From a virus, in IMG/VR virus record IMGVR_UViG_3300025079_000008, positions 1 through 40,180 of that record: a stretch of 40,180 bases of DNA. One strand, written 5' to 3'. Shown piece after piece: positions 1-40,180 of this stretch. The notes beneath the pieces were generated by a model that made no database searches, was not told where the DNA came from, and worked only from the letters and a program-made list of their open reading frames with translations. How positions within the stretch are numbered: position 1 is the stretch's first letter; every line of letters begins with the position of its first letter. The position numbers and the translations under genes were made by a program.

Positions 1-186
1 CGCGACGCTGGCCAGCTAACCCGCTACGTTTTGAGCGAGCGTAAAGCCAACCGCGAGCCTTTAGTATTGCTTCCACAGGACGAGCCCGCCTTTCCCTCTT
101 GGGTGATGGAGGAGCTTAAATCCATAGAGCCCGCGCTTGAATTCCACGAAGTGCCTTCAATCCATTCTGAGGGCATCCCGTGGTAA
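1..186 (+). CDS. Partial hypothetical protein, C-terminal 61 residues
   Basis: The frame is open from the first base of the window to a TAA at 184-186, so the 5' end lies outside. The visible part reads RDAGQLTRYVLSERKANREP and ends in SIHSEGIPW. It is mixed-charge with no recognisable motif, signal peptide or membrane segment. It lies on the same strand as the following small genes and its stop codon is the first base triplet of hairpin element A, so its transcript would run into that hairpin. I do not recognise the family. The uninterrupted frame and the position at the head of a same-strand gene series support it being real. Confidence 0.6.
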   Translation, partial: RDAGQLTRYVLSERKANREPLVLLPQDEPAFPSWVMEELKSIEPALEFHEVPSIHSEGIPW

Positions 187-250
187 TTCCTGAAACCCTT
201 ATCCTTTCCCATGGGAAGGGTAAGTCTTCAGGAATTACCTGATTTAAAAC
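184..250 (+). promoter_or_regulatory. Two-tier hairpin element A upstream of a start codon
   Basis: An outer 11-bp stem pairs TAATTCCTGAA (184-194) with TTCAGGAATTA (227-237) exactly. An inner stem pairs 198-210 with 213-224 (CTTATCC.TTCCC against GGGAAGGGTAAG, with one bulge and one G-U). After the stem comes a second CCTGA (238-242), which can also pair with TCAGG (228-232) across an AATTA loop, so the middle arm has two possible partners. TTTAAAAC and the ATG at 251 follow. There is no U-tract, so a standard intrinsic terminator is unlikely; RNA processing or translation control is inferred. Related elements lie at 475-553, 845-912, 3396-3476 and 5720-5791. Confidence 0.75.
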
Positions 251-472
251 ATGAATACAAAAATCAAAATTAAGCGCGGGTTTTATGACCAGATCGGCAG
301 TAATAAATTCATCCTTTTGGGGGGTGATGGGCCCGAGTATGTCGTGGATATACGGGGAGAAAATCGCTATTTCATAAAGCCAGAAAAATGCGAGTGGGGC
401 AAAGTAAATGTACATTCCGTAGAAGTCCATCCTAGCGACATAACGTACATGGAAGCCTACCCAAGCGACTAG
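251..472 (+). CDS. Hypothetical small protein, 73 aa
   Basis: This is a 73-residue protein beginning MNTKIKIKRGFYDQIGSNKF with an all-beta look (short alternating hydrophobic strands) and no recognised domain. The ATG follows hairpin element A and an AT-rich TTTAAAAC leader without a purine-rich ribosome binding site. The first codons, ATGAATACAAAAA, are shared with the genes starting at 913 and 2348, so the initiation region is duplicated. No function can be given. The start is supported by the shared leader and start arrangement. Confidence 0.65.
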   Translation: MNTKIKIKRGFYDQIGSNKFILLGGDGPEYVVDIRGENRYFIKPEKCEWGKVNVHSVEVHPSDITYMEAYPSD

Positions 473-474
473 TG

Positions 475-553
475 AATCTTGACTCTACCCCCCTCATTGA
501 GAGGGGTAGAAATCAGGACTCAATGAAGAGACTGAAACAAAACCAAAAACCAA
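475..553 (+). promoter_or_regulatory. Two-tier hairpin element C upstream of a start codon
   Basis: The outer stem pairs TCTTGA (477-482) with TCAGGA (513-518), one G-U pair included. The inner stem pairs 484-495 with 499-510 (TCTACCCC.CTC against GAG.GGGGTAGA, one mismatch). Downstream, TCAG..CTC (513-521) can instead pair with GAG..CTGA (528-535). The most divergent member of the family, it lies between the 73-aa gene and the ATG at 554 and is followed by an A-rich, C-spaced leader (ACAAAACCAAAAACCAA). No U-run follows the stem. Confidence 0.6.
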
Positions 554-832
554 ATGAACAAAATGAATATTGAAAGCATGAAAAAGACTGTCGAACTTTT
601 CGACCGCCTCCCAAACTTTAAGAATTTCGCATACTCTCGCGAGGGAATCAAAGACGTAATATTTGACGAAGACGGCGAAGACGGCGAAGTCGTTGAAGTA
701 CTCTTTTTCGCTGGATATCTTAAAAGGATATCGGCACGGGTTTATCGTGATGAACCTTTCCCCCTCGTGGAATCTACTTGGATTCTAGGCTATGATGATC
801 ATATTTCCGCCGTCTTTGTTGAGGTGAAATGA
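554..832 (+). CDS. Hypothetical acidic small protein, 92 aa
   Basis: A 92-residue protein beginning MNKMNIESMKKTVELFDRLP. It has a short N-terminal helix and a very acidic stretch (DEDGEDGEVVEV, about residues 38-49), followed by beta-like segments ending in HISAVFVEVK. The second Met, at 563, is an alternative start. It lies behind an A-rich leader and element C. No family is recognised. The acidity could suit a DNA-mimic or inhibitor protein, but nothing in the sequence shows that. Confidence 0.6.
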   Translation: MNKMNIESMKKTVELFDRLPNFKNFAYSREGIKDVIFDEDGEDGEVVEVLFFAGYLKRISARVYRDEPFPLVESTWILGYDDHISAVFVEVK

Positions 833-844
833 TCCCTGTTGCGT

Positions 845-912
845 GAATCTTGAAACCCTAAACCTTGTCCTTGGGCAGGGTTTAGGCTTCAGGAATTACC
901 CTGATTTAAACC
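845..912 (+). promoter_or_regulatory. Two-tier hairpin element B upstream of the gp88-like gene
   Basis: The inner stem is a continuous 14-bp helix, CCTAAACCTTGTCC (857-870) with GGGCAGGGTTTAGG (873-886); the tip pair would open to give a 4-nt loop. The outer stem pairs TCTTGAA (848-854) with TTCAGGA (888-894). A second CCTGA (900-904) can take TCAGG (889-893) away from the outer stem. TTTAAACC and the ATG at 913 follow. It shares TTCAGGAATTA, CTGATTTAAA and ATGAATACAAAAA with element A, so the two are copies of one cassette whose inner stems have diverged while staying paired. Confidence 0.75.
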
Positions 913-1638
913 ATGAATACAAAAACAAAAAAACCAAGCTGGAAGCCTCAACTAGGCTCTTTTGGCAAAGCATTGCCTAATTCAATCGCCTTGAACTTTT
1001 CGGAGTCCGGCGGCGCTAACTGTAGTACCAAGTGTGAAGCACTTAAAAAGGGAGTATGTTACGCGGTCCATGTTGAGAAGCTGAAGCCTTCCGTTCAAGT
1101 GTCCGGCCAGCGTAAACGCGAGCTAGGCTTTGCGGCCTTGTGTGAAGCATACGCCGCGAAAATCCGGCGCAAGGTCGCTAAAGGTGAAGCCATTCCGTGG
1201 ATCCGTTTTTCAACTTTCGGCAGTGTCCCAAATCGCCGCCTGACTGGCAATGAAATGGAAGCGTTCGCGGATATGGTAAATTCGTTTCCGGAAGGTGTCC
1301 CCGTTCATTTCCCAGTAGAAACGCGAGAGAAAGCGGAAAGATTCCGCGCGATTTGCGTCGCATTCAATTTGCCTCTAGTCATACGCGAGTCATGCCAAAG
1401 TGACGCGCGTATGCGGTCAGCTGATAACGTCGGACAGTCTTCCCGTATTGTTTTTGAGGGCGCTACAAAGTTGGAACGTCTTAAGAACGCGCAAGCCCTC
1501 GCGAAAGAGCTTCCCGCCGCGCGTGTATGCCCCGCGATCGCTTCCACTGTGTTGCGGCGCCCTAATCCCGTGAAATGCGGCCAGTGTACGCTATGCGCGC
1601 AAGCTGGCATCAAAACAATCCTCTACCCTCAACACTAA
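913..1638 (+). CDS. gp88-like cysteine-rich protein
   Basis: A 241-residue protein with an N-terminal cysteine cluster (CSTKCEALKKGVCYA, about residues 37-51) and a C-terminal cluster (VCPAI...VKCGQCTLC, then AQAGIKTILYPQH). The arrangement C..C..G.CYA plus a late C..C..C and a closing beta-strand with His resembles the phage 'gene product 88' family, whose biochemical role is unsettled; the clusters could bind metal. The middle has alternating helices and strands (WIRFSTFGSVP, VPVHFPVETREKA), compatible with an alpha/beta barrel. It follows hairpin element B and precedes another zinc-type protein. Codon use is richer in GCG/CGC than the replication genes. The family call is by resemblance only. 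Confidence 0.55.
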   Translation: MNTKTKKPSWKPQLGSFGKALPNSIALNFSESGGANCSTKCEALKKGVCYAVHVEKLKPSVQVSGQRKRELGFAALCEAYAAKIRRKVAKGEAIPWIRFSTFGSVPNRRLTGNEMEAFADMVNSFPEGVPVHFPVETREKAERFRAICVAFNLPLVIRESCQSDARMRSADNVGQSSRIVFEGATKLERLKNAQALAKELPAARVCPAIASTVLRRPNPVKCGQCTLCAQAGIKTILYPQH

Positions 1639-1650
1639 ACCACTAGAAAA

Positions 1651-2322
1651 ATGAATTTAAAATTTCAGTCTATCACTAGCCGAAATGGCAAGTTTCACGT
1701 GGGCTTCACGTCCGACTTTTCGAGCCATTACGACGCCGCCATGGCGATCTATAAACGCGGGGAAAAATCTGACTTTATAGAAACCCTTTTTGCGGCGGTC
1801 AAAAATCACCGCAAGTATGACGTGCCTATAGCGCCCTCGCTTCAATTCTGGCTACATAAACTAGCCTCGCAGCCTTCAAAACGTCGCGCGGCGGTAGAGA
1901 TTGACGCCGCAAAGATTCAAGCGGCCTTTGCTCTCGCGTCGTCGTCCTTAAAGCGCCCAAAATTCACGGTGCATAGTCCGGCGGGCGCGGTCCGTTTCTC
2001 TATGGCGGGAGAAAAGTCTAAATTTGCGGGCTCCATTGTCGTGGCCTCTCCGACCTTTGGGGAGGGTTTCTTTGGGAGTATACGTGAGGGCATCTTTTCA
2101 CCGTCGCGCGAGTGCACGGCCGAGATAGAAGCCATTGTGAAGGAGTTTGCGGCCGATCCCTCTCAGGCCGCCGCGTCCTATGGTAGAATGTCCGGCTCTT
2201 GCTGTTTTTGTCATAAGGAATTGACTACCAAGGACAGTTTGGCGGCCGGATACGGCCCGATTTGCGCGAAACATTACGGCCTTTCGTGGGGCTTGTCCGA
2301 GAAAATTATTGACCAAAGCTGA
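1651..2322 (+). CDS. DUF6011-type zinc-binding protein, 223 aa
   Basis: The C-terminus holds SGSCCFCHKELTTKDSLAAG followed by YGPICAKHYG. This is the Cys-x2-Cys ... GYGPxCxxxxG pattern of the DUF6011 zinc-binding domain found in phage and actinobacterial proteins. The preceding 180 residues are unassigned: beta-rich at first (ITSRNGKFHVGF), then helical with an Ala/Lys-rich stretch (AAVEIDAAKIQAAFALASSS). It begins 12 bp after the gp88-like gene with the leader CACTAGAAAAATG, so the two are probably co-transcribed. Its function is unknown; DUF6011 domains are thought to bind zinc and perhaps nucleic acid. Base use is GC-rich like its left neighbour. Confidence 0.6.
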   Translation: MNLKFQSITSRNGKFHVGFTSDFSSHYDAAMAIYKRGEKSDFIETLFAAVKNHRKYDVPIAPSLQFWLHKLASQPSKRRAAVEIDAAKIQAAFALASSSLKRPKFTVHSPAGAVRFSMAGEKSKFAGSIVVASPTFGEGFFGSIREGIFSPSRECTAEIEAIVKEFAADPSQAAASYGRMSGSCCFCHKELTTKDSLAAGYGPICAKHYGLSWGLSEKIIDQS

Positions 2323-2347
2323 AAAACCATTTTAAATCTAAATCGTC

Positions 2348-2611
2348 ATGAATACAAAAACCATCACACTAAAATATACCAGCCGCCACGGCGCTGGAGT
2401 CGTTAAGGGATTCCCCTTCCATGAGCTTGCCCATGAGATAGGCAAGCGCCTCCGCGCTCGCGAAGAATGCACCGCGTGGTTTTACGGCACCCCAGACGGG
2501 GAGCCCTACAAGGTGGGCGCGGTGTGGAAGCATCGCGACGACTCAAACCCCCGCAGGCTTTGGCAGTCTTTTTACATGGGTCCCGAAGGCATAGAAAGCC
2601 TTTCTAAATGA
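2348..2611 (+). CDS. Hypothetical small protein, 87 aa
   Basis: An 87-residue protein beginning MNTKTITLKYTSRHGAGVVK, with one helix (FHELAHEIGKRLRARE) and Trp/Tyr-rich beta segments (VGAVWKHRDDSNPRRLWQSF). HELAHEIGKR resembles a metallopeptidase HExxH only superficially: HELAHE is H-E-L-A-H, but the protein is too short and lacks other ligands, so I make no enzyme call. Its ATG shares ATGAATACAAAAACC with the starts at 251 and 913 but has no hairpin in front. Its stop overlaps the next start (ATGA). Confidence 0.6.
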   Translation: MNTKTITLKYTSRHGAGVVKGFPFHELAHEIGKRLRAREECTAWFYGTPDGEPYKVGAVWKHRDDSNPRRLWQSFYMGPEGIESLSK

Positions 2612-2946
2612 AGGCTTTTAATTGCAACGATTCGACAGAAGAGAAAGTTAAGATTATGATTGAAAAATATACAATGCCCTTGATCCACATGAATGGATCG
2701 GGAGAGGATAGACTACGCAGACAATACAATGATTTGTTTTGCGCTGTAAGCGATGCTCAAGTTAAACTGCTTTATGATACAGACTTCCATGAGAGAGATT
2801 ACTACCCTCTTGGGGATGAGGCTTGGGATAAAGCTTATCAAGAAAGAGAAGAGGTTAAGGAAGCAATGACTAAGGTTTACCAGTACGCCAAGCAACATAT
2901 GCATTACCTCGACTATGGAAAGGAGCCATTGCCAGATGAAGATTAA
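2608..2946 (+). CDS. Hypothetical protein, 112 aa
   Basis: A 112-residue, mostly helical protein starting MKAFNCNDSTEEKVKIMIEK and ending in LPDED. It overlaps the previous stop by ATGA, which indicates translational coupling; an internal Met at 2656 is a possible alternative start. The aromatic, acidic segment YDTDFHERDYYPLGDEAWDK is distinctive but not assigned to a family. Its last 11 bases, ATGAAGATTAA, also contain the start of the next gene. Function unknown. Confidence 0.6.
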   Translation: MKAFNCNDSTEEKVKIMIEKYTMPLIHMNGSGEDRLRRQYNDLFCAVSDAQVKLLYDTDFHERDYYPLGDEAWDKAYQEREEVKEAMTKVYQYAKQHMHYLDYGKEPLPDED

Positions 2947-3151
2947 AAAATGGATTGTAAGTATTAACGGTGAGAGACATACCGTCTTGGGAGACGAGGA
3001 TGGTCACCTTGAGTTGTGGGTTGAGCATGAGGACGGCACTCCTGTTTACGCTCTTAATCGCGACCTAGAAACGCCTAACGGATGGCTCGATTCTTTCACA
3101 TCAGAACGCATAGAAGATAACTATCGTAAAAAGCTAACAAATGAAGATTAA
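2936..3151 (+). CDS. Hypothetical small protein, 71 aa
   Basis: I choose the ATG at 2936 (MKIKKWIVSINGERHTVLGD) because it sits in the 11-nt overlap ATGAAGATTAA with the preceding gene. A farther upstream Met at 2915 would add only MERSHCQ. The protein is beta-like and acidic (DEDGHLELWVEHEDGTPVYA). Its own last 11 bases repeat the same ATGAAGATTAA junction, which starts the next gene (MKIKNYIV). The near-identical N-termini MKIKKWIV and MKIKNYIV suggest a small paralogous pair. No function is known. Confidence 0.6.
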   Translation: MKIKKWIVSINGERHTVLGDEDGHLELWVEHEDGTPVYALNRDLETPNGWLDSFTSERIEDNYRKKLTNED

Positions 3152-3320
3152 AAATTACATAGTTATAATGGAGGAAGTGAACCGCTTGCAGTTTGAAGTT
3201 GAAGCCTCTTCGGAGGCTGAGGCTATCGACTTGGTTGAGGTTGGAGAGGCTGGAGATCCTACCGATCAAAGGGCAATGGAGTTTAATTGCCTATCTATAA
3301 AAGAATACATCATTAAATAA
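3141..3320 (+). CDS. Hypothetical small protein, 59 aa
   Basis: A 59-residue protein, MKIKNYIVIMEEVNRLQFEV ending CLSIKEYIIK, starting in the 11-nt overlap with the upstream gene. It has an N-terminal strand, a strand with an acidic face (LQFEVEASSEAEAIDLVEVG) and a closing strand, resembling small beta-sheet phage proteins that sense or bind without catalysis. No family is recognised. Its stop TAA is followed at once by a strong hairpin (3323-3364), which ends this run of overlapping genes. Confidence 0.55.
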   Translation: MKIKNYIVIMEEVNRLQFEVEASSEAEAIDLVEVGEAGDPTDQRAMEFNCLSIKEYIIK

Positions 3321-3322
3321 AA

Positions 3323-3364
3323 CCCCCGTAACTCGTTGACTATCAGCGAGTTACAGGGCGGGGG
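3323..3364 (+). terminator. Strong stem-loop after the overlapping gene run
   Basis: GTAACTCG (3328-3335) pairs exactly with CGAGTTAC (3347-3354) around an 11-nt loop. The stem extends with CCCCC (3323-3327) against the G-rich run after 3355. It begins 3 bp after the stop at 3318-3320 and is the obvious place for the run to end. On the plus strand no U-tract follows. On the opposite strand the stem would be followed by TTTTATTT, so as an intrinsic terminator it fits minus-strand transcription better. It could equally be an RNA 3'-end stabiliser. Confidence 0.5.
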
Positions 3365-3395
3365 CGGCAGGGCATCGTGATAAGAAACCTCCCTT

Positions 3396-3476
3396 CCTGA
3401 GCCCTGAGCCCTGAGCCATGTTCCCTTGTCTCTAGAGACAGGGGGGCACACTCAGGTTTTAGCCTGACTTAAAAAC
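3396..3476 (+). promoter_or_regulatory. Two-tier hairpin element D with triplicated left arm
   Basis: Three tandem copies of the 7-mer CCTGAGC begin at 3396, 3403 and 3410. Any of them can pair with CTCAGG (3451-3456). The inner stem is CCCTTGTCTC (3423-3432) with GAGACAGGGG (3435-3444), ten pairs including one G-U. Downstream CCTGA (3463-3467) can also pair with TCAGG (3452-3456) across TTTTAG. CTTAAAAAC and the ATG at 3477 follow. It has the same order of parts as elements A and B, with a different inner stem and an extra covarying G-C pair in the outer stem. Confidence 0.7.
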
Positions 3477-3749
3477 ATGAATATGAAAGAAAAAACAGAT
3501 AGGATCCTGCAATGCAGGAGCACTTCACGCGGCCGCAAATTAATTGAGCAGGCCCGCAGCGGATACGTAACCGGAGACGACACGGACACCCTCCTATGGT
3601 GGGCGCAGCAAGCCCTCGGACCCATAACCAGACAAAACCTTTTTGAGAGGTTTGAGATTGTCAACGTGCTAGCGGACAGGGTGGACCAGTTAAACGGGGG
3701 CCAAAAGAAACCCCCACTCAAATGGGTGTCTCAGTATTTAGCAAAGTAG
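3477..3749 (+). CDS. Hypothetical small protein, 90 aa
   Basis: A 90-residue basic helical protein beginning MNMKEKTDRILQCRSTSRGR and ending KWVSQYLAK. Helices with conserved-looking aromatic positions (DTDTLLWWAQQALGP, NLFERFEIVNVLADRVDQL) suggest a small helical bundle. It lies directly behind hairpin element D and its A-rich leader. A second Met (MKEK, 3483) is an alternative start. No family recognised; charge and size would suit a nucleic-acid-associated protein, which is only a guess. Confidence 0.6.
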   Translation: MNMKEKTDRILQCRSTSRGRKLIEQARSGYVTGDDTDTLLWWAQQALGPITRQNLFERFEIVNVLADRVDQLNGGQKKPPLKWVSQYLAK

Positions 3750-3753
3750 AGTC

Positions 3754-3963
3754 ATGAGTGTAGAAATTCAAAACAGTTGGACGTTCGCCGCACGGATCTT
3801 GTGTGACGTTTTAGAGCGGGAGCATTCCTCATACGAGGACCGAAAGGCGGCACGCGAGGACATCATGCGTATGGCGCAAGCTTTGGACGCGGAGATCCAG
3901 CGCATGGCGAAAGCCTTGGATGACTCGGAGATCCGCAGGGGAGGGGGGAAAGATGGACATTGA
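3754..3963 (+). CDS. Hypothetical helical protein, 69 aa
   Basis: A 69-residue, almost entirely helical protein (MSVEIQNSWTFAARILCDVL). It contains an imperfect internal repeat, RMAQALDAEIQ and RMAKALDDSEIR, compatible with a short coiled coil. It starts 4 bp after the previous stop. Its 3' end carries a purine-rich stretch (GGGGAGGGGGGAAAG) that also serves as the ribosome binding site of the next gene, whose start overlaps it by 11 nt. No function recognised. Confidence 0.55.
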   Translation: MSVEIQNSWTFAARILCDVLEREHSSYEDRKAAREDIMRMAQALDAEIQRMAKALDDSEIRRGGGKDGH

Positions 3964-4297
3964 ATCTCTCCTAGCGGATGGGTTCCGCGCGGGGCAGATG
4001 ACCCAGCAGGACCTCGAAAATGAGATAGATAAATATCACGCGTGGCTCGACGAACGGGCTTATGAAATCGAACAAGACCTGATGAAAAGTAACATTGAAC
4101 GACCTAAGGGAGACTTTATCTTCCATATCATCAACCATCTAGGAAAGGCACATGATGTGCGCGTAGATAGTGAGATCTTTGAGGCTTACCAAAGCCCTGT
4201 TTCACGTGTTCTTTACATTCACGCCCACAATCGTGATGTTACTGAGGGCAAGCCCTTTCAAATCAAATCTAGAAGCTGGGAGGGACGCAACAGATGA
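3953..4297 (+). CDS. Hypothetical protein, 114 aa
   Basis: I take the ATG at 3953 (MDIESLLADGFRAGQMTQQD) because it follows a very strong purine-rich ribosome binding site and lies in an 11-nt overlap (ATGGACATTGA) with the previous gene. The frame extends upstream to 3920 without a good start. The protein has an N-terminal helix, an acidic helical middle (KYHAWLDERAYEIEQDLMKS) and a C-terminal beta-like half (VSRVLYIHAHNRDV). Family unknown. Its stop overlaps the next ATG (ATGA). Confidence 0.6.
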   Translation: MDIESLLADGFRAGQMTQQDLENEIDKYHAWLDERAYEIEQDLMKSNIERPKGDFIFHIINHLGKAHDVRVDSEIFEAYQSPVSRVLYIHAHNRDVTEGKPFQIKSRSWEGRNR

Positions 4298-4539
4298 GAA
4301 GTGATCTAGCTAAAATGTCGGACACTTACGGAATCACCTTGGAGCTAACCGGGAGACCAAAGGGAGAAATCAGGGATGATTCTTGTGTTTGTATAAAGAA
4401 AAGCATCACACTTTTCCGGATACGGATTGCGGCAGGGATATGTTTGAATGGGCGACCGAAGGTGCCAATCCTACTGGCGAAAAACATTGGCTTTGGGAGG
4501 CTCGCGACGGGGTTTGCCCAAGTTGCGGTCAGGAAGTAA
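4294..4539 (+). CDS. Uncertain overlapping frame, possible 5' half of a frameshifted gene
   Basis: An ATG at 4294 overlaps the previous stop by ATGA and opens an 81-codon frame (MRSDLAKMSDTYGITLELTG). The first 30 residues look protein-like (TYGITLELTGRPKGEIRDD). The later part (ITLFRIRIAAGICLNGRPKV) looks like an out-of-frame reading of the zinc-ribbon frame at 4383-4586. The simplest reading is either one gene with a -1 shift near 4380-4395, or two overlapping genes, the second starting at a TTG. No classical slippery heptamer was found at the changeover. Confidence 0.35.
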   Translation: MRSDLAKMSDTYGITLELTGRPKGEIRDDSCVCIKKSITLFRIRIAAGICLNGRPKVPILLAKNIGFGRLATGFAQVAVRK

Positions 4540-4586
4540 CTTACGACTGTCATTTCATAGTCACGCATTACCAAGAAAATGAATAA
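4383..4586 (+). CDS. Putative zinc-ribbon peptide, TTG start or frameshift product
   Basis: A 67-codon frame reading MCLYKEKHHTFPDTDCGRDM and ending VCPSCGQEVTYDCHFIVTHY plus QENE. The C-P-S-C-G-Q knuckle with another Cys (DCHF) is typical of a small zinc ribbon, and composition is far more natural than the competing frame at 4294. The only start near its 5' end is TTG at 4383, six bases after an in-frame stop and preceded by CAGGGA. It may instead be joined by a -1 frameshift to the frame starting at 4294. Its stop overlaps the next ATG (ATGAATAA). Confidence 0.5.
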   Translation: MCLYKEKHHTFPDTDCGRDMFEWATEGANPTGEKHWLWEARDGVCPSCGQEVTYDCHFIVTHYQENE

Positions 4587-4857
4587 AGAATATCAGCAAC
4601 AAATCGTTGCAGAGACGACGGCGCTTTTGAAGCGGGAGGCAGAAGCATTAGACATTCCGGCAAGATGGATAGCGGGCGCCCTTACGGATGACGACACGGG
4701 CCGCCCTAAGCAGGCAGTCCGGCAGGCGGTGAACGCACGGCATCGAATCATCGCGGAGCTAGTGGCAGGGGGTCACCCCAAAGATGCTGTGGCTAGGTGC
4801 TTCGGTTTAAACCAGCAATCCATTCACCAAATCCTACGGAAGCTCAAGAAGTCATGA
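4579..4857 (+). CDS. Small helix-turn-helix protein, 92 aa
   Basis: A 92-residue helical protein beginning MNKEYQQQIVAETTALLKRE. Its last third, from AELVAGGHPKDAVARCFGLN to QQSIHQILRKLKKS, reads as helix-turn-helix: a helix, a turn after GLN, and a basic recognition helix, as in Trp-repressor-like or resolvase-type domains. It probably binds DNA as a small phage regulator. It overlaps the previous gene by 8 nt and the following winged-helix gene by 4 nt, so two DNA-binding proteins would be made from one transcript. Confidence in the fold is moderate; the target is unknown. Confidence 0.55.
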   Translation: MNKEYQQQIVAETTALLKREAEALDIPARWIAGALTDDDTGRPKQAVRQAVNARHRIIAELVAGGHPKDAVARCFGLNQQSIHQILRKLKKS

Positions 4858-5201
4858 CTGCCACACATAAAATCGCCCGCTTGATAGCTGCGCTTGAACA
4901 CTTCCGGCGTGCTGGGGTGCCTACATTGCACCAAGCTAGTATCCTTGCGACCATAGCTGCCAAGCCAGACGGCGCTACGTATAAGCAAATCAGTCTCATC
5001 TTGGGATCGATTGACCCAACGTCTATCGGCGCAGTGTGTCGTTCTTTAGCGGAGCATAATCTGGTTCGCGTAGAAAGTCATACGATGGTCGAGAAAGAGA
5101 AGCGTGATCATTACGGGGACCGTAAGATCATGAAAGTATACCCGACGCCCTACCTAAAAGATTTGGTGGGGCTTGTAGAACACGACGTATGGGGGGATTA
5201 A
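4854..5201 (+). CDS. Winged-helix (MarR-like) DNA-binding protein, 115 aa
   Basis: I use the ATG at 4854 (MTATHKIARLIAALEHFRRA), which overlaps the previous stop by ATGA; the longer frame from 4797 lies inside the upstream gene. The protein shows helix-helix-HTH-wing order: HQASILATIAAKPDGATYKQ, ISLILGSIDPTSIGAVCRSL (recognition helix), AEHNLVRVESHTMVEKEKRD (wing), then a strand KVYPTPYLKDLV. This is the MarR/DUF-type winged-helix pattern. It is likely a transcription regulator of the phage early region. Ligand and operator are unknown. Confidence 0.6.
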   Translation: MTATHKIARLIAALEHFRRAGVPTLHQASILATIAAKPDGATYKQISLILGSIDPTSIGAVCRSLAEHNLVRVESHTMVEKEKRDHYGDRKIMKVYPTPYLKDLVGLVEHDVWGD

Positions 5202-5395
5202 ATGATGAAACTGAACCACGCCTTGAATGCCTGCGGTGCAGAGAAGATGTCACCGACGACTTTAGGGAAGACATTGAAGGGAATGTGTTCTGCCCTGCCT
5301 GCAATAGGGACAAGGATAGAAACGGGAACCCCTACCGCAGTGACGCAGACGAAATGCGAGGAAATTATAGAGATTATCTCCCATATGGGTGGTGA
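5189..5395 (+). CDS. Zinc-ribbon small protein, 68 aa
   Basis: A 68-residue acidic protein beginning MGGLNDETEPRLECLRCRED. Two Cys-x2-Cys knuckles (CLRC and, after DIEGNVF, CPAC) are separated by about 18 residues, as in a zinc ribbon or treble-clef finger. The C-terminus is acidic and Tyr-rich (DEMRGNYRDYLPYGW). Its start lies inside the end of the winged-helix gene (13-nt overlap). It is preferred over the longer competing frame from 5202 because of the paired cysteine knuckles. Confidence 0.55.
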   Translation: MGGLNDETEPRLECLRCREDVTDDFREDIEGNVFCPACNRDKDRNGNPYRSDADEMRGNYRDYLPYGW

Positions 5396-5633
5396 CACAG
5401 TGTCGTATGATAACGGGACCAGCGTCACTAAGGACGTGATCCATTTTGAAGTCGATCAGGAGGTTGTTCTTACTAAGGTGATCCTGACCTATAGGAAAGA
5501 CCCACCGATATATGCTCGCGACATTGTCCGCCACCGGATTGAAGATGAGGAGACTTATGATAATCAGTTAGTTTCACTCGGCAGTTCTTGTAGGCATATG
5601 CCATCGCAAAGCCCACAGCAGCTAAGTAGATGA
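5385..5633 (+). CDS. Hypothetical protein, 82 aa
   Basis: From the ATG at 5385 (MGGDTVSYDNGTSVTKDVIH), an 82-residue protein overlaps the zinc-ribbon gene by 11 nt (ATGGGTGGTGA), the same overlap length as four other junctions in this region. The frame is open upstream to 5202, but that part is an out-of-frame reading of the zinc ribbon. The middle looks like beta strands (IHFEVDQEVVLTKVILTYRK) and the tail is polar (CRHMPSQSPQQLSR). No family recognised. If it is not real, the stretch from 5396 to 5783 would have no gene. Confidence 0.45.
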   Translation: MGGDTVSYDNGTSVTKDVIHFEVDQEVVLTKVILTYRKDPPIYARDIVRHRIEDEETYDNQLVSLGSSCRHMPSQSPQQLSR

Positions 5634-5719
5634 TAAAAACACTTGAAAAAGGTTTGTGAGTAGACAAACTCCTTGCGGGTGGCTGATTTTCCATCATCAG
5701 ACATCTGTTTCATATTAGT
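5634..5719. other. Non-coding interval before hairpin element E
   Basis: Between the 82-aa gene and element E I see no convincing gene on either strand. A 9-codon frame (MIKTLEKGL) starts at 5630 in an ATGATAA overlap but is too short to claim. A minus-strand frame at 5473-5697 with one hydrophobic stretch runs against every neighbouring gene and overlaps the 82-aa gene. Confidence 0.5.
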
Positions 5720-5791
5720 ACTGAACCCTGTATCCTGATTCCTATTTAGTGTGTGTGGAATCAGGGTGCAGTCTCAGTTTTAAATGACTGA
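5720..5791 (+). promoter_or_regulatory. Hairpin element E, with the start codon in an alternative loop
   Basis: The outer arms are ACTGA (5720-5724) and TCAGT (5774-5778). The middle stem is CTGTA (5728-5732) with TGCAG (5767-5771), and the inner stem is CCTGATTCC (5734-5742) with GGAATCAGG (5757-5765). A third ACTGA (5787-5791) can pair with TCAGT, which would put the start codon ATG (5784-5786) in the loop. Relative to elements A, B and D, all three arms changed together (CCTGA/TCAGG/CCTGA to ACTGA/TCAGT/ACTGA). This coordinated change is the best evidence that both alternative pairings matter. Confidence 0.7.
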
Positions 5792-6065
5792 ATACAAAAT
5801 ACGAAAAACTATGTTAGTTAAAAAAATAGCAAAAGGGTTATATGATGTGTTTGATAGCACATCTAGCCATTACCATGTAGAGGATGCGGATAGATCGTAT
5901 CGCCGTCACTTGCGCCGCCCCGAGTATGCCCGTGGTAAAGATTGGCGTTGGGGAATTTGGGAGCAGGAAGATGGGGAGTGGAAGTATCTCGATGGTAATT
6001 CATCGATGGCTGAATCTTTGGAAGTAATCAATACATGGGCGCAAGCTCAAGCCTTCTTGCGATGA
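5784..6065 (+). CDS. Hypothetical protein, 93 aa
   Basis: A 93-residue protein starting MTEYKIRKTMLVKKIAKGLY. It is Trp/Tyr-rich with alternating strands (GLYDVFDSTSSHYHVEDADR, DWRWGIWEQEDGEWKYLDGN) and a C-terminal helix (VINTWAQAQAFLR). The start lies in the 3' arm of hairpin element E, so initiation may depend on RNA folding. The next gene, an SF2 helicase, overlaps by ATGA and is probably translated from the same message. Function unknown. Confidence 0.6.
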   Translation: MTEYKIRKTMLVKKIAKGLYDVFDSTSSHYHVEDADRSYRRHLRRPEYARGKDWRWGIWEQEDGEWKYLDGNSSMAESLEVINTWAQAQAFLR

Positions 6066-7435
6066 AAACATTATACCCACCTCAAGTGGAAGCTGCGGAC
6101 TTCTTCGTCAAGACTTTGCTGGACGGGCGCAACACGCTCGACTCAAGCCAAATGGGCACAGGTAAGACTGTCGTCGGATGTCAGGTTGCCAAGGCACTCA
6201 TCCAAAAGTCTGACAGGATTAACCGTGTTGCAGTTATATGCCCCAAAGCTGTGTTCCCGTCTTGGGAATCGGAGCTTAAAGAATGTGGTCTTGACCCTGT
6301 GTTCATTCTTAATGTTGAGAAGCTCCGTGCGGGAAAGACCGGACACGTTGTTAAGATTGGTAAAAAAGGATTTGGTTGGGAGTTACCGAAAGACACCTTG
6401 GTTCTTGTGGATGAGATCCACAAGTGCAAAGGACCTTGGAGTCTCAATGCTAACTTGCTAGTGGCGTTGGTTCGGCAGGGATACCCTATCCATGGAATGT
6501 CCGGAACGCCCTGCGAGTCTCCTGTTGAGATGCGCCCGCTAGGATATATGCTTGGGCTTCACAACAACGATCAAAAGAAAGGTGGGAAGCCCTCCTTCTT
6601 CAGTTGGCTTAACACGATGAAGTGCTTTCGTGGGCACTGGGGTGGATACGAAATGGAGAATCCCAAGTTCGCTCAGAAGAAACTCCGCGAGTGTATGTAT
6701 GGGATCAACACGCACGGGCTAACCGTATCAGATTTCCCTGATTCTTTTCGGGATAACCGCGTGGTAGTTGACCCTATCCAGTTCAAGAACAACAACAAGA
6801 TTGTTCGTGCTTACAAGAACCTCAACATGGATGAGGAGGAGATCCTTGAATACATAAACAATGGACGGATCTCTCCGAGGATGTTGGCGGATGACAATGA
6901 AGATCCGGTGATCGTTCGCATACTACGTGCCCGACAAGACAGTGAGATGCACAAGGTGACCGACATAGTAGAAATGGCGCAGGATTCTGTGGCTGAAGGC
7001 TACTCTGTTGTCGTGTTCTTAAACTTTAAAGAGTCTCTGATGGAGTGTGCCTCTATGCTGGAGTGTGACTACATTGATGGCTCCGTTTCATCAGAAGACC
7101 GTAACCGGATCATTGAAGAATTCCAAGCAGATCAAACTAACTGCATAGTAGTTAACGCTGCGACAGGGGGAACTGGTGTCTCTTTACATGACACGCACGG
7201 TAACCGCCCGCGCTTATCTCTAATCAGTCCTAGCTTCAACGCTAAGGAGTTTGCTCAGGTTCTCGGCAGGATCCACCGCAACGGAGCTAAGACAGATGCT
7301 CTTCAGCGTGTCATGCTCTCTCATGGCAGCATCGAGGAGTATGTTATGAATGCTATCGCGACCAAACTTAAAGCGATGGACAACATCCACAAATCTAATA
7401 TCTGCCAGCTAACTTCTAGCGCATACAAATCATGA
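6062..7435 (+). CDS. SNF2-like superfamily 2 DNA helicase/translocase
   Basis: A 457-residue two-RecA-domain SF2 ATPase. Motif I is MGTGKT (31-36); motif II is VDEIHKC (DEIH at about 117-120); motif III is GMSGTP. In the second lobe, VVNAATGGTGVSLH is motif V and QVLGRIHRNG (about 398-407) is motif VI with its arginine finger. Length and the Q-rich, DNA-contacting insertions suit phage DEAD/SNF2-type helicases. It probably remodels or unwinds DNA in replication or recombination. I choose the ATG at 6062, overlapping the previous stop by ATGA, over 6035. The next gene also overlaps by ATGA. Confidence 0.85.
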   Translation: MKTLYPPQVEAADFFVKTLLDGRNTLDSSQMGTGKTVVGCQVAKALIQKSDRINRVAVICPKAVFPSWESELKECGLDPVFILNVEKLRAGKTGHVVKIGKKGFGWELPKDTLVLVDEIHKCKGPWSLNANLLVALVRQGYPIHGMSGTPCESPVEMRPLGYMLGLHNNDQKKGGKPSFFSWLNTMKCFRGHWGGYEMENPKFAQKKLRECMYGINTHGLTVSDFPDSFRDNRVVVDPIQFKNNNKIVRAYKNLNMDEEEILEYINNGRISPRMLADDNEDPVIVRILRARQDSEMHKVTDIVEMAQDSVAEGYSVVVFLNFKESLMECASMLECDYIDGSVSSEDRNRIIEEFQADQTNCIVVNAATGGTGVSLHDTHGNRPRLSLISPSFNAKEFAQVLGRIHRNGAKTDALQRVMLSHGSIEEYVMNAIATKLKAMDNIHKSNICQLTSSAYKS

Positions 7436-7749
7436 AAGAACCTAACAATACATCAACTGAAACCTTGTTTATTAATGAAACAAGATTGCAGATCAAAGCC
7501 CGACCGGATGATTCCGACGTTAACCCTTCGGGGTGGTCCATCATCGCGTTTACGCACAGCGCATCCATTAGATGCGTTCGCCCACACCAAGCAAAACACT
7601 TAGATCGATTCATCCATGCCATAATCGCCCTATGTCATGACCCAAAGGCGGGTATGGGGGATGAACTAATCGGAGGAGACGTATCTCTCCATGATCATAT
7701 CCTCGACACAATTATGAAAACAACTAACAACACATTTGCTAGCTCATGA
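7432..7749 (+). CDS. Hypothetical protein, 105 aa
   Basis: A 105-residue protein beginning MKEPNNTSTETLFINETRLQ, coupled to the helicase by an ATGA overlap and to the next gene by another. It has beta-like segments (WSIIAFTHSASIRCVRPHQA) followed by a helix (HLDRFIHAIIALCH). No family recognised. Its place behind the helicase suggests, but does not show, a role in the same process. Confidence 0.6.
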   Translation: MKEPNNTSTETLFINETRLQIKARPDDSDVNPSGWSIIAFTHSASIRCVRPHQAKHLDRFIHAIIALCHDPKAGMGDELIGGDVSLHDHILDTIMKTTNNTFASS

Positions 7750-7976
7750 ATAACGATAATAAAATTAAAATGCTCCATGATTCCCGAATCCAGATCCGGA
7801 ATCTTGATTCTCAATGGGTTGCAAAGAAGCGTGAGATATACGCCAACCTAAAGGACACCCTAGACTTAGAGCCTAAGCACGACAATACCATATGGGACTA
7901 CTTAGTGCATGGCTTAGAATTCTTGCGGCACGACATTGCCGAAGCATTAGAAAACAAAACCAACAACCCTAAATGA
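7746..7976 (+). CDS. Hypothetical helical protein, 76 aa
   Basis: A 76-residue, highly helical protein (MNNDNKIKMLHDSRIQIRNL) with a probable short coiled coil through QWVAKKREIYANLKDTLDLE and a second helix (WDYLVHGLEFLRHDIAEALE). It overlaps both neighbours by ATGA. No domain recognised. Confidence 0.55.
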   Translation: MNNDNKIKMLHDSRIQIRNLDSQWVAKKREIYANLKDTLDLEPKHDNTIWDYLVHGLEFLRHDIAEALENKTNNPK

Positions 7977-8194
7977 AAGACGAACAAATGAAAACATTAA
8001 ACCCTGTGGGCATAGACCTCTATGATTATTTTGCGGCGCAAGCCTTGAACATGAGCCTTCTGCGAACCACGCCGAAGAATCAGAAAGCCCGAGTCGCTAA
8101 TGACATCGCCGACTACATGGTCGCCGAAAAAGAATATCGATTCGCGAAGCGGAGCCGGAGACAATTTACTAACAACAAAAAAGAAAGCGTATAA
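7973..8194 (+). CDS. Small conserved-looking phage protein, 73 aa
   Basis: A 73-residue protein; MKDEQMKTLNPVGIDLYDYF begins it, and the core DLYDYFAAQALNMSLL plus VANDIADYMVAEKEYRFAKR matches a layout often seen in small phage early proteins (D-Y-F-A-x-x-A-L, then a helix with A-D-x-M-x-x-E). No biochemical role is known for such proteins. A second Met at 7988 (MKTLNP) is an alternative start. It overlaps the previous stop by ATGA. Confidence 0.55.
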   Translation: MKDEQMKTLNPVGIDLYDYFAAQALNMSLLRTTPKNQKARVANDIADYMVAEKEYRFAKRSRRQFTNNKKESV

Positions 8195-8195
8195 A

Positions 8196-8381
8196 ATGGA
8201 TAAGATAATTAGTGAAACCTTAGAGAAAGAAAAATATCTAAGCGAACGAGATGTTATGAGACTCGCCATCCTCCGCGATGAGAAGCTCGTGCTTACTGGC
8301 AGGATCGATAGGCTTGTGGTGATCCGAGATGAAATTAATCAGGAGATCAAGGAGATTAGGGAGGGAGTGTTGGATGAGTGA
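8196..8381 (+). CDS. Hypothetical coiled-coil protein, 61 aa
   Basis: Starts with ATG at 8196 (MDKIISETLEKEKYLSERDV), one base after the previous stop. The whole chain is helical with heptad-like spacing of hydrophobics (VLTGRIDRLVVIRDEINQEI), so a short coiled coil is likely. The frame is open upstream to 8100 inside the preceding gene, which I do not use. Its last bases overlap the start of a tiny membrane protein. Function unknown. Confidence 0.55.
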   Translation: MDKIISETLEKEKYLSERDVMRLAILRDEKLVLTGRIDRLVVIRDEINQEIKEIREGVLDE

Positions 8382-8472
8382 TTGGTTGTTCGATTTAGAG
8401 AGGGCTATCGGCCTAGGAATATTAGCCTTGCTTGCTGTAATCACATACCTATTATATCATTATGACTCATGA
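8374..8472 (+). CDS. Tiny single-pass membrane protein, 32 aa
   Basis: A 32-residue frame from ATG 8374: MSDWLFDLERAIGLGILALL then AVITYLLYHYDS. Residues about 11-27 form one clear transmembrane helix, with an acidic N-terminus, so it would sit as a single-span inner-membrane peptide. It overlaps the upstream gene by 8 nt and the downstream gene by 11 nt (ATGACTCATGA), which is the region's usual coupling style and supports it being translated. Role unknown; a holin-like or host-modulating peptide is possible. Confidence 0.55.
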   Translation: MSDWLFDLERAIGLGILALLAVITYLLYHYDS

Positions 8473-8809
8473 AGAACTACTGGAGTTACATTCTGTTACC
8501 AGCGTGCGTTGTCGTCGCATTATGGAGTCAAAGAATAAGGACTACACGGGAGGCTCAGAAGCGTGCGACCCGTTCGCCAACTTCCGTGCGTCCGAAACCG
8601 TAGGCATCCACCCTATCAAGGGGATCCTGCTCAGAATGCAGGATAAGATTCAGCGTATTAATTCCTTCGCAAACGACGGTAAGCTAACCGTTAAGGAGGA
8701 ATCAGTTAACGATGCCTGTGAAGACATCGTTAACTACGCGATCCTTATCAAGGCTATTGCCTCGGAAGAGCCTATTCTTCCAGAGGAATTACAACATTCG
8801 GATACTTAG
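8462..8809 (+). CDS. DUF1599/MazG-like nucleotide-associated protein, 115 aa
   Basis: An all-helical 115-residue protein with the family pattern KNKDYTGG, DPFANF, RMQDKIQRI and a final ESVNDACEDIVNYAIL. This is the layout of DUF1599 proteins, which are related to the all-alpha MazG-type NTP pyrophosphohydrolases. The acidic residues E..E..D in the helices would bind metal. The likely role is acting on a nucleotide pool or on modified nucleotides; substrate unknown. Last gene of the plus-strand block: its final 38 nt overlap the 3' end of the giant gene on the other strand. Confidence 0.6.
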   Translation: MTHEELLELHSVTSVRCRRIMESKNKDYTGGSEACDPFANFRASETVGIHPIKGILLRMQDKIQRINSFANDGKLTVKEESVNDACEDIVNYAILIKAIASEEPILPEELQHSDT

Positions 8810-11800
8810 AGTTAGCGTAATTCAACTGTTTGAATTGCCTTGTAGCGTCTCTTGGATTTAAATAATGTTTTTGCATTTGGAAAGCCGTAGCTTGAGGTCT
8901 CAGGCCCAACCCAACATAAGATAGTTGGAACCGTTGCTTGGATATTCCTGACCCCATGGCGGTTGCTTGTTGTAGCCCGACATTATAGCCCATAGAGTTT
9001 AATCCCTTTATCATCCTGTTTAAGTCACGGTTATACCTTTTCTGTCTGAGGAATGCTTTATCGTAGTTAGCGTAGATCTCTCCGTCTAGCATTCCATCAG
9101 ACTGACCAAGATCTAAGAGCCTCTTATTCTCTCGGGTGTTCGCAGCATTATCGCGGAACGCTTTACTAGCTATTCTATCCGGCTCAATTAAGAATGGTTT
9201 AAAGGGCATGAATTCTTTCATGAGGATGCCTAATGGGCTTGAGAACATTCTCTCAGATTTATCTGAATAGAGTGCTTTGCCTGCATCATAGACTGCTTTA
9301 CCTGACCTAGGCATATACGCGTTTTGAAGAATATAGTTTGCTTGAGCGGTTAATTTGTTCTCATCGGCTTTATCTACGATCCTGTTACCGTATGTGTCTT
9401 CGTTTAAAACTACCACATCGATGAAAGCTTTAGCAAAGATTTGTTCTTGGAGGAAAGGTTTTGCCAACCCTGTCATCCCGAATATTTCGTTAGCGGTAGT
9501 CAATGGATCATCCCCTTGTGCGAAACTTTCAATCCCCCGCATGAAAGGTTCAAGGTATGAACTTAAAGGGTTAACAAAAGTGTGGTCAACGACATATCTT
9601 GACCCTCCGGATTTAAAGAAAGTTAAGCCTGAATCCTGCATCCATGTTGGAAGGCCCATTCTGGTAGTCCATGCCTGTTCCTTTTCTTCTTCGTTGTCTC
9701 CCAGCAATAACTCACTCCCTTTCGTCACGGCTAGGGAGGCCCCCACAGTAGTGACATAGCCAAAGAATCTCCTACGACCTCTCGCTTTAATAACGGGGTT
9801 GGGATCCTTTAATTCTCTGCGAGCTTGAGCTAATCCTGAGAAGAAAATCCTCGGAGGTTCTGCTGCGAAGCGAACAAACGTTCCAAACACGTTAGATATT
9901 GGGTTGTTTGTGAAGCTCTTCACCCAAGGCATAGCCTTACTATATGCCTGCGCTGTGTTCTTTACTATTTCAGCAGCCTGTTCCTCTAATACTGGACTAG
10001 GAACTATCTTCCCATCCTCCTCAAAGATCAGTTTACTACGGGGATCATTAGGTGGGGCCTGTTTAGCGGCTTCAATTAGTGTCTGTAACTCAAAATCATA
10101 CATACCGATTTTGAATATTCCATCAGAGGCTTGTGCTAAACGTCCACCAAGATCGATCAAAGCTTTTGATGCTTGCTTTACGGTGGAGTAGGTTACGGCA
10201 GCCGGAACGATACCATATCTAGCCATTATGTCTGAGACCTCAGTAGGTATCTTCTTACCTGAGCTTTTATTGATTATCTCAGAAGCTTTTTTCTCAATTC
10301 TCCCAATGGCCTTTAGATCTTTTATTAACTGCTTTCTCGATACTCTTCCTGTTAACAAGTTTTTAATTACGTTTGCTTCTACTTCATCACCGTAAACATC
10401 GAGAGTCCTGAGCTTTGCAAGATAAAAATCTACCTCTGCTGTGTCACCTCTTACGGCTCTTAGCAAAAGCGAAGATTGCTCTTCTGCCTCGGTGAATACT
10501 ACTTCTTTTAGTAACTTCACGGGCTCTACTATGGCATCTAAAACGCTGCCATAATAACCTTGGAGGGGGCCTAGAACGGCACCATTCCCCAGAAGGTTTC
10601 GGATGTAGAAACCGAAAGCTCCCAGAGTGTTCACCGCGAGAGACAAACCAGTAGCCTGCTTTACATAGGAGCCCATTTTTGCAATAAAGCCTTCCCGCTC
10701 GTTTTTAAGATCCGTATATTCTTTTCTCCCTTGTTTAAATACGTCAGCGAAATCACGAATTACGTGATCCGGAGCATACATATCTCTGAGAGGCATTAGG
10801 TCACTGTCACCTTGATCATCCGCAACTTTAGACCAGTCAGCATATTTATCTGGATCGTCTGCGGGTGGGTTATCATATTCTTCCTGTGTTATGAGCCATG
10901 GTTCCTGACTCTTGGTCCCTAATTCCTTGATCTTGTTGAAGAAAGATTGGTTCGCGACTAAGGATGAAGTGTGCAGTAAGGTGGAACTTAAATTTTCAAT
11001 ACCCTCAGAGTCTCCATACTCCCCTAATACTGCTCTGATCTCATCAGGAATATCTTTCTTTTCATTTATCTGATTAGCAAGTGCCCGCATTGTGGGGTCC
11101 TTGAATTGCTCAGGCATAACAACTTGTTGCTGGCCCGTTATGTTAGTGATCTTTAGCTTCTTGCTATTTTTGTTTTTCTCGTAGCCTTTTATGAAGTCTC
11201 TAACCATCTCCATGCCTTGGGACATGTGTTTAGAGTTGTTCGCACTAATTTCTAGATCAATCCTTCGGGCAGCCCTTTTTGGAGAGATTCCCGTTTTCTT
11301 CACCATTACGGGAATTTCCAGCATAGCTTTTTTGCGTGCGAAGAACATCGCCGCAGCCTCTCGCTCTTTCGCGTAAGTGTCGTCGGACATATCCAAGACT
11401 TGTTCTGCAAAGTCATTGTCTTCAAACATCCTATACCGTCGAGTGTAGTAGATCCCCCTATTGAAATCGAAAGCCATCTCAAGGTCATGTGGATTCATAC
11501 TCGGCCCAAAAACCTCCATCGCTTTCAAAGATAGTTTATCTTGAAGATCTCTCATCTTTACAACAAGAGCATACATTTTTGGAGACTGGTTGTACAACGC
11601 ACTTAAAGCGGCATCTCTCCGCTGTAGTAAACTATCACGCTTCCCGATCCTCGCATCTTTAGTGGCTCTTTCTTTCTTTGCCGTAGCTGCCTCCTCTGCT
11701 GCTTTTCTTGCGTCTCCGACTAGGCGTTTAGCCGCATTTACCTCATCCAAGTAATCATTTTGGATTTGATCTATTTGAGACTGTTTAAGTTCTGTCCCTT

Positions 11801-14800
11801 TGCTTGCGCCGGAAGCAATAGCGATTAATTCAGCGGGGATATCAACACCCAACCTTTTGTTCTCTTGAGCCAATAAGGTATCGTGCTCTGCTTGAAAAGA
11901 GGAGACAGTGTTCGCGATCTCCCTAGCGAAGGCTACCGATTTCATATAGAAAGAAACCAACCTACGGTCTCCCCTGCGGGACAGCCATTTGATTGCAGTC
12001 CTTTTTATTTTACGACTCCAGTTATTCTTTTCGGGGGCGTCAATATCATACTTGGAAAAGTCCATGATGTTGACATCGAGGTGTGAGAACCAAGAACCGA
12101 TTTCTTTTTCTTGTAACTCTACAGGTGTTAAGAACTGTGGAATTTTACTGTCCGACCCAAACTGAGATTCAAGGTCTCGGTTGGTTGCTTTGGGCTTTCC
12201 ATCTACTTGTTCCTCTATAATCTCTACTTGCTCCGCAGGGTTCCAAGAAACCAGAACACCTTTTTCTGTAGCGTGGATGCCGTCAAATCCGGTAAGTTCC
12301 GTAAATAGATCCAACATAGGTTGAGTTCCCGTTTCGGAGACGCGTCCAGTCCTGCTACTAGTCAAGCTCTGCCCCCCACCTCTGGTTGGTCTCTCAAGAT
12401 ACCCAACCATAATATCTTTAAGAGGTTTTAATTTTTCAAAATAACTAGCGTCAGTGTCAAAGAAACCCGCAGAAAATATTTCGTTCGGTGTCTTTGAGAA
12501 GTTAAAGTCTTTATAATTTTTTTCGACACGGGATCTTAATTGATCCGCCTCTTCGGGAGTCAACCCATACTTATCTATAACTCCCTGCATAAACGGCTCG
12601 TAAAACTCGCGCAATTTATTACCGCCATCTGTGTGTGATTTAACTAAAATCGGATTCTTTAGCCTTATGTTTACAACGTAGTTTACTTTTGAACCCCCAT
12701 ACGTCCCCTCCCAGCGGTTTCCCCCTGCAAAGTATACTCCGGCGCCCAAACCTTCAGAATTAGTAGACTGGTTTGGGTCAAAAGTGACAATCCCTTCAGT
12801 GTTAGACCCATGTGCCCACTCTTTAAAATAACCCCTAGCAGGATCATCTGGGAAGGAATCTTCAATTGTATCTGGCTCCGCGTTTTTAACTGGGGCTAGT
12901 TGCCTAGTCTCAGCGAATTGGCTGATCATCGTTTCAATGATCTGCTCGCTGTTCCTCATGTTGTATTCCATCTGCCCACTTGATGGGCGATAGCCCAACT
13001 CCATCGCACGGATTTCGCGAACGACGTTGTTTACGGCCAACCGAGTCTCGTCAGACAACTGCTGCGAAGAGCGGTGGTATACTAGTTTACTTAGGAGGGC
13101 TTTAAGATACTGAACGAATGTCGGTATCAAGCTTGGGTTGGTGCTTAGGAAAGCTATCTGTTGATTAGTTGTTGTCCCCCTTATGGCTCGACTAGCGTGC
13201 TCAACAATAAACTCGTTGGCTAACTTATATTTTTCTACAGAAGAAGTCTCGGGGTCCTCACTCCTTAATCTTTCGAGAGCTTCGGCCTGTTGGTCTTGAG
13301 GATAATAGGCTTCAAGAGCACGGACAAAATCATCTTCGACCATAGAGTTAGCCACTCCGAGTATCTGCTGATCTGTCAGCATTTGGTTTGCTGCTGCGTG
13401 CCCAATCTCCTCATTCATCAGCGCAGCCAGAACAGCTTCTTTCCGTCTATTACTGAGTTCCATGCTGTTGAGTTTAACAGCGGCTCTAATCGGGTTGAAT
13501 ATCAGGTGTCCTGTCTCATCATCTATCTTAGCGATGACACGAGAAGTCTCATCCACCTGCATGACAATCTCATCAGGGACGTAGCCCCTTGCAAAACTAA
13601 GAAGATTCTGTGAGTCCTCTAATAATTTAAGTTGGACTTCTGCATCTCCTGAGATGTCGAGATCTTTAGCGATACGAGAAGCTCTTCCTGTGGAATAGAA
13701 AACTTGTTTTGAAACAGCTCTAGTAAACGTGTCTATGGTAAAGACAGAGTCAGCGGTATAAGCAAAAGCGGCTTCCAGACCTTCGTTAAGGGTGACGATC
13801 TTCTTATCTAAGAATTTGGCTATTGCTCTAACAATACTTTCAAACACACCGTGCTTTTTATTAGGCTCGGCAGTTACGTTTTGCACATAGGTTTGGAAAT
13901 CCTTATCTGTAAGAATGTAAGCCACAAACTCTTCCATGCTAGCGGTAGCCGTTCGTGCGTTTCTGTTGAAACCCATCGTGGCGCGTCGGCGGACATACTT
14001 TCTGAGCCTATTTAGTTCTGCGAAAGCAGCGTCTTGAGTTTTAGTTCTCAGATCTGCTCCGTAGAACATCATGTCTACAGTAAATGCATGGATGAATTCG
14101 TGGAGTAGTGTCCCCTGTAACCCGTATTGCCCACTCGCTTTTCTTACAGGGTTGATGGTGACTGTATTAGTCTCCGCATTATACATTCCCGCATAAGTCT
14201 CCAATGAAGATTCGATTTTGAACTTAACGCTCCGAATATATGCTTTGTTTTTCAAAAGCATTTTCGCAACTACCCGTAAAATCTTAGGGCCACTCTTCTC
14301 AATTTTTTCTAACGCAGCAATAACAGATTCCGGATCCCCACTAGCTAAACCTAGTTCTTCAATAGCCTCTCTGTTATCTTTGATGTTCTCTGAAATAATC
14401 TTTGGATTGTTTTTTCCTGATCCAATGCGGAAGAACTGCCGTGAGCCCTTCTTTATTCTAGTGTGAAAATCATCGATGTGTTTTTCATTAAGTGAGAAGC
14501 CAAAAACTTCCTCAAATTTCTTACCAAGATACGTACTAAACTCAGGGTCAGCATCAGGGTCTTTACCAATCATTGGGTTACCAATGCCTAAGGCCCGTAT
14601 AGAAAAGTCTAATTGAGTGGCGCTTTGGTTGCCATTGTCAGAAAGTTCTTTTAACTTTTGTAAGAAATCAACAACCTTTGAGTTGGATATGTTGTTACCT
14701 TGTGAAAACAAATAAACTATATTGTCTGCTACACGACGTGAAGTTAACCCTGCACTGACAAAAGTCAGAGGTTCATCATGCAATTCAGAGTCCAGCATTT

Positions 14801-17800
14801 CATCGGCCAATGCCCGCAACTCGGGATCAGATTCCAAAACATCGACTATTTCATCGTGCTCCCCATGAAGAAAATCATCAGTGCCCGTTTCATGTAACGT
14901 TGGGAGAGGATCCAAATCAGCAGGCATGTCCGTATCTTCCGCTACTTCAGGTGCGATTTGATCTCCCCTTCTTGTAATCTGGCTGCCCTTGTCAATTAGT
15001 TGAGCGATAGTTTTTCCTGCTTGTTCAGCACGCGCTGCTGCAATTTTTGCATTAGCTTCTACTTCTGCATTAGCTAATTCTGTAACGTTAAAGCGGGGCC
15101 CCGTTTTACCTTGCGCGATTTCTATCGCAGTTTGATAAATTCTTTTCTCAAGCTGCAATCTAAATGTTATAGCAGCCGTTTTGTAATACCTATCCCTGAC
15201 TTTTTTAGTCGTCCCAGAGTCTTTTGTTTTTCTGATAGCCGCATTACGCTCAACTAATCTCTTAGGCATAGTGCTTTCAGGGTCTTTAACAAGAGCTAAA
15301 AGATCAGATAGACTGATCTCTTTATCTTGTGGAACACCCAAACGCTTCATATCTTTAAAAGGATTCTTCACCTTTACGTCATCAGGGATAACGGTATCTT
15401 GAAGTCCTTTGACTTCATTAACTAGTTTTCGGACTGGGCGATAATCGGAGATGTGATCTACAACCTGATCTGGTTTTAAGTAGGATACTGCCGAGACTAA
15501 ACCACCCCGTGTTGGGATGTGAATATCAGTAACTTGCCACTGCCCATCCACTTGATTAAATTCAAATGCAGGGTTGACCTGCGAGTTCTCTTGCTTAGAT
15601 AGGTTAACAATCTCTTCACTAACTGGAATAGTGAAACCCCCACTAAAGAAAGTGAGCATTGATTGGGGGTCGTTATTAAAAATACCCGCCCCGTTCTCAT
15701 CGAGGTAAACAAACCTTTGGCTTCGATCAGAGGAAAAAAGATCCGGCAATTTTATGAGCGGGTTTTTCTTGGTGCTCTTAATTTTTATTGCAGGATACTT
15801 TTCTTCAATCTTATCTGAAATATACTTAGAAAGTTGCTTTAGATCTTTAGGCTCGGCTTTGTCTAAATTGAGATTAAACGCCGCTAAGTGCTCCATAATC
15901 AAAGACACCGGATAGCCTGCTTCAATAAGCTCAGATACTTGCTGAGTATCTCCTTCCGTTATTGGGCCTTGTTCTTGTTCTTCGGTTGTTTCCCTATCAA
16001 ATTGTTTGTCTATAAAACTACGAGCTTTGTCGGCGTCTGTGTCCGTCAACAAAATTCCCCGAGACCTTAGCTCATTGATTTTATTTTCGAGATCTTGTTT
16101 CTGATCTTCGGGAAGAGAGTCGAGCAAGCTTTTAGCTTTTACATATAAATCGTTAGAACGTTGGATCCTATCGTAGGCGTCTGCTTTTTTCTGCTCCGGT
16201 GTTTGGTAAGAGGTTGCTCCGACAGGCCCACCACCAAGTTCTTTCGTTAGGCTTTCTTTCCCGAGTAATTCTAAAACATCCGACAGGGCCTGATTTCCCG
16301 AAACTTCAGCGGTATCCGATGATTCGTCCTCGTTCATTACCTGTTCAAGAGCGCCACCTAACTCGTCTTTATCACTCTTAGCTTGAGCACTATCAAGATC
16401 TGCCTTCAACTTTTTGGCTTCTGCATCTGCGAGGTCCTGTGCTTTGTGCGTCGCAAGAGTTCCCCGAACAGAAATAAATTTCTGCTGCTGCTCCGAAGTC
16501 ATATTATCCCAACGGCCCGCATCCCTTTCTTGTTGAATATCCTCATTTAGTATGCGTTCTGCATCATCTAAAATAATCTTATCCTTTTGTGCTTTGTCCG
16601 TAGGTTGTTGCGGAAGTTTTGTCTCATTTGTAGCCCCCTCATCCGTTTGATTTTGTGTTTCAGCAGTTGGGATCCCACGCTCTTGAAGAACAGCAAAAAC
16701 TTGAGGCGCGTTTTTCTTTAGTTCATCGTATTTTTTAGCAAGCTCTGTGTCTTGTGCAGCTTTCTTTTGAACATTTTTATCAAATTGGACTATGAGATCC
16801 TTCTCCATTTGATTTAAAGCTTTCTTATCTAAAAGCTTGTTCCCAAGAAAAGGTGTTTTACTCGCACCGTATTTAAGCGCGGGTCCAGCCGCACCCATAG
16901 CCATACCTAATTTGAAACCCATGAGTCCCTGCTGCATGATTTTATGCATCGGTGTGGTTTCATTCGTGTAAACATCTTGGATCAAGCTGTTTACAACTTC
17001 ATCTAAACCTTCTTCAAAACCCTCTCCGAGAGCAGAACCGACAAGAGTCGTCGCGCGCCCGCCCATTCTTTTAGTGAATGTTTGCCGCATAGCCGTTTTC
17101 AACAAGCCTGTTAAACCTTTGTCTGTAACAGCGTATCCAGCCACACGGCTTGCGGCAGTTTTGAATTGCTTATAAGTGACCCCTTTAAGAAAAGCAGTTT
17201 CAAGACCGCCACTTCCTTTTAAGCCTTTAAAGGTTTTACCCCCGAATGTTCCACCCCCTGCAATTCGGCCCATTCCCGCTGTTAAAAATCCAGTGAAAGC
17301 ACCCCCAACTAAAAAACCGCTTTGCCCCCCTTCGTGGGCTTCTTCGTGCACTCTTTCTTTACTCCACCCTTCGTCCCACTGTCCATTTTTAAAATGCTTC
17401 TGTGTTAAGCTCGTTTCAAGCGAAGTATAAACAGCCTCATAAGTTGAACTACCACTACGTAGGGCAGCCGGAACAAAGGTGGCACTATCAATCGCTAAAT
17501 CTTTTGCTAAATTAGAGCTATACGCTTTCAGAAAAACCGTCGCCTCTTTAGGAGACAGAGAACTTAATGCGGCAATAGAGCTTGCTTCTATACCAGATTC
17601 TGCGGCGGATTTGTAAAAGGCCCTGCTCGTAACCGATTTATACATGGTTTTCACCACGGCCTTTGCGGAAGCTTTTGTGGTAAAGTATGTGGCTAGCGCC
17701 GCTAAAGACAATCCTCCTGTTGGTTTGGCGGCTACCGCAGCAGTAGCGGAGACAATCATGTCGGCAACCATAGGGGCCGCTTGCTCGGAAAGCTCATACC

Positions 17801-19391
17801 CAAGACCCATTTCAACACCAAATGTTTCTGCGAACTTCCTAGACTCATATACTTCCCTAGCATTTGCTTGTAGTTCTCTAACAGCAGATTCGCTGCCCGC
17901 CATCGCTTTCACTCCATAATAGATATTCTGATATGAGTGACCGACACTTTGCAACAGCCCTCTGCTTTTAAAATTAAAGTCGGGGTTGTCTTTTACAAAT
18001 TTTTCAACAGTTTCACCACCGCTCAGACCTAGCCCCTTTGCAGCCTGTTTAGCCTCTGTCCATTTTTCAGGCTCTTTTGCAGACAAGACTTTATCTATTT
18101 CATCATAATTTAATTCATTATCTGCACGACGTTTTGCATCCGCAAATTTTACTAGATCCTTAGAAACTCCTTTTTCTGTCAGCGCAGCTTTATATTCTTC
18201 CTCTTTGAAATTTAGCTCACTTTTTACAATAGGTCCGAAAACAGTAGTTTCAGTTACGTTTTGTTTTAAATCATCTTCATCAAATAATAAAGTAGACTCA
18301 AAACCATAAGCTCCCCCCGCCCCATCATTAGTGACTTTATTTACGTAGTCCTCAAAAGCTATGTCAAAGTCTGGCCCACTGCGCCCAAGCTTATGGGATA
18401 CACTATTTTTTAGTGAGCTATAAAGCTCTTCTTGATTGAAATCTTCAGCATAATCTCTCGTGTTTTTAAACTGTTTCTGAAGAAGCATCTCAGTTGTGTT
18501 TACTTTAGCTTCATCCGAAAAAAGATTTTGCAGATCACCTAATCCTTTTCGGAAATAGCTAAACTCATCTTCAATAAATTCCAGAGTTCTGTGTAAGGTG
18601 CGGTCAGACCAACCCATTGACCTATCCTTACCCCTATTCATTGCAAGAGCTTGAACCGAAGCTTTTGCTTTCCCAAATCTCTCCTCCTCAAAAAAAGAAT
18701 CGATGGCGTGAACGTGGCTGCCTAGTCTAAAGCGGGAATAATTATCCTTATTGTTCGGTCCCTCTTCATTGGGCGCCATGTTTGGTCTCAGGGTAAGGAT
18801 ATCTCTCGCTGCGGCCCCGAAGGTTTCCCCACTTCTTAAAACATCCACTTCATTTGTGCCTTCAACAAAACCGCCTCCTAGCACCGTCCGCACACCTTTT
18901 TTGTCGTAGTATACGCCTATGGGTAACTCTTCGTTATTGAATTTGTATTTGACGAGATCTTCTCGCTTCGCCCGCATCTTTTCGCCAAAACTTTCTAAGA
19001 ACCCTTCGGCATACTCCCCACTCTCGGTTTGTTTTTTAAACTCCTCAATAAGCTCTTGGTCTTCTGTGTTGAGAACATCTGCCTTGACGGAAAAATCGGA
19101 ACCTTTTTTAGCATTTCTTTCTAAGAAATTTACATCATCTACTACAGTGGGAGTTCTTAATTCCTTTATTCTTTGTGTAATTTCTTGGGGTTCCCCATAG
19201 CCACTCCGCAAAAGAGAAAGATTTTGCTGCTGCTGCATCGATGAATAAAGAAACGGAGTTAGTTTCCCCGTATTCAACAATTCATTAGTTGTGTAATCAT
19301 TATACTTGAGGCGGGCTTCGACCTCATCAGATGTTGGGTTCTGTGCGGACCATTCAGAAAATTTCTGAAGTTGTAGTTTGGGAGTTTCCAT
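8772..19391 (-). CDS. Giant polyvalent virion-type protein, 3539 aa
   Basis: One uninterrupted 3539-codon frame. N-terminal 480 residues: helical, unassigned. Gly/Ala-rich hydrophobic segments lie near 530-585, 685-717 and 820-840, then a charged, coiled region to about 1130. A zincin motif, LLHEFIHAF (H1764, E1765, H1768), is followed by a related NEEIGHA site (1993-1998). An ART-like domain begins near HGSNTEGIVTF (H2194) and continues G.G.YF...Y to GVLVSWNPAEQ. The C-terminus (about 2900-3539) has two further hydrophobic segments and resembles the terminal region of large polyvalent proteins. Size and position behind TerL suggest a protein injected with the DNA, like T7 gp16 in role; this is inference. 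No RNA polymerase motif was found, unlike the similarly large N4 virion polymerase. Confidence 0.8.
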   Translation of the reverse strand: METPKLQLQKFSEWSAQNPTSDEVEARLKYNDYTTNELLNTGKLTPFLYSSMQQQQNLSLLRSGYGEPQEITQRIKELRTPTVVDDVNFLERNAKKGSDFSVKADVLNTEDQELIEEFKKQTESGEYAEGFLESFGEKMRAKREDLVKYKFNNEELPIGVYYDKKGVRTVLGGGFVEGTNEVDVLRSGETFGAAARDILTLRPNMAPNEEGPNNKDNYSRFRLGSHVHAIDSFFEEERFGKAKASVQALAMNRGKDRSMGWSDRTLHRTLEFIEDEFSYFRKGLGDLQNLFSDEAKVNTTEMLLQKQFKNTRDYAEDFNQEELYSSLKNSVSHKLGRSGPDFDIAFEDYVNKVTNDGAGGAYGFESTLLFDEDDLKQNVTETTVFGPIVKSELNFKEEEYKAALTEKGVSKDLVKFADAKRRADNELNYDEIDKVLSAKEPEKWTEAKQAAKGLGLSGGETVEKFVKDNPDFNFKSRGLLQSVGHSYQNIYYGVKAMAGSESAVRELQANAREVYESRKFAETFGVEMGLGYELSEQAAPMVADMIVSATAAVAAKPTGGLSLAALATYFTTKASAKAVVKTMYKSVTSRAFYKSAAESGIEASSIAALSSLSPKEATVFLKAYSSNLAKDLAIDSATFVPAALRSGSSTYEAVYTSLETSLTQKHFKNGQWDEGWSKERVHEEAHEGGQSGFLVGGAFTGFLTAGMGRIAGGGTFGGKTFKGLKGSGGLETAFLKGVTYKQFKTAASRVAGYAVTDKGLTGLLKTAMRQTFTKRMGGRATTLVGSALGEGFEEGLDEVVNSLIQDVYTNETTPMHKIMQQGLMGFKLGMAMGAAGPALKYGASKTPFLGNKLLDKKALNQMEKDLIVQFDKNVQKKAAQDTELAKKYDELKKNAPQVFAVLQERGIPTAETQNQTDEGATNETKLPQQPTDKAQKDKIILDDAERILNEDIQQERDAGRWDNMTSEQQQKFISVRGTLATHKAQDLADAEAKKLKADLDSAQAKSDKDELGGALEQVMNEDESSDTAEVSGNQALSDVLELLGKESLTKELGGGPVGATSYQTPEQKKADAYDRIQRSNDLYVKAKSLLDSLPEDQKQDLENKINELRSRGILLTDTDADKARSFIDKQFDRETTEEQEQGPITEGDTQQVSELIEAGYPVSLIMEHLAAFNLNLDKAEPKDLKQLSKYISDKIEEKYPAIKIKSTKKNPLIKLPDLFSSDRSQRFVYLDENGAGIFNNDPQSMLTFFSGGFTIPVSEEIVNLSKQENSQVNPAFEFNQVDGQWQVTDIHIPTRGGLVSAVSYLKPDQVVDHISDYRPVRKLVNEVKGLQDTVIPDDVKVKNPFKDMKRLGVPQDKEISLSDLLALVKDPESTMPKRLVERNAAIRKTKDSGTTKKVRDRYYKTAAITFRLQLEKRIYQTAIEIAQGKTGPRFNVTELANAEVEANAKIAAARAEQAGKTIAQLIDKGSQITRRGDQIAPEVAEDTDMPADLDPLPTLHETGTDDFLHGEHDEIVDVLESDPELRALADEMLDSELHDEPLTFVSAGLTSRRVADNIVYLFSQGNNISNSKVVDFLQKLKELSDNGNQSATQLDFSIRALGIGNPMIGKDPDADPEFSTYLGKKFEEVFGFSLNEKHIDDFHTRIKKGSRQFFRIGSGKNNPKIISENIKDNREAIEELGLASGDPESVIAALEKIEKSGPKILRVVAKMLLKNKAYIRSVKFKIESSLETYAGMYNAETNTVTINPVRKASGQYGLQGTLLHEFIHAFTVDMMFYGADLRTKTQDAAFAELNRLRKYVRRRATMGFNRNARTATASMEEFVAYILTDKDFQTYVQNVTAEPNKKHGVFESIVRAIAKFLDKKIVTLNEGLEAAFAYTADSVFTIDTFTRAVSKQVFYSTGRASRIAKDLDISGDAEVQLKLLEDSQNLLSFARGYVPDEIVMQVDETSRVIAKIDDETGHLIFNPIRAAVKLNSMELSNRRKEAVLAALMNEEIGHAAANQMLTDQQILGVANSMVEDDFVRALEAYYPQDQQAEALERLRSEDPETSSVEKYKLANEFIVEHASRAIRGTTTNQQIAFLSTNPSLIPTFVQYLKALLSKLVYHRSSQQLSDETRLAVNNVVREIRAMELGYRPSSGQMEYNMRNSEQIIETMISQFAETRQLAPVKNAEPDTIEDSFPDDPARGYFKEWAHGSNTEGIVTFDPNQSTNSEGLGAGVYFAGGNRWEGTYGGSKVNYVVNIRLKNPILVKSHTDGGNKLREFYEPFMQGVIDKYGLTPEEADQLRSRVEKNYKDFNFSKTPNEIFSAGFFDTDASYFEKLKPLKDIMVGYLERPTRGGGQSLTSSRTGRVSETGTQPMLDLFTELTGFDGIHATEKGVLVSWNPAEQVEIIEEQVDGKPKATNRDLESQFGSDSKIPQFLTPVELQEKEIGSWFSHLDVNIMDFSKYDIDAPEKNNWSRKIKRTAIKWLSRRGDRRLVSFYMKSVAFAREIANTVSSFQAEHDTLLAQENKRLGVDIPAELIAIASGASKGTELKQSQIDQIQNDYLDEVNAAKRLVGDARKAAEEAATAKKERATKDARIGKRDSLLQRRDAALSALYNQSPKMYALVVKMRDLQDKLSLKAMEVFGPSMNPHDLEMAFDFNRGIYYTRRYRMFEDNDFAEQVLDMSDDTYAKEREAAAMFFARKKAMLEIPVMVKKTGISPKRAARRIDLEISANNSKHMSQGMEMVRDFIKGYEKNKNSKKLKITNITGQQQVVMPEQFKDPTMRALANQINEKKDIPDEIRAVLGEYGDSEGIENLSSTLLHTSSLVANQSFFNKIKELGTKSQEPWLITQEEYDNPPADDPDKYADWSKVADDQGDSDLMPLRDMYAPDHVIRDFADVFKQGRKEYTDLKNEREGFIAKMGSYVKQATGLSLAVNTLGAFGFYIRNLLGNGAVLGPLQGYYGSVLDAIVEPVKLLKEVVFTEAEEQSSLLLRAVRGDTAEVDFYLAKLRTLDVYGDEVEANVIKNLLTGRVSRKQLIKDLKAIGRIEKKASEIINKSSGKKIPTEVSDIMARYGIVPAAVTYSTVKQASKALIDLGGRLAQASDGIFKIGMYDFELQTLIEAAKQAPPNDPRSKLIFEEDGKIVPSPVLEEQAAEIVKNTAQAYSKAMPWVKSFTNNPISNVFGTFVRFAAEPPRIFFSGLAQARRELKDPNPVIKARGRRRFFGYVTTVGASLAVTKGSELLLGDNEEEKEQAWTTRMGLPTWMQDSGLTFFKSGGSRYVVDHTFVNPLSSYLEPFMRGIESFAQGDDPLTTANEIFGMTGLAKPFLQEQIFAKAFIDVVVLNEDTYGNRIVDKADENKLTAQANYILQNAYMPRSGKAVYDAGKALYSDKSERMFSSPLGILMKEFMPFKPFLIEPDRIASKAFRDNAANTRENKRLLDLGQSDGMLDGEIYANYDKAFLRQKRYNRDLNRMIKGLNSMGYNVGLQQATAMGSGISKQRFQLSYVGLGLRPQATAFQMQKHYLNPRDATRQFKQLNYANSKYPNVVIPLEE

Positions 19392-19449
19392 AAAGCTTTA
19401 GTCTGTCTTCGCAGAAGCGATAATTTTAGAATTGTTTGTGGGGGTGTAA

Positions 19450-20655
19450 CTAGTTGTTAGCAGCTTTGGTTATCTCCTCCAAAACACGTAGATCTTCTTC
19501 AGTTGGGCCTTGTGGGGTGGGCGTGCGGTCCTCTACATCTTTCTTGTCTTCAGTTGAAGACTCAACAGGTTCGTTCACTGGTAAACTAGGTGGCACCTCG
19601 GCTTGGGTCCCCTTCAGAACTTTCTGTTCGGGCCGAGTAAAGTTACCCGCAACCATGTCACTTTCCATTTTCATGAATGCTTTTCTTATGAGAGATATAG
19701 CTTCGGTTGGAAGAGTATCTTCCTTAATTCCTGTGCTATAATCACCATACGGAGTTCTAAGAACTTCAAGAGGTTGGAAGAGCAGTCTCTGTCTTCTGTC
19801 GTATTCTTCCTCGGCAGCGGGTCTAAAATCAAGCGCATCGCCCTCCGGTCCAGCAAGCTCGGTTGCAATCTTGCTTACCGCCGCCCCTCTGATCACTAAA
19901 TCTGAGTTGCTGTTATATTGTTTCACAAGGTCTTGCAATTCGTCACGCCTAGACTGAATAACGTCTGAGAAGAAACCTCGATCCTGCTCTATACCTTTTA
20001 ATTGGGCGGCTTTCTTAAGCTGATCTTGCTCTAATTGATAACGAAGCTGGTTCGACTTAGCCATCCCTTGATACAAAGATTTCTCGGATCCTTCGGCCAT
20101 ATTCTGAATCCATGGAGCGTTTTCATAAATGTTATATGCGGCTGCACGGTTGCGGGCACTAGACAATTGTTGTTCTTTTGATGCTGAGGCAGCTTGTTCC
20201 CGTTCCTTGGCTCGAAAATCAGGATTCAAACTAAACGTAGATGCTGCTACAAGAGCTTGCCCATAGCTGCCTTTTGTTAACGATTCGGCATTCTGGATCT
20301 GAATATCCGCGATCATTTTAGTCCGTTCATTAGGATCCTCTATCTGTTGCGCTGCGTATAGCATATCAGCTATCCCCCCGAGTTTAGCATCCGCTTTTTG
20401 CTGCTCCTCATAAGCTATTCTCTTTTGATCCATACTAAGCATAGCCTCCTTATAGGATAAATCTTGAATTTGTCTTTTGCGCTGGGCGTCTTGCAACTTC
20501 ATCGTCCGTTCCATCGCTGGATACAGCGTCTTTTCACGCGCACTTTGAACGACTTCAAACTCCTGAGGATTAAGATACTCTCTCTGAGGAAGGAAGTTGT
20601 TTTTGTTACGCAACGGGGCGATGTCTCTAGGGGGGTCGAAGTCGAATTCACTCAT
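19450..20655 (-). CDS. Helical internal virion protein candidate, 401 aa
   Basis: A 401-residue, highly helical protein (MSEFDFDPPRDIAPLRNKNN) rich in Gln, Glu and Lys, with long coiled-coil stretches (YKEAMLSMDQKRIAYEEQQK, LRYQLEQDQLKKAAQLKGIE). The C-terminal 60 residues are Pro/Glu/Thr-rich and probably disordered (PPSLPVNEPVESSTEDKKDV). It sits between the 336-aa repeat protein and the giant protein in the TerL block. By analogy with T7 gp14-gp15-gp16 the trio may form the DNA-ejection apparatus; no motif proves this. Confidence 0.65.
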   Translation of the reverse strand: MSEFDFDPPRDIAPLRNKNNFLPQREYLNPQEFEVVQSAREKTLYPAMERTMKLQDAQRKRQIQDLSYKEAMLSMDQKRIAYEEQQKADAKLGGIADMLYAAQQIEDPNERTKMIADIQIQNAESLTKGSYGQALVAASTFSLNPDFRAKEREQAASASKEQQLSSARNRAAAYNIYENAPWIQNMAEGSEKSLYQGMAKSNQLRYQLEQDQLKKAAQLKGIEQDRGFFSDVIQSRRDELQDLVKQYNSNSDLVIRGAAVSKIATELAGPEGDALDFRPAAEEEYDRRQRLLFQPLEVLRTPYGDYSTGIKEDTLPTEAISLIRKAFMKMESDMVAGNFTRPEQKVLKGTQAEVPPSLPVNEPVESSTEDKKDVEDRTPTPQGPTEEDLRVLEEITKAANN

Positions 20656-20661
20656 AATAAT

Positions 20662-21672
20662 TTAGGAAAGGGCTGGGATGTTCACTCGATCAAAGCGGTT
20701 CTGATTCAAGTTGGTCGCCATAGACGCCTTCATTATTTCTAGATTGAGTTGGTGTTGTCTCTGAGCCGCCTCGTTGTCGTCTTGTAAAGTTTTCCTTTGC
20801 CTAACACTTTGAATCGCAGGTGAATCTGGCCCCAAGGCGTATCTCATTTCTAAAGCTTTCGCGGCCTCTGGCGCGCCTAGTCTCTTAAGCTTACGTGCGC
20901 GTATCAAATCTCTGTTCGGGGAATATGTTCTCCCTTGGGATCCATATCCTAAGCTGCGGTCGCTATCCAAAGGACCCCTACTTGACCCACCTCCAGATCC
21001 TTGAGAACCATATCCGACTCTACGGTCGCTATCTAAAGGCTTATCGGAACCTCCTCCAGAGCCCTGAGAACCATATCCGACTCTACGGTCACTAGCCAAC
21101 GCACCAGTGCCCCCGCCCACGTCGGGTAGCTTTATCTTCCTATCTCTTTTATTTTTTGCTGTGATATCTATGATCCCCTTGTCATAAGTGAGCTGGGGAT
21201 TCTCAACTATAGGACCTCCTTTAAAGCCCTCAGTAACAAAATTTGTAACTGGGTCTTTTTTGTTCAGGGCTTTCTCCCCTTGGCGACTAGCTTCAAGCAA
21301 CAGGTCTCGGGCAAAATCTCGATTAAATGTGCTTTTCTTTGGTTTCTCTCGGCCCCCCACCAAACCTAAAAAATTTTTATTTTTTTCATCTCGGCTTTGC
21401 TGCGCCTGATTTGAATAACCTTGGAACCGTTTTGCTAGTTGCGCGGGGCTATCCGTAAGCTTATTAATCAAGCCTGTCATTTCATCGACCGAATCTCTAT
21501 AGGATTGAAGTGGAACATACTGTCCGGCATCCTTATCATTAGACCCTTTTTTTGGCTTCCTCCGAACAGTGGGCGGAATCGGAACATCTTTATAAGGAAA
21601 CATAGATTCCGCTGGGCGCATCGGTAGCGCGTTGAAAAAATTTTTAGTAAGAGCTCCTTCCGTAAGTGCCAT
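20662..21672 (-). CDS. Repeat-containing virion protein candidate, 336 aa
   Basis: A 336-residue basic protein (MALTEGALTKNFFNALPMRP). A central low-complexity region at about residues 190-246 holds three copies of SDRRVGYGSQG or SDRSLGYGSQG, each followed by a Gly/Ser linker (GSGGGS). The C-terminus is helical and Gln/Asn-rich (AAQRQHQLNLEIMKASMATN). The start codon follows TTAACCC with no purine-rich site. It lies just downstream of TerL and ends 6 bp before the next gene. Function unknown, most likely structural or ejected. Confidence 0.6.
   Translation of the reverse strand: MALTEGALTKNFFNALPMRPAESMFPYKDVPIPPTVRRKPKKGSNDKDAGQYVPLQSYRDSVDEMTGLINKLTDSPAQLAKRFQGYSNQAQQSRDEKNKNFLGLVGGREKPKKSTFNRDFARDLLLEASRQGEKALNKKDPVTNFVTEGFKGGPIVENPQLTYDKGIIDITAKNKRDRKIKLPDVGGGTGALASDRRVGYGSQGSGGGSDKPLDSDRRVGYGSQGSGGGSSRGPLDSDRSLGYGSQGRTYSPNRDLIRARKLKRLGAPEAAKALEMRYALGPDSPAIQSVRQRKTLQDDNEAAQRQHQLNLEIMKASMATNLNQNRFDRVNIPALS
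20930..21100 (-). repeat. Three tandem in-frame repeats in the 336-aa protein
   Basis: Three near-identical units of about 63-66 bp encode SDRRVGYGSQG, SDRRVGYGSQG and SDRSLGYGSQG with Gly/Ser linkers. On the plus strand each shows CATATCC followed by TACGGTC or TGCGGTC and CTATCTAAAGG or CTATCCAAAGG. The two inner copies are the most alike, which points to recent duplication. Confidence 0.7.
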
Positions 21673-21703
21673 GGGTTAAGTTTATCTTTTTAAGTTGACT
21701 ATG

Positions 21704-23491
21704 TCAATCGAGTAGCAATGTCTCGGAATTAGATAGAGCGTTAGATAAACTTTTAATTGTTGTTCGGTGGTAGGGTCTCGCAAGATCCTCCTTATCTGAA
21801 GGATCCACGGCAACCAAACCTAACCGCTGGCGAGCACAATCCAAAGCTAGAAACGCTGCATCTGCAAGGTCTGGGCTCCTTCCAAACCTAGATTTGAACT
21901 CTGGTTTCGATTCGATCTTCATACGGAGAGTCCCGCTTTTGACCATATCATAATTCCTAGCAGTCATTTCTTGAGCCAGCTCGGAATCAATCCCAAAGAT
22001 TTGTTTCGTCCGCATCAATTCTTTTCCCACAAACCACAACTCGGACACGCGATTAACATACAACTCTGCCCCTATTTTAGAACTGTTCGCGCTAACACGT
22101 TTGTCGCTCGCCTTACCACCAAAGGAAATACGCATAAACTTGTTTGACCATTCCCCAGCCAACACATCACAGAATGGAGCGCCCGCACCCGTGGCATCAA
22201 CACTTAGGTTTTCTGGCAAAACGCCATGCTTTTTACATTCTTTCTGAACCTGAGCAACTATTTGGTAGGTTCTTGGAACAGCCTTATTGGTGGCGTCGTC
22301 ATTTAAATGGATGGCTTTCCCAAACTCTATAACATACTGACCCGTAGTGTCATAACCACATTGAGCTAAAAAAAGCACTGTGCGATCCCCCCCATTCGTG
22401 AAGCTAGGGTCGAGGCCCGCGAGATTTATGGTATTTCCCTGCCAGTTTACTTTCCCCAAAGAACCGGAGGAGGTCAATTCGTTTTCAGAATAAATGCCTG
22501 TAGTCTCATCACTGTCAAAGAACACCGCTCGGACCATTCGCATATACCCACGACTCTCAACACCCAACAATGCTTTGTCTTCGTCAAGTTTTTCTTGGGT
22601 AGGTAGCCAAGGGTATATGACTTCTCCCGCTACAATGTTTGGTGATCTCTCCCCGTCTAATCGAATATATTTCCCATGCCATTTAGTTTCCCATTCGTCG
22701 GCAGTATTTGTATCGACACTATCCCAACCATCTTTTGGAGTGGACCAAATCCCAAACGCATCAAATCTTGAGTTGGGGTTACTCATCCCGATCATTTGGA
22801 ATGAGGGGTTTTTAGACAAATTCGTAAGGCCCGCATTCAAAATAGCTTCCGACAATTCTGATAATTCGTCTCCTAAAAGTATCACCCTCGATTGTTTCAA
22901 ACCAATGAATTTCCCAACTGCCTCTTTAGTTTTACTCTTTTCCGCAGAGATCAAAGACAACCCCGCCCTTTCAATGAGTGTTCCTTTCTCATTAACGTAA
23001 GATGCACTACCAATTGAATCTCGAATCCTGATTGGTGCACCATCAATCACGGTTAGGAGAGCCATCACACTGCCCCAGATTCGTTTACGAGCTTCACGGA
23101 GCGTGGTTGAAGTCATCAGAACAAGCGTGTCTTGCGGTTGAGATAGCCAGTTCACTATGCCCCAAGCAGCCATAATATGAGATTTTCCTGATGAAGCACT
23201 CCCCCCGATTGCGAGGTATTTGTTTTCGAGTGCTGCTTTAATCATCAGCTCCGCCCAAGGGTGCCGAACGCACAGTTTGTCTGGCAAGTCCGAGTGATTC
23301 CACAACTCATCGCAGATCCTCCAAAAGTAATATTCCTTGGCTGCGACAGATTCATGGTTAGCGAATCCATAGAGGAGTGCGGTTATCAGACTAGTGGGAG
23401 GTAGTTGGAAACCACCCACATCCATCTTCTTTGTTTTTGGATCTATTCTAGGCTCCAGTAACTGCTTGCCCCTAGTGTCATTTAACGCCAT
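21704..23491 (-). CDS. terL: Large terminase subunit (TerL)
   Basis: A 595-residue packaging motor. The N-terminal ATPase has Walker A GSASSGKS (97-104) and Walker B VILLGDEL (D208, E209). The C-terminal RNase H-fold nuclease has acidic residues in LAGLDPSFT (D361), SVDATGAG (D432) and SPDLADAAFLA (D541/D544). It cuts concatemeric DNA and pumps it into the procapsid. It starts MALNDTRGKQLLEPRIDPKT with an AT-rich leader (TATTAATAAATT) and no purine-rich site. It diverges from the TerS-like gene with 17 bp between the two starts, so its promoter must lie inside that gene's coding sequence. The next gene downstream begins 31 bp later. Confidence 0.92.
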   Translation of the reverse strand: MALNDTRGKQLLEPRIDPKTKKMDVGGFQLPPTSLITALLYGFANHESVAAKEYYFWRICDELWNHSDLPDKLCVRHPWAELMIKAALENKYLAIGGSASSGKSHIMAAWGIVNWLSQPQDTLVLMTSTTLREARKRIWGSVMALLTVIDGAPIRIRDSIGSASYVNEKGTLIERAGLSLISAEKSKTKEAVGKFIGLKQSRVILLGDELSELSEAILNAGLTNLSKNPSFQMIGMSNPNSRFDAFGIWSTPKDGWDSVDTNTADEWETKWHGKYIRLDGERSPNIVAGEVIYPWLPTQEKLDEDKALLGVESRGYMRMVRAVFFDSDETTGIYSENELTSSGSLGKVNWQGNTINLAGLDPSFTNGGDRTVLFLAQCGYDTTGQYVIEFGKAIHLNDDATNKAVPRTYQIVAQVQKECKKHGVLPENLSVDATGAGAPFCDVLAGEWSNKFMRISFGGKASDKRVSANSSKIGAELYVNRVSELWFVGKELMRTKQIFGIDSELAQEMTARNYDMVKSGTLRMKIESKPEFKSRFGRSPDLADAAFLALDCARQRLGLVAVDPSDKEDLARPYHRTTIKSLSNALSNSETLLLD

Positions 23492-23508
23492 AATTTATTA
23501 ATAATACG

Positions 23509-24078
23509 ATGAGTTTCAAACCAAATCAAGACATTCAGGATCGAGCTGTCGAGCTATATAACCTTGATTGGAAAACTACGTCTATTGCAAAAGAGCTAGA
23601 TGTCCATCCGGCTACTGTTCGGCGGTGGTTTAAAAAGCGTGGTGTGCCTGCCAGAAAACAAGGGCTTGTTGCCCCAGAAAAAACAGAGCCTGTGGATAAG
23701 TTGGGGGAGGACATAGAAAACAACTTAGATAATATGACTGATGAGGCGATTCTTAGGGCCAAGCACGATGCTCGGGTAGAAGAAGATGAATCGATGTTAG
23801 AGATTGCTGAGTCGCAAAGTAGTCCGGCAGAAAAATACCAGCATTATATTGCCGCCGCAGGAATTAAATTACTCCGCGACAGTATGAAAAATCTTAAAGG
23901 TCCCAAGACCGTCCGTGAGTTATCGGAACTGGATCAGTTAATTAGGAGAAATTTAGGATTAAATTCTAAAACGGGTGGGGGCGCAAGCAAAATGCAAATC
24001 GATATATCTATATTGAACAATAAAAAAGCAGATCGGGGTAAGGGAACTATCGTAGATATTGAACCAAATGATCAATGA
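23509..24078 (+). CDS. Small terminase subunit-like HTH protein (TerS candidate)
   Basis: A 189-residue protein. The N-terminal HTH spans about residues 10-48 (RAVELYNLDWKTTSIAKELD then VHPATVRRWFKKRG), of resolvase/HTH_23 type. A helical middle (SPAEKYQHYIAAAGIKLLRD) and a C-terminal beta/charged tail follow. This order (DNA-binding head, oligomerisation helices, tail) is that of many TerS proteins, and it is adjacent to TerL, though on the opposite strand. A regulator cannot be excluded. The next gene overlaps by 11 nt (ATGATCAATGA). Confidence 0.6.
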   Translation: MSFKPNQDIQDRAVELYNLDWKTTSIAKELDVHPATVRRWFKKRGVPARKQGLVAPEKTEPVDKLGEDIENNLDNMTDEAILRAKHDARVEEDESMLEIAESQSSPAEKYQHYIAAAGIKLLRDSMKNLKGPKTVRELSELDQLIRRNLGLNSKTGGGASKMQIDISILNNKKADRGKGTIVDIEPNDQ

Positions 24079-24418
24079 TTTTAGCGGATTTACAGGAGAT
24101 TATGACTCCGATAGCGACGACTACCTTAATCGAAGTAATAATCTAACAGATCTTAAATATACTTCCGAGCCTATAACAGATGACTCATTCGCTGAAGTAA
24201 TCTTTTTTAGTATGTTTGAAAATGCCCTCCTCGGAGTTGTTGAGCACGCAAACGGATCCCCCTCTGCCTGCTACTCTCAAGCTGCCAGTATTGAGATTTT
24301 AAAGCAGGAGCAGGGGCTTTCCGAAGAAGCTGCGAAGATAGCATTGAACCAATTAATTACCACAGACTTGGGGCCTTCCTCCCCCTGTTTTCTAGATACA
24401 TCTATTGTTACAGAATGA
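24068..24418 (+). CDS. Hypothetical acidic protein, 116 aa
   Basis: I use the ATG at 24068 (MINDFSGFTGDYDSDSDDYL), which overlaps the previous gene by 11 nt; a TTG at 24059 would add three residues. The N-terminus is acidic and probably disordered. The rest is helical (SFAEVIFFSMFENALLGVVE, then EILKQEQGLSEEAAKIALNQ). No family recognised. Its stop overlaps the next start by ATGA. Confidence 0.6.
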   Translation: MINDFSGFTGDYDSDSDDYLNRSNNLTDLKYTSEPITDDSFAEVIFFSMFENALLGVVEHANGSPSACYSQAASIEILKQEQGLSEEAAKIALNQLITTDLGPSSPCFLDTSIVTE

Positions 24419-24648
24419 ATTTATTCATAGACAGAAAACTTGTTAAGAACCCTAAAGTTCTAATACGTAAAGACGACCCTCGAAAAAATGATTTTCATTT
24501 TGAAGTAAAAAAACTTACAGGGTTGTTTTATCGTGTTAACCCCTCCAATGCGAAAGAAGTTTTTTTTATTCAAGCATTGCCAAAAAATGTGTTTGTATAC
24601 GTGCCCGAAGAAGGGGATGGTTTAATACTAACACTTAACTTATTTTGA
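24415..24648 (+). CDS. Hypothetical beta-rich protein, 77 aa
   Basis: A 77-residue protein, MNLFIDRKLVKNPKVLIRKD, with regularly alternating strands (HFEVKKLTGLFYRVN, EVFFIQALPKNVFVYVP) and the last strand LILTLNLF. It is coupled to the previous gene (ATGA) and to the following resolvase (TTGA overlap). No family recognised. Confidence 0.6.
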   Translation: MNLFIDRKLVKNPKVLIRKDDPRKNDFHFEVKKLTGLFYRVNPSNAKEVFFIQALPKNVFVYVPEEGDGLILTLNLF

Positions 24649-25127
24649 TTGTAGGAGTTGATAACGGATTGGATGGCGGGCTTTGTGCTGTCTCAACAGA
24701 TGGGTTGGTCATAGACAAAATGGTGATGCCGACTAAATGGGTCTGTAAGAAACGAGAGATTGACACAACGGTTATAAAGAAATGGCTATTGTTTCTCAAT
24801 ACTCCTTTCCTACTTGCGGTTGAAGAACCCCTAGCCCATGCCCGCAGTTCTCAAGCCGTTAGATCGATGGCGCTTAGTTTTGGCAAACTGTGTGGTATGG
24901 CTGAGACCAGTGACTTTTCTATGTGTCGCGTAAGCGTTCATAAATGGCAAAAACAAATTTTAGGTTTTGTCCCCAAAGGAAAAACAAAAGAAGTGGCTCT
25001 ACACAGGGCGCAGCAGCTAGCTCCAAAGGAGTGCTGGATAAAAAATAAACGGTGTCGTGTTGCTCACGATGGTATGGTGGATGCCTTCTTGATTGCTACG
25101 TATATTTTGAATACACAAAAAAATTGA
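24645..25127 (+). CDS. RuvC-like Holliday junction resolvase
   Basis: A 160-residue RNase H-fold nuclease. The first acidic residue is in IVGVDNGLDGG (D6), the second in LLAVEEPLAHARSSQAVRSM (E60), and the last in RVAHDGMVDAFLIA (D142, D146). This is the D..E..D order of RuvC-type resolvases, and the length is close to RuvC. It would resolve branched DNA before packaging. The start is the TTG at 24645, in a TTGA overlap with the previous stop; an ATG would leave the first strand untranslated. It sits in the replication block next to a second nuclease. Confidence 0.85.
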   Translation: MIVGVDNGLDGGLCAVSTDGLVIDKMVMPTKWVCKKREIDTTVIKKWLLFLNTPFLLAVEEPLAHARSSQAVRSMALSFGKLCGMAETSDFSMCRVSVHKWQKQILGFVPKGKTKEVALHRAQQLAPKECWIKNKRCRVAHDGMVDAFLIATYILNTQKN

Positions 25128-25135
25128 AAAATAAG

Positions 25136-25163
25136 TTGACGGGTTTTTCGCGGTGTATATCGT
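25136..25163 (+). promoter_or_regulatory. Possible sigma70-type promoter
   Basis: TTGACG (25136-25141) is followed after 16 bp by TATCGT (25158-25163), seven bases before the ATG at 25171. A perfect palindrome GTCGCGAC (25162-25169) overlaps the end and could be an operator. If real, the message would begin at or beside the start codon, so it would be almost leaderless. The -10 match is weak. Confidence 0.3.
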
Positions 25164-25170
25164 CGCGACC

Positions 25171-26292
25171 ATGACTCAAACACCAAACCATTCTGATAGG
25201 GGGCACGCCGAGTTTTCTCCCTCGGCTTTAAAATACTCTGCTGGCTGTGCCGGATATCAAGGCAGAGACGGGACTTCTGCGGCAGCGGAAATGGGCACAA
25301 GAATCCATGAGGCGATTGAAATACTAGATCCCTCAAACCTCCAATCAGAGCAAGAGGTAAGCATTTATAATGAGATAGTTTCTGATCAGGATGAGTATCT
25401 AAAAAACTACAAACATAATCGTAGAGTAACGGAAGAGCAGGCGGAGATCCAATTAGATGTCGCTTTAAATGGAACCAGCACATATGGCACCTGCGATTAC
25501 TTGGTTATCTTTGATAATGTAGATGCCTGCCTTATAGATTATAAAACAGGAATATCTTTAATTGATTCTCCTGAAAACAATTACCAAGCTAAAGCCTACA
25601 CCACAGGCGTTTTTCAAAAATACCCTGAATTAGCTAGCGTAGACTTTGTATTTTTTGTTCCGCAAAGGAATGAGATTTTATCCCATGTATTTTATCGGGA
25701 GGATATGGAGGAGTTAGTTGAAGAACTATCCAAAGTTATCCTGAGGGCAGAAAAAGTCAGACCTAAATGGGAGGATGGGACGCCTTCATTAGACGAACTA
25801 TCCCCAAATGTTAACTGTAGGTTTTGCAGATATGAAGATGTCTGCCCATCTCTTGGAGGCATTGTTGTGGAAGTTGCTAAGAAGATTGATCCAATGCTTC
25901 CTGATGTTGACTTGGATGAAGTTGATGACCCCGATGTTATTGAAAAACTATGGACTGTTCAAAAAATTGTAACTAACTGGGCAGACAGATTTAAAAAGCG
26001 GGCCGTTAAGCTCGCTCAAGAGGGTATGGAATTTCCTAATCTTACTTTAAAAACAATGTCCGGAAGGAAGACAGTTGTAGATAGACTAAAATTTTTAGAG
26101 ATTGCCGAAGCGCATGGCCTATCTGTTGACGACGTATTAAATGAAGTGAGCCTGCCCCTAGCAAAGATTAGTTCTGCTATAGGGGCTAAAGCAGAGAAGG
26201 GGCAAAAGAAAGCCGCTAGCGCACAATTTTCAGAAGCCTGCGACGCCGCAGGAATAGTAGAAAAATCATCTCCACGATATACATTATCGTAG
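25171..26292 (+). CDS. Cas4/AddB-like PD-(D/E)XK nuclease with Fe-S cysteines (DUF2800-type)
   Basis: A 373-residue nuclease. Motifs in order: SALKYSAGCAG (first Cys), GTRIHEAIE, the metal-binding GTCDYLVIF and DACLIDYKTG (D and K of the PD-(D/E)XK core), NYQAKAYTTG, and a C-terminal C-x2-C-x5-C (CRFCRYEDVC). A first Cys plus a late triplet is the 4Fe-4S arrangement of Cas4 and AddB nucleases and of phage DUF2800 proteins. It likely makes or trims ends in recombination. I choose the ATG at 25171 (MTQTPNHSDRGHAEFSPSAL); a GTG at 25153 lies further upstream. It precedes an SSB candidate. Confidence 0.8.
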   Translation: MTQTPNHSDRGHAEFSPSALKYSAGCAGYQGRDGTSAAAEMGTRIHEAIEILDPSNLQSEQEVSIYNEIVSDQDEYLKNYKHNRRVTEEQAEIQLDVALNGTSTYGTCDYLVIFDNVDACLIDYKTGISLIDSPENNYQAKAYTTGVFQKYPELASVDFVFFVPQRNEILSHVFYREDMEELVEELSKVILRAEKVRPKWEDGTPSLDELSPNVNCRFCRYEDVCPSLGGIVVEVAKKIDPMLPDVDLDEVDDPDVIEKLWTVQKIVTNWADRFKKRAVKLAQEGMEFPNLTLKTMSGRKTVVDRLKFLEIAEAHGLSVDDVLNEVSLPLAKISSAIGAKAEKGQKKAASAQFSEACDAAGIVEKSSPRYTLS

Positions 26293-26300
26293 AGAGTAAA

Positions 26301-26338
26301 CAAGAAACAGAAAAACAGAAAAACAGAAAAACAAAACC
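26301..26338 (+). repeat. A-rich tandem leader before the SSB candidate
   Basis: The 47-bp gap between the nuclease and the next gene ends with about three tandem copies of the 8-mer CAGAAAAA and then CAAAACC directly in front of the ATG. There is no purine-rich ribosome site. An unstructured A-rich leader could promote ribosomal protein S1-dependent initiation and high expression, which would suit an SSB; this is inference. Confidence 0.5.
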
Positions 26339-26989
26339 ATGAGCAATAAATTAGCTAAAGCAGAAAACACGGCACTAAGTGTAAACGCATTCAGTGCCAA
26401 CATCGACAGTAACGACATCGACATCCCAAGGATTAATGTAGTTCAAAAAACCTCAGATATCTATGGACCGGACGGGGAGCCCGCCCCCTATGGATCTTTA
26501 GTAATCGATAAGACTTATATCTTAGCCAAGCCCGAGACTGATGTCCGGTGCGTCCCGTTAATTGCATCTAAAGCTTGGAGAGAAGAAATTCCTTTTGACT
26601 CAGATGAAGTTCCTAGGATTGCAAATAGTGATGAAGAGCGTAAAGACCTAGAGTCTGATTCAGATTATAAGTTTATTGAATTTGCGGAAATTACACTCCT
26701 ATTTAAAGGGGGTCATATTGATCCAGAGATGTTTCCCCTACCTATTGGAAAAGACTACTACGCAATTGGCCGGATTAATACCGCTAAAGATGCCTATAGG
26801 CAGACCTTTAAACGGCTGTATACCTTTGCAACTTTTAACAAGAATACGCCCCTCCACACAAGAGAGTGGAATTTTAAGTCTACTCTGATTAGTCGTGGTA
26901 AGTATTCTTGGTATGCCCCTATGCTAGGGGTATCTGCGGATGACTCTTCAAAAGACGTAGTAGACTTTGTAGAAGGGTTTTTAGTATGA
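26339..26989 (+). CDS. Single-stranded DNA-binding protein candidate, 216 aa
   Basis: A 216-residue acidic protein beginning MSNKLAKAENTALSVNAFSA. Its core DIPRINVVQKTSDIYGPDGE then APYGSLVIDKTYILA resembles phage proteins of the replication module that bind ssDNA, and it has a beta-rich body and an acidic C-terminus ending VVDFVEGFLV. Position is the main argument: many phages carry nuclease (DUF2800), SSB (DUF2815), family A polymerase and primase-helicase in this order. I see no signature residue that proves DNA binding. Confidence 0.45.
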   Translation: MSNKLAKAENTALSVNAFSANIDSNDIDIPRINVVQKTSDIYGPDGEPAPYGSLVIDKTYILAKPETDVRCVPLIASKAWREEIPFDSDEVPRIANSDEERKDLESDSDYKFIEFAEITLLFKGGHIDPEMFPLPIGKDYYAIGRINTAKDAYRQTFKRLYTFATFNKNTPLHTREWNFKSTLISRGKYSWYAPMLGVSADDSSKDVVDFVEGFLV

Positions 26990-27183
26990 AGCTAGAAAGA
27001 CGAACTGTCATTCAGACAGAGATTAATCAGTTAGAAGAGAATCAGAAAAAGCTACGTGAGGTTGTCTCACAAACAGAAATAGCTATTCAAGCCAACGATA
27101 TACTTATCGAAGGTCTTAATGAGAATCTCGCAAGCTTACCAGAGCAACTTGAAATAGTGGCCCCCACTAATACGGTTGATTAA
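26986..27183 (+). CDS. Coiled-coil protein, 65 aa
   Basis: A 65-residue protein (MKLERRTVIQTEINQLEENQ) that is a single long helix with heptad periodicity through QKKLREVVSQTEIAIQANDI, ending in a short loose tail. It overlaps the previous stop by ATGA. It may be a partner or oligomerisation subunit for the SSB candidate, but this is not shown. Its stop TAA overlaps an ATG (TAATG) that opens the possible leader peptide at 27183. Confidence 0.6.
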   Translation: MKLERRTVIQTEINQLEENQKKLREVVSQTEIAIQANDILIEGLNENLASLPEQLEIVAPTNTVD

Positions 27184-27257
27184 TGTGCTTTGGTATTGCG
27201 GCGGCGGCAATGGATCTAGTCATTGTCCGCTGGTTAGAATCATCGCCATTAGGGTAA
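27183..27257 (+). CDS. Possible leader peptide, 24 aa
   Basis: A 24-codon frame, MCFGIAAAAMDLVIVRWLES plus SPLG, begins in a TAATG overlap with the previous stop and ends 12 bases before the alternative hairpins in front of the DNA polymerase. The DNA also forms a hairpin, GCGGCAATG against CATTG.CCGC, within it. Size, coupling and position suit a regulatory leader peptide, but a frame this short can occur by chance. Confidence 0.3.
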   Translation: MCFGIAAAAMDLVIVRWLESSPLG

Positions 27258-27268
27258 TCGCATAAAAG

Positions 27269-27309
27269 CCCTTAACAGCTCCACCTTTTTCTTATTAAGG
27301 GGTGGAGCT
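27269..27309 (+). promoter_or_regulatory. Mutually exclusive hairpins before the DNA polymerase
   Basis: Two exact pairings interleave. CCCTTAA (27269-27275) pairs with TTAAGGG (27295-27301), and AGCTCCACC (27277-27285) pairs with GGTGGAGCT (27301-27309). The arms alternate and share base 27301, and with no base between the 3' arms a pseudoknot would be strained, so the two stems most likely exclude each other. The polymerase ATG is 13 bases downstream at 27323. No U-tract follows, so control of translation or RNA processing is more likely than classical termination. Confidence 0.6.
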
Positions 27310-27322
27310 AAATTTTACTTAT

Positions 27323-29101
27323 ATGAAAACTTTTGCTTTAGATTTTGAAAGCTACTACGACAAAGTATGTAGCATACGTATATTAGGCCCTCTCGGTTAT
27401 TTTGGGCACCCCGACTTTGACGCATATATGGTATCAGTCGTTGGTGACGACGGGACAAATTTTGTCGGCCACCCCAAAGATTTTGATTGGTCTTTGCTAG
27501 ACGGAAATGTTGTGTTATCCCACAACGCGTCTTTTGACGAAACCCTATACTTGTTTGGGGTTAAACAAAAATGGTGGGACTTATGCTCCCCCGCTGAATG
27601 GCATTGCACGGCAGACTTAGTCGCTTATTGTAGGCTACCCAGATCTCTTAAGGGATCTACTGCGGAGATGTTCGACCTCAAAGTTGATAAGAGCACTCGT
27701 GACAATATGTCAGGAAAAAAATGGGAGGATATGCCCGAGGACTTTAAAAAAGAAGTTACGGAATACGCCTTAAAAGATAGTGAGCTTTGTTTAAAATTGT
27801 GGGAGGCACTCAGTGATCAGTGGCCTGAAACTGAGCGCAGAATAAGCACGGTGAATCGGAGGATCGTTCAAACAGGTATTCCGATAGATGTATCCCTTCT
27901 AGAGAAATCTTTGGTCATAATTAAACAGGCTTTGTTTGAAGCAGAAGAAAATATTCCTTGGATTGGGGATCGTCCGCTTCTAAGTAGAAATGCCTTCGAT
28001 GATCAATGCCGTTTAGTTGGGCTTATACCACCGACGAGCCTCGCAGAGAGTGATGAGGACGCGCAGAAGTGGTTAGAAACAAATTCCCCTAACCATAAGT
28101 GGATCAGGGCCGTTAAAGATTGGCGTCGTATTAATGCTCTCAAGAAAAAACTCGAGTCTTTTGATTACGCGACCATGCCAGACCAAAGGTTTTATGGGGG
28201 GTGTATGTATTTTGGGGCGCATACGGGAAGATTTAGTGGGTCAGGGGGCAATTTAAACTTACAAAACCTCCCTAGGAAAGATATGTTCGGAGTCAACCTA
28301 CGCCACATAATATGCCCCAGCAAAGGTAATAAGCTTGTTGTCGTGGACCTGTCTCAGATTGAAGTTCGGACTTTATGTTGGTTGGCGAAAGATAAGAAGA
28401 TGCTCAAAGAAATTGAAAACACGGCTGACATTTACGAAGCTTTTGCCGTTAGATTTCGCTTGTGGGACACTAAAGATGGCGAGCTTAAAAAAGAAAATTC
28501 TACACTCAGACACTCCGTAAAAGCTATGGTGCTTGGTTGTGGTTATGGCGCTGGCGGCGATAGGTTTGCCGCCATGGAGGGCATTGATGTAGGTCTCGCT
28601 ATGGGTCGAGTCACACTGTATCGAGAGAAAATGAAAAAGGTAGTCGCCTTGTGGCGAGAGTATAGTCGAGATATTTCTGGAGCCCACGAAGTTAGTAAAC
28701 AGTGCCCAACTAATTTTACGGTAGAACTCCCTAGTGGCCGAGTTTTGGACTATGGCAGAATCGGAATAGGCTTTGGGAAGTTGAAACGAAAAAAAGAATT
28801 TTTAGCTAAAGTTCCTCGAAACGGGCGCAAAGTGGATGTGCGACTTTGGGGCGGTCTTGTTGCTGAGAACGCTTCTCAAGCTTTAGCTAGAGACATTTTT
28901 TCAGACATGCTGCTGAGAGTCTATGATGCAGGACACAAAATAATTATGCACGTCCATGACGAAATAGTCGTTGAGACTCCTGATGAGGATGCCGAAAAAA
29001 CTTTATCCGATATTATTAATATAATGTCCTGCCCACCTGAGTGGATATCTGACATACCCCTTGCCGCCGAAGGTGAAATCTTAACACGCTACCAAAAATG
29101 A
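27323..29101 (+). CDS. polA: Family A DNA polymerase (PolA) with 3'-5' exonuclease
   Basis: A 592-residue replicative polymerase. The exonuclease domain has FALDFES (D7, E9), VVLSHNASFDE and YALKDSELC. The polymerase domain has LNLQNLPR, motif A VVVDLSQIEVRTL (D342), motif B RHSVKAMVLGCGYG (R396, K400, Y408) and motif C MHVHDEIVVE (H545, D546, E547). The residue equivalent to E. coli Phe762 is Leu404, a variant common in some environmental phages and linked in the literature to slower, more accurate synthesis. The 5'-3' exonuclease domain of bacterial Pol I is absent, as usual in phages. The start at 27323 lies behind alternative hairpins, and the primase-helicase overlaps the stop by ATGA. 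Confidence 0.93.
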   Translation: MKTFALDFESYYDKVCSIRILGPLGYFGHPDFDAYMVSVVGDDGTNFVGHPKDFDWSLLDGNVVLSHNASFDETLYLFGVKQKWWDLCSPAEWHCTADLVAYCRLPRSLKGSTAEMFDLKVDKSTRDNMSGKKWEDMPEDFKKEVTEYALKDSELCLKLWEALSDQWPETERRISTVNRRIVQTGIPIDVSLLEKSLVIIKQALFEAEENIPWIGDRPLLSRNAFDDQCRLVGLIPPTSLAESDEDAQKWLETNSPNHKWIRAVKDWRRINALKKKLESFDYATMPDQRFYGGCMYFGAHTGRFSGSGGNLNLQNLPRKDMFGVNLRHIICPSKGNKLVVVDLSQIEVRTLCWLAKDKKMLKEIENTADIYEAFAVRFRLWDTKDGELKKENSTLRHSVKAMVLGCGYGAGGDRFAAMEGIDVGLAMGRVTLYREKMKKVVALWREYSRDISGAHEVSKQCPTNFTVELPSGRVLDYGRIGIGFGKLKRKKEFLAKVPRNGRKVDVRLWGGLVAENASQALARDIFSDMLLRVYDAGHKIIMHVHDEIVVETPDEDAEKTLSDIINIMSCPPEWISDIPLAAEGEILTRYQK

Positions 29102-31281
29102 AATACAAATACATACAAAACCTCAAAGACAAACGCTGTAAAAGCAGCGACGATCCTTCACAAATTAAACCCAAGGATAAACCTACTTTTTCATCCAAAG
29201 CGGCCTACAGAGAGTGGTGCGCTAACGGCAAAACAGAACACTGCTTCTATAGTCTGTTTGAAGGGTTGACTCCCACCTCTAGAATTGAGGGGGAAAATAA
29301 AATATCTAAGATATATGGGCTAGCTTTAGATTTTGATGCCCCACCGGACTGGAATAATATTGATGACATCATTAAGAGTAAGTGCCCCAAAGCGATGCCG
29401 ACATGGCGGACCAAAACACATAGTGGGTATGTCCGATTAGTTATGGAGTTTGAAGAAGCTCTCTCTATTCACCATAGCTTAGTCTCTGGATTTTTTACGC
29501 AGCTTAAATCAATTTTGCAGTTTAATAAAATATTAGCGGGGTATGATTCTAAATCAGAACAGCCCTCTCAATACTTTGAGTTGGGCGTAGACTGGGTTAA
29601 TCTGGGCGGTAAAATCCCCAGTAAAATAGTTCAGACGGCGCTATTCAAAGCGGCTAAAGATAAGCCGCCGGAGTCAGTCGATACATCAATCCCAATTGAA
29701 GTGATTGCTAAAGAAGTCGAGGCACGGTTTCCAAATCGATGGATCGGAGATTTTGAAGTAGGTTCTAGAGGACCTCTTTTCTGGTTGGATGACGGCATCG
29801 AACGCGAAGGATGCCAAGTTTTCGAGGATGGGATGATCATATACTCTGATCGAGATAAAGGATGGCTAACGTGGCGCGATATATTCGGACCTTCTTTTGT
29901 CAAAGATTACGAAGAGGAAAAGATGGGGAACCTCCTCGATGAATATTGGTTTAATGGGAGACAGTTCTTTAAACATCTTGATGGGACGGCTAAACCAATC
30001 CCACGGGATCAATTAGTTCTAGAACTCCGGCAGAGAGGGTTTAAAAATAAACCAAAGAAAGGGGAATTTGTTTCTGAAGTAGACGCCGCAATTATTCTAG
30101 TAAGCAATCAAAATAGAATAGATGAAATTGCGCCCGTTGTCTTTAGAAGACAAACTAGAATCGTTCCGTATAACGGAATGCGGATATTAAACTCGGCTAC
30201 TGTAGAACCCATTCATCCTGCGGAGGACGGGGACATAACTAAATGGCCGTTCTTAAACGGGTTCTTTGATCAGTTTTTTGTCGATTCAACCCCCATTAGA
30301 ACTAAGTATTATTTCTTTGCGTGGTTACAACGATTCTATAAAGCTTTCTTGAATAACCGCGAAGATCAGGGGCAAGCGTGTATTTTAGTTGGTCCAGCCA
30401 AGAGGGGCAAAACCCTCATGTCTAACAAGATTATTGCCGCACTTGTCGGGGGGTTTGCAGACGCCAGTGATTATTTATCTGGGGGGACTAAATTTAATAA
30501 AGATTTAGGCAGGGCCGCATGTTGGGTTATTGACGACACTGTTTCGGCCGCATCTTTTCAAGACCAGAGAAAAGCTACTGAGCTAATTAAAAGAGGGGTA
30601 GCTAACCCCAAGATTCAATTTATGGCAAAGTATGCGGATGCCGTGACTCTCCCATGGGCCGGTAGAATTATATTGAGCCTTAATGACGACCCAAACTCGA
30701 TGTCTGTTTTACCTACAATGGATAGCAGTAATAGAGATAAGATAATGGCTTTTAAGGTCGCTCAAGCCCCCTTTAGGTTCCCGTGTAAACAGGAGCTTGA
30801 AGCCACTATCGATGAAGAATTACCTGCGTTTGCTAAGTTTTTAATGGACTGGAAGCCCCCTAAGCAAGTTCTGGATGATGATCGATTTGGTGTTAAGAGC
30901 TTTATTGATCGGAGCATTTCCTACGCAGCCTACGACAACTCCAGCCGATCCCAAGTCGCGGAGTTGATTGATTACTTTGCTAAAGCCTGCCGAGAACAAA
31001 ATAATGAAATCTCTTCTTGGAGAGGAACTATTACGGAGTTCCAAGTTGCGCTACACACATATAACAATGGGCGGTCCTTGGGGGCGTCCAACAAGTTAGA
31101 GTTTGTAAGAAACGGTTTATCTCACCTTGAGGATGTGGGTAAATCAGATGACAGTGTTCGGCCGATTCGATCCGTCGGAAAAGGCATGGGTAAGGTTTGG
31201 ATAATCAATGTCACACAGTCTTATGACATCGACTCTGAAGAAATTACTTCAACGAGTTTGAACTCCGAAGTGACGATATAG
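29098..31281 (+). CDS. Primase-helicase (AEP-like plus SF3/VirE-like)
   Basis: A 727-residue replication protein. The N-terminal third looks like an archaeo-eukaryotic primase: IYGLALDFDAP supplies a D-x-D pair (D78, D80), and TKTHSGYVRLVMEF a later strand. The C-terminal half is an SF3-type helicase: Walker A GPAKRGKT (432-439), Walker B CWVIDDT (D479, D480) and sensor ILSLNDDP. The middle (about 210-400) is a linker with helices. It would prime and unwind for the adjacent polymerase. Phages of this type place it directly after polA. Its last 38 nt overlap the convergent nuclease gene on the other strand. Confidence 0.8.
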   Translation: MKYKYIQNLKDKRCKSSDDPSQIKPKDKPTFSSKAAYREWCANGKTEHCFYSLFEGLTPTSRIEGENKISKIYGLALDFDAPPDWNNIDDIIKSKCPKAMPTWRTKTHSGYVRLVMEFEEALSIHHSLVSGFFTQLKSILQFNKILAGYDSKSEQPSQYFELGVDWVNLGGKIPSKIVQTALFKAAKDKPPESVDTSIPIEVIAKEVEARFPNRWIGDFEVGSRGPLFWLDDGIEREGCQVFEDGMIIYSDRDKGWLTWRDIFGPSFVKDYEEEKMGNLLDEYWFNGRQFFKHLDGTAKPIPRDQLVLELRQRGFKNKPKKGEFVSEVDAAIILVSNQNRIDEIAPVVFRRQTRIVPYNGMRILNSATVEPIHPAEDGDITKWPFLNGFFDQFFVDSTPIRTKYYFFAWLQRFYKAFLNNREDQGQACILVGPAKRGKTLMSNKIIAALVGGFADASDYLSGGTKFNKDLGRAACWVIDDTVSAASFQDQRKATELIKRGVANPKIQFMAKYADAVTLPWAGRIILSLNDDPNSMSVLPTMDSSNRDKIMAFKVAQAPFRFPCKQELEATIDEELPAFAKFLMDWKPPKQVLDDDRFGVKSFIDRSISYAAYDNSSRSQVAELIDYFAKACREQNNEISSWRGTITEFQVALHTYNNGRSLGASNKLEFVRNGLSHLEDVGKSDDSVRPIRSVGKGMGKVWIINVTQSYDIDSEEITSTSLNSEVTI

Positions 31282-31780
31282 GAACATGATACCCGCTCAC
31301 TTTATATTGAAACCCATAACTGTCCGATTCTCCACGGCATTTATAGTTCTTTTTATTCTGTATGGATGTAGCCGTCTGCCAACCTAAAAGCCAAGCGCGC
31401 ATCATGTCTTTCTGAACTCTAGTAAAAAAATAAACTTTAGCACCTAAGAGTTTTGATTTCCTACAGTTAACGGAAGCGGTGTAGTCCGGCTTGGGGATAG
31501 ACGTGCAGGTCTTTGACTTCACGTCTATTGTCTTTTTACCTAGGACATAGTCGTGAGTAAAAGATTTGTCTCCAACATATTCAGCCAAAGGGTATAATTT
31601 CTCGAACGCAATCTCCCCAATAAATCCTGTCATCCTACCAGCACCTCTTGTAAACGAATTAGGTAAAATCCCCAAAGCCTCACTCCGTTCAAAGGCTTCT
31701 TTTATATCATCCCCCGTAGGTGTGAACACAAGCATTCCTTTTGCTCGCGTAAACTGCGGGGGTAATTTTCGCCTACTCAT
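31244..31780 (-). CDS. PD-(D/E)XK-like endonuclease, 178 aa
   Basis: A 178-residue protein. GFIGEIAFEKLYP (E56, E60) is followed by FTHDYVLG (D77) and IDVKSKTC (D86, K88, K90), then a strand and a C-terminal half with YTASVNCRKSK and FFTRVQKDMMRA. This E...D...D-x-K-x-K order is that of the PD-(D/E)XK nuclease fold, as in phage endonucleases. It may degrade host DNA or process branches. It is the last gene of the lysis and tail block; its 3' end overlaps the primase-helicase by 38 nt. It starts in an ATGA overlap with the metallopeptidase-like gene. Confidence 0.6.
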   Translation of the reverse strand: MSRRKLPPQFTRAKGMLVFTPTGDDIKEAFERSEALGILPNSFTRGAGRMTGFIGEIAFEKLYPLAEYVGDKSFTHDYVLGKKTIDVKSKTCTSIPKPDYTASVNCRKSKLLGAKVYFFTRVQKDMMRAWLLGWQTATSIQNKKNYKCRGESDSYGFQYKVSGYHVPISSLRSSNSLK

Positions 31781-32070
31781 TCTAATCGCTTTAACAATCG
31801 GTCATAGGCAGGAAAAAAAACTTCCTCCATACACCTCACCACAGCCTCTTGCTCAAAGTTTTCACAAAACCCCACCCCAGATATACAAAGGCTCGCCTCC
31901 ATCAATTCATGCCTCAAAGTCTCCTTTGCCGTCTTATCATCTAGCTTATTGTGGATAAAAATAATCTTTCGGTCTGGGCTGTAGAACCCATAGCAACTGT
32001 CATCTGTAAGATTCTTTTGAGAAATCTTAACAGTCTGCCCAGCAACCCGTATTGTTTTTGGTATAGTCAT
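31777..32070 (-). CDS. Small metallopeptidase-like protein, 97 aa
   Basis: A 97-residue protein with beta segments (IRVAGQTVKISQKN, KIIFIHNKL) and a helix bearing LRHELMEASLCISG (H54, E55, E58). H-E-L-M-E-A follows the start of an HExxH zincin, but the third residue is Glu instead of His. Small phage proteins with this fold are often called ImmA/SprT-like, so it may be a compact metal-binding protease or a degenerate relative. It lies between endolysin and nuclease with TAATG and ATGA overlaps. Confidence 0.45.
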   Translation of the reverse strand: MTIPKTIRVAGQTVKISQKNLTDDSCYGFYSPDRKIIFIHNKLDDKTAKETLRHELMEASLCISGVGFCENFEQEAVVRCMEEVFFPAYDRLLKRLE

Positions 32071-32609
32071 TAACCGAAATAGTTATTTATACCTTCGGCA
32101 TAGACTCCAGCGAGTTTAGAAATATCGGCGTGAATAAGCGCCACATCATTTTTATTGGATCCAAAGAAAGGTTCCGCGATACAAGCAGGGCATGGAGTTT
32201 TCCGTAGAAACAAGGCTCCTCTACTCCCACGACCTTTGGGTTTTAACCCCCGAGAAGCTAATTCAGGGTAAGCTTTATCCATCGCATTCTTGAATTGCGT
32301 AGCTAATGTTTTCCCACCCCTACTAGTTTCCCAATGTAGCCATTCATGCCCCGTTGCTTTAGGACTAGCCGAATTAAAATGCAACTCAACACAAGCGTTA
32401 ACACCATCTCTCTTCATCTTACGAGACACATAACTCATAGCCCCTACATAACTAGAAGCTTTGTAATCATTGTAGACCACATAAGGAACTTTAAGCATAG
32501 CTGTTATTAAGGGAATGAGCGCATTATTAAATTCCCTTTCAGAAACAGAATTAATGTCCCATGCACCCTGATCCCCGTATCGTGAATGACCTACCGCAAT
32601 CCCAATCAT
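32070..32609 (-). CDS. N-acetylmuramoyl-L-alanine amidase endolysin (Amidase_3)
   Basis: A 179-residue peptidoglycan amidase. The zinc ligands fit H8 in IGIAVGHSRYGDQGAW, E24 in SVSEREFNNA and H77 in NACVELHFNS. The catalytic Glu is E146 in PACIAEPFFGSN. These are the four positions of the Amidase_3 fold. There is no signal peptide and no cell-wall binding domain, so it is a globular endolysin that needs a holin. It lies in a compact lysis cassette, coupled to the holin candidate by ATGA and to the next gene by TAATG. Confidence 0.88.
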   Translation of the reverse strand: MIGIAVGHSRYGDQGAWDINSVSEREFNNALIPLITAMLKVPYVVYNDYKASSYVGAMSYVSRKMKRDGVNACVELHFNSASPKATGHEWLHWETSRGGKTLATQFKNAMDKAYPELASRGLKPKGRGSRGALFLRKTPCPACIAEPFFGSNKNDVALIHADISKLAGVYAEGINNYFG

Positions 32610-32776
32610 TTATTTACTTTTAGCATTTTGTAAATTGTTACAGCAGCGACCGCGATGCCCCCAGCAAGGGACAGGATCCGGAGCCAGTATTCAAGTTGAT
32701 CTTGATATGATAATATAACGCCTATTGTTGGTGACACGGCTCCTATAAGGGGGACTATTAAACTGTCTTTCATCAT
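32606..32776 (-). CDS. Holin candidate, 56 aa
   Basis: A 56-residue protein, MMKDSLIVPLIGAVSPTIGV, with two hydrophobic segments (about residues 5-22 and 34-49, LSLAGGIAVAAVTIYK) and a basic end (MLKVNK). Two helices with a short turn suit a small pore-forming holin. It starts in an ATGA overlap with the spanin-like lipoprotein (a second Met is one codon on) and ends in an ATGA overlap with the amidase. Together with the holin candidate at 33085-33261 it gives the phage two small membrane proteins in lysis. Confidence 0.55.
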   Translation of the reverse strand: MMKDSLIVPLIGAVSPTIGVILSYQDQLEYWLRILSLAGGIAVAAVTIYKMLKVNK

Positions 32777-33021
32777 TTTGATCCAATAATGATTGCTCTA
32801 CGATAGCTATAATCACTGTGAAATTTGTGATCGTCGCGACCCACTACAACACCCTCATTAAACTGGTATGTTTCTCCCTCAATTAAACTAATCGTGGGTG
32901 GGTCATACAGTGCGCTTGAGTTCACGGTGGAGTCGTTTCGCAATCCGCTCAAGCCGCAACTTTGAAGCAGGGGAGCCGTCAGCAGCGAGATCATCAATTT
33001 CATCTTCAAGTTCATATACAA
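32773..33021 (-). CDS. Outer-membrane spanin-like lipoprotein, 82 aa
   Basis: An 82-residue protein with a lipoprotein signal: a basic start, a hydrophobic core (MISLLTAPLL) and the lipobox LQSC with the acceptor Cys at residue 22. The mature part is short and beta/charged. It overlaps the i-spanin-like gene out of frame by 119 nt, as Rz1 does with Rz. It would insert in the outer membrane and meet the inner spanin to disrupt it. Starts at 33015 and 33006 are possible alternatives. The lipoprotein points to a Gram-negative host. Confidence 0.6.
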   Translation of the reverse strand: MYMNLKMKLMISLLTAPLLQSCGLSGLRNDSTVNSSALYDPPTISLIEGETYQFNEGVVVGRDDHKFHSDYSYRRAIIIGSK

Positions 33022-33088
33022 ATCGTCTATGTTTTAATTTTACGTAGGAAACGTAGGCGTGCAGTGCCGCTATGATTACCTTAATCAT
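32903..33088 (-). CDS. Inner-membrane spanin-like protein, 61 aa
   Basis: A 61-residue protein beginning MIKVIIAALHAYVSYVKLKH: a short hydrophobic N-terminal helix followed by a long, charged helix (YELEDEIDDLAADGSPASKL then RLERIAKRLHRELKRTV). This is the shape of an i-spanin (N-terminal membrane anchor, periplasmic helix), although it is short for Rz. It overlaps the lipoprotein gene out of frame and begins in an ATGA overlap with the 58-aa gene. Confidence 0.5.
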   Translation of the reverse strand: MIKVIIAALHAYVSYVKLKHRRFVYELEDEIDDLAADGSPASKLRLERIAKRLHRELKRTV

Positions 33089-33261
33089 TCCTTAGATTTA
33101 CCGATATTTAACGCAGCCCATTCCAGCACGAGGTATAGTTTACGGACAATGCCATCATCTTTCGGTGTAGGAGTAAGGGCACAGATTGCAGAAGCCACAG
33201 CTACCACAGAGGTTGCGATTGAAATAAGACTTTCTTTGTTTTCTAGGATATAATTTAACAT
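33085..33261 (-). CDS. Single-span holin-like phage membrane protein, 58 aa
   Basis: A 58-residue protein: MLNYILENKESLISIATSVV, then AVASAICALTPTPKDDGIVR, then KLYLVLEWAALNIGKSKE. One transmembrane helix (about 11-30) is followed by TPTPKDD and a terminal amphipathic helix ending LNIGKSKE. This resembles small phage proteins annotated as holins in lysis cassettes. It opens the cassette just after the 321-aa gene, with a 2-nt spacing, and its stop overlaps the i-spanin-like start (ATGA). Confidence 0.6.
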   Translation of the reverse strand: MLNYILENKESLISIATSVVAVASAICALTPTPKDDGIVRKLYLVLEWAALNIGKSKE

Positions 33262-33263
33262 GT

Positions 33264-34229
33264 TTACATTAGGTTAGGGATTCGAGAACCAGATCCGGTT
33301 GGATCAAAGTTCACTGCGGGTTTAGCCGAGCCTCGATAGGCATCTAGCTCTTCTTCTAAAAGTTGTCTGCACACACCCCAGTGGTAGTTTGCCCGTTCTA
33401 AATCAGCATTGTCTTCTGCTACGGTCCCCAATAAACCATGTTTTATCGCGTTAATATTACTGGGGCGAATTACATCAAAGCTGTTAATAAGGTTTTTAAA
33501 CTTCCGCTTAACTAAAACTCTAATCGTTTTCTTGGTGCCGTTTGAAATGTCGTTACCCAACCGATACCTACGGAAACTATTAATTTTATTTGCTTCTTGG
33601 ACGGTTCCTAACTCCAACTTGTCAGTAGCGTCAGCAATATTAACGGCTGTGATCTTTACAGGATCGGACAGAGACGAGTCTCCGTTTCGTATTTCAATAA
33701 TCGTAGTGAACTGAACTGAACCTGACGTAATATTATTTGAAGCTGTGTCAAGATTCGGGGTGTATGTCTGCAAGACAGGGGTAGAAGCATTGTTCAGTCC
33801 CGTAATTGAAATAAAGTTAGTAGAAGTTCTGGGAATCTCAGTCGCAGGGGAAATGGGCTCGATACTAATCGTATAGGCTTTAGAGGCTTCAAGTTCATTC
33901 ACTGTCGGAGCGAACCCATCATCAACCAAACCATAACCATAGAGAGTAGAACCATCTCTATTTCTCCCAGTAATTCGATAGTCATGGAATTGTGCCTTTG
34001 CCCTGACTGGGTCGTTGTCCACCATAGCTGATACGATAGACTCCGAATCATCAGGTAGTGTGAAGTTGCCATCAGTAGTTGAGATAGTAGTCTCGTATAG
34101 TAAATCCCGCCACATACCCATCGCATAGAGTCGGGGCATGACGAGATTAAGTTCCTGAACGAAAGAGGAACCTACGGTTTTATATTTAGAGAGGGCTTCT
34201 TCTACCCCCGCTACGGTTAGAGTAGCCAT
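33264..34229 (-). CDS. Structural protein, possible tail/adaptor, 321 aa
   Basis: A 321-residue protein beginning MATLTVAGVEEALSKYKTVG. The N-terminal helices with VMPRLYAMGMWRDLLYETTI and then FTLPDDSESIVSAMVDNDPV resemble the opening of neck or tail-tube proteins of short-tailed phages. The middle is beta-rich and Thr/Ser-rich, and the C-terminal helix is ERANYHWGVCRQLLEEELDA. It lies between the large tail proteins and the lysis genes. Role inferred from context. Confidence 0.5.
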   Translation of the reverse strand: MATLTVAGVEEALSKYKTVGSSFVQELNLVMPRLYAMGMWRDLLYETTISTTDGNFTLPDDSESIVSAMVDNDPVRAKAQFHDYRITGRNRDGSTLYGYGLVDDGFAPTVNELEASKAYTISIEPISPATEIPRTSTNFISITGLNNASTPVLQTYTPNLDTASNNITSGSVQFTTIIEIRNGDSSLSDPVKITAVNIADATDKLELGTVQEANKINSFRRYRLGNDISNGTKKTIRVLVKRKFKNLINSFDVIRPSNINAIKHGLLGTVAEDNADLERANYHWGVCRQLLEEELDAYRGSAKPAVNFDPTGSGSRIPNLM

Positions 34230-34254
34230 AAAGATATCTTAATTTAATATCTTT
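34230..34254. repeat. AT-rich inverted repeat before the 321-aa gene
   Basis: AAAGATAT (34230-34237) is the exact reverse complement of ATATCTTT (34247-34254), with a 9-base AT-rich spacer. On the minus strand it is directly in front of the start codon of the 321-aa gene, in the 42-bp gap after the 973-aa gene. It could be an operator, an AT-rich promoter element or a weak RNA hairpin that covers the start. Confidence 0.45.
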
Positions 34255-34271
34255 AATCAGTCAAGGCGGGG

Positions 34272-37193
34272 CTAAGAACCACAATCCCCACATGTAGCGA
34301 CGGATGAATCCCCATCCGGATCTACCGCTACTTTAATATTAGCAGTATTTGATGGTGGCTCCAATAAATCTGCTGACCAAGCTGTGTTTTCTTTATATAC
34401 AGTTACTGGAGAACCTACGTTGGGTATATTTACTGCGGGTAGCGTAGCCTTAATAAACTCTGTAGTTAATGCTGCGCCAGTAATAACTGGGTCAGTAGTG
34501 GGTGCAGACACAACGTCCGATATGGCAGACATTGTATCGGCTTTCAATACTTTTATTTCACCCACAGTGTCTGACCCCGAATCAGCTATAATCTTCTTTT
34601 CAGTAGCTCCAATAATACCACCTTGTTGAGTATTGCAAGAACCAACAACAGTAACGGGGGGTAATGTGCTTTTAATAAATTCTGTAGTTAATGATGCGCC
34701 AGTTACAACTGGATCAGTAGTAGGTGCAGACACAACGTCCGATATGGCAGACATTGTATCGGCTTTCAATACTTTTATTTCACCCACAGTGTCTGACCCC
34801 GAATCAGCTATCACTTTCTTTTGTGTAGCCCCGACTACACCCCCTGTAGAAAAGTTAACCTCATCAACAGCAGTAACTTGTGAAGCTCCAACGATACCAT
34901 TCGCAGTAGTCGTCGCAGAGGTCAAAACAGTTTGGGCCTGTAAATCTTTTAACACCCCCGTAACCGCTGTTGGGTTTACCGCAAATTCTGGCTGCGTAAA
35001 TGAATCATGCCCATCCCCATCTATTCTGGTGATCCCATACCCCGTAGTTGTCGCCGTTATAACATTCTGCAATGTAGCCCCAGAGGGAACTGAGGCCGTG
35101 GTAGCTACGCTGTTGTGGAATGCATTTGAAGCAATGTTTGTCCCAACAATACCCTGACCTAAATTTACACTTTCAACACCATTACCAAAGGGAGTGAATG
35201 TTTGATTTGTTCCATCGGTTAAAAAATTAGGGAAAGTTGGCGCATTACCATTATTATTAGTTGGTGCAGTTTGAGTCTCATAACCCATAACCCAAACCCA
35301 CTTAGTAGCTAGCCCCCCTGAACCGAACTCAATAGGAATTGCTACCAAAGGTATTCCTGCGGCCTCCGTTTTTACACCCCCACGAACAAAATCATTTTCA
35401 TCATTAGCTGAAACAACAATATTATTACTAGCTGAAGCCCCGCCTGTCCACGCATTACCAGAACCCACACTCGTGATAGCCGCTGCTGTAGTTCCTCCTC
35501 GCCACGCTTGACCCGCAGATGAACCCGTGACGACTTGCCCGACTGAACCGCCAGCCCAACCTTTTACAGAAGTTGCATCCACTGTGTATATAGCCGCTGC
35601 CGATCCTCCAGTATAAGCAGAACCCGTAGTCGTCGAAGTTACAACATCTGAATTACTCCCCTGCGCCCATACATCAGACCGATCATCATAAGAAGTAGCG
35701 ACTGCGCTTGATGACCCGCCCACATATCCGTCCTGAGTTGACCCTCCTTTCCAAACATTAATTTTATCCCCCGTAGTCGGTTCAGGTAATACGGAAACAG
35801 GAGTATAACCTGTATGTGCCTGTGTCGAAGAGTTTCCCCCAGTCCAAGCCTTTTGCTTATGGCTTGAATAGTCAGAAGAGGCAGCTTGTGTAGGAGTAGC
35901 AGACACTAAGACGGGTGAAATTGAGCCCCCCACATACCCGTCCTGAGTTGAACCCCCTTTCCAAACATTAATTTTATCCCCCGTAGTCGGTTCAGGTAAT
36001 ACGGAAACAGGAGTATAACCTGTATGTGCCTGTGTCGAAGAGTTTCCCCCAGTCCAAGCCGTCTGCTTATGACTTGAATAGTCAGAAGAGGCAGCTTGTG
36101 CCTGAGTGCCTGAAGCCGCTTGAAGAACACTTGCGGTCTGTAAAGTTTTTTTAGTTAACGTCTTAGTAGGTATACTTTTAAGACAGTTTACTAAACCATC
36201 TTCTACTACCCCCATTCTGGAACCGCCGACAAGCCACTCTGCTTTATATCCATTACCCCTAACTACAATTTCATTCGCGTTGGCTTTATCGAAATTAGGA
36301 TTTAAAGTGACGCCATCAGCTTGATACTCTCCCCCGTAATGAACTCGTATTCTAGCTGTCCCACAATATGGGTTGTCGTTTGAGTCATACGAACCCCCTT
36401 TATCTTTGATGGTTCTTAATTCTTTATGGTCATCTCCAACGATATAATTCCGGTATACATTCTTTCCAGACCCTACATTTTTAAGTTTATTGTAACCTGT
36501 GTTCCAAATTAAGGGGCCTCTTTGCCCCATGACACTTCCCAGAAGTCTAGCCTGTCGGCCATCTTTAGAGGCATCGAATTGGCGGGCTTCTATTTTTCCA
36601 TCTACAATCCAACAGATAGGAATATAATAATCCCCATCACTACCATAACCGGAATGACTAGATGCTTCGGGGTCGTCTTCATTAGGTAATTCAAAATGAG
36701 TTGTATCGGGGAGATCACCACCTACTTCTAACCGATATACACCAGCTAGTGTATTCTTTATACGACCTTGATTATCTGTTTCAAAATGCCCATAAACAAC
36801 CCCATTTCTTGGGCACTCAATAATTAATGGGTGAAGAGCATGTATTTTTACTGATGCATTTTTAGGATTTATTTCGTAGATGTTGGCAGCAGATATACAC
36901 ACCTGCATATCTCCATTATTATTAAAACGATAAGGCTCGTGCTCTTGTCGAAAATGCTCATCAACATGTTTTGCTTCTGCTGTATCTACCCTAGGCCCAG
37001 AACCTCCGGTATAGAATCTTGATTCTGCCATATCGGCTACCCCCGCTAAAGGGTTAGCTATAAATGGTTTAGCTTCTTCAAGCTCGGCTTCTTCCAAATT
37101 TTCTAAAGGCTCATCAAGTCTATCATTTAAACTCCCCTCCTCTCCTCCTCTAAAAGAGTCTACAAAGCGTTTGAAAAAGTTTTCTTTAGCCAT
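34272..37193 (-). CDS. Repeat-rich tail/fibre-type structural protein, 973 aa
   Basis: A 973-residue protein. The N-terminal 330 residues form a globular region with VHALHPL-like strands, the segment YIPICWIVDGKIEARQFDAS, and an unusual stretch QRGPLIWNTGYNKLKN. The middle (about 360-600) carries many W-x-G-G-type repeats (AWTGGNSS, VWKGGSTQDG, GWAGGSVG, AWRGGTTAA). The C-terminal third has two 74-aa repeats (GATQKKVIADSGSDTVGEIK, VLKADTMSAISDVVSAPTTD). It ends ATCGDCGS. Repeats and Ser/Thr/Gly richness suggest an exposed tail fibre or tailspike-like protein. Receptor role is inferred. Confidence 0.65.
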   Translation of the reverse strand: MAKENFFKRFVDSFRGGEEGSLNDRLDEPLENLEEAELEEAKPFIANPLAGVADMAESRFYTGGSGPRVDTAEAKHVDEHFRQEHEPYRFNNNGDMQVCISAANIYEINPKNASVKIHALHPLIIECPRNGVVYGHFETDNQGRIKNTLAGVYRLEVGGDLPDTTHFELPNEDDPEASSHSGYGSDGDYYIPICWIVDGKIEARQFDASKDGRQARLLGSVMGQRGPLIWNTGYNKLKNVGSGKNVYRNYIVGDDHKELRTIKDKGGSYDSNDNPYCGTARIRVHYGGEYQADGVTLNPNFDKANANEIVVRGNGYKAEWLVGGSRMGVVEDGLVNCLKSIPTKTLTKKTLQTASVLQAASGTQAQAASSDYSSHKQTAWTGGNSSTQAHTGYTPVSVLPEPTTGDKINVWKGGSTQDGYVGGSISPVLVSATPTQAASSDYSSHKQKAWTGGNSSTQAHTGYTPVSVLPEPTTGDKINVWKGGSTQDGYVGGSSSAVATSYDDRSDVWAQGSNSDVVTSTTTGSAYTGGSAAAIYTVDATSVKGWAGGSVGQVVTGSSAGQAWRGGTTAAAITSVGSGNAWTGGASASNNIVVSANDENDFVRGGVKTEAAGIPLVAIPIEFGSGGLATKWVWVMGYETQTAPTNNNGNAPTFPNFLTDGTNQTFTPFGNGVESVNLGQGIVGTNIASNAFHNSVATTASVPSGATLQNVITATTTGYGITRIDGDGHDSFTQPEFAVNPTAVTGVLKDLQAQTVLTSATTTANGIVGASQVTAVDEVNFSTGGVVGATQKKVIADSGSDTVGEIKVLKADTMSAISDVVSAPTTDPVVTGASLTTEFIKSTLPPVTVVGSCNTQQGGIIGATEKKIIADSGSDTVGEIKVLKADTMSAISDVVSAPTTDPVITGAALTTEFIKATLPAVNIPNVGSPVTVYKENTAWSADLLEPPSNTANIKVAVDPDGDSSVATCGDCGS
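34501..34811 (-). repeat. 222-bp-period direct repeat in the 973-aa gene
   Basis: A block of 89 bases at 34501-34589 recurs without change at 34723-34811 (period 222 bp, 74 codons). It encodes the GEIKVLKADTMSAISDVVSA region. Flanking bases are similar but not identical. In-frame spacing means unequal recombination would change protein length without a frameshift. Confidence 0.75.
35751..36060 (-). repeat. 210-bp-period direct repeat in the 973-aa gene
   Basis: One hundred bases at 35751-35850 recur exactly at 35961-36060 (period 210 bp, 70 codons), within a longer similar region. They encode WTGGNSSTQAHTGYTPVSVL and PEPTTGDKINVWKGGS. The identity at the DNA level, including third codon positions, points to recent duplication or ongoing gene conversion. 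Confidence 0.8.
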
Positions 37194-37196
37194 CTG

Positions 37197-38465
37197 TTAC
37201 GGCATTTGAGGTTTATAAACTGTCCACGTAGTTCTTATATAACCACCCCTTCCGGATTCCTGTTTATCCCTAATCACTAAAGTATCAGGCCATGTTGGGG
37301 GAGAAGTAACAGGAAGTTCTTTTTTATATATGTTATATAAATAAACAGGATCTTCTGTGCCTGTGCTACAAGTAAACCCACCGCCATTCATCAAACAAGA
37401 TGGGATGTTAATCCTCACATAAGGAGTCGTAAACGAAAAGGACTCAGGTAGCATCTGATACGCTTGAACATTGTCGTGAGGAACCGCTCGCCATTTAACA
37501 TCTACTCGAACCTTACACGGACCAGTATATCCTTCTGGATTCATGTGGTACTCAGGCATAGTTTCTAACTGGCCGTCGTGTCTTTCCCAGTCAGCAATAT
37601 CTATAGACTCAAGAACAGGTGGGAAAGTGTGGTCAACCGTAGTAAAATAACTATCTACATCAATAACTGGATTAGTAGTCCCACCCCCATCACCTCCTGC
37701 GACTATTTCTCTCCTAATAATCTCAAACCAATCAGCGGATATTCTTCGCCCTTCTCGATACTTACCTATTTTAATACTAGAGTCATCAGAATCTGAAACA
37801 ACCGCGACCGCCCAGTAAGCATGATCCGGATTTATAATTAAATTGTTAATCGTAACACTCTGCCCTGATGGCGTCTCGCCTGTGTATAAATAACTAACAG
37901 ATATTTTCAAATTTCGATGTGATAAATCATCCCATTTAAGGGTATCTATAACTTTTCTAACAAAATAAGTCCTCTGCTCTACAACAAAAACCCCATCTAA
38001 TTCCCGATCCCCCAACCTTTTTTGAGTTCTCGACATTAAGATATAGCCCTTGCCGGAAAAATTAACCGCTGCTGGCTCAGTTGGCATTGCAGCACCAGCT
38101 AATAACGTTGAGTCATCTTCTTTAAACTCAGATCTTAAACTCACATACGTCCTTACAACAGTATCGAATTTAGTATCCCCAAGGCTGGCCTGAGAATATT
38201 CAAAATTATAATCGTCCTGAGACGTTCTACTATTAACGTAGTAATAATAGTAAAGCTGCCCATTAGGGTCAGCTTGCTTAACATAAGCTAATATATGGTT
38301 GGGGTAATTTACCGTATCAGGGTGTGCCGTCCCATATGCCGGAGGAACCTTCCCAACCCTTTGGGCATCAACTGTCTCGAAAAATAATAAATCTTGAACA
38401 TTTGGAGATACAAATGTTAATACAGTCTGCCTTTGGGGGCTAGGTTGATTTCTTTGAATTGGCAT
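37197..38465 (-). CDS. Structural protein, 422 aa
   Basis: A 422-residue, beta-rich protein starting MPIQRNQPSPQRQTVLTFVS. It has a Tyr-rich strand (GQLYYYYYVNSRTSQD), a segment with FFETVDAQRVGKVPPAYGTA and a C-terminal region with two Cys (SCLMNGGGFTCSTGTED). No named domain, but composition and position between the fibre and the repeat protein suggest a tail or baseplate-like component. It lies 3 bp upstream of the 973-aa gene on the same transcript. Confidence 0.55.
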   Translation of the reverse strand: MPIQRNQPSPQRQTVLTFVSPNVQDLLFFETVDAQRVGKVPPAYGTAHPDTVNYPNHILAYVKQADPNGQLYYYYYVNSRTSQDDYNFEYSQASLGDTKFDTVVRTYVSLRSEFKEDDSTLLAGAAMPTEPAAVNFSGKGYILMSRTQKRLGDRELDGVFVVEQRTYFVRKVIDTLKWDDLSHRNLKISVSYLYTGETPSGQSVTINNLIINPDHAYWAVAVVSDSDDSSIKIGKYREGRRISADWFEIIRREIVAGGDGGGTTNPVIDVDSYFTTVDHTFPPVLESIDIADWERHDGQLETMPEYHMNPEGYTGPCKVRVDVKWRAVPHDNVQAYQMLPESFSFTTPYVRINIPSCLMNGGGFTCSTGTEDPVYLYNIYKKELPVTSPPTWPDTLVIRDKQESGRGGYIRTTWTVYKPQMP

Positions 38466-38692
38466 TAGCTTTGGTCGCCTTCACCCTCACCCTCACCCTC
38501 ACCTTCTTCAGCAGCTTCTTCTTGCAGAGAGGCTCCAGCTTCTTGGAGCTTCTTTGTAAGATGAACAGCGGCTTCAGCTACTTGAAGACCTGCGGCTTTC
38601 GTCGCGAGGTCGATCAACTTGATGAGTGCGTTGGCTTCGTTAGCGTTTAATGTAAGTTCAATATTTTCGTCCATACGGACGAAGGTTTGCAT
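38465..38692 (-). CDS. Small helical protein with a Glu-Gly tail, 75 aa
   Basis: A 75-residue protein (MQTFVRMDENIELTLNANEA). The body is a helical pair, KLIDLATKAAGLQVAEAAVH and LTKKLQEAGASLQEEAAEEG. The end is EGEGEGEGEGDQS, made by a hexanucleotide repeat (TCACCC on the plus strand, about 38474-38500). It begins in a TAATG overlap with the 126-aa gene; Met7 is an alternative start. Function unknown. Confidence 0.55.
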   Translation of the reverse strand: MQTFVRMDENIELTLNANEANALIKLIDLATKAAGLQVAEAAVHLTKKLQEAGASLQEEAAEEGEGEGEGEGDQS

Positions 38693-39072
38693 TATTCTTC
38701 GTCGGTTGCAAGGGTTTCTTCATCTTCTTCAACTGGCTCTGGCTCTGGCTGCGGTTCTGGCTGCGGTTCTGGTGGGGTCATCTTAGCATCGTAGAATGCT
38801 TCGATAGCAGGCACAGCGTCGAATACAGATTGCATCGCGGCGGCGGCTTCTGGCACTTCTGAGATGACTTCCCAGAAGCTGAGGTGCAAACCTTTCGCAT
38901 ATTCCTCATCAGCGATCTCTCCAGTCTCAGCGTCGCACGGGCGTAGCTGTAAATAGAGTGACCCATCTGAGGCGGTAGGGACGTTTACACTAAGTGAGGA
39001 CACCCAGATTTGTGAGAGTGTCTTTTCGGCTTCGGCTGGTATTACCAGCGGGTTTTCGTTTTCTATTGGCAT
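38692..39072 (-). CDS. Small protein with a Pro-Glu-Gln acidic tail, 126 aa
   Basis: A 126-residue protein: MPIENENPLVIPAEAEKTLS, a globular beta/helix body (SLYLQLRPCDAETGEIADEE, FWEVISEVPEAAAAMQSVFD) and a tail of PEPQPEPQPEPEPVEEDEET. The repeated PEPQ/PEPE units are low complexity. Its leader is an A/C-rich stretch (CCAAACAAAACT) with no purine-rich site. It may be a chaperone or structural accessory of the fibre; not shown. Confidence 0.55.
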   Translation of the reverse strand: MPIENENPLVIPAEAEKTLSQIWVSSLSVNVPTASDGSLYLQLRPCDAETGEIADEEYAKGLHLSFWEVISEVPEAAAAMQSVFDAVPAIEAFYDAKMTPPEPQPEPQPEPEPVEEDEETLATDEE

Positions 39073-39110
39073 AGTTTTGTTTGGTTTGGTTAAAAAAATT
39101 GTTTAATATA

Positions 39111-40180
39111 TCACCCGTTGAACCAGTTGGAACCATCGGAGTATACGGGGCAGAAGTTACTCCCACCACCAGAAACTCCACTTCCGTGAGACTGTTGTAG
39201 GTTGTAGTAGCTGTCACTCACGAAGGCCCGTTGACCAGCAGGAGACGCTGAAGGTAGCGCAGATACGGTGTAGACTTTGTGGGCAATGGTCCCGTTGACA
39301 TCTAACTTGGCGGCGGGAGTCGATTTCCCTATGCCGACTGAACCGCTTCCGGCTCCGTCAATATAAAAGGCGTTCGCCTCAAGGTTTGATTCAATTCTGA
39401 AGTTAACATCTGCTCCATTTTCATTAATAACGATCTGATCGTGCGTTGATTCCTGAAGAGTCAACATCTTCACGTTACCTGCGTAGAAGTTAATCTGGTC
39501 AGTAGTTAACTGCATGTAGGTATTAGAGTCACCACTATGGGTTATCTTTTCGCCTACATTTATGTTCCCTGTAAAAGTTGCATTACCATTAACCTCTAGT
39601 TTTTCTGCTGGACTCGTTGTTCCTATACCAACTGTGCCGTTAGGCACAACAACACTTCCTGATGTATTAAGTATAGTATTTGAACCTAAACTATCTAAAG
39701 TTATAACAGCTCCTGCTGTCATAGACATTAAAGTTCTAGAGTTTGTAACCTCTTTAATACTTAAAGTAGATCCGTCTACTCTAAGCTCATAAGGCACATT
39801 TGAATCAGTATCAGTTATTCTTAATGCTGGAGTAGAAGATTCTAAATCTAATAAAGCATCTGGACTAGTTGTTCCTATACCAACGTTGCCAGAGGAGTCG
39901 ATACGTATACCTTCTGTCTTCGCTCCATTGTATTCAGTTGTCCCGATACTTGCATAGGGAACTGATCCTGTTCTACCTCCCTCAAGGTATACACCTCTGT
40001 CGTTTGAGGTTCCTATTCGTAAAATTGCACCGCTGCCGGCAGCATCGCTTGCGCCCTCAAGCCTTGCGACTTCAGAAATAGAACCTGATGAACCAGTATT
40101 TCTGACATGTAGTTTTGTAGCTACGGAATCATAAGCATAGGGGGTAGCTGTCCCCATACCAAAATTAGTACCCGCTGTTA
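39111..40180 (-). CDS. Partial tail fibre with GIGTTSP repeats
   Basis: The frame is open through the right edge of the window (TAGTNFG precedes Met at 40157), so the 5' end is missing and 40157 should not be taken as the start. Repeated units GNVGIGTTSPDALLDLES, VGIGTTSPAEKLEVNG and VGIGKSTPAAKLDVNG, with strand-rich spacers, are the beta-helical shaft repeats of phage tail fibres. It ends SGGGSNFCPVYSDGSNWFNG, without a visible C-terminal S74-type chaperone domain. Receptor binding is the likely role. Confidence 0.75.
   Translation of the reverse strand, partial: TAGTNFGMGTATPYAYDSVATKLHVRNTGSSGSISEVARLEGASDAAGSGAILRIGTSNDRGVYLEGGRTGSVPYASIGTTEYNGAKTEGIRIDSSGNVGIGTTSPDALLDLESSTPALRITDTDSNVPYELRVDGSTLSIKEVTNSRTLMSMTAGAVITLDSLGSNTILNTSGSVVVPNGTVGIGTTSPAEKLEVNGNATFTGNINVGEKITHSGDSNTYMQLTTDQINFYAGNVKMLTLQESTHDQIVINENGADVNFRIESNLEANAFYIDGAGSGSVGIGKSTPAAKLDVNGTIAHKVYTVSALPSASPAGQRAFVSDSYYNLQQSHGSGVSGGGSNFCPVYSDGSNWFNG

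Follow-up and report, generated by a model that had tools for sequence, protein, structure and literature searches.

What might a set of related hairpins do in front of the early genes of an uncultured bacterial virus? The window, meaning the whole 40,180-nucleotide stretch of DNA analysed, contains five such RNA hairpins, A–E, each in a gap preceding an early gene (gaps 187–250, 473–553, 833–912, 3321–3476 and 5634–5783), and the remaining genes of this early region abut or overlap. The hairpins span 182–239 (A), 473–522 (B), 843–899 (C), 3396–3462 (D) and 5720–5778 (E) and share one shape: an extended hairpin that does not branch and whose stem is interrupted midway by a small internal loop, with a start codon 11–32 nt beyond it. 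The outer stem has about 5–13 bp and the inner stem 11–18 bp; the internal loop, mostly asymmetric (3x2, 1x2 or 2x1), lies at 224–228 (A), 510–513 (B), 886–888 (C), 3448–3451 (D) and 5771–5774 (E). A third, right arm lies at a variable spacing of 5 to 13 nt from the middle arm. The components are as follows.

182–194, + strand: left arm of A, GGTAATTCCTGAA; 13 bp with 227–239; includes the stop TAA (184–186) of the upstream ORF
198–224, + strand: inner hairpin of A, 12 bp
227–239, + strand: middle arm of A, TTCAGGAATTACC; pairs with the left arm of A
238–242, + strand: right arm of A, CCTGA; overlaps the extended end of the middle arm; 8 nt 5′ of ATG 251; p 0.013
473–482, + strand: left arm of B, TGAATCTTGA; immediately 3′ of the stop TAG (470–472)
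484–510, + strand: inner hairpin of B, from the fold
513–522, + strand: middle arm of B, TCAGGACTCA, from the fold
531–535, + strand: right arm of B, ACTGA; 18 nt 5′ of ATG 554; middle:right p 0.003
843–854, + strand: left arm of C, GTGAATCTTGAA; 10 nt 3′ of the stop at 830–832
856–886, + strand: inner hairpin of C, 13 bp
888–899, + strand: middle arm of C, TTCAGGAATTAC, from the fold
900–904, + strand: right arm of C, CCTGA; 8 nt 5′ of ATG 913 (a GP88-like gene by Pfam match); middle:right p 0.006
3323–3364, + strand: extra hairpin sharing the gap with D; directly 3′ of the stop at 3318–3320; −25.9 kcal/mol; without a U-tract
3396–3415, + strand: left arm of D, three tandem CCTGAGC heptamers, from sequence and fold
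3419–3448, + strand: inner hairpin of D, 13 bp
3451–3462, + strand: middle arm of D, CTCAGGTTTTAG, from the fold
3463–3467, + strand: right arm of D, CCTGA; 9 nt 5′ of ATG 3477; middle:right p 0.015
5720–5724, + strand: left arm of E, ACTGA; the hairpin base may reach 5715
5728–5771, + strand: inner hairpin of E, 15–18 bp
5774–5778, + strand: middle arm of E, TCAGT, from the fold
5787–5791, + strand: right arm of E, ACTGA; overlaps TGAATACAAAA; position not homologous to that in A, C and D; p 0.009
5811–6065, + strand: gene downstream of E, with its start taken from the L006 ortholog (MLVKK...)
27277–27309, + strand: leader hairpin of the DNA polymerase gene, which starts at ATG 27323

Minimum free energies for A–E are −35.1, −25.5, −29.5, −34.0 and −33.2 kcal/mol, with fold z scores of −6.2, −4.2, −4.5, −2.7 and −5.8 relative to dinucleotide shuffles, and the five account for five of the eight strongest hairpins in a fold scan of both strands of the window. 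Energies, z scores and gap positions agree that the family of five hairpins before start codons, proposed in an initial annotation of this DNA, is real. Each 5′ arm finds its best partner in its cognate 3′ arm, both in A–E and in the relative L006. Among nine elements from the window and its relatives, the sense fold is better than the antisense fold in seven, with 28 G-U pairs in sense versus 8 in antisense, and selection therefore appears to act on RNA; element B is an exception, folding better in antisense and scoring higher as the reverse complement in the both-strand scan. RNA-level selection is thus supported by cognate arm pairing together with strand asymmetry. Rfam gave no match in the window at gathering score.

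The inner stems had been described as diverged yet still paired. The pairing holds, but the sequences follow a pattern: a strong 7-nt period runs through the 5′ arms, which are degenerate arrays of CCTGAAC-like heptamers, ending some 40–70 nt before the start. Derivation of these arms from start-associated heptamer repeats forms part of our best explanation. As an indicator of the host, the heptamer was rejected, its matches being scattered over many phyla.

The left, middle and right arms read CCTGA/TCAGG/CCTGA in A and D, exactly as first annotated; CTTGA/TCAGG/CCTGA, with one G-U, in C; CTTGA/TCAGG/ACTGA in B, whose right arm contributes just 4 clean pairs, supplemented by a CTC/GAG helix; and ACTGA/TCAGT/ACTGA in E. 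The suggestion that the middle arm can pair with the right arm is borne out: in each of the five window elements the middle arm pairs better with the real tail than with shuffled ones (p 0.003–0.015 each, values that are not independent because the five copies are related). As controls, about 1.5% of bipartite ORF-internal hairpins reach p<0.02 and none of 20 polymerase-leader hairpins reaches p<0.05. With the left arm free, the long hairpin is preferred in four of the five elements (its advantage in A, C and D is 4 to 14 kcal/mol), the two folds being about equal only in E (0.52); once the left arm is made unavailable, every middle arm is predicted to bind the tail instead, with P about 1.0. 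It is thus physically plausible for each of the five elements to adopt either of two folds that exclude each other, and the AUG used is unpaired in both.

Less of the covariation argument survives. At E, all three arms were said to have changed together; left and middle did so, through replacement of one C-G pair by A-T, but in the alignment the right arm overlaps TGAATACAAAA, the stretch that lies 3′ of the start codon in other elements. Co-change is therefore demonstrable there for left and middle arms only, and the right arm of B is probably likewise off the homologous position. The start after E is probably ATG 5811 rather than ATG 5784, given that the L006 ortholog begins MLVKK. Alignable copies are few, with the 3′ arms of B and E placed wrongly by MAFFT, and the case for right-arm covariation draws on a small number of copies, some of them related to one another; what had been presented as comparative evidence for two folds holds as to their plausibility in all five elements, but less so as to covariation of the right arm.

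Several scans for close relatives of the early region yielded only L002–L006, and the single match of a motif pattern (L123) was discarded as a coding-like stretch without a hairpin; named phages gave no nucleotide match, and helicase matches are just 18–24% identical. The bipartite layout is present in A–E, in L006 and in the more distant L003 and L004, which have the same plan with other arm sequences (TTCC/GGAG/CTCC). Right-arm pairing is supported in two elements of L003/L004 and weak in one of three (p 0.19); these elements lie near fold balance (0.65 and 0.31), and loss of the left arm raises predicted middle:right pairing to P 0.99–1.0. The right arm of L006's own element is not significant (p 0.24), and a right-arm scan across all relatives found no further clear family. 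Relatives possess distinct repeated leader hairpins of their own. Absence from relatives, which the initial annotation had named as grounds for refutation, is thus partial: the layout recurs, but C is absent before the orthologous gene in L002–L004, indicating that elements turn over, and at the orthologous site in L006 no clear counterpart of E forms, so that no gene strictly requires its element. A possible, if doubtful, generalization is that bistable three-arm leader RNAs occur phage-wide, their middle arm passing to a start-proximal third arm once the left arm has been cleaved off or is covered by the upstream ribosome, and that the plan recurs with unrelated arms in related phages.

The polymerase-leader hairpin is present in all 25 non-redundant sequences checked, the window included. 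Its stem sequences differ from those of A–E, and it has no third arm. Inspection of loop lengths excluded an H-type pseudoknot there. N4-like hairpin promoters, considered because of a 3539-aa ORF, were discarded after Pfam, PHROGs and PDB gave no RNA polymerase match.

The elements resemble sites of RNA control or processing, for which phages offer only loosely described examples, and among the roles initially suggested an RNase III-type processing site fits their shape best. We propose, as a tenable reading somewhat short of probable, that A–E are RNase III-like processing hairpins whose cutting releases the middle arm, which then folds into a small 5′-terminal hairpin. On this reading each gap of a polycistronic early transcript holds one leader hairpin, and host RNase III, or an enzyme equivalent to it, would cut at the internal loop or close by. 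The upstream message would keep the inner hairpin, capping its 3′ end; the downstream message would start at the middle arm, now without its left partner. Middle and right arms would then form a small hairpin 8–19 nt ahead of the start codon, which would protect the new 5′ end while the A-rich start region stayed open.

The same change of partner could instead be driven by translation: a ribosome ending the upstream gene would cover the left arm, promote middle:right pairing and alter initiation at the next start, as in termination–reinitiation coupling. The flip on left-arm blocking, the near bistability of E, L003 and one L004 element, and stop codons that overlap the left arm, directly adjoin it or lie no more than about 10 nt away (A, B, C, L003, L004) are in keeping with such a switch. 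D and E, however, lie about 75–86 nt 3′ of the upstream stop, free A, C and D prefer the long fold, and the AUG is open in either fold, which also makes a translation switch, one of the roles suggested earlier, less likely in a form that hides the AUG; we consider ribosome coupling unlikely. We rate as similarly improbable the idea that these are selfish or neutral repeats, heptamer arrays that grow by slippage, invert by template switching and are tolerated in gaps. The 7-nt period, the rapid turnover among relatives and the plain heptamer arrays immediately 5′ of an ATG in L006 (448–472), in unrelated phages and in bacteria all suit it, but cognate pairing, sense-strand bias and a third arm would not be expected to outlast divergence in neutral repeats.

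Conservation, highest among the copies in the outer arms and tail, could also reflect RNA (or DNA) operators at which a phage- or host-encoded protein binds the outer arms and internal loop; the relatives' distinct leader hairpins would be expected if protein and sites change together, and mycobacteriophage ESAS repeats have been proposed as protein sites (PMC3203893). We found no candidate RNA-binding protein, the middle–right spacing varies, and strand asymmetry argues against a DNA site, making operators quite unlikely. Intrinsic terminators of the upstream genes would account for strong hairpins 3′ of stop codons, and a U-run accompanies 9 of the 25 polymerase-leader hairpins. Yet the initial observation that no U-tract follows the elements holds for A–C, D and E have at most UUUU 3′ of the middle arm, and, as that annotation anticipated, a scan for terminators detects none where the elements lie. 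Moreover, the short distance from hairpin to start codon leaves little room for a new promoter, and we regard termination as very improbable.

The processing model has a partial precedent in T7 R1.1, a 60-nt intercistronic site whose internal loop is asymmetric (4/5 nt) and which cleavage divides into fragments of 47 and 13 nt (PMC6121014). A–E are likewise intercistronic hairpins of ~60 nt with a mid-stem internal loop, but one of 3x2 or smaller rather than 4x5. We know of no third arm at T7 RNase III sites. Like attenuator-type 1:2/2:3 RNA switches, A–E offer the middle arm two alternative partners; unlike them, the alternative fold involves neither a terminator nor AUG occlusion. In Beggiatoaceae, TAACTGA heptamers lie shortly upstream of starts as direct repeats with a proposed translational role (PMC4679880); those are plain repeats of a different heptamer, whereas the degenerate heptamers of A–E form one arm of a hairpin.

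The nearest described system is the ESAS of Cluster K mycobacteriophages, whose SAS/ESAS elements are repeated in intergenic gaps directly before starts (PMC3203893), as A–E are; similar motifs occur in Microbacterium Cluster EF phages (PMC7302621). The SAS itself is a 13-mer, GGGATAGGAGCCC-like, that is conserved at the ribosome-binding site (PMC3203893). No SAS-like 13-mer occurs before the A–E starts, where the sequences are GATTTAAAAC, GATTTAAACC and similar, and no Shine-Dalgarno-like repeat adjoins the AUG. ESAS is an imperfect 17-bp inverted repeat with a variable spacer and a consensus that differs among subclusters; its arms conform to the consensus rather than to each other and were reported as not supporting RNA base pairing (PMC3203893). 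Such phage start-associated repeats, described in 2011, had no known function, and RNA pairing was judged unlikely (PMC3203893). In A–E, by contrast, the arms conform to each other, and RNA pairing has support from the cognate match of the arms, the bias towards the sense strand and the repetition of a third arm. With that third arm and a mid-stem internal loop, both features distinguishing them from SAS/ESAS, A–E give a testable RNA mechanism for setting the expression of single genes within a polycistronic phage transcript.

Arm coordinates confirm the five hairpins that the initial annotation had claimed, here elements A–E (182-239, 473-522, 843-899, 3396-3462 and 5720-5778), each of which precedes an early gene. 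Their fold energies lie far beyond those of shuffled sequences (z -2.7 to -6.2), they account for five of the eight strongest hairpins in a both-strand scan of the window, and they sit in gaps of an early region that is elsewhere tightly packed. One layout is common to all: an inner stem of 11–18 bp, separated from an outer stem by a small internal loop that is 3x2 in three elements and 2x1 and 1x2 in the remaining two. A sixth member, with a 3x2 loop and CCTTGAA/TTCAGG arms, lies at about 679-735 in the relative L006, upstream of ATGAATACAAA. The gap holding element D also contains a second strong hairpin (3323-3364), without a U-tract, directly after the stop codon at 3318-3320.

This 40,180-base IMG/VR virus record encodes a family A DNA polymerase, a DUF5906 (primase-like) protein, a helicase and a terminase-like protein. 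Its first 8 kb gave no nucleotide match to a named phage, and against annotated phages the helicase reaches no more than 18–24% identity. Helicase identity is 97% for L005/G001, a contig whose start falls within the helicase gene, shortly after the elements, 71% for L006/G002 and about 50% across a broad group of relatives; the GP88-like protein of L002–L004 is 70% identical. The early genes converge with a 3539-aa ORF (8772-19391, minus strand) at a 14-nt near-perfect palindrome, AGTTAACGATGCCT/AGACATCGTTAACT (8704-8735). The ORF, in which a weak SprT-like metallopeptidase match (residues 1719-1771) is the sole hit, probably encodes a giant virion or ejection protein.

Pairing within the elements is kept despite sequence change. 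When each 5' arm was paired with each 3' arm, those of A–E and of L006 all bound most strongly to their cognate 3' arm, with a margin of 2.4 to 11 kcal/mol. Most stem positions, numbered from the internal loop, carry two to four pair types, counts that hinge on anchoring the copies at that loop. The fold of the sense strand, that of the downstream gene, is stabler than its reverse complement in seven of nine elements, B and L006 being the exceptions, and G-U pairs number 28 versus 8. Because of this stability and G-U bias, we read selection as acting on RNA rather than on a DNA dyad.

The inner stems have diverged while remaining paired, but their sequence is not arbitrary. A marked 7-nt period runs through the 5' arms of A, B, C and E, with identity at 47 of 95 positions at lag 7, versus 19–34 at lags 3–6 and 8 (shuffles, 0/5000), and element D carries three tandem copies of CCTGAGC. 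A plain array without a pairing partner, GCTGAACCCTGTAACCTGAAC, lies directly 5' of an ATG in L006 (448-472) and is near-identical to the left part of E. Tandem (CCYTGAA)n heptamers ending in CCATG precede start codons in three unrelated viral contigs (L090, L092 and L093), and (CCYTGAA)n arrays also precede ATG at 24 loci (L094–L117) in bacteria of many phyla. Given this period and these plain arrays, the inner stems look like degenerate heptamers supplied with matching complements.

The middle arm can pair with the left arm, forming the long hairpin, or with a right arm near the start codon. Folding its first 7 nt with the downstream leader, against shuffled leaders, gave p values of 0.013, 0.003, 0.006, 0.015 and 0.009 for A to E, 0.016 for L003 and 0.019 for the first L004 element; the same test was not significant for the second L004 element (p 0.19) or L006 (p 0.24). 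As background, 4 of 269 ORF-internal bipartite hairpins reached p<0.02. Barring the left arm from pairing raised the middle arm:tail probability to 0.99–1.0 in all folded elements. With the left arm free, the long hairpin prevails in A–D, while the two folds come close to balance in E (0.52), L003 (0.65) and the first L004 element (0.31). Since the L003/L004 arms (TTCC/GGAG/CTCC) do not resemble the window's arms at all, the three-arm plan has a degree of independent support. The third-arm evidence as a whole has two limits. The right arm of A, C and D is common by descent. The proposal that all three arms changed together in E holds for left and middle only, because its right arm, ACTGAA(T)ACAAAA, aligns with ATGAATACAAAA in other elements; the right arm of B is probably the same stretch.

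The elements are gained and lost between relatives. L002–L004 lack the one upstream of the GP88-like gene, and in two of them a Shine-Dalgarno sequence takes its place; at the L006 site orthologous to E, where CCTTGA/TCAGG words are present, no clear element was found (z -0.7). Other leader hairpins occur in the group:

Window, 27277-27309: DNA polymerase leader hairpin, 5' of the polymerase start
L053, 4-65, 373-428, 794-883 and 5575-5652: repeated leader hairpin GCAGGGTATAACCAACTATACCCTGC and variants
L080, 759-845: repeated leader hairpin GCAGGGTATAACCAACTATACCCTGC and variants

The polymerase hairpin recurs in every one of the 25 non-redundant sequences examined, the window included, with very different stems unrelated in sequence; a U-run follows it in nine, and none of 20 had a third arm at p<0.05. 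These hairpins, whose choice on the sense strand somewhat favors a sense bias, show the same trend (G-U 36 versus 14; sense better in 19 of 25, worse in 5). Downstream of most GCAGGGTATAACCAACTATACCCTGC hairpins, CCTTAA and an A-rich leader lead up to a start codon. Since the polymerase hairpin is universal in this set and L053 and L080 have hairpins of their own, leader hairpins are a habit of the phage group, in which one lineage has the three-arm elements as its version.

Our preferred, if tentative, reading of these analyses is that the elements may be RNase III-like processing sites. They match in shape and position the T7 early mRNA signal R1.1, a 60-nt RNA that lies between genes 1.0 and 1.1, has an asymmetric internal loop and is cut into 47 and 13 nt (PMC6121014). 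Cutting by an RNase III-like enzyme would remove the left arm, and the new 5' end could then fold on itself, giving the third arm a simple use. It is established that RNase E-mediated decay in E. coli is slowed when the 5' terminus of an RNA is base-paired (reportedly Bouvet and Belasco 1992, as listed in PMC3997798). Cleavage, the host enzyme and stability are all steps that we infer.

A ribosome-coupled switch is unlikely; it fits A, B, C and the L003/L004 elements, whose left arms contain or adjoin stop codons, but not D and E. Functionless repeats are equally improbable. Protein-binding sites seem slightly less probable still, and terminators very improbable.

Nothing in Rfam matches the elements. 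The nearest described start-associated phage systems are the SAS/ESAS repeats of Cluster K mycobacteriophages (PMC3203893) and comparable motifs in Cluster EF phages of Microbacterium (PMC7302621); for the inverted repeats of ESAS, hairpin formation was considered unlikely (PMC3203893). TAACTGA heptamers (PMC4679880) are also among the closest. Judged against the open-access literature, and with an earlier description elsewhere possible, we class the three-arm elements as a new form of start-associated phage element.
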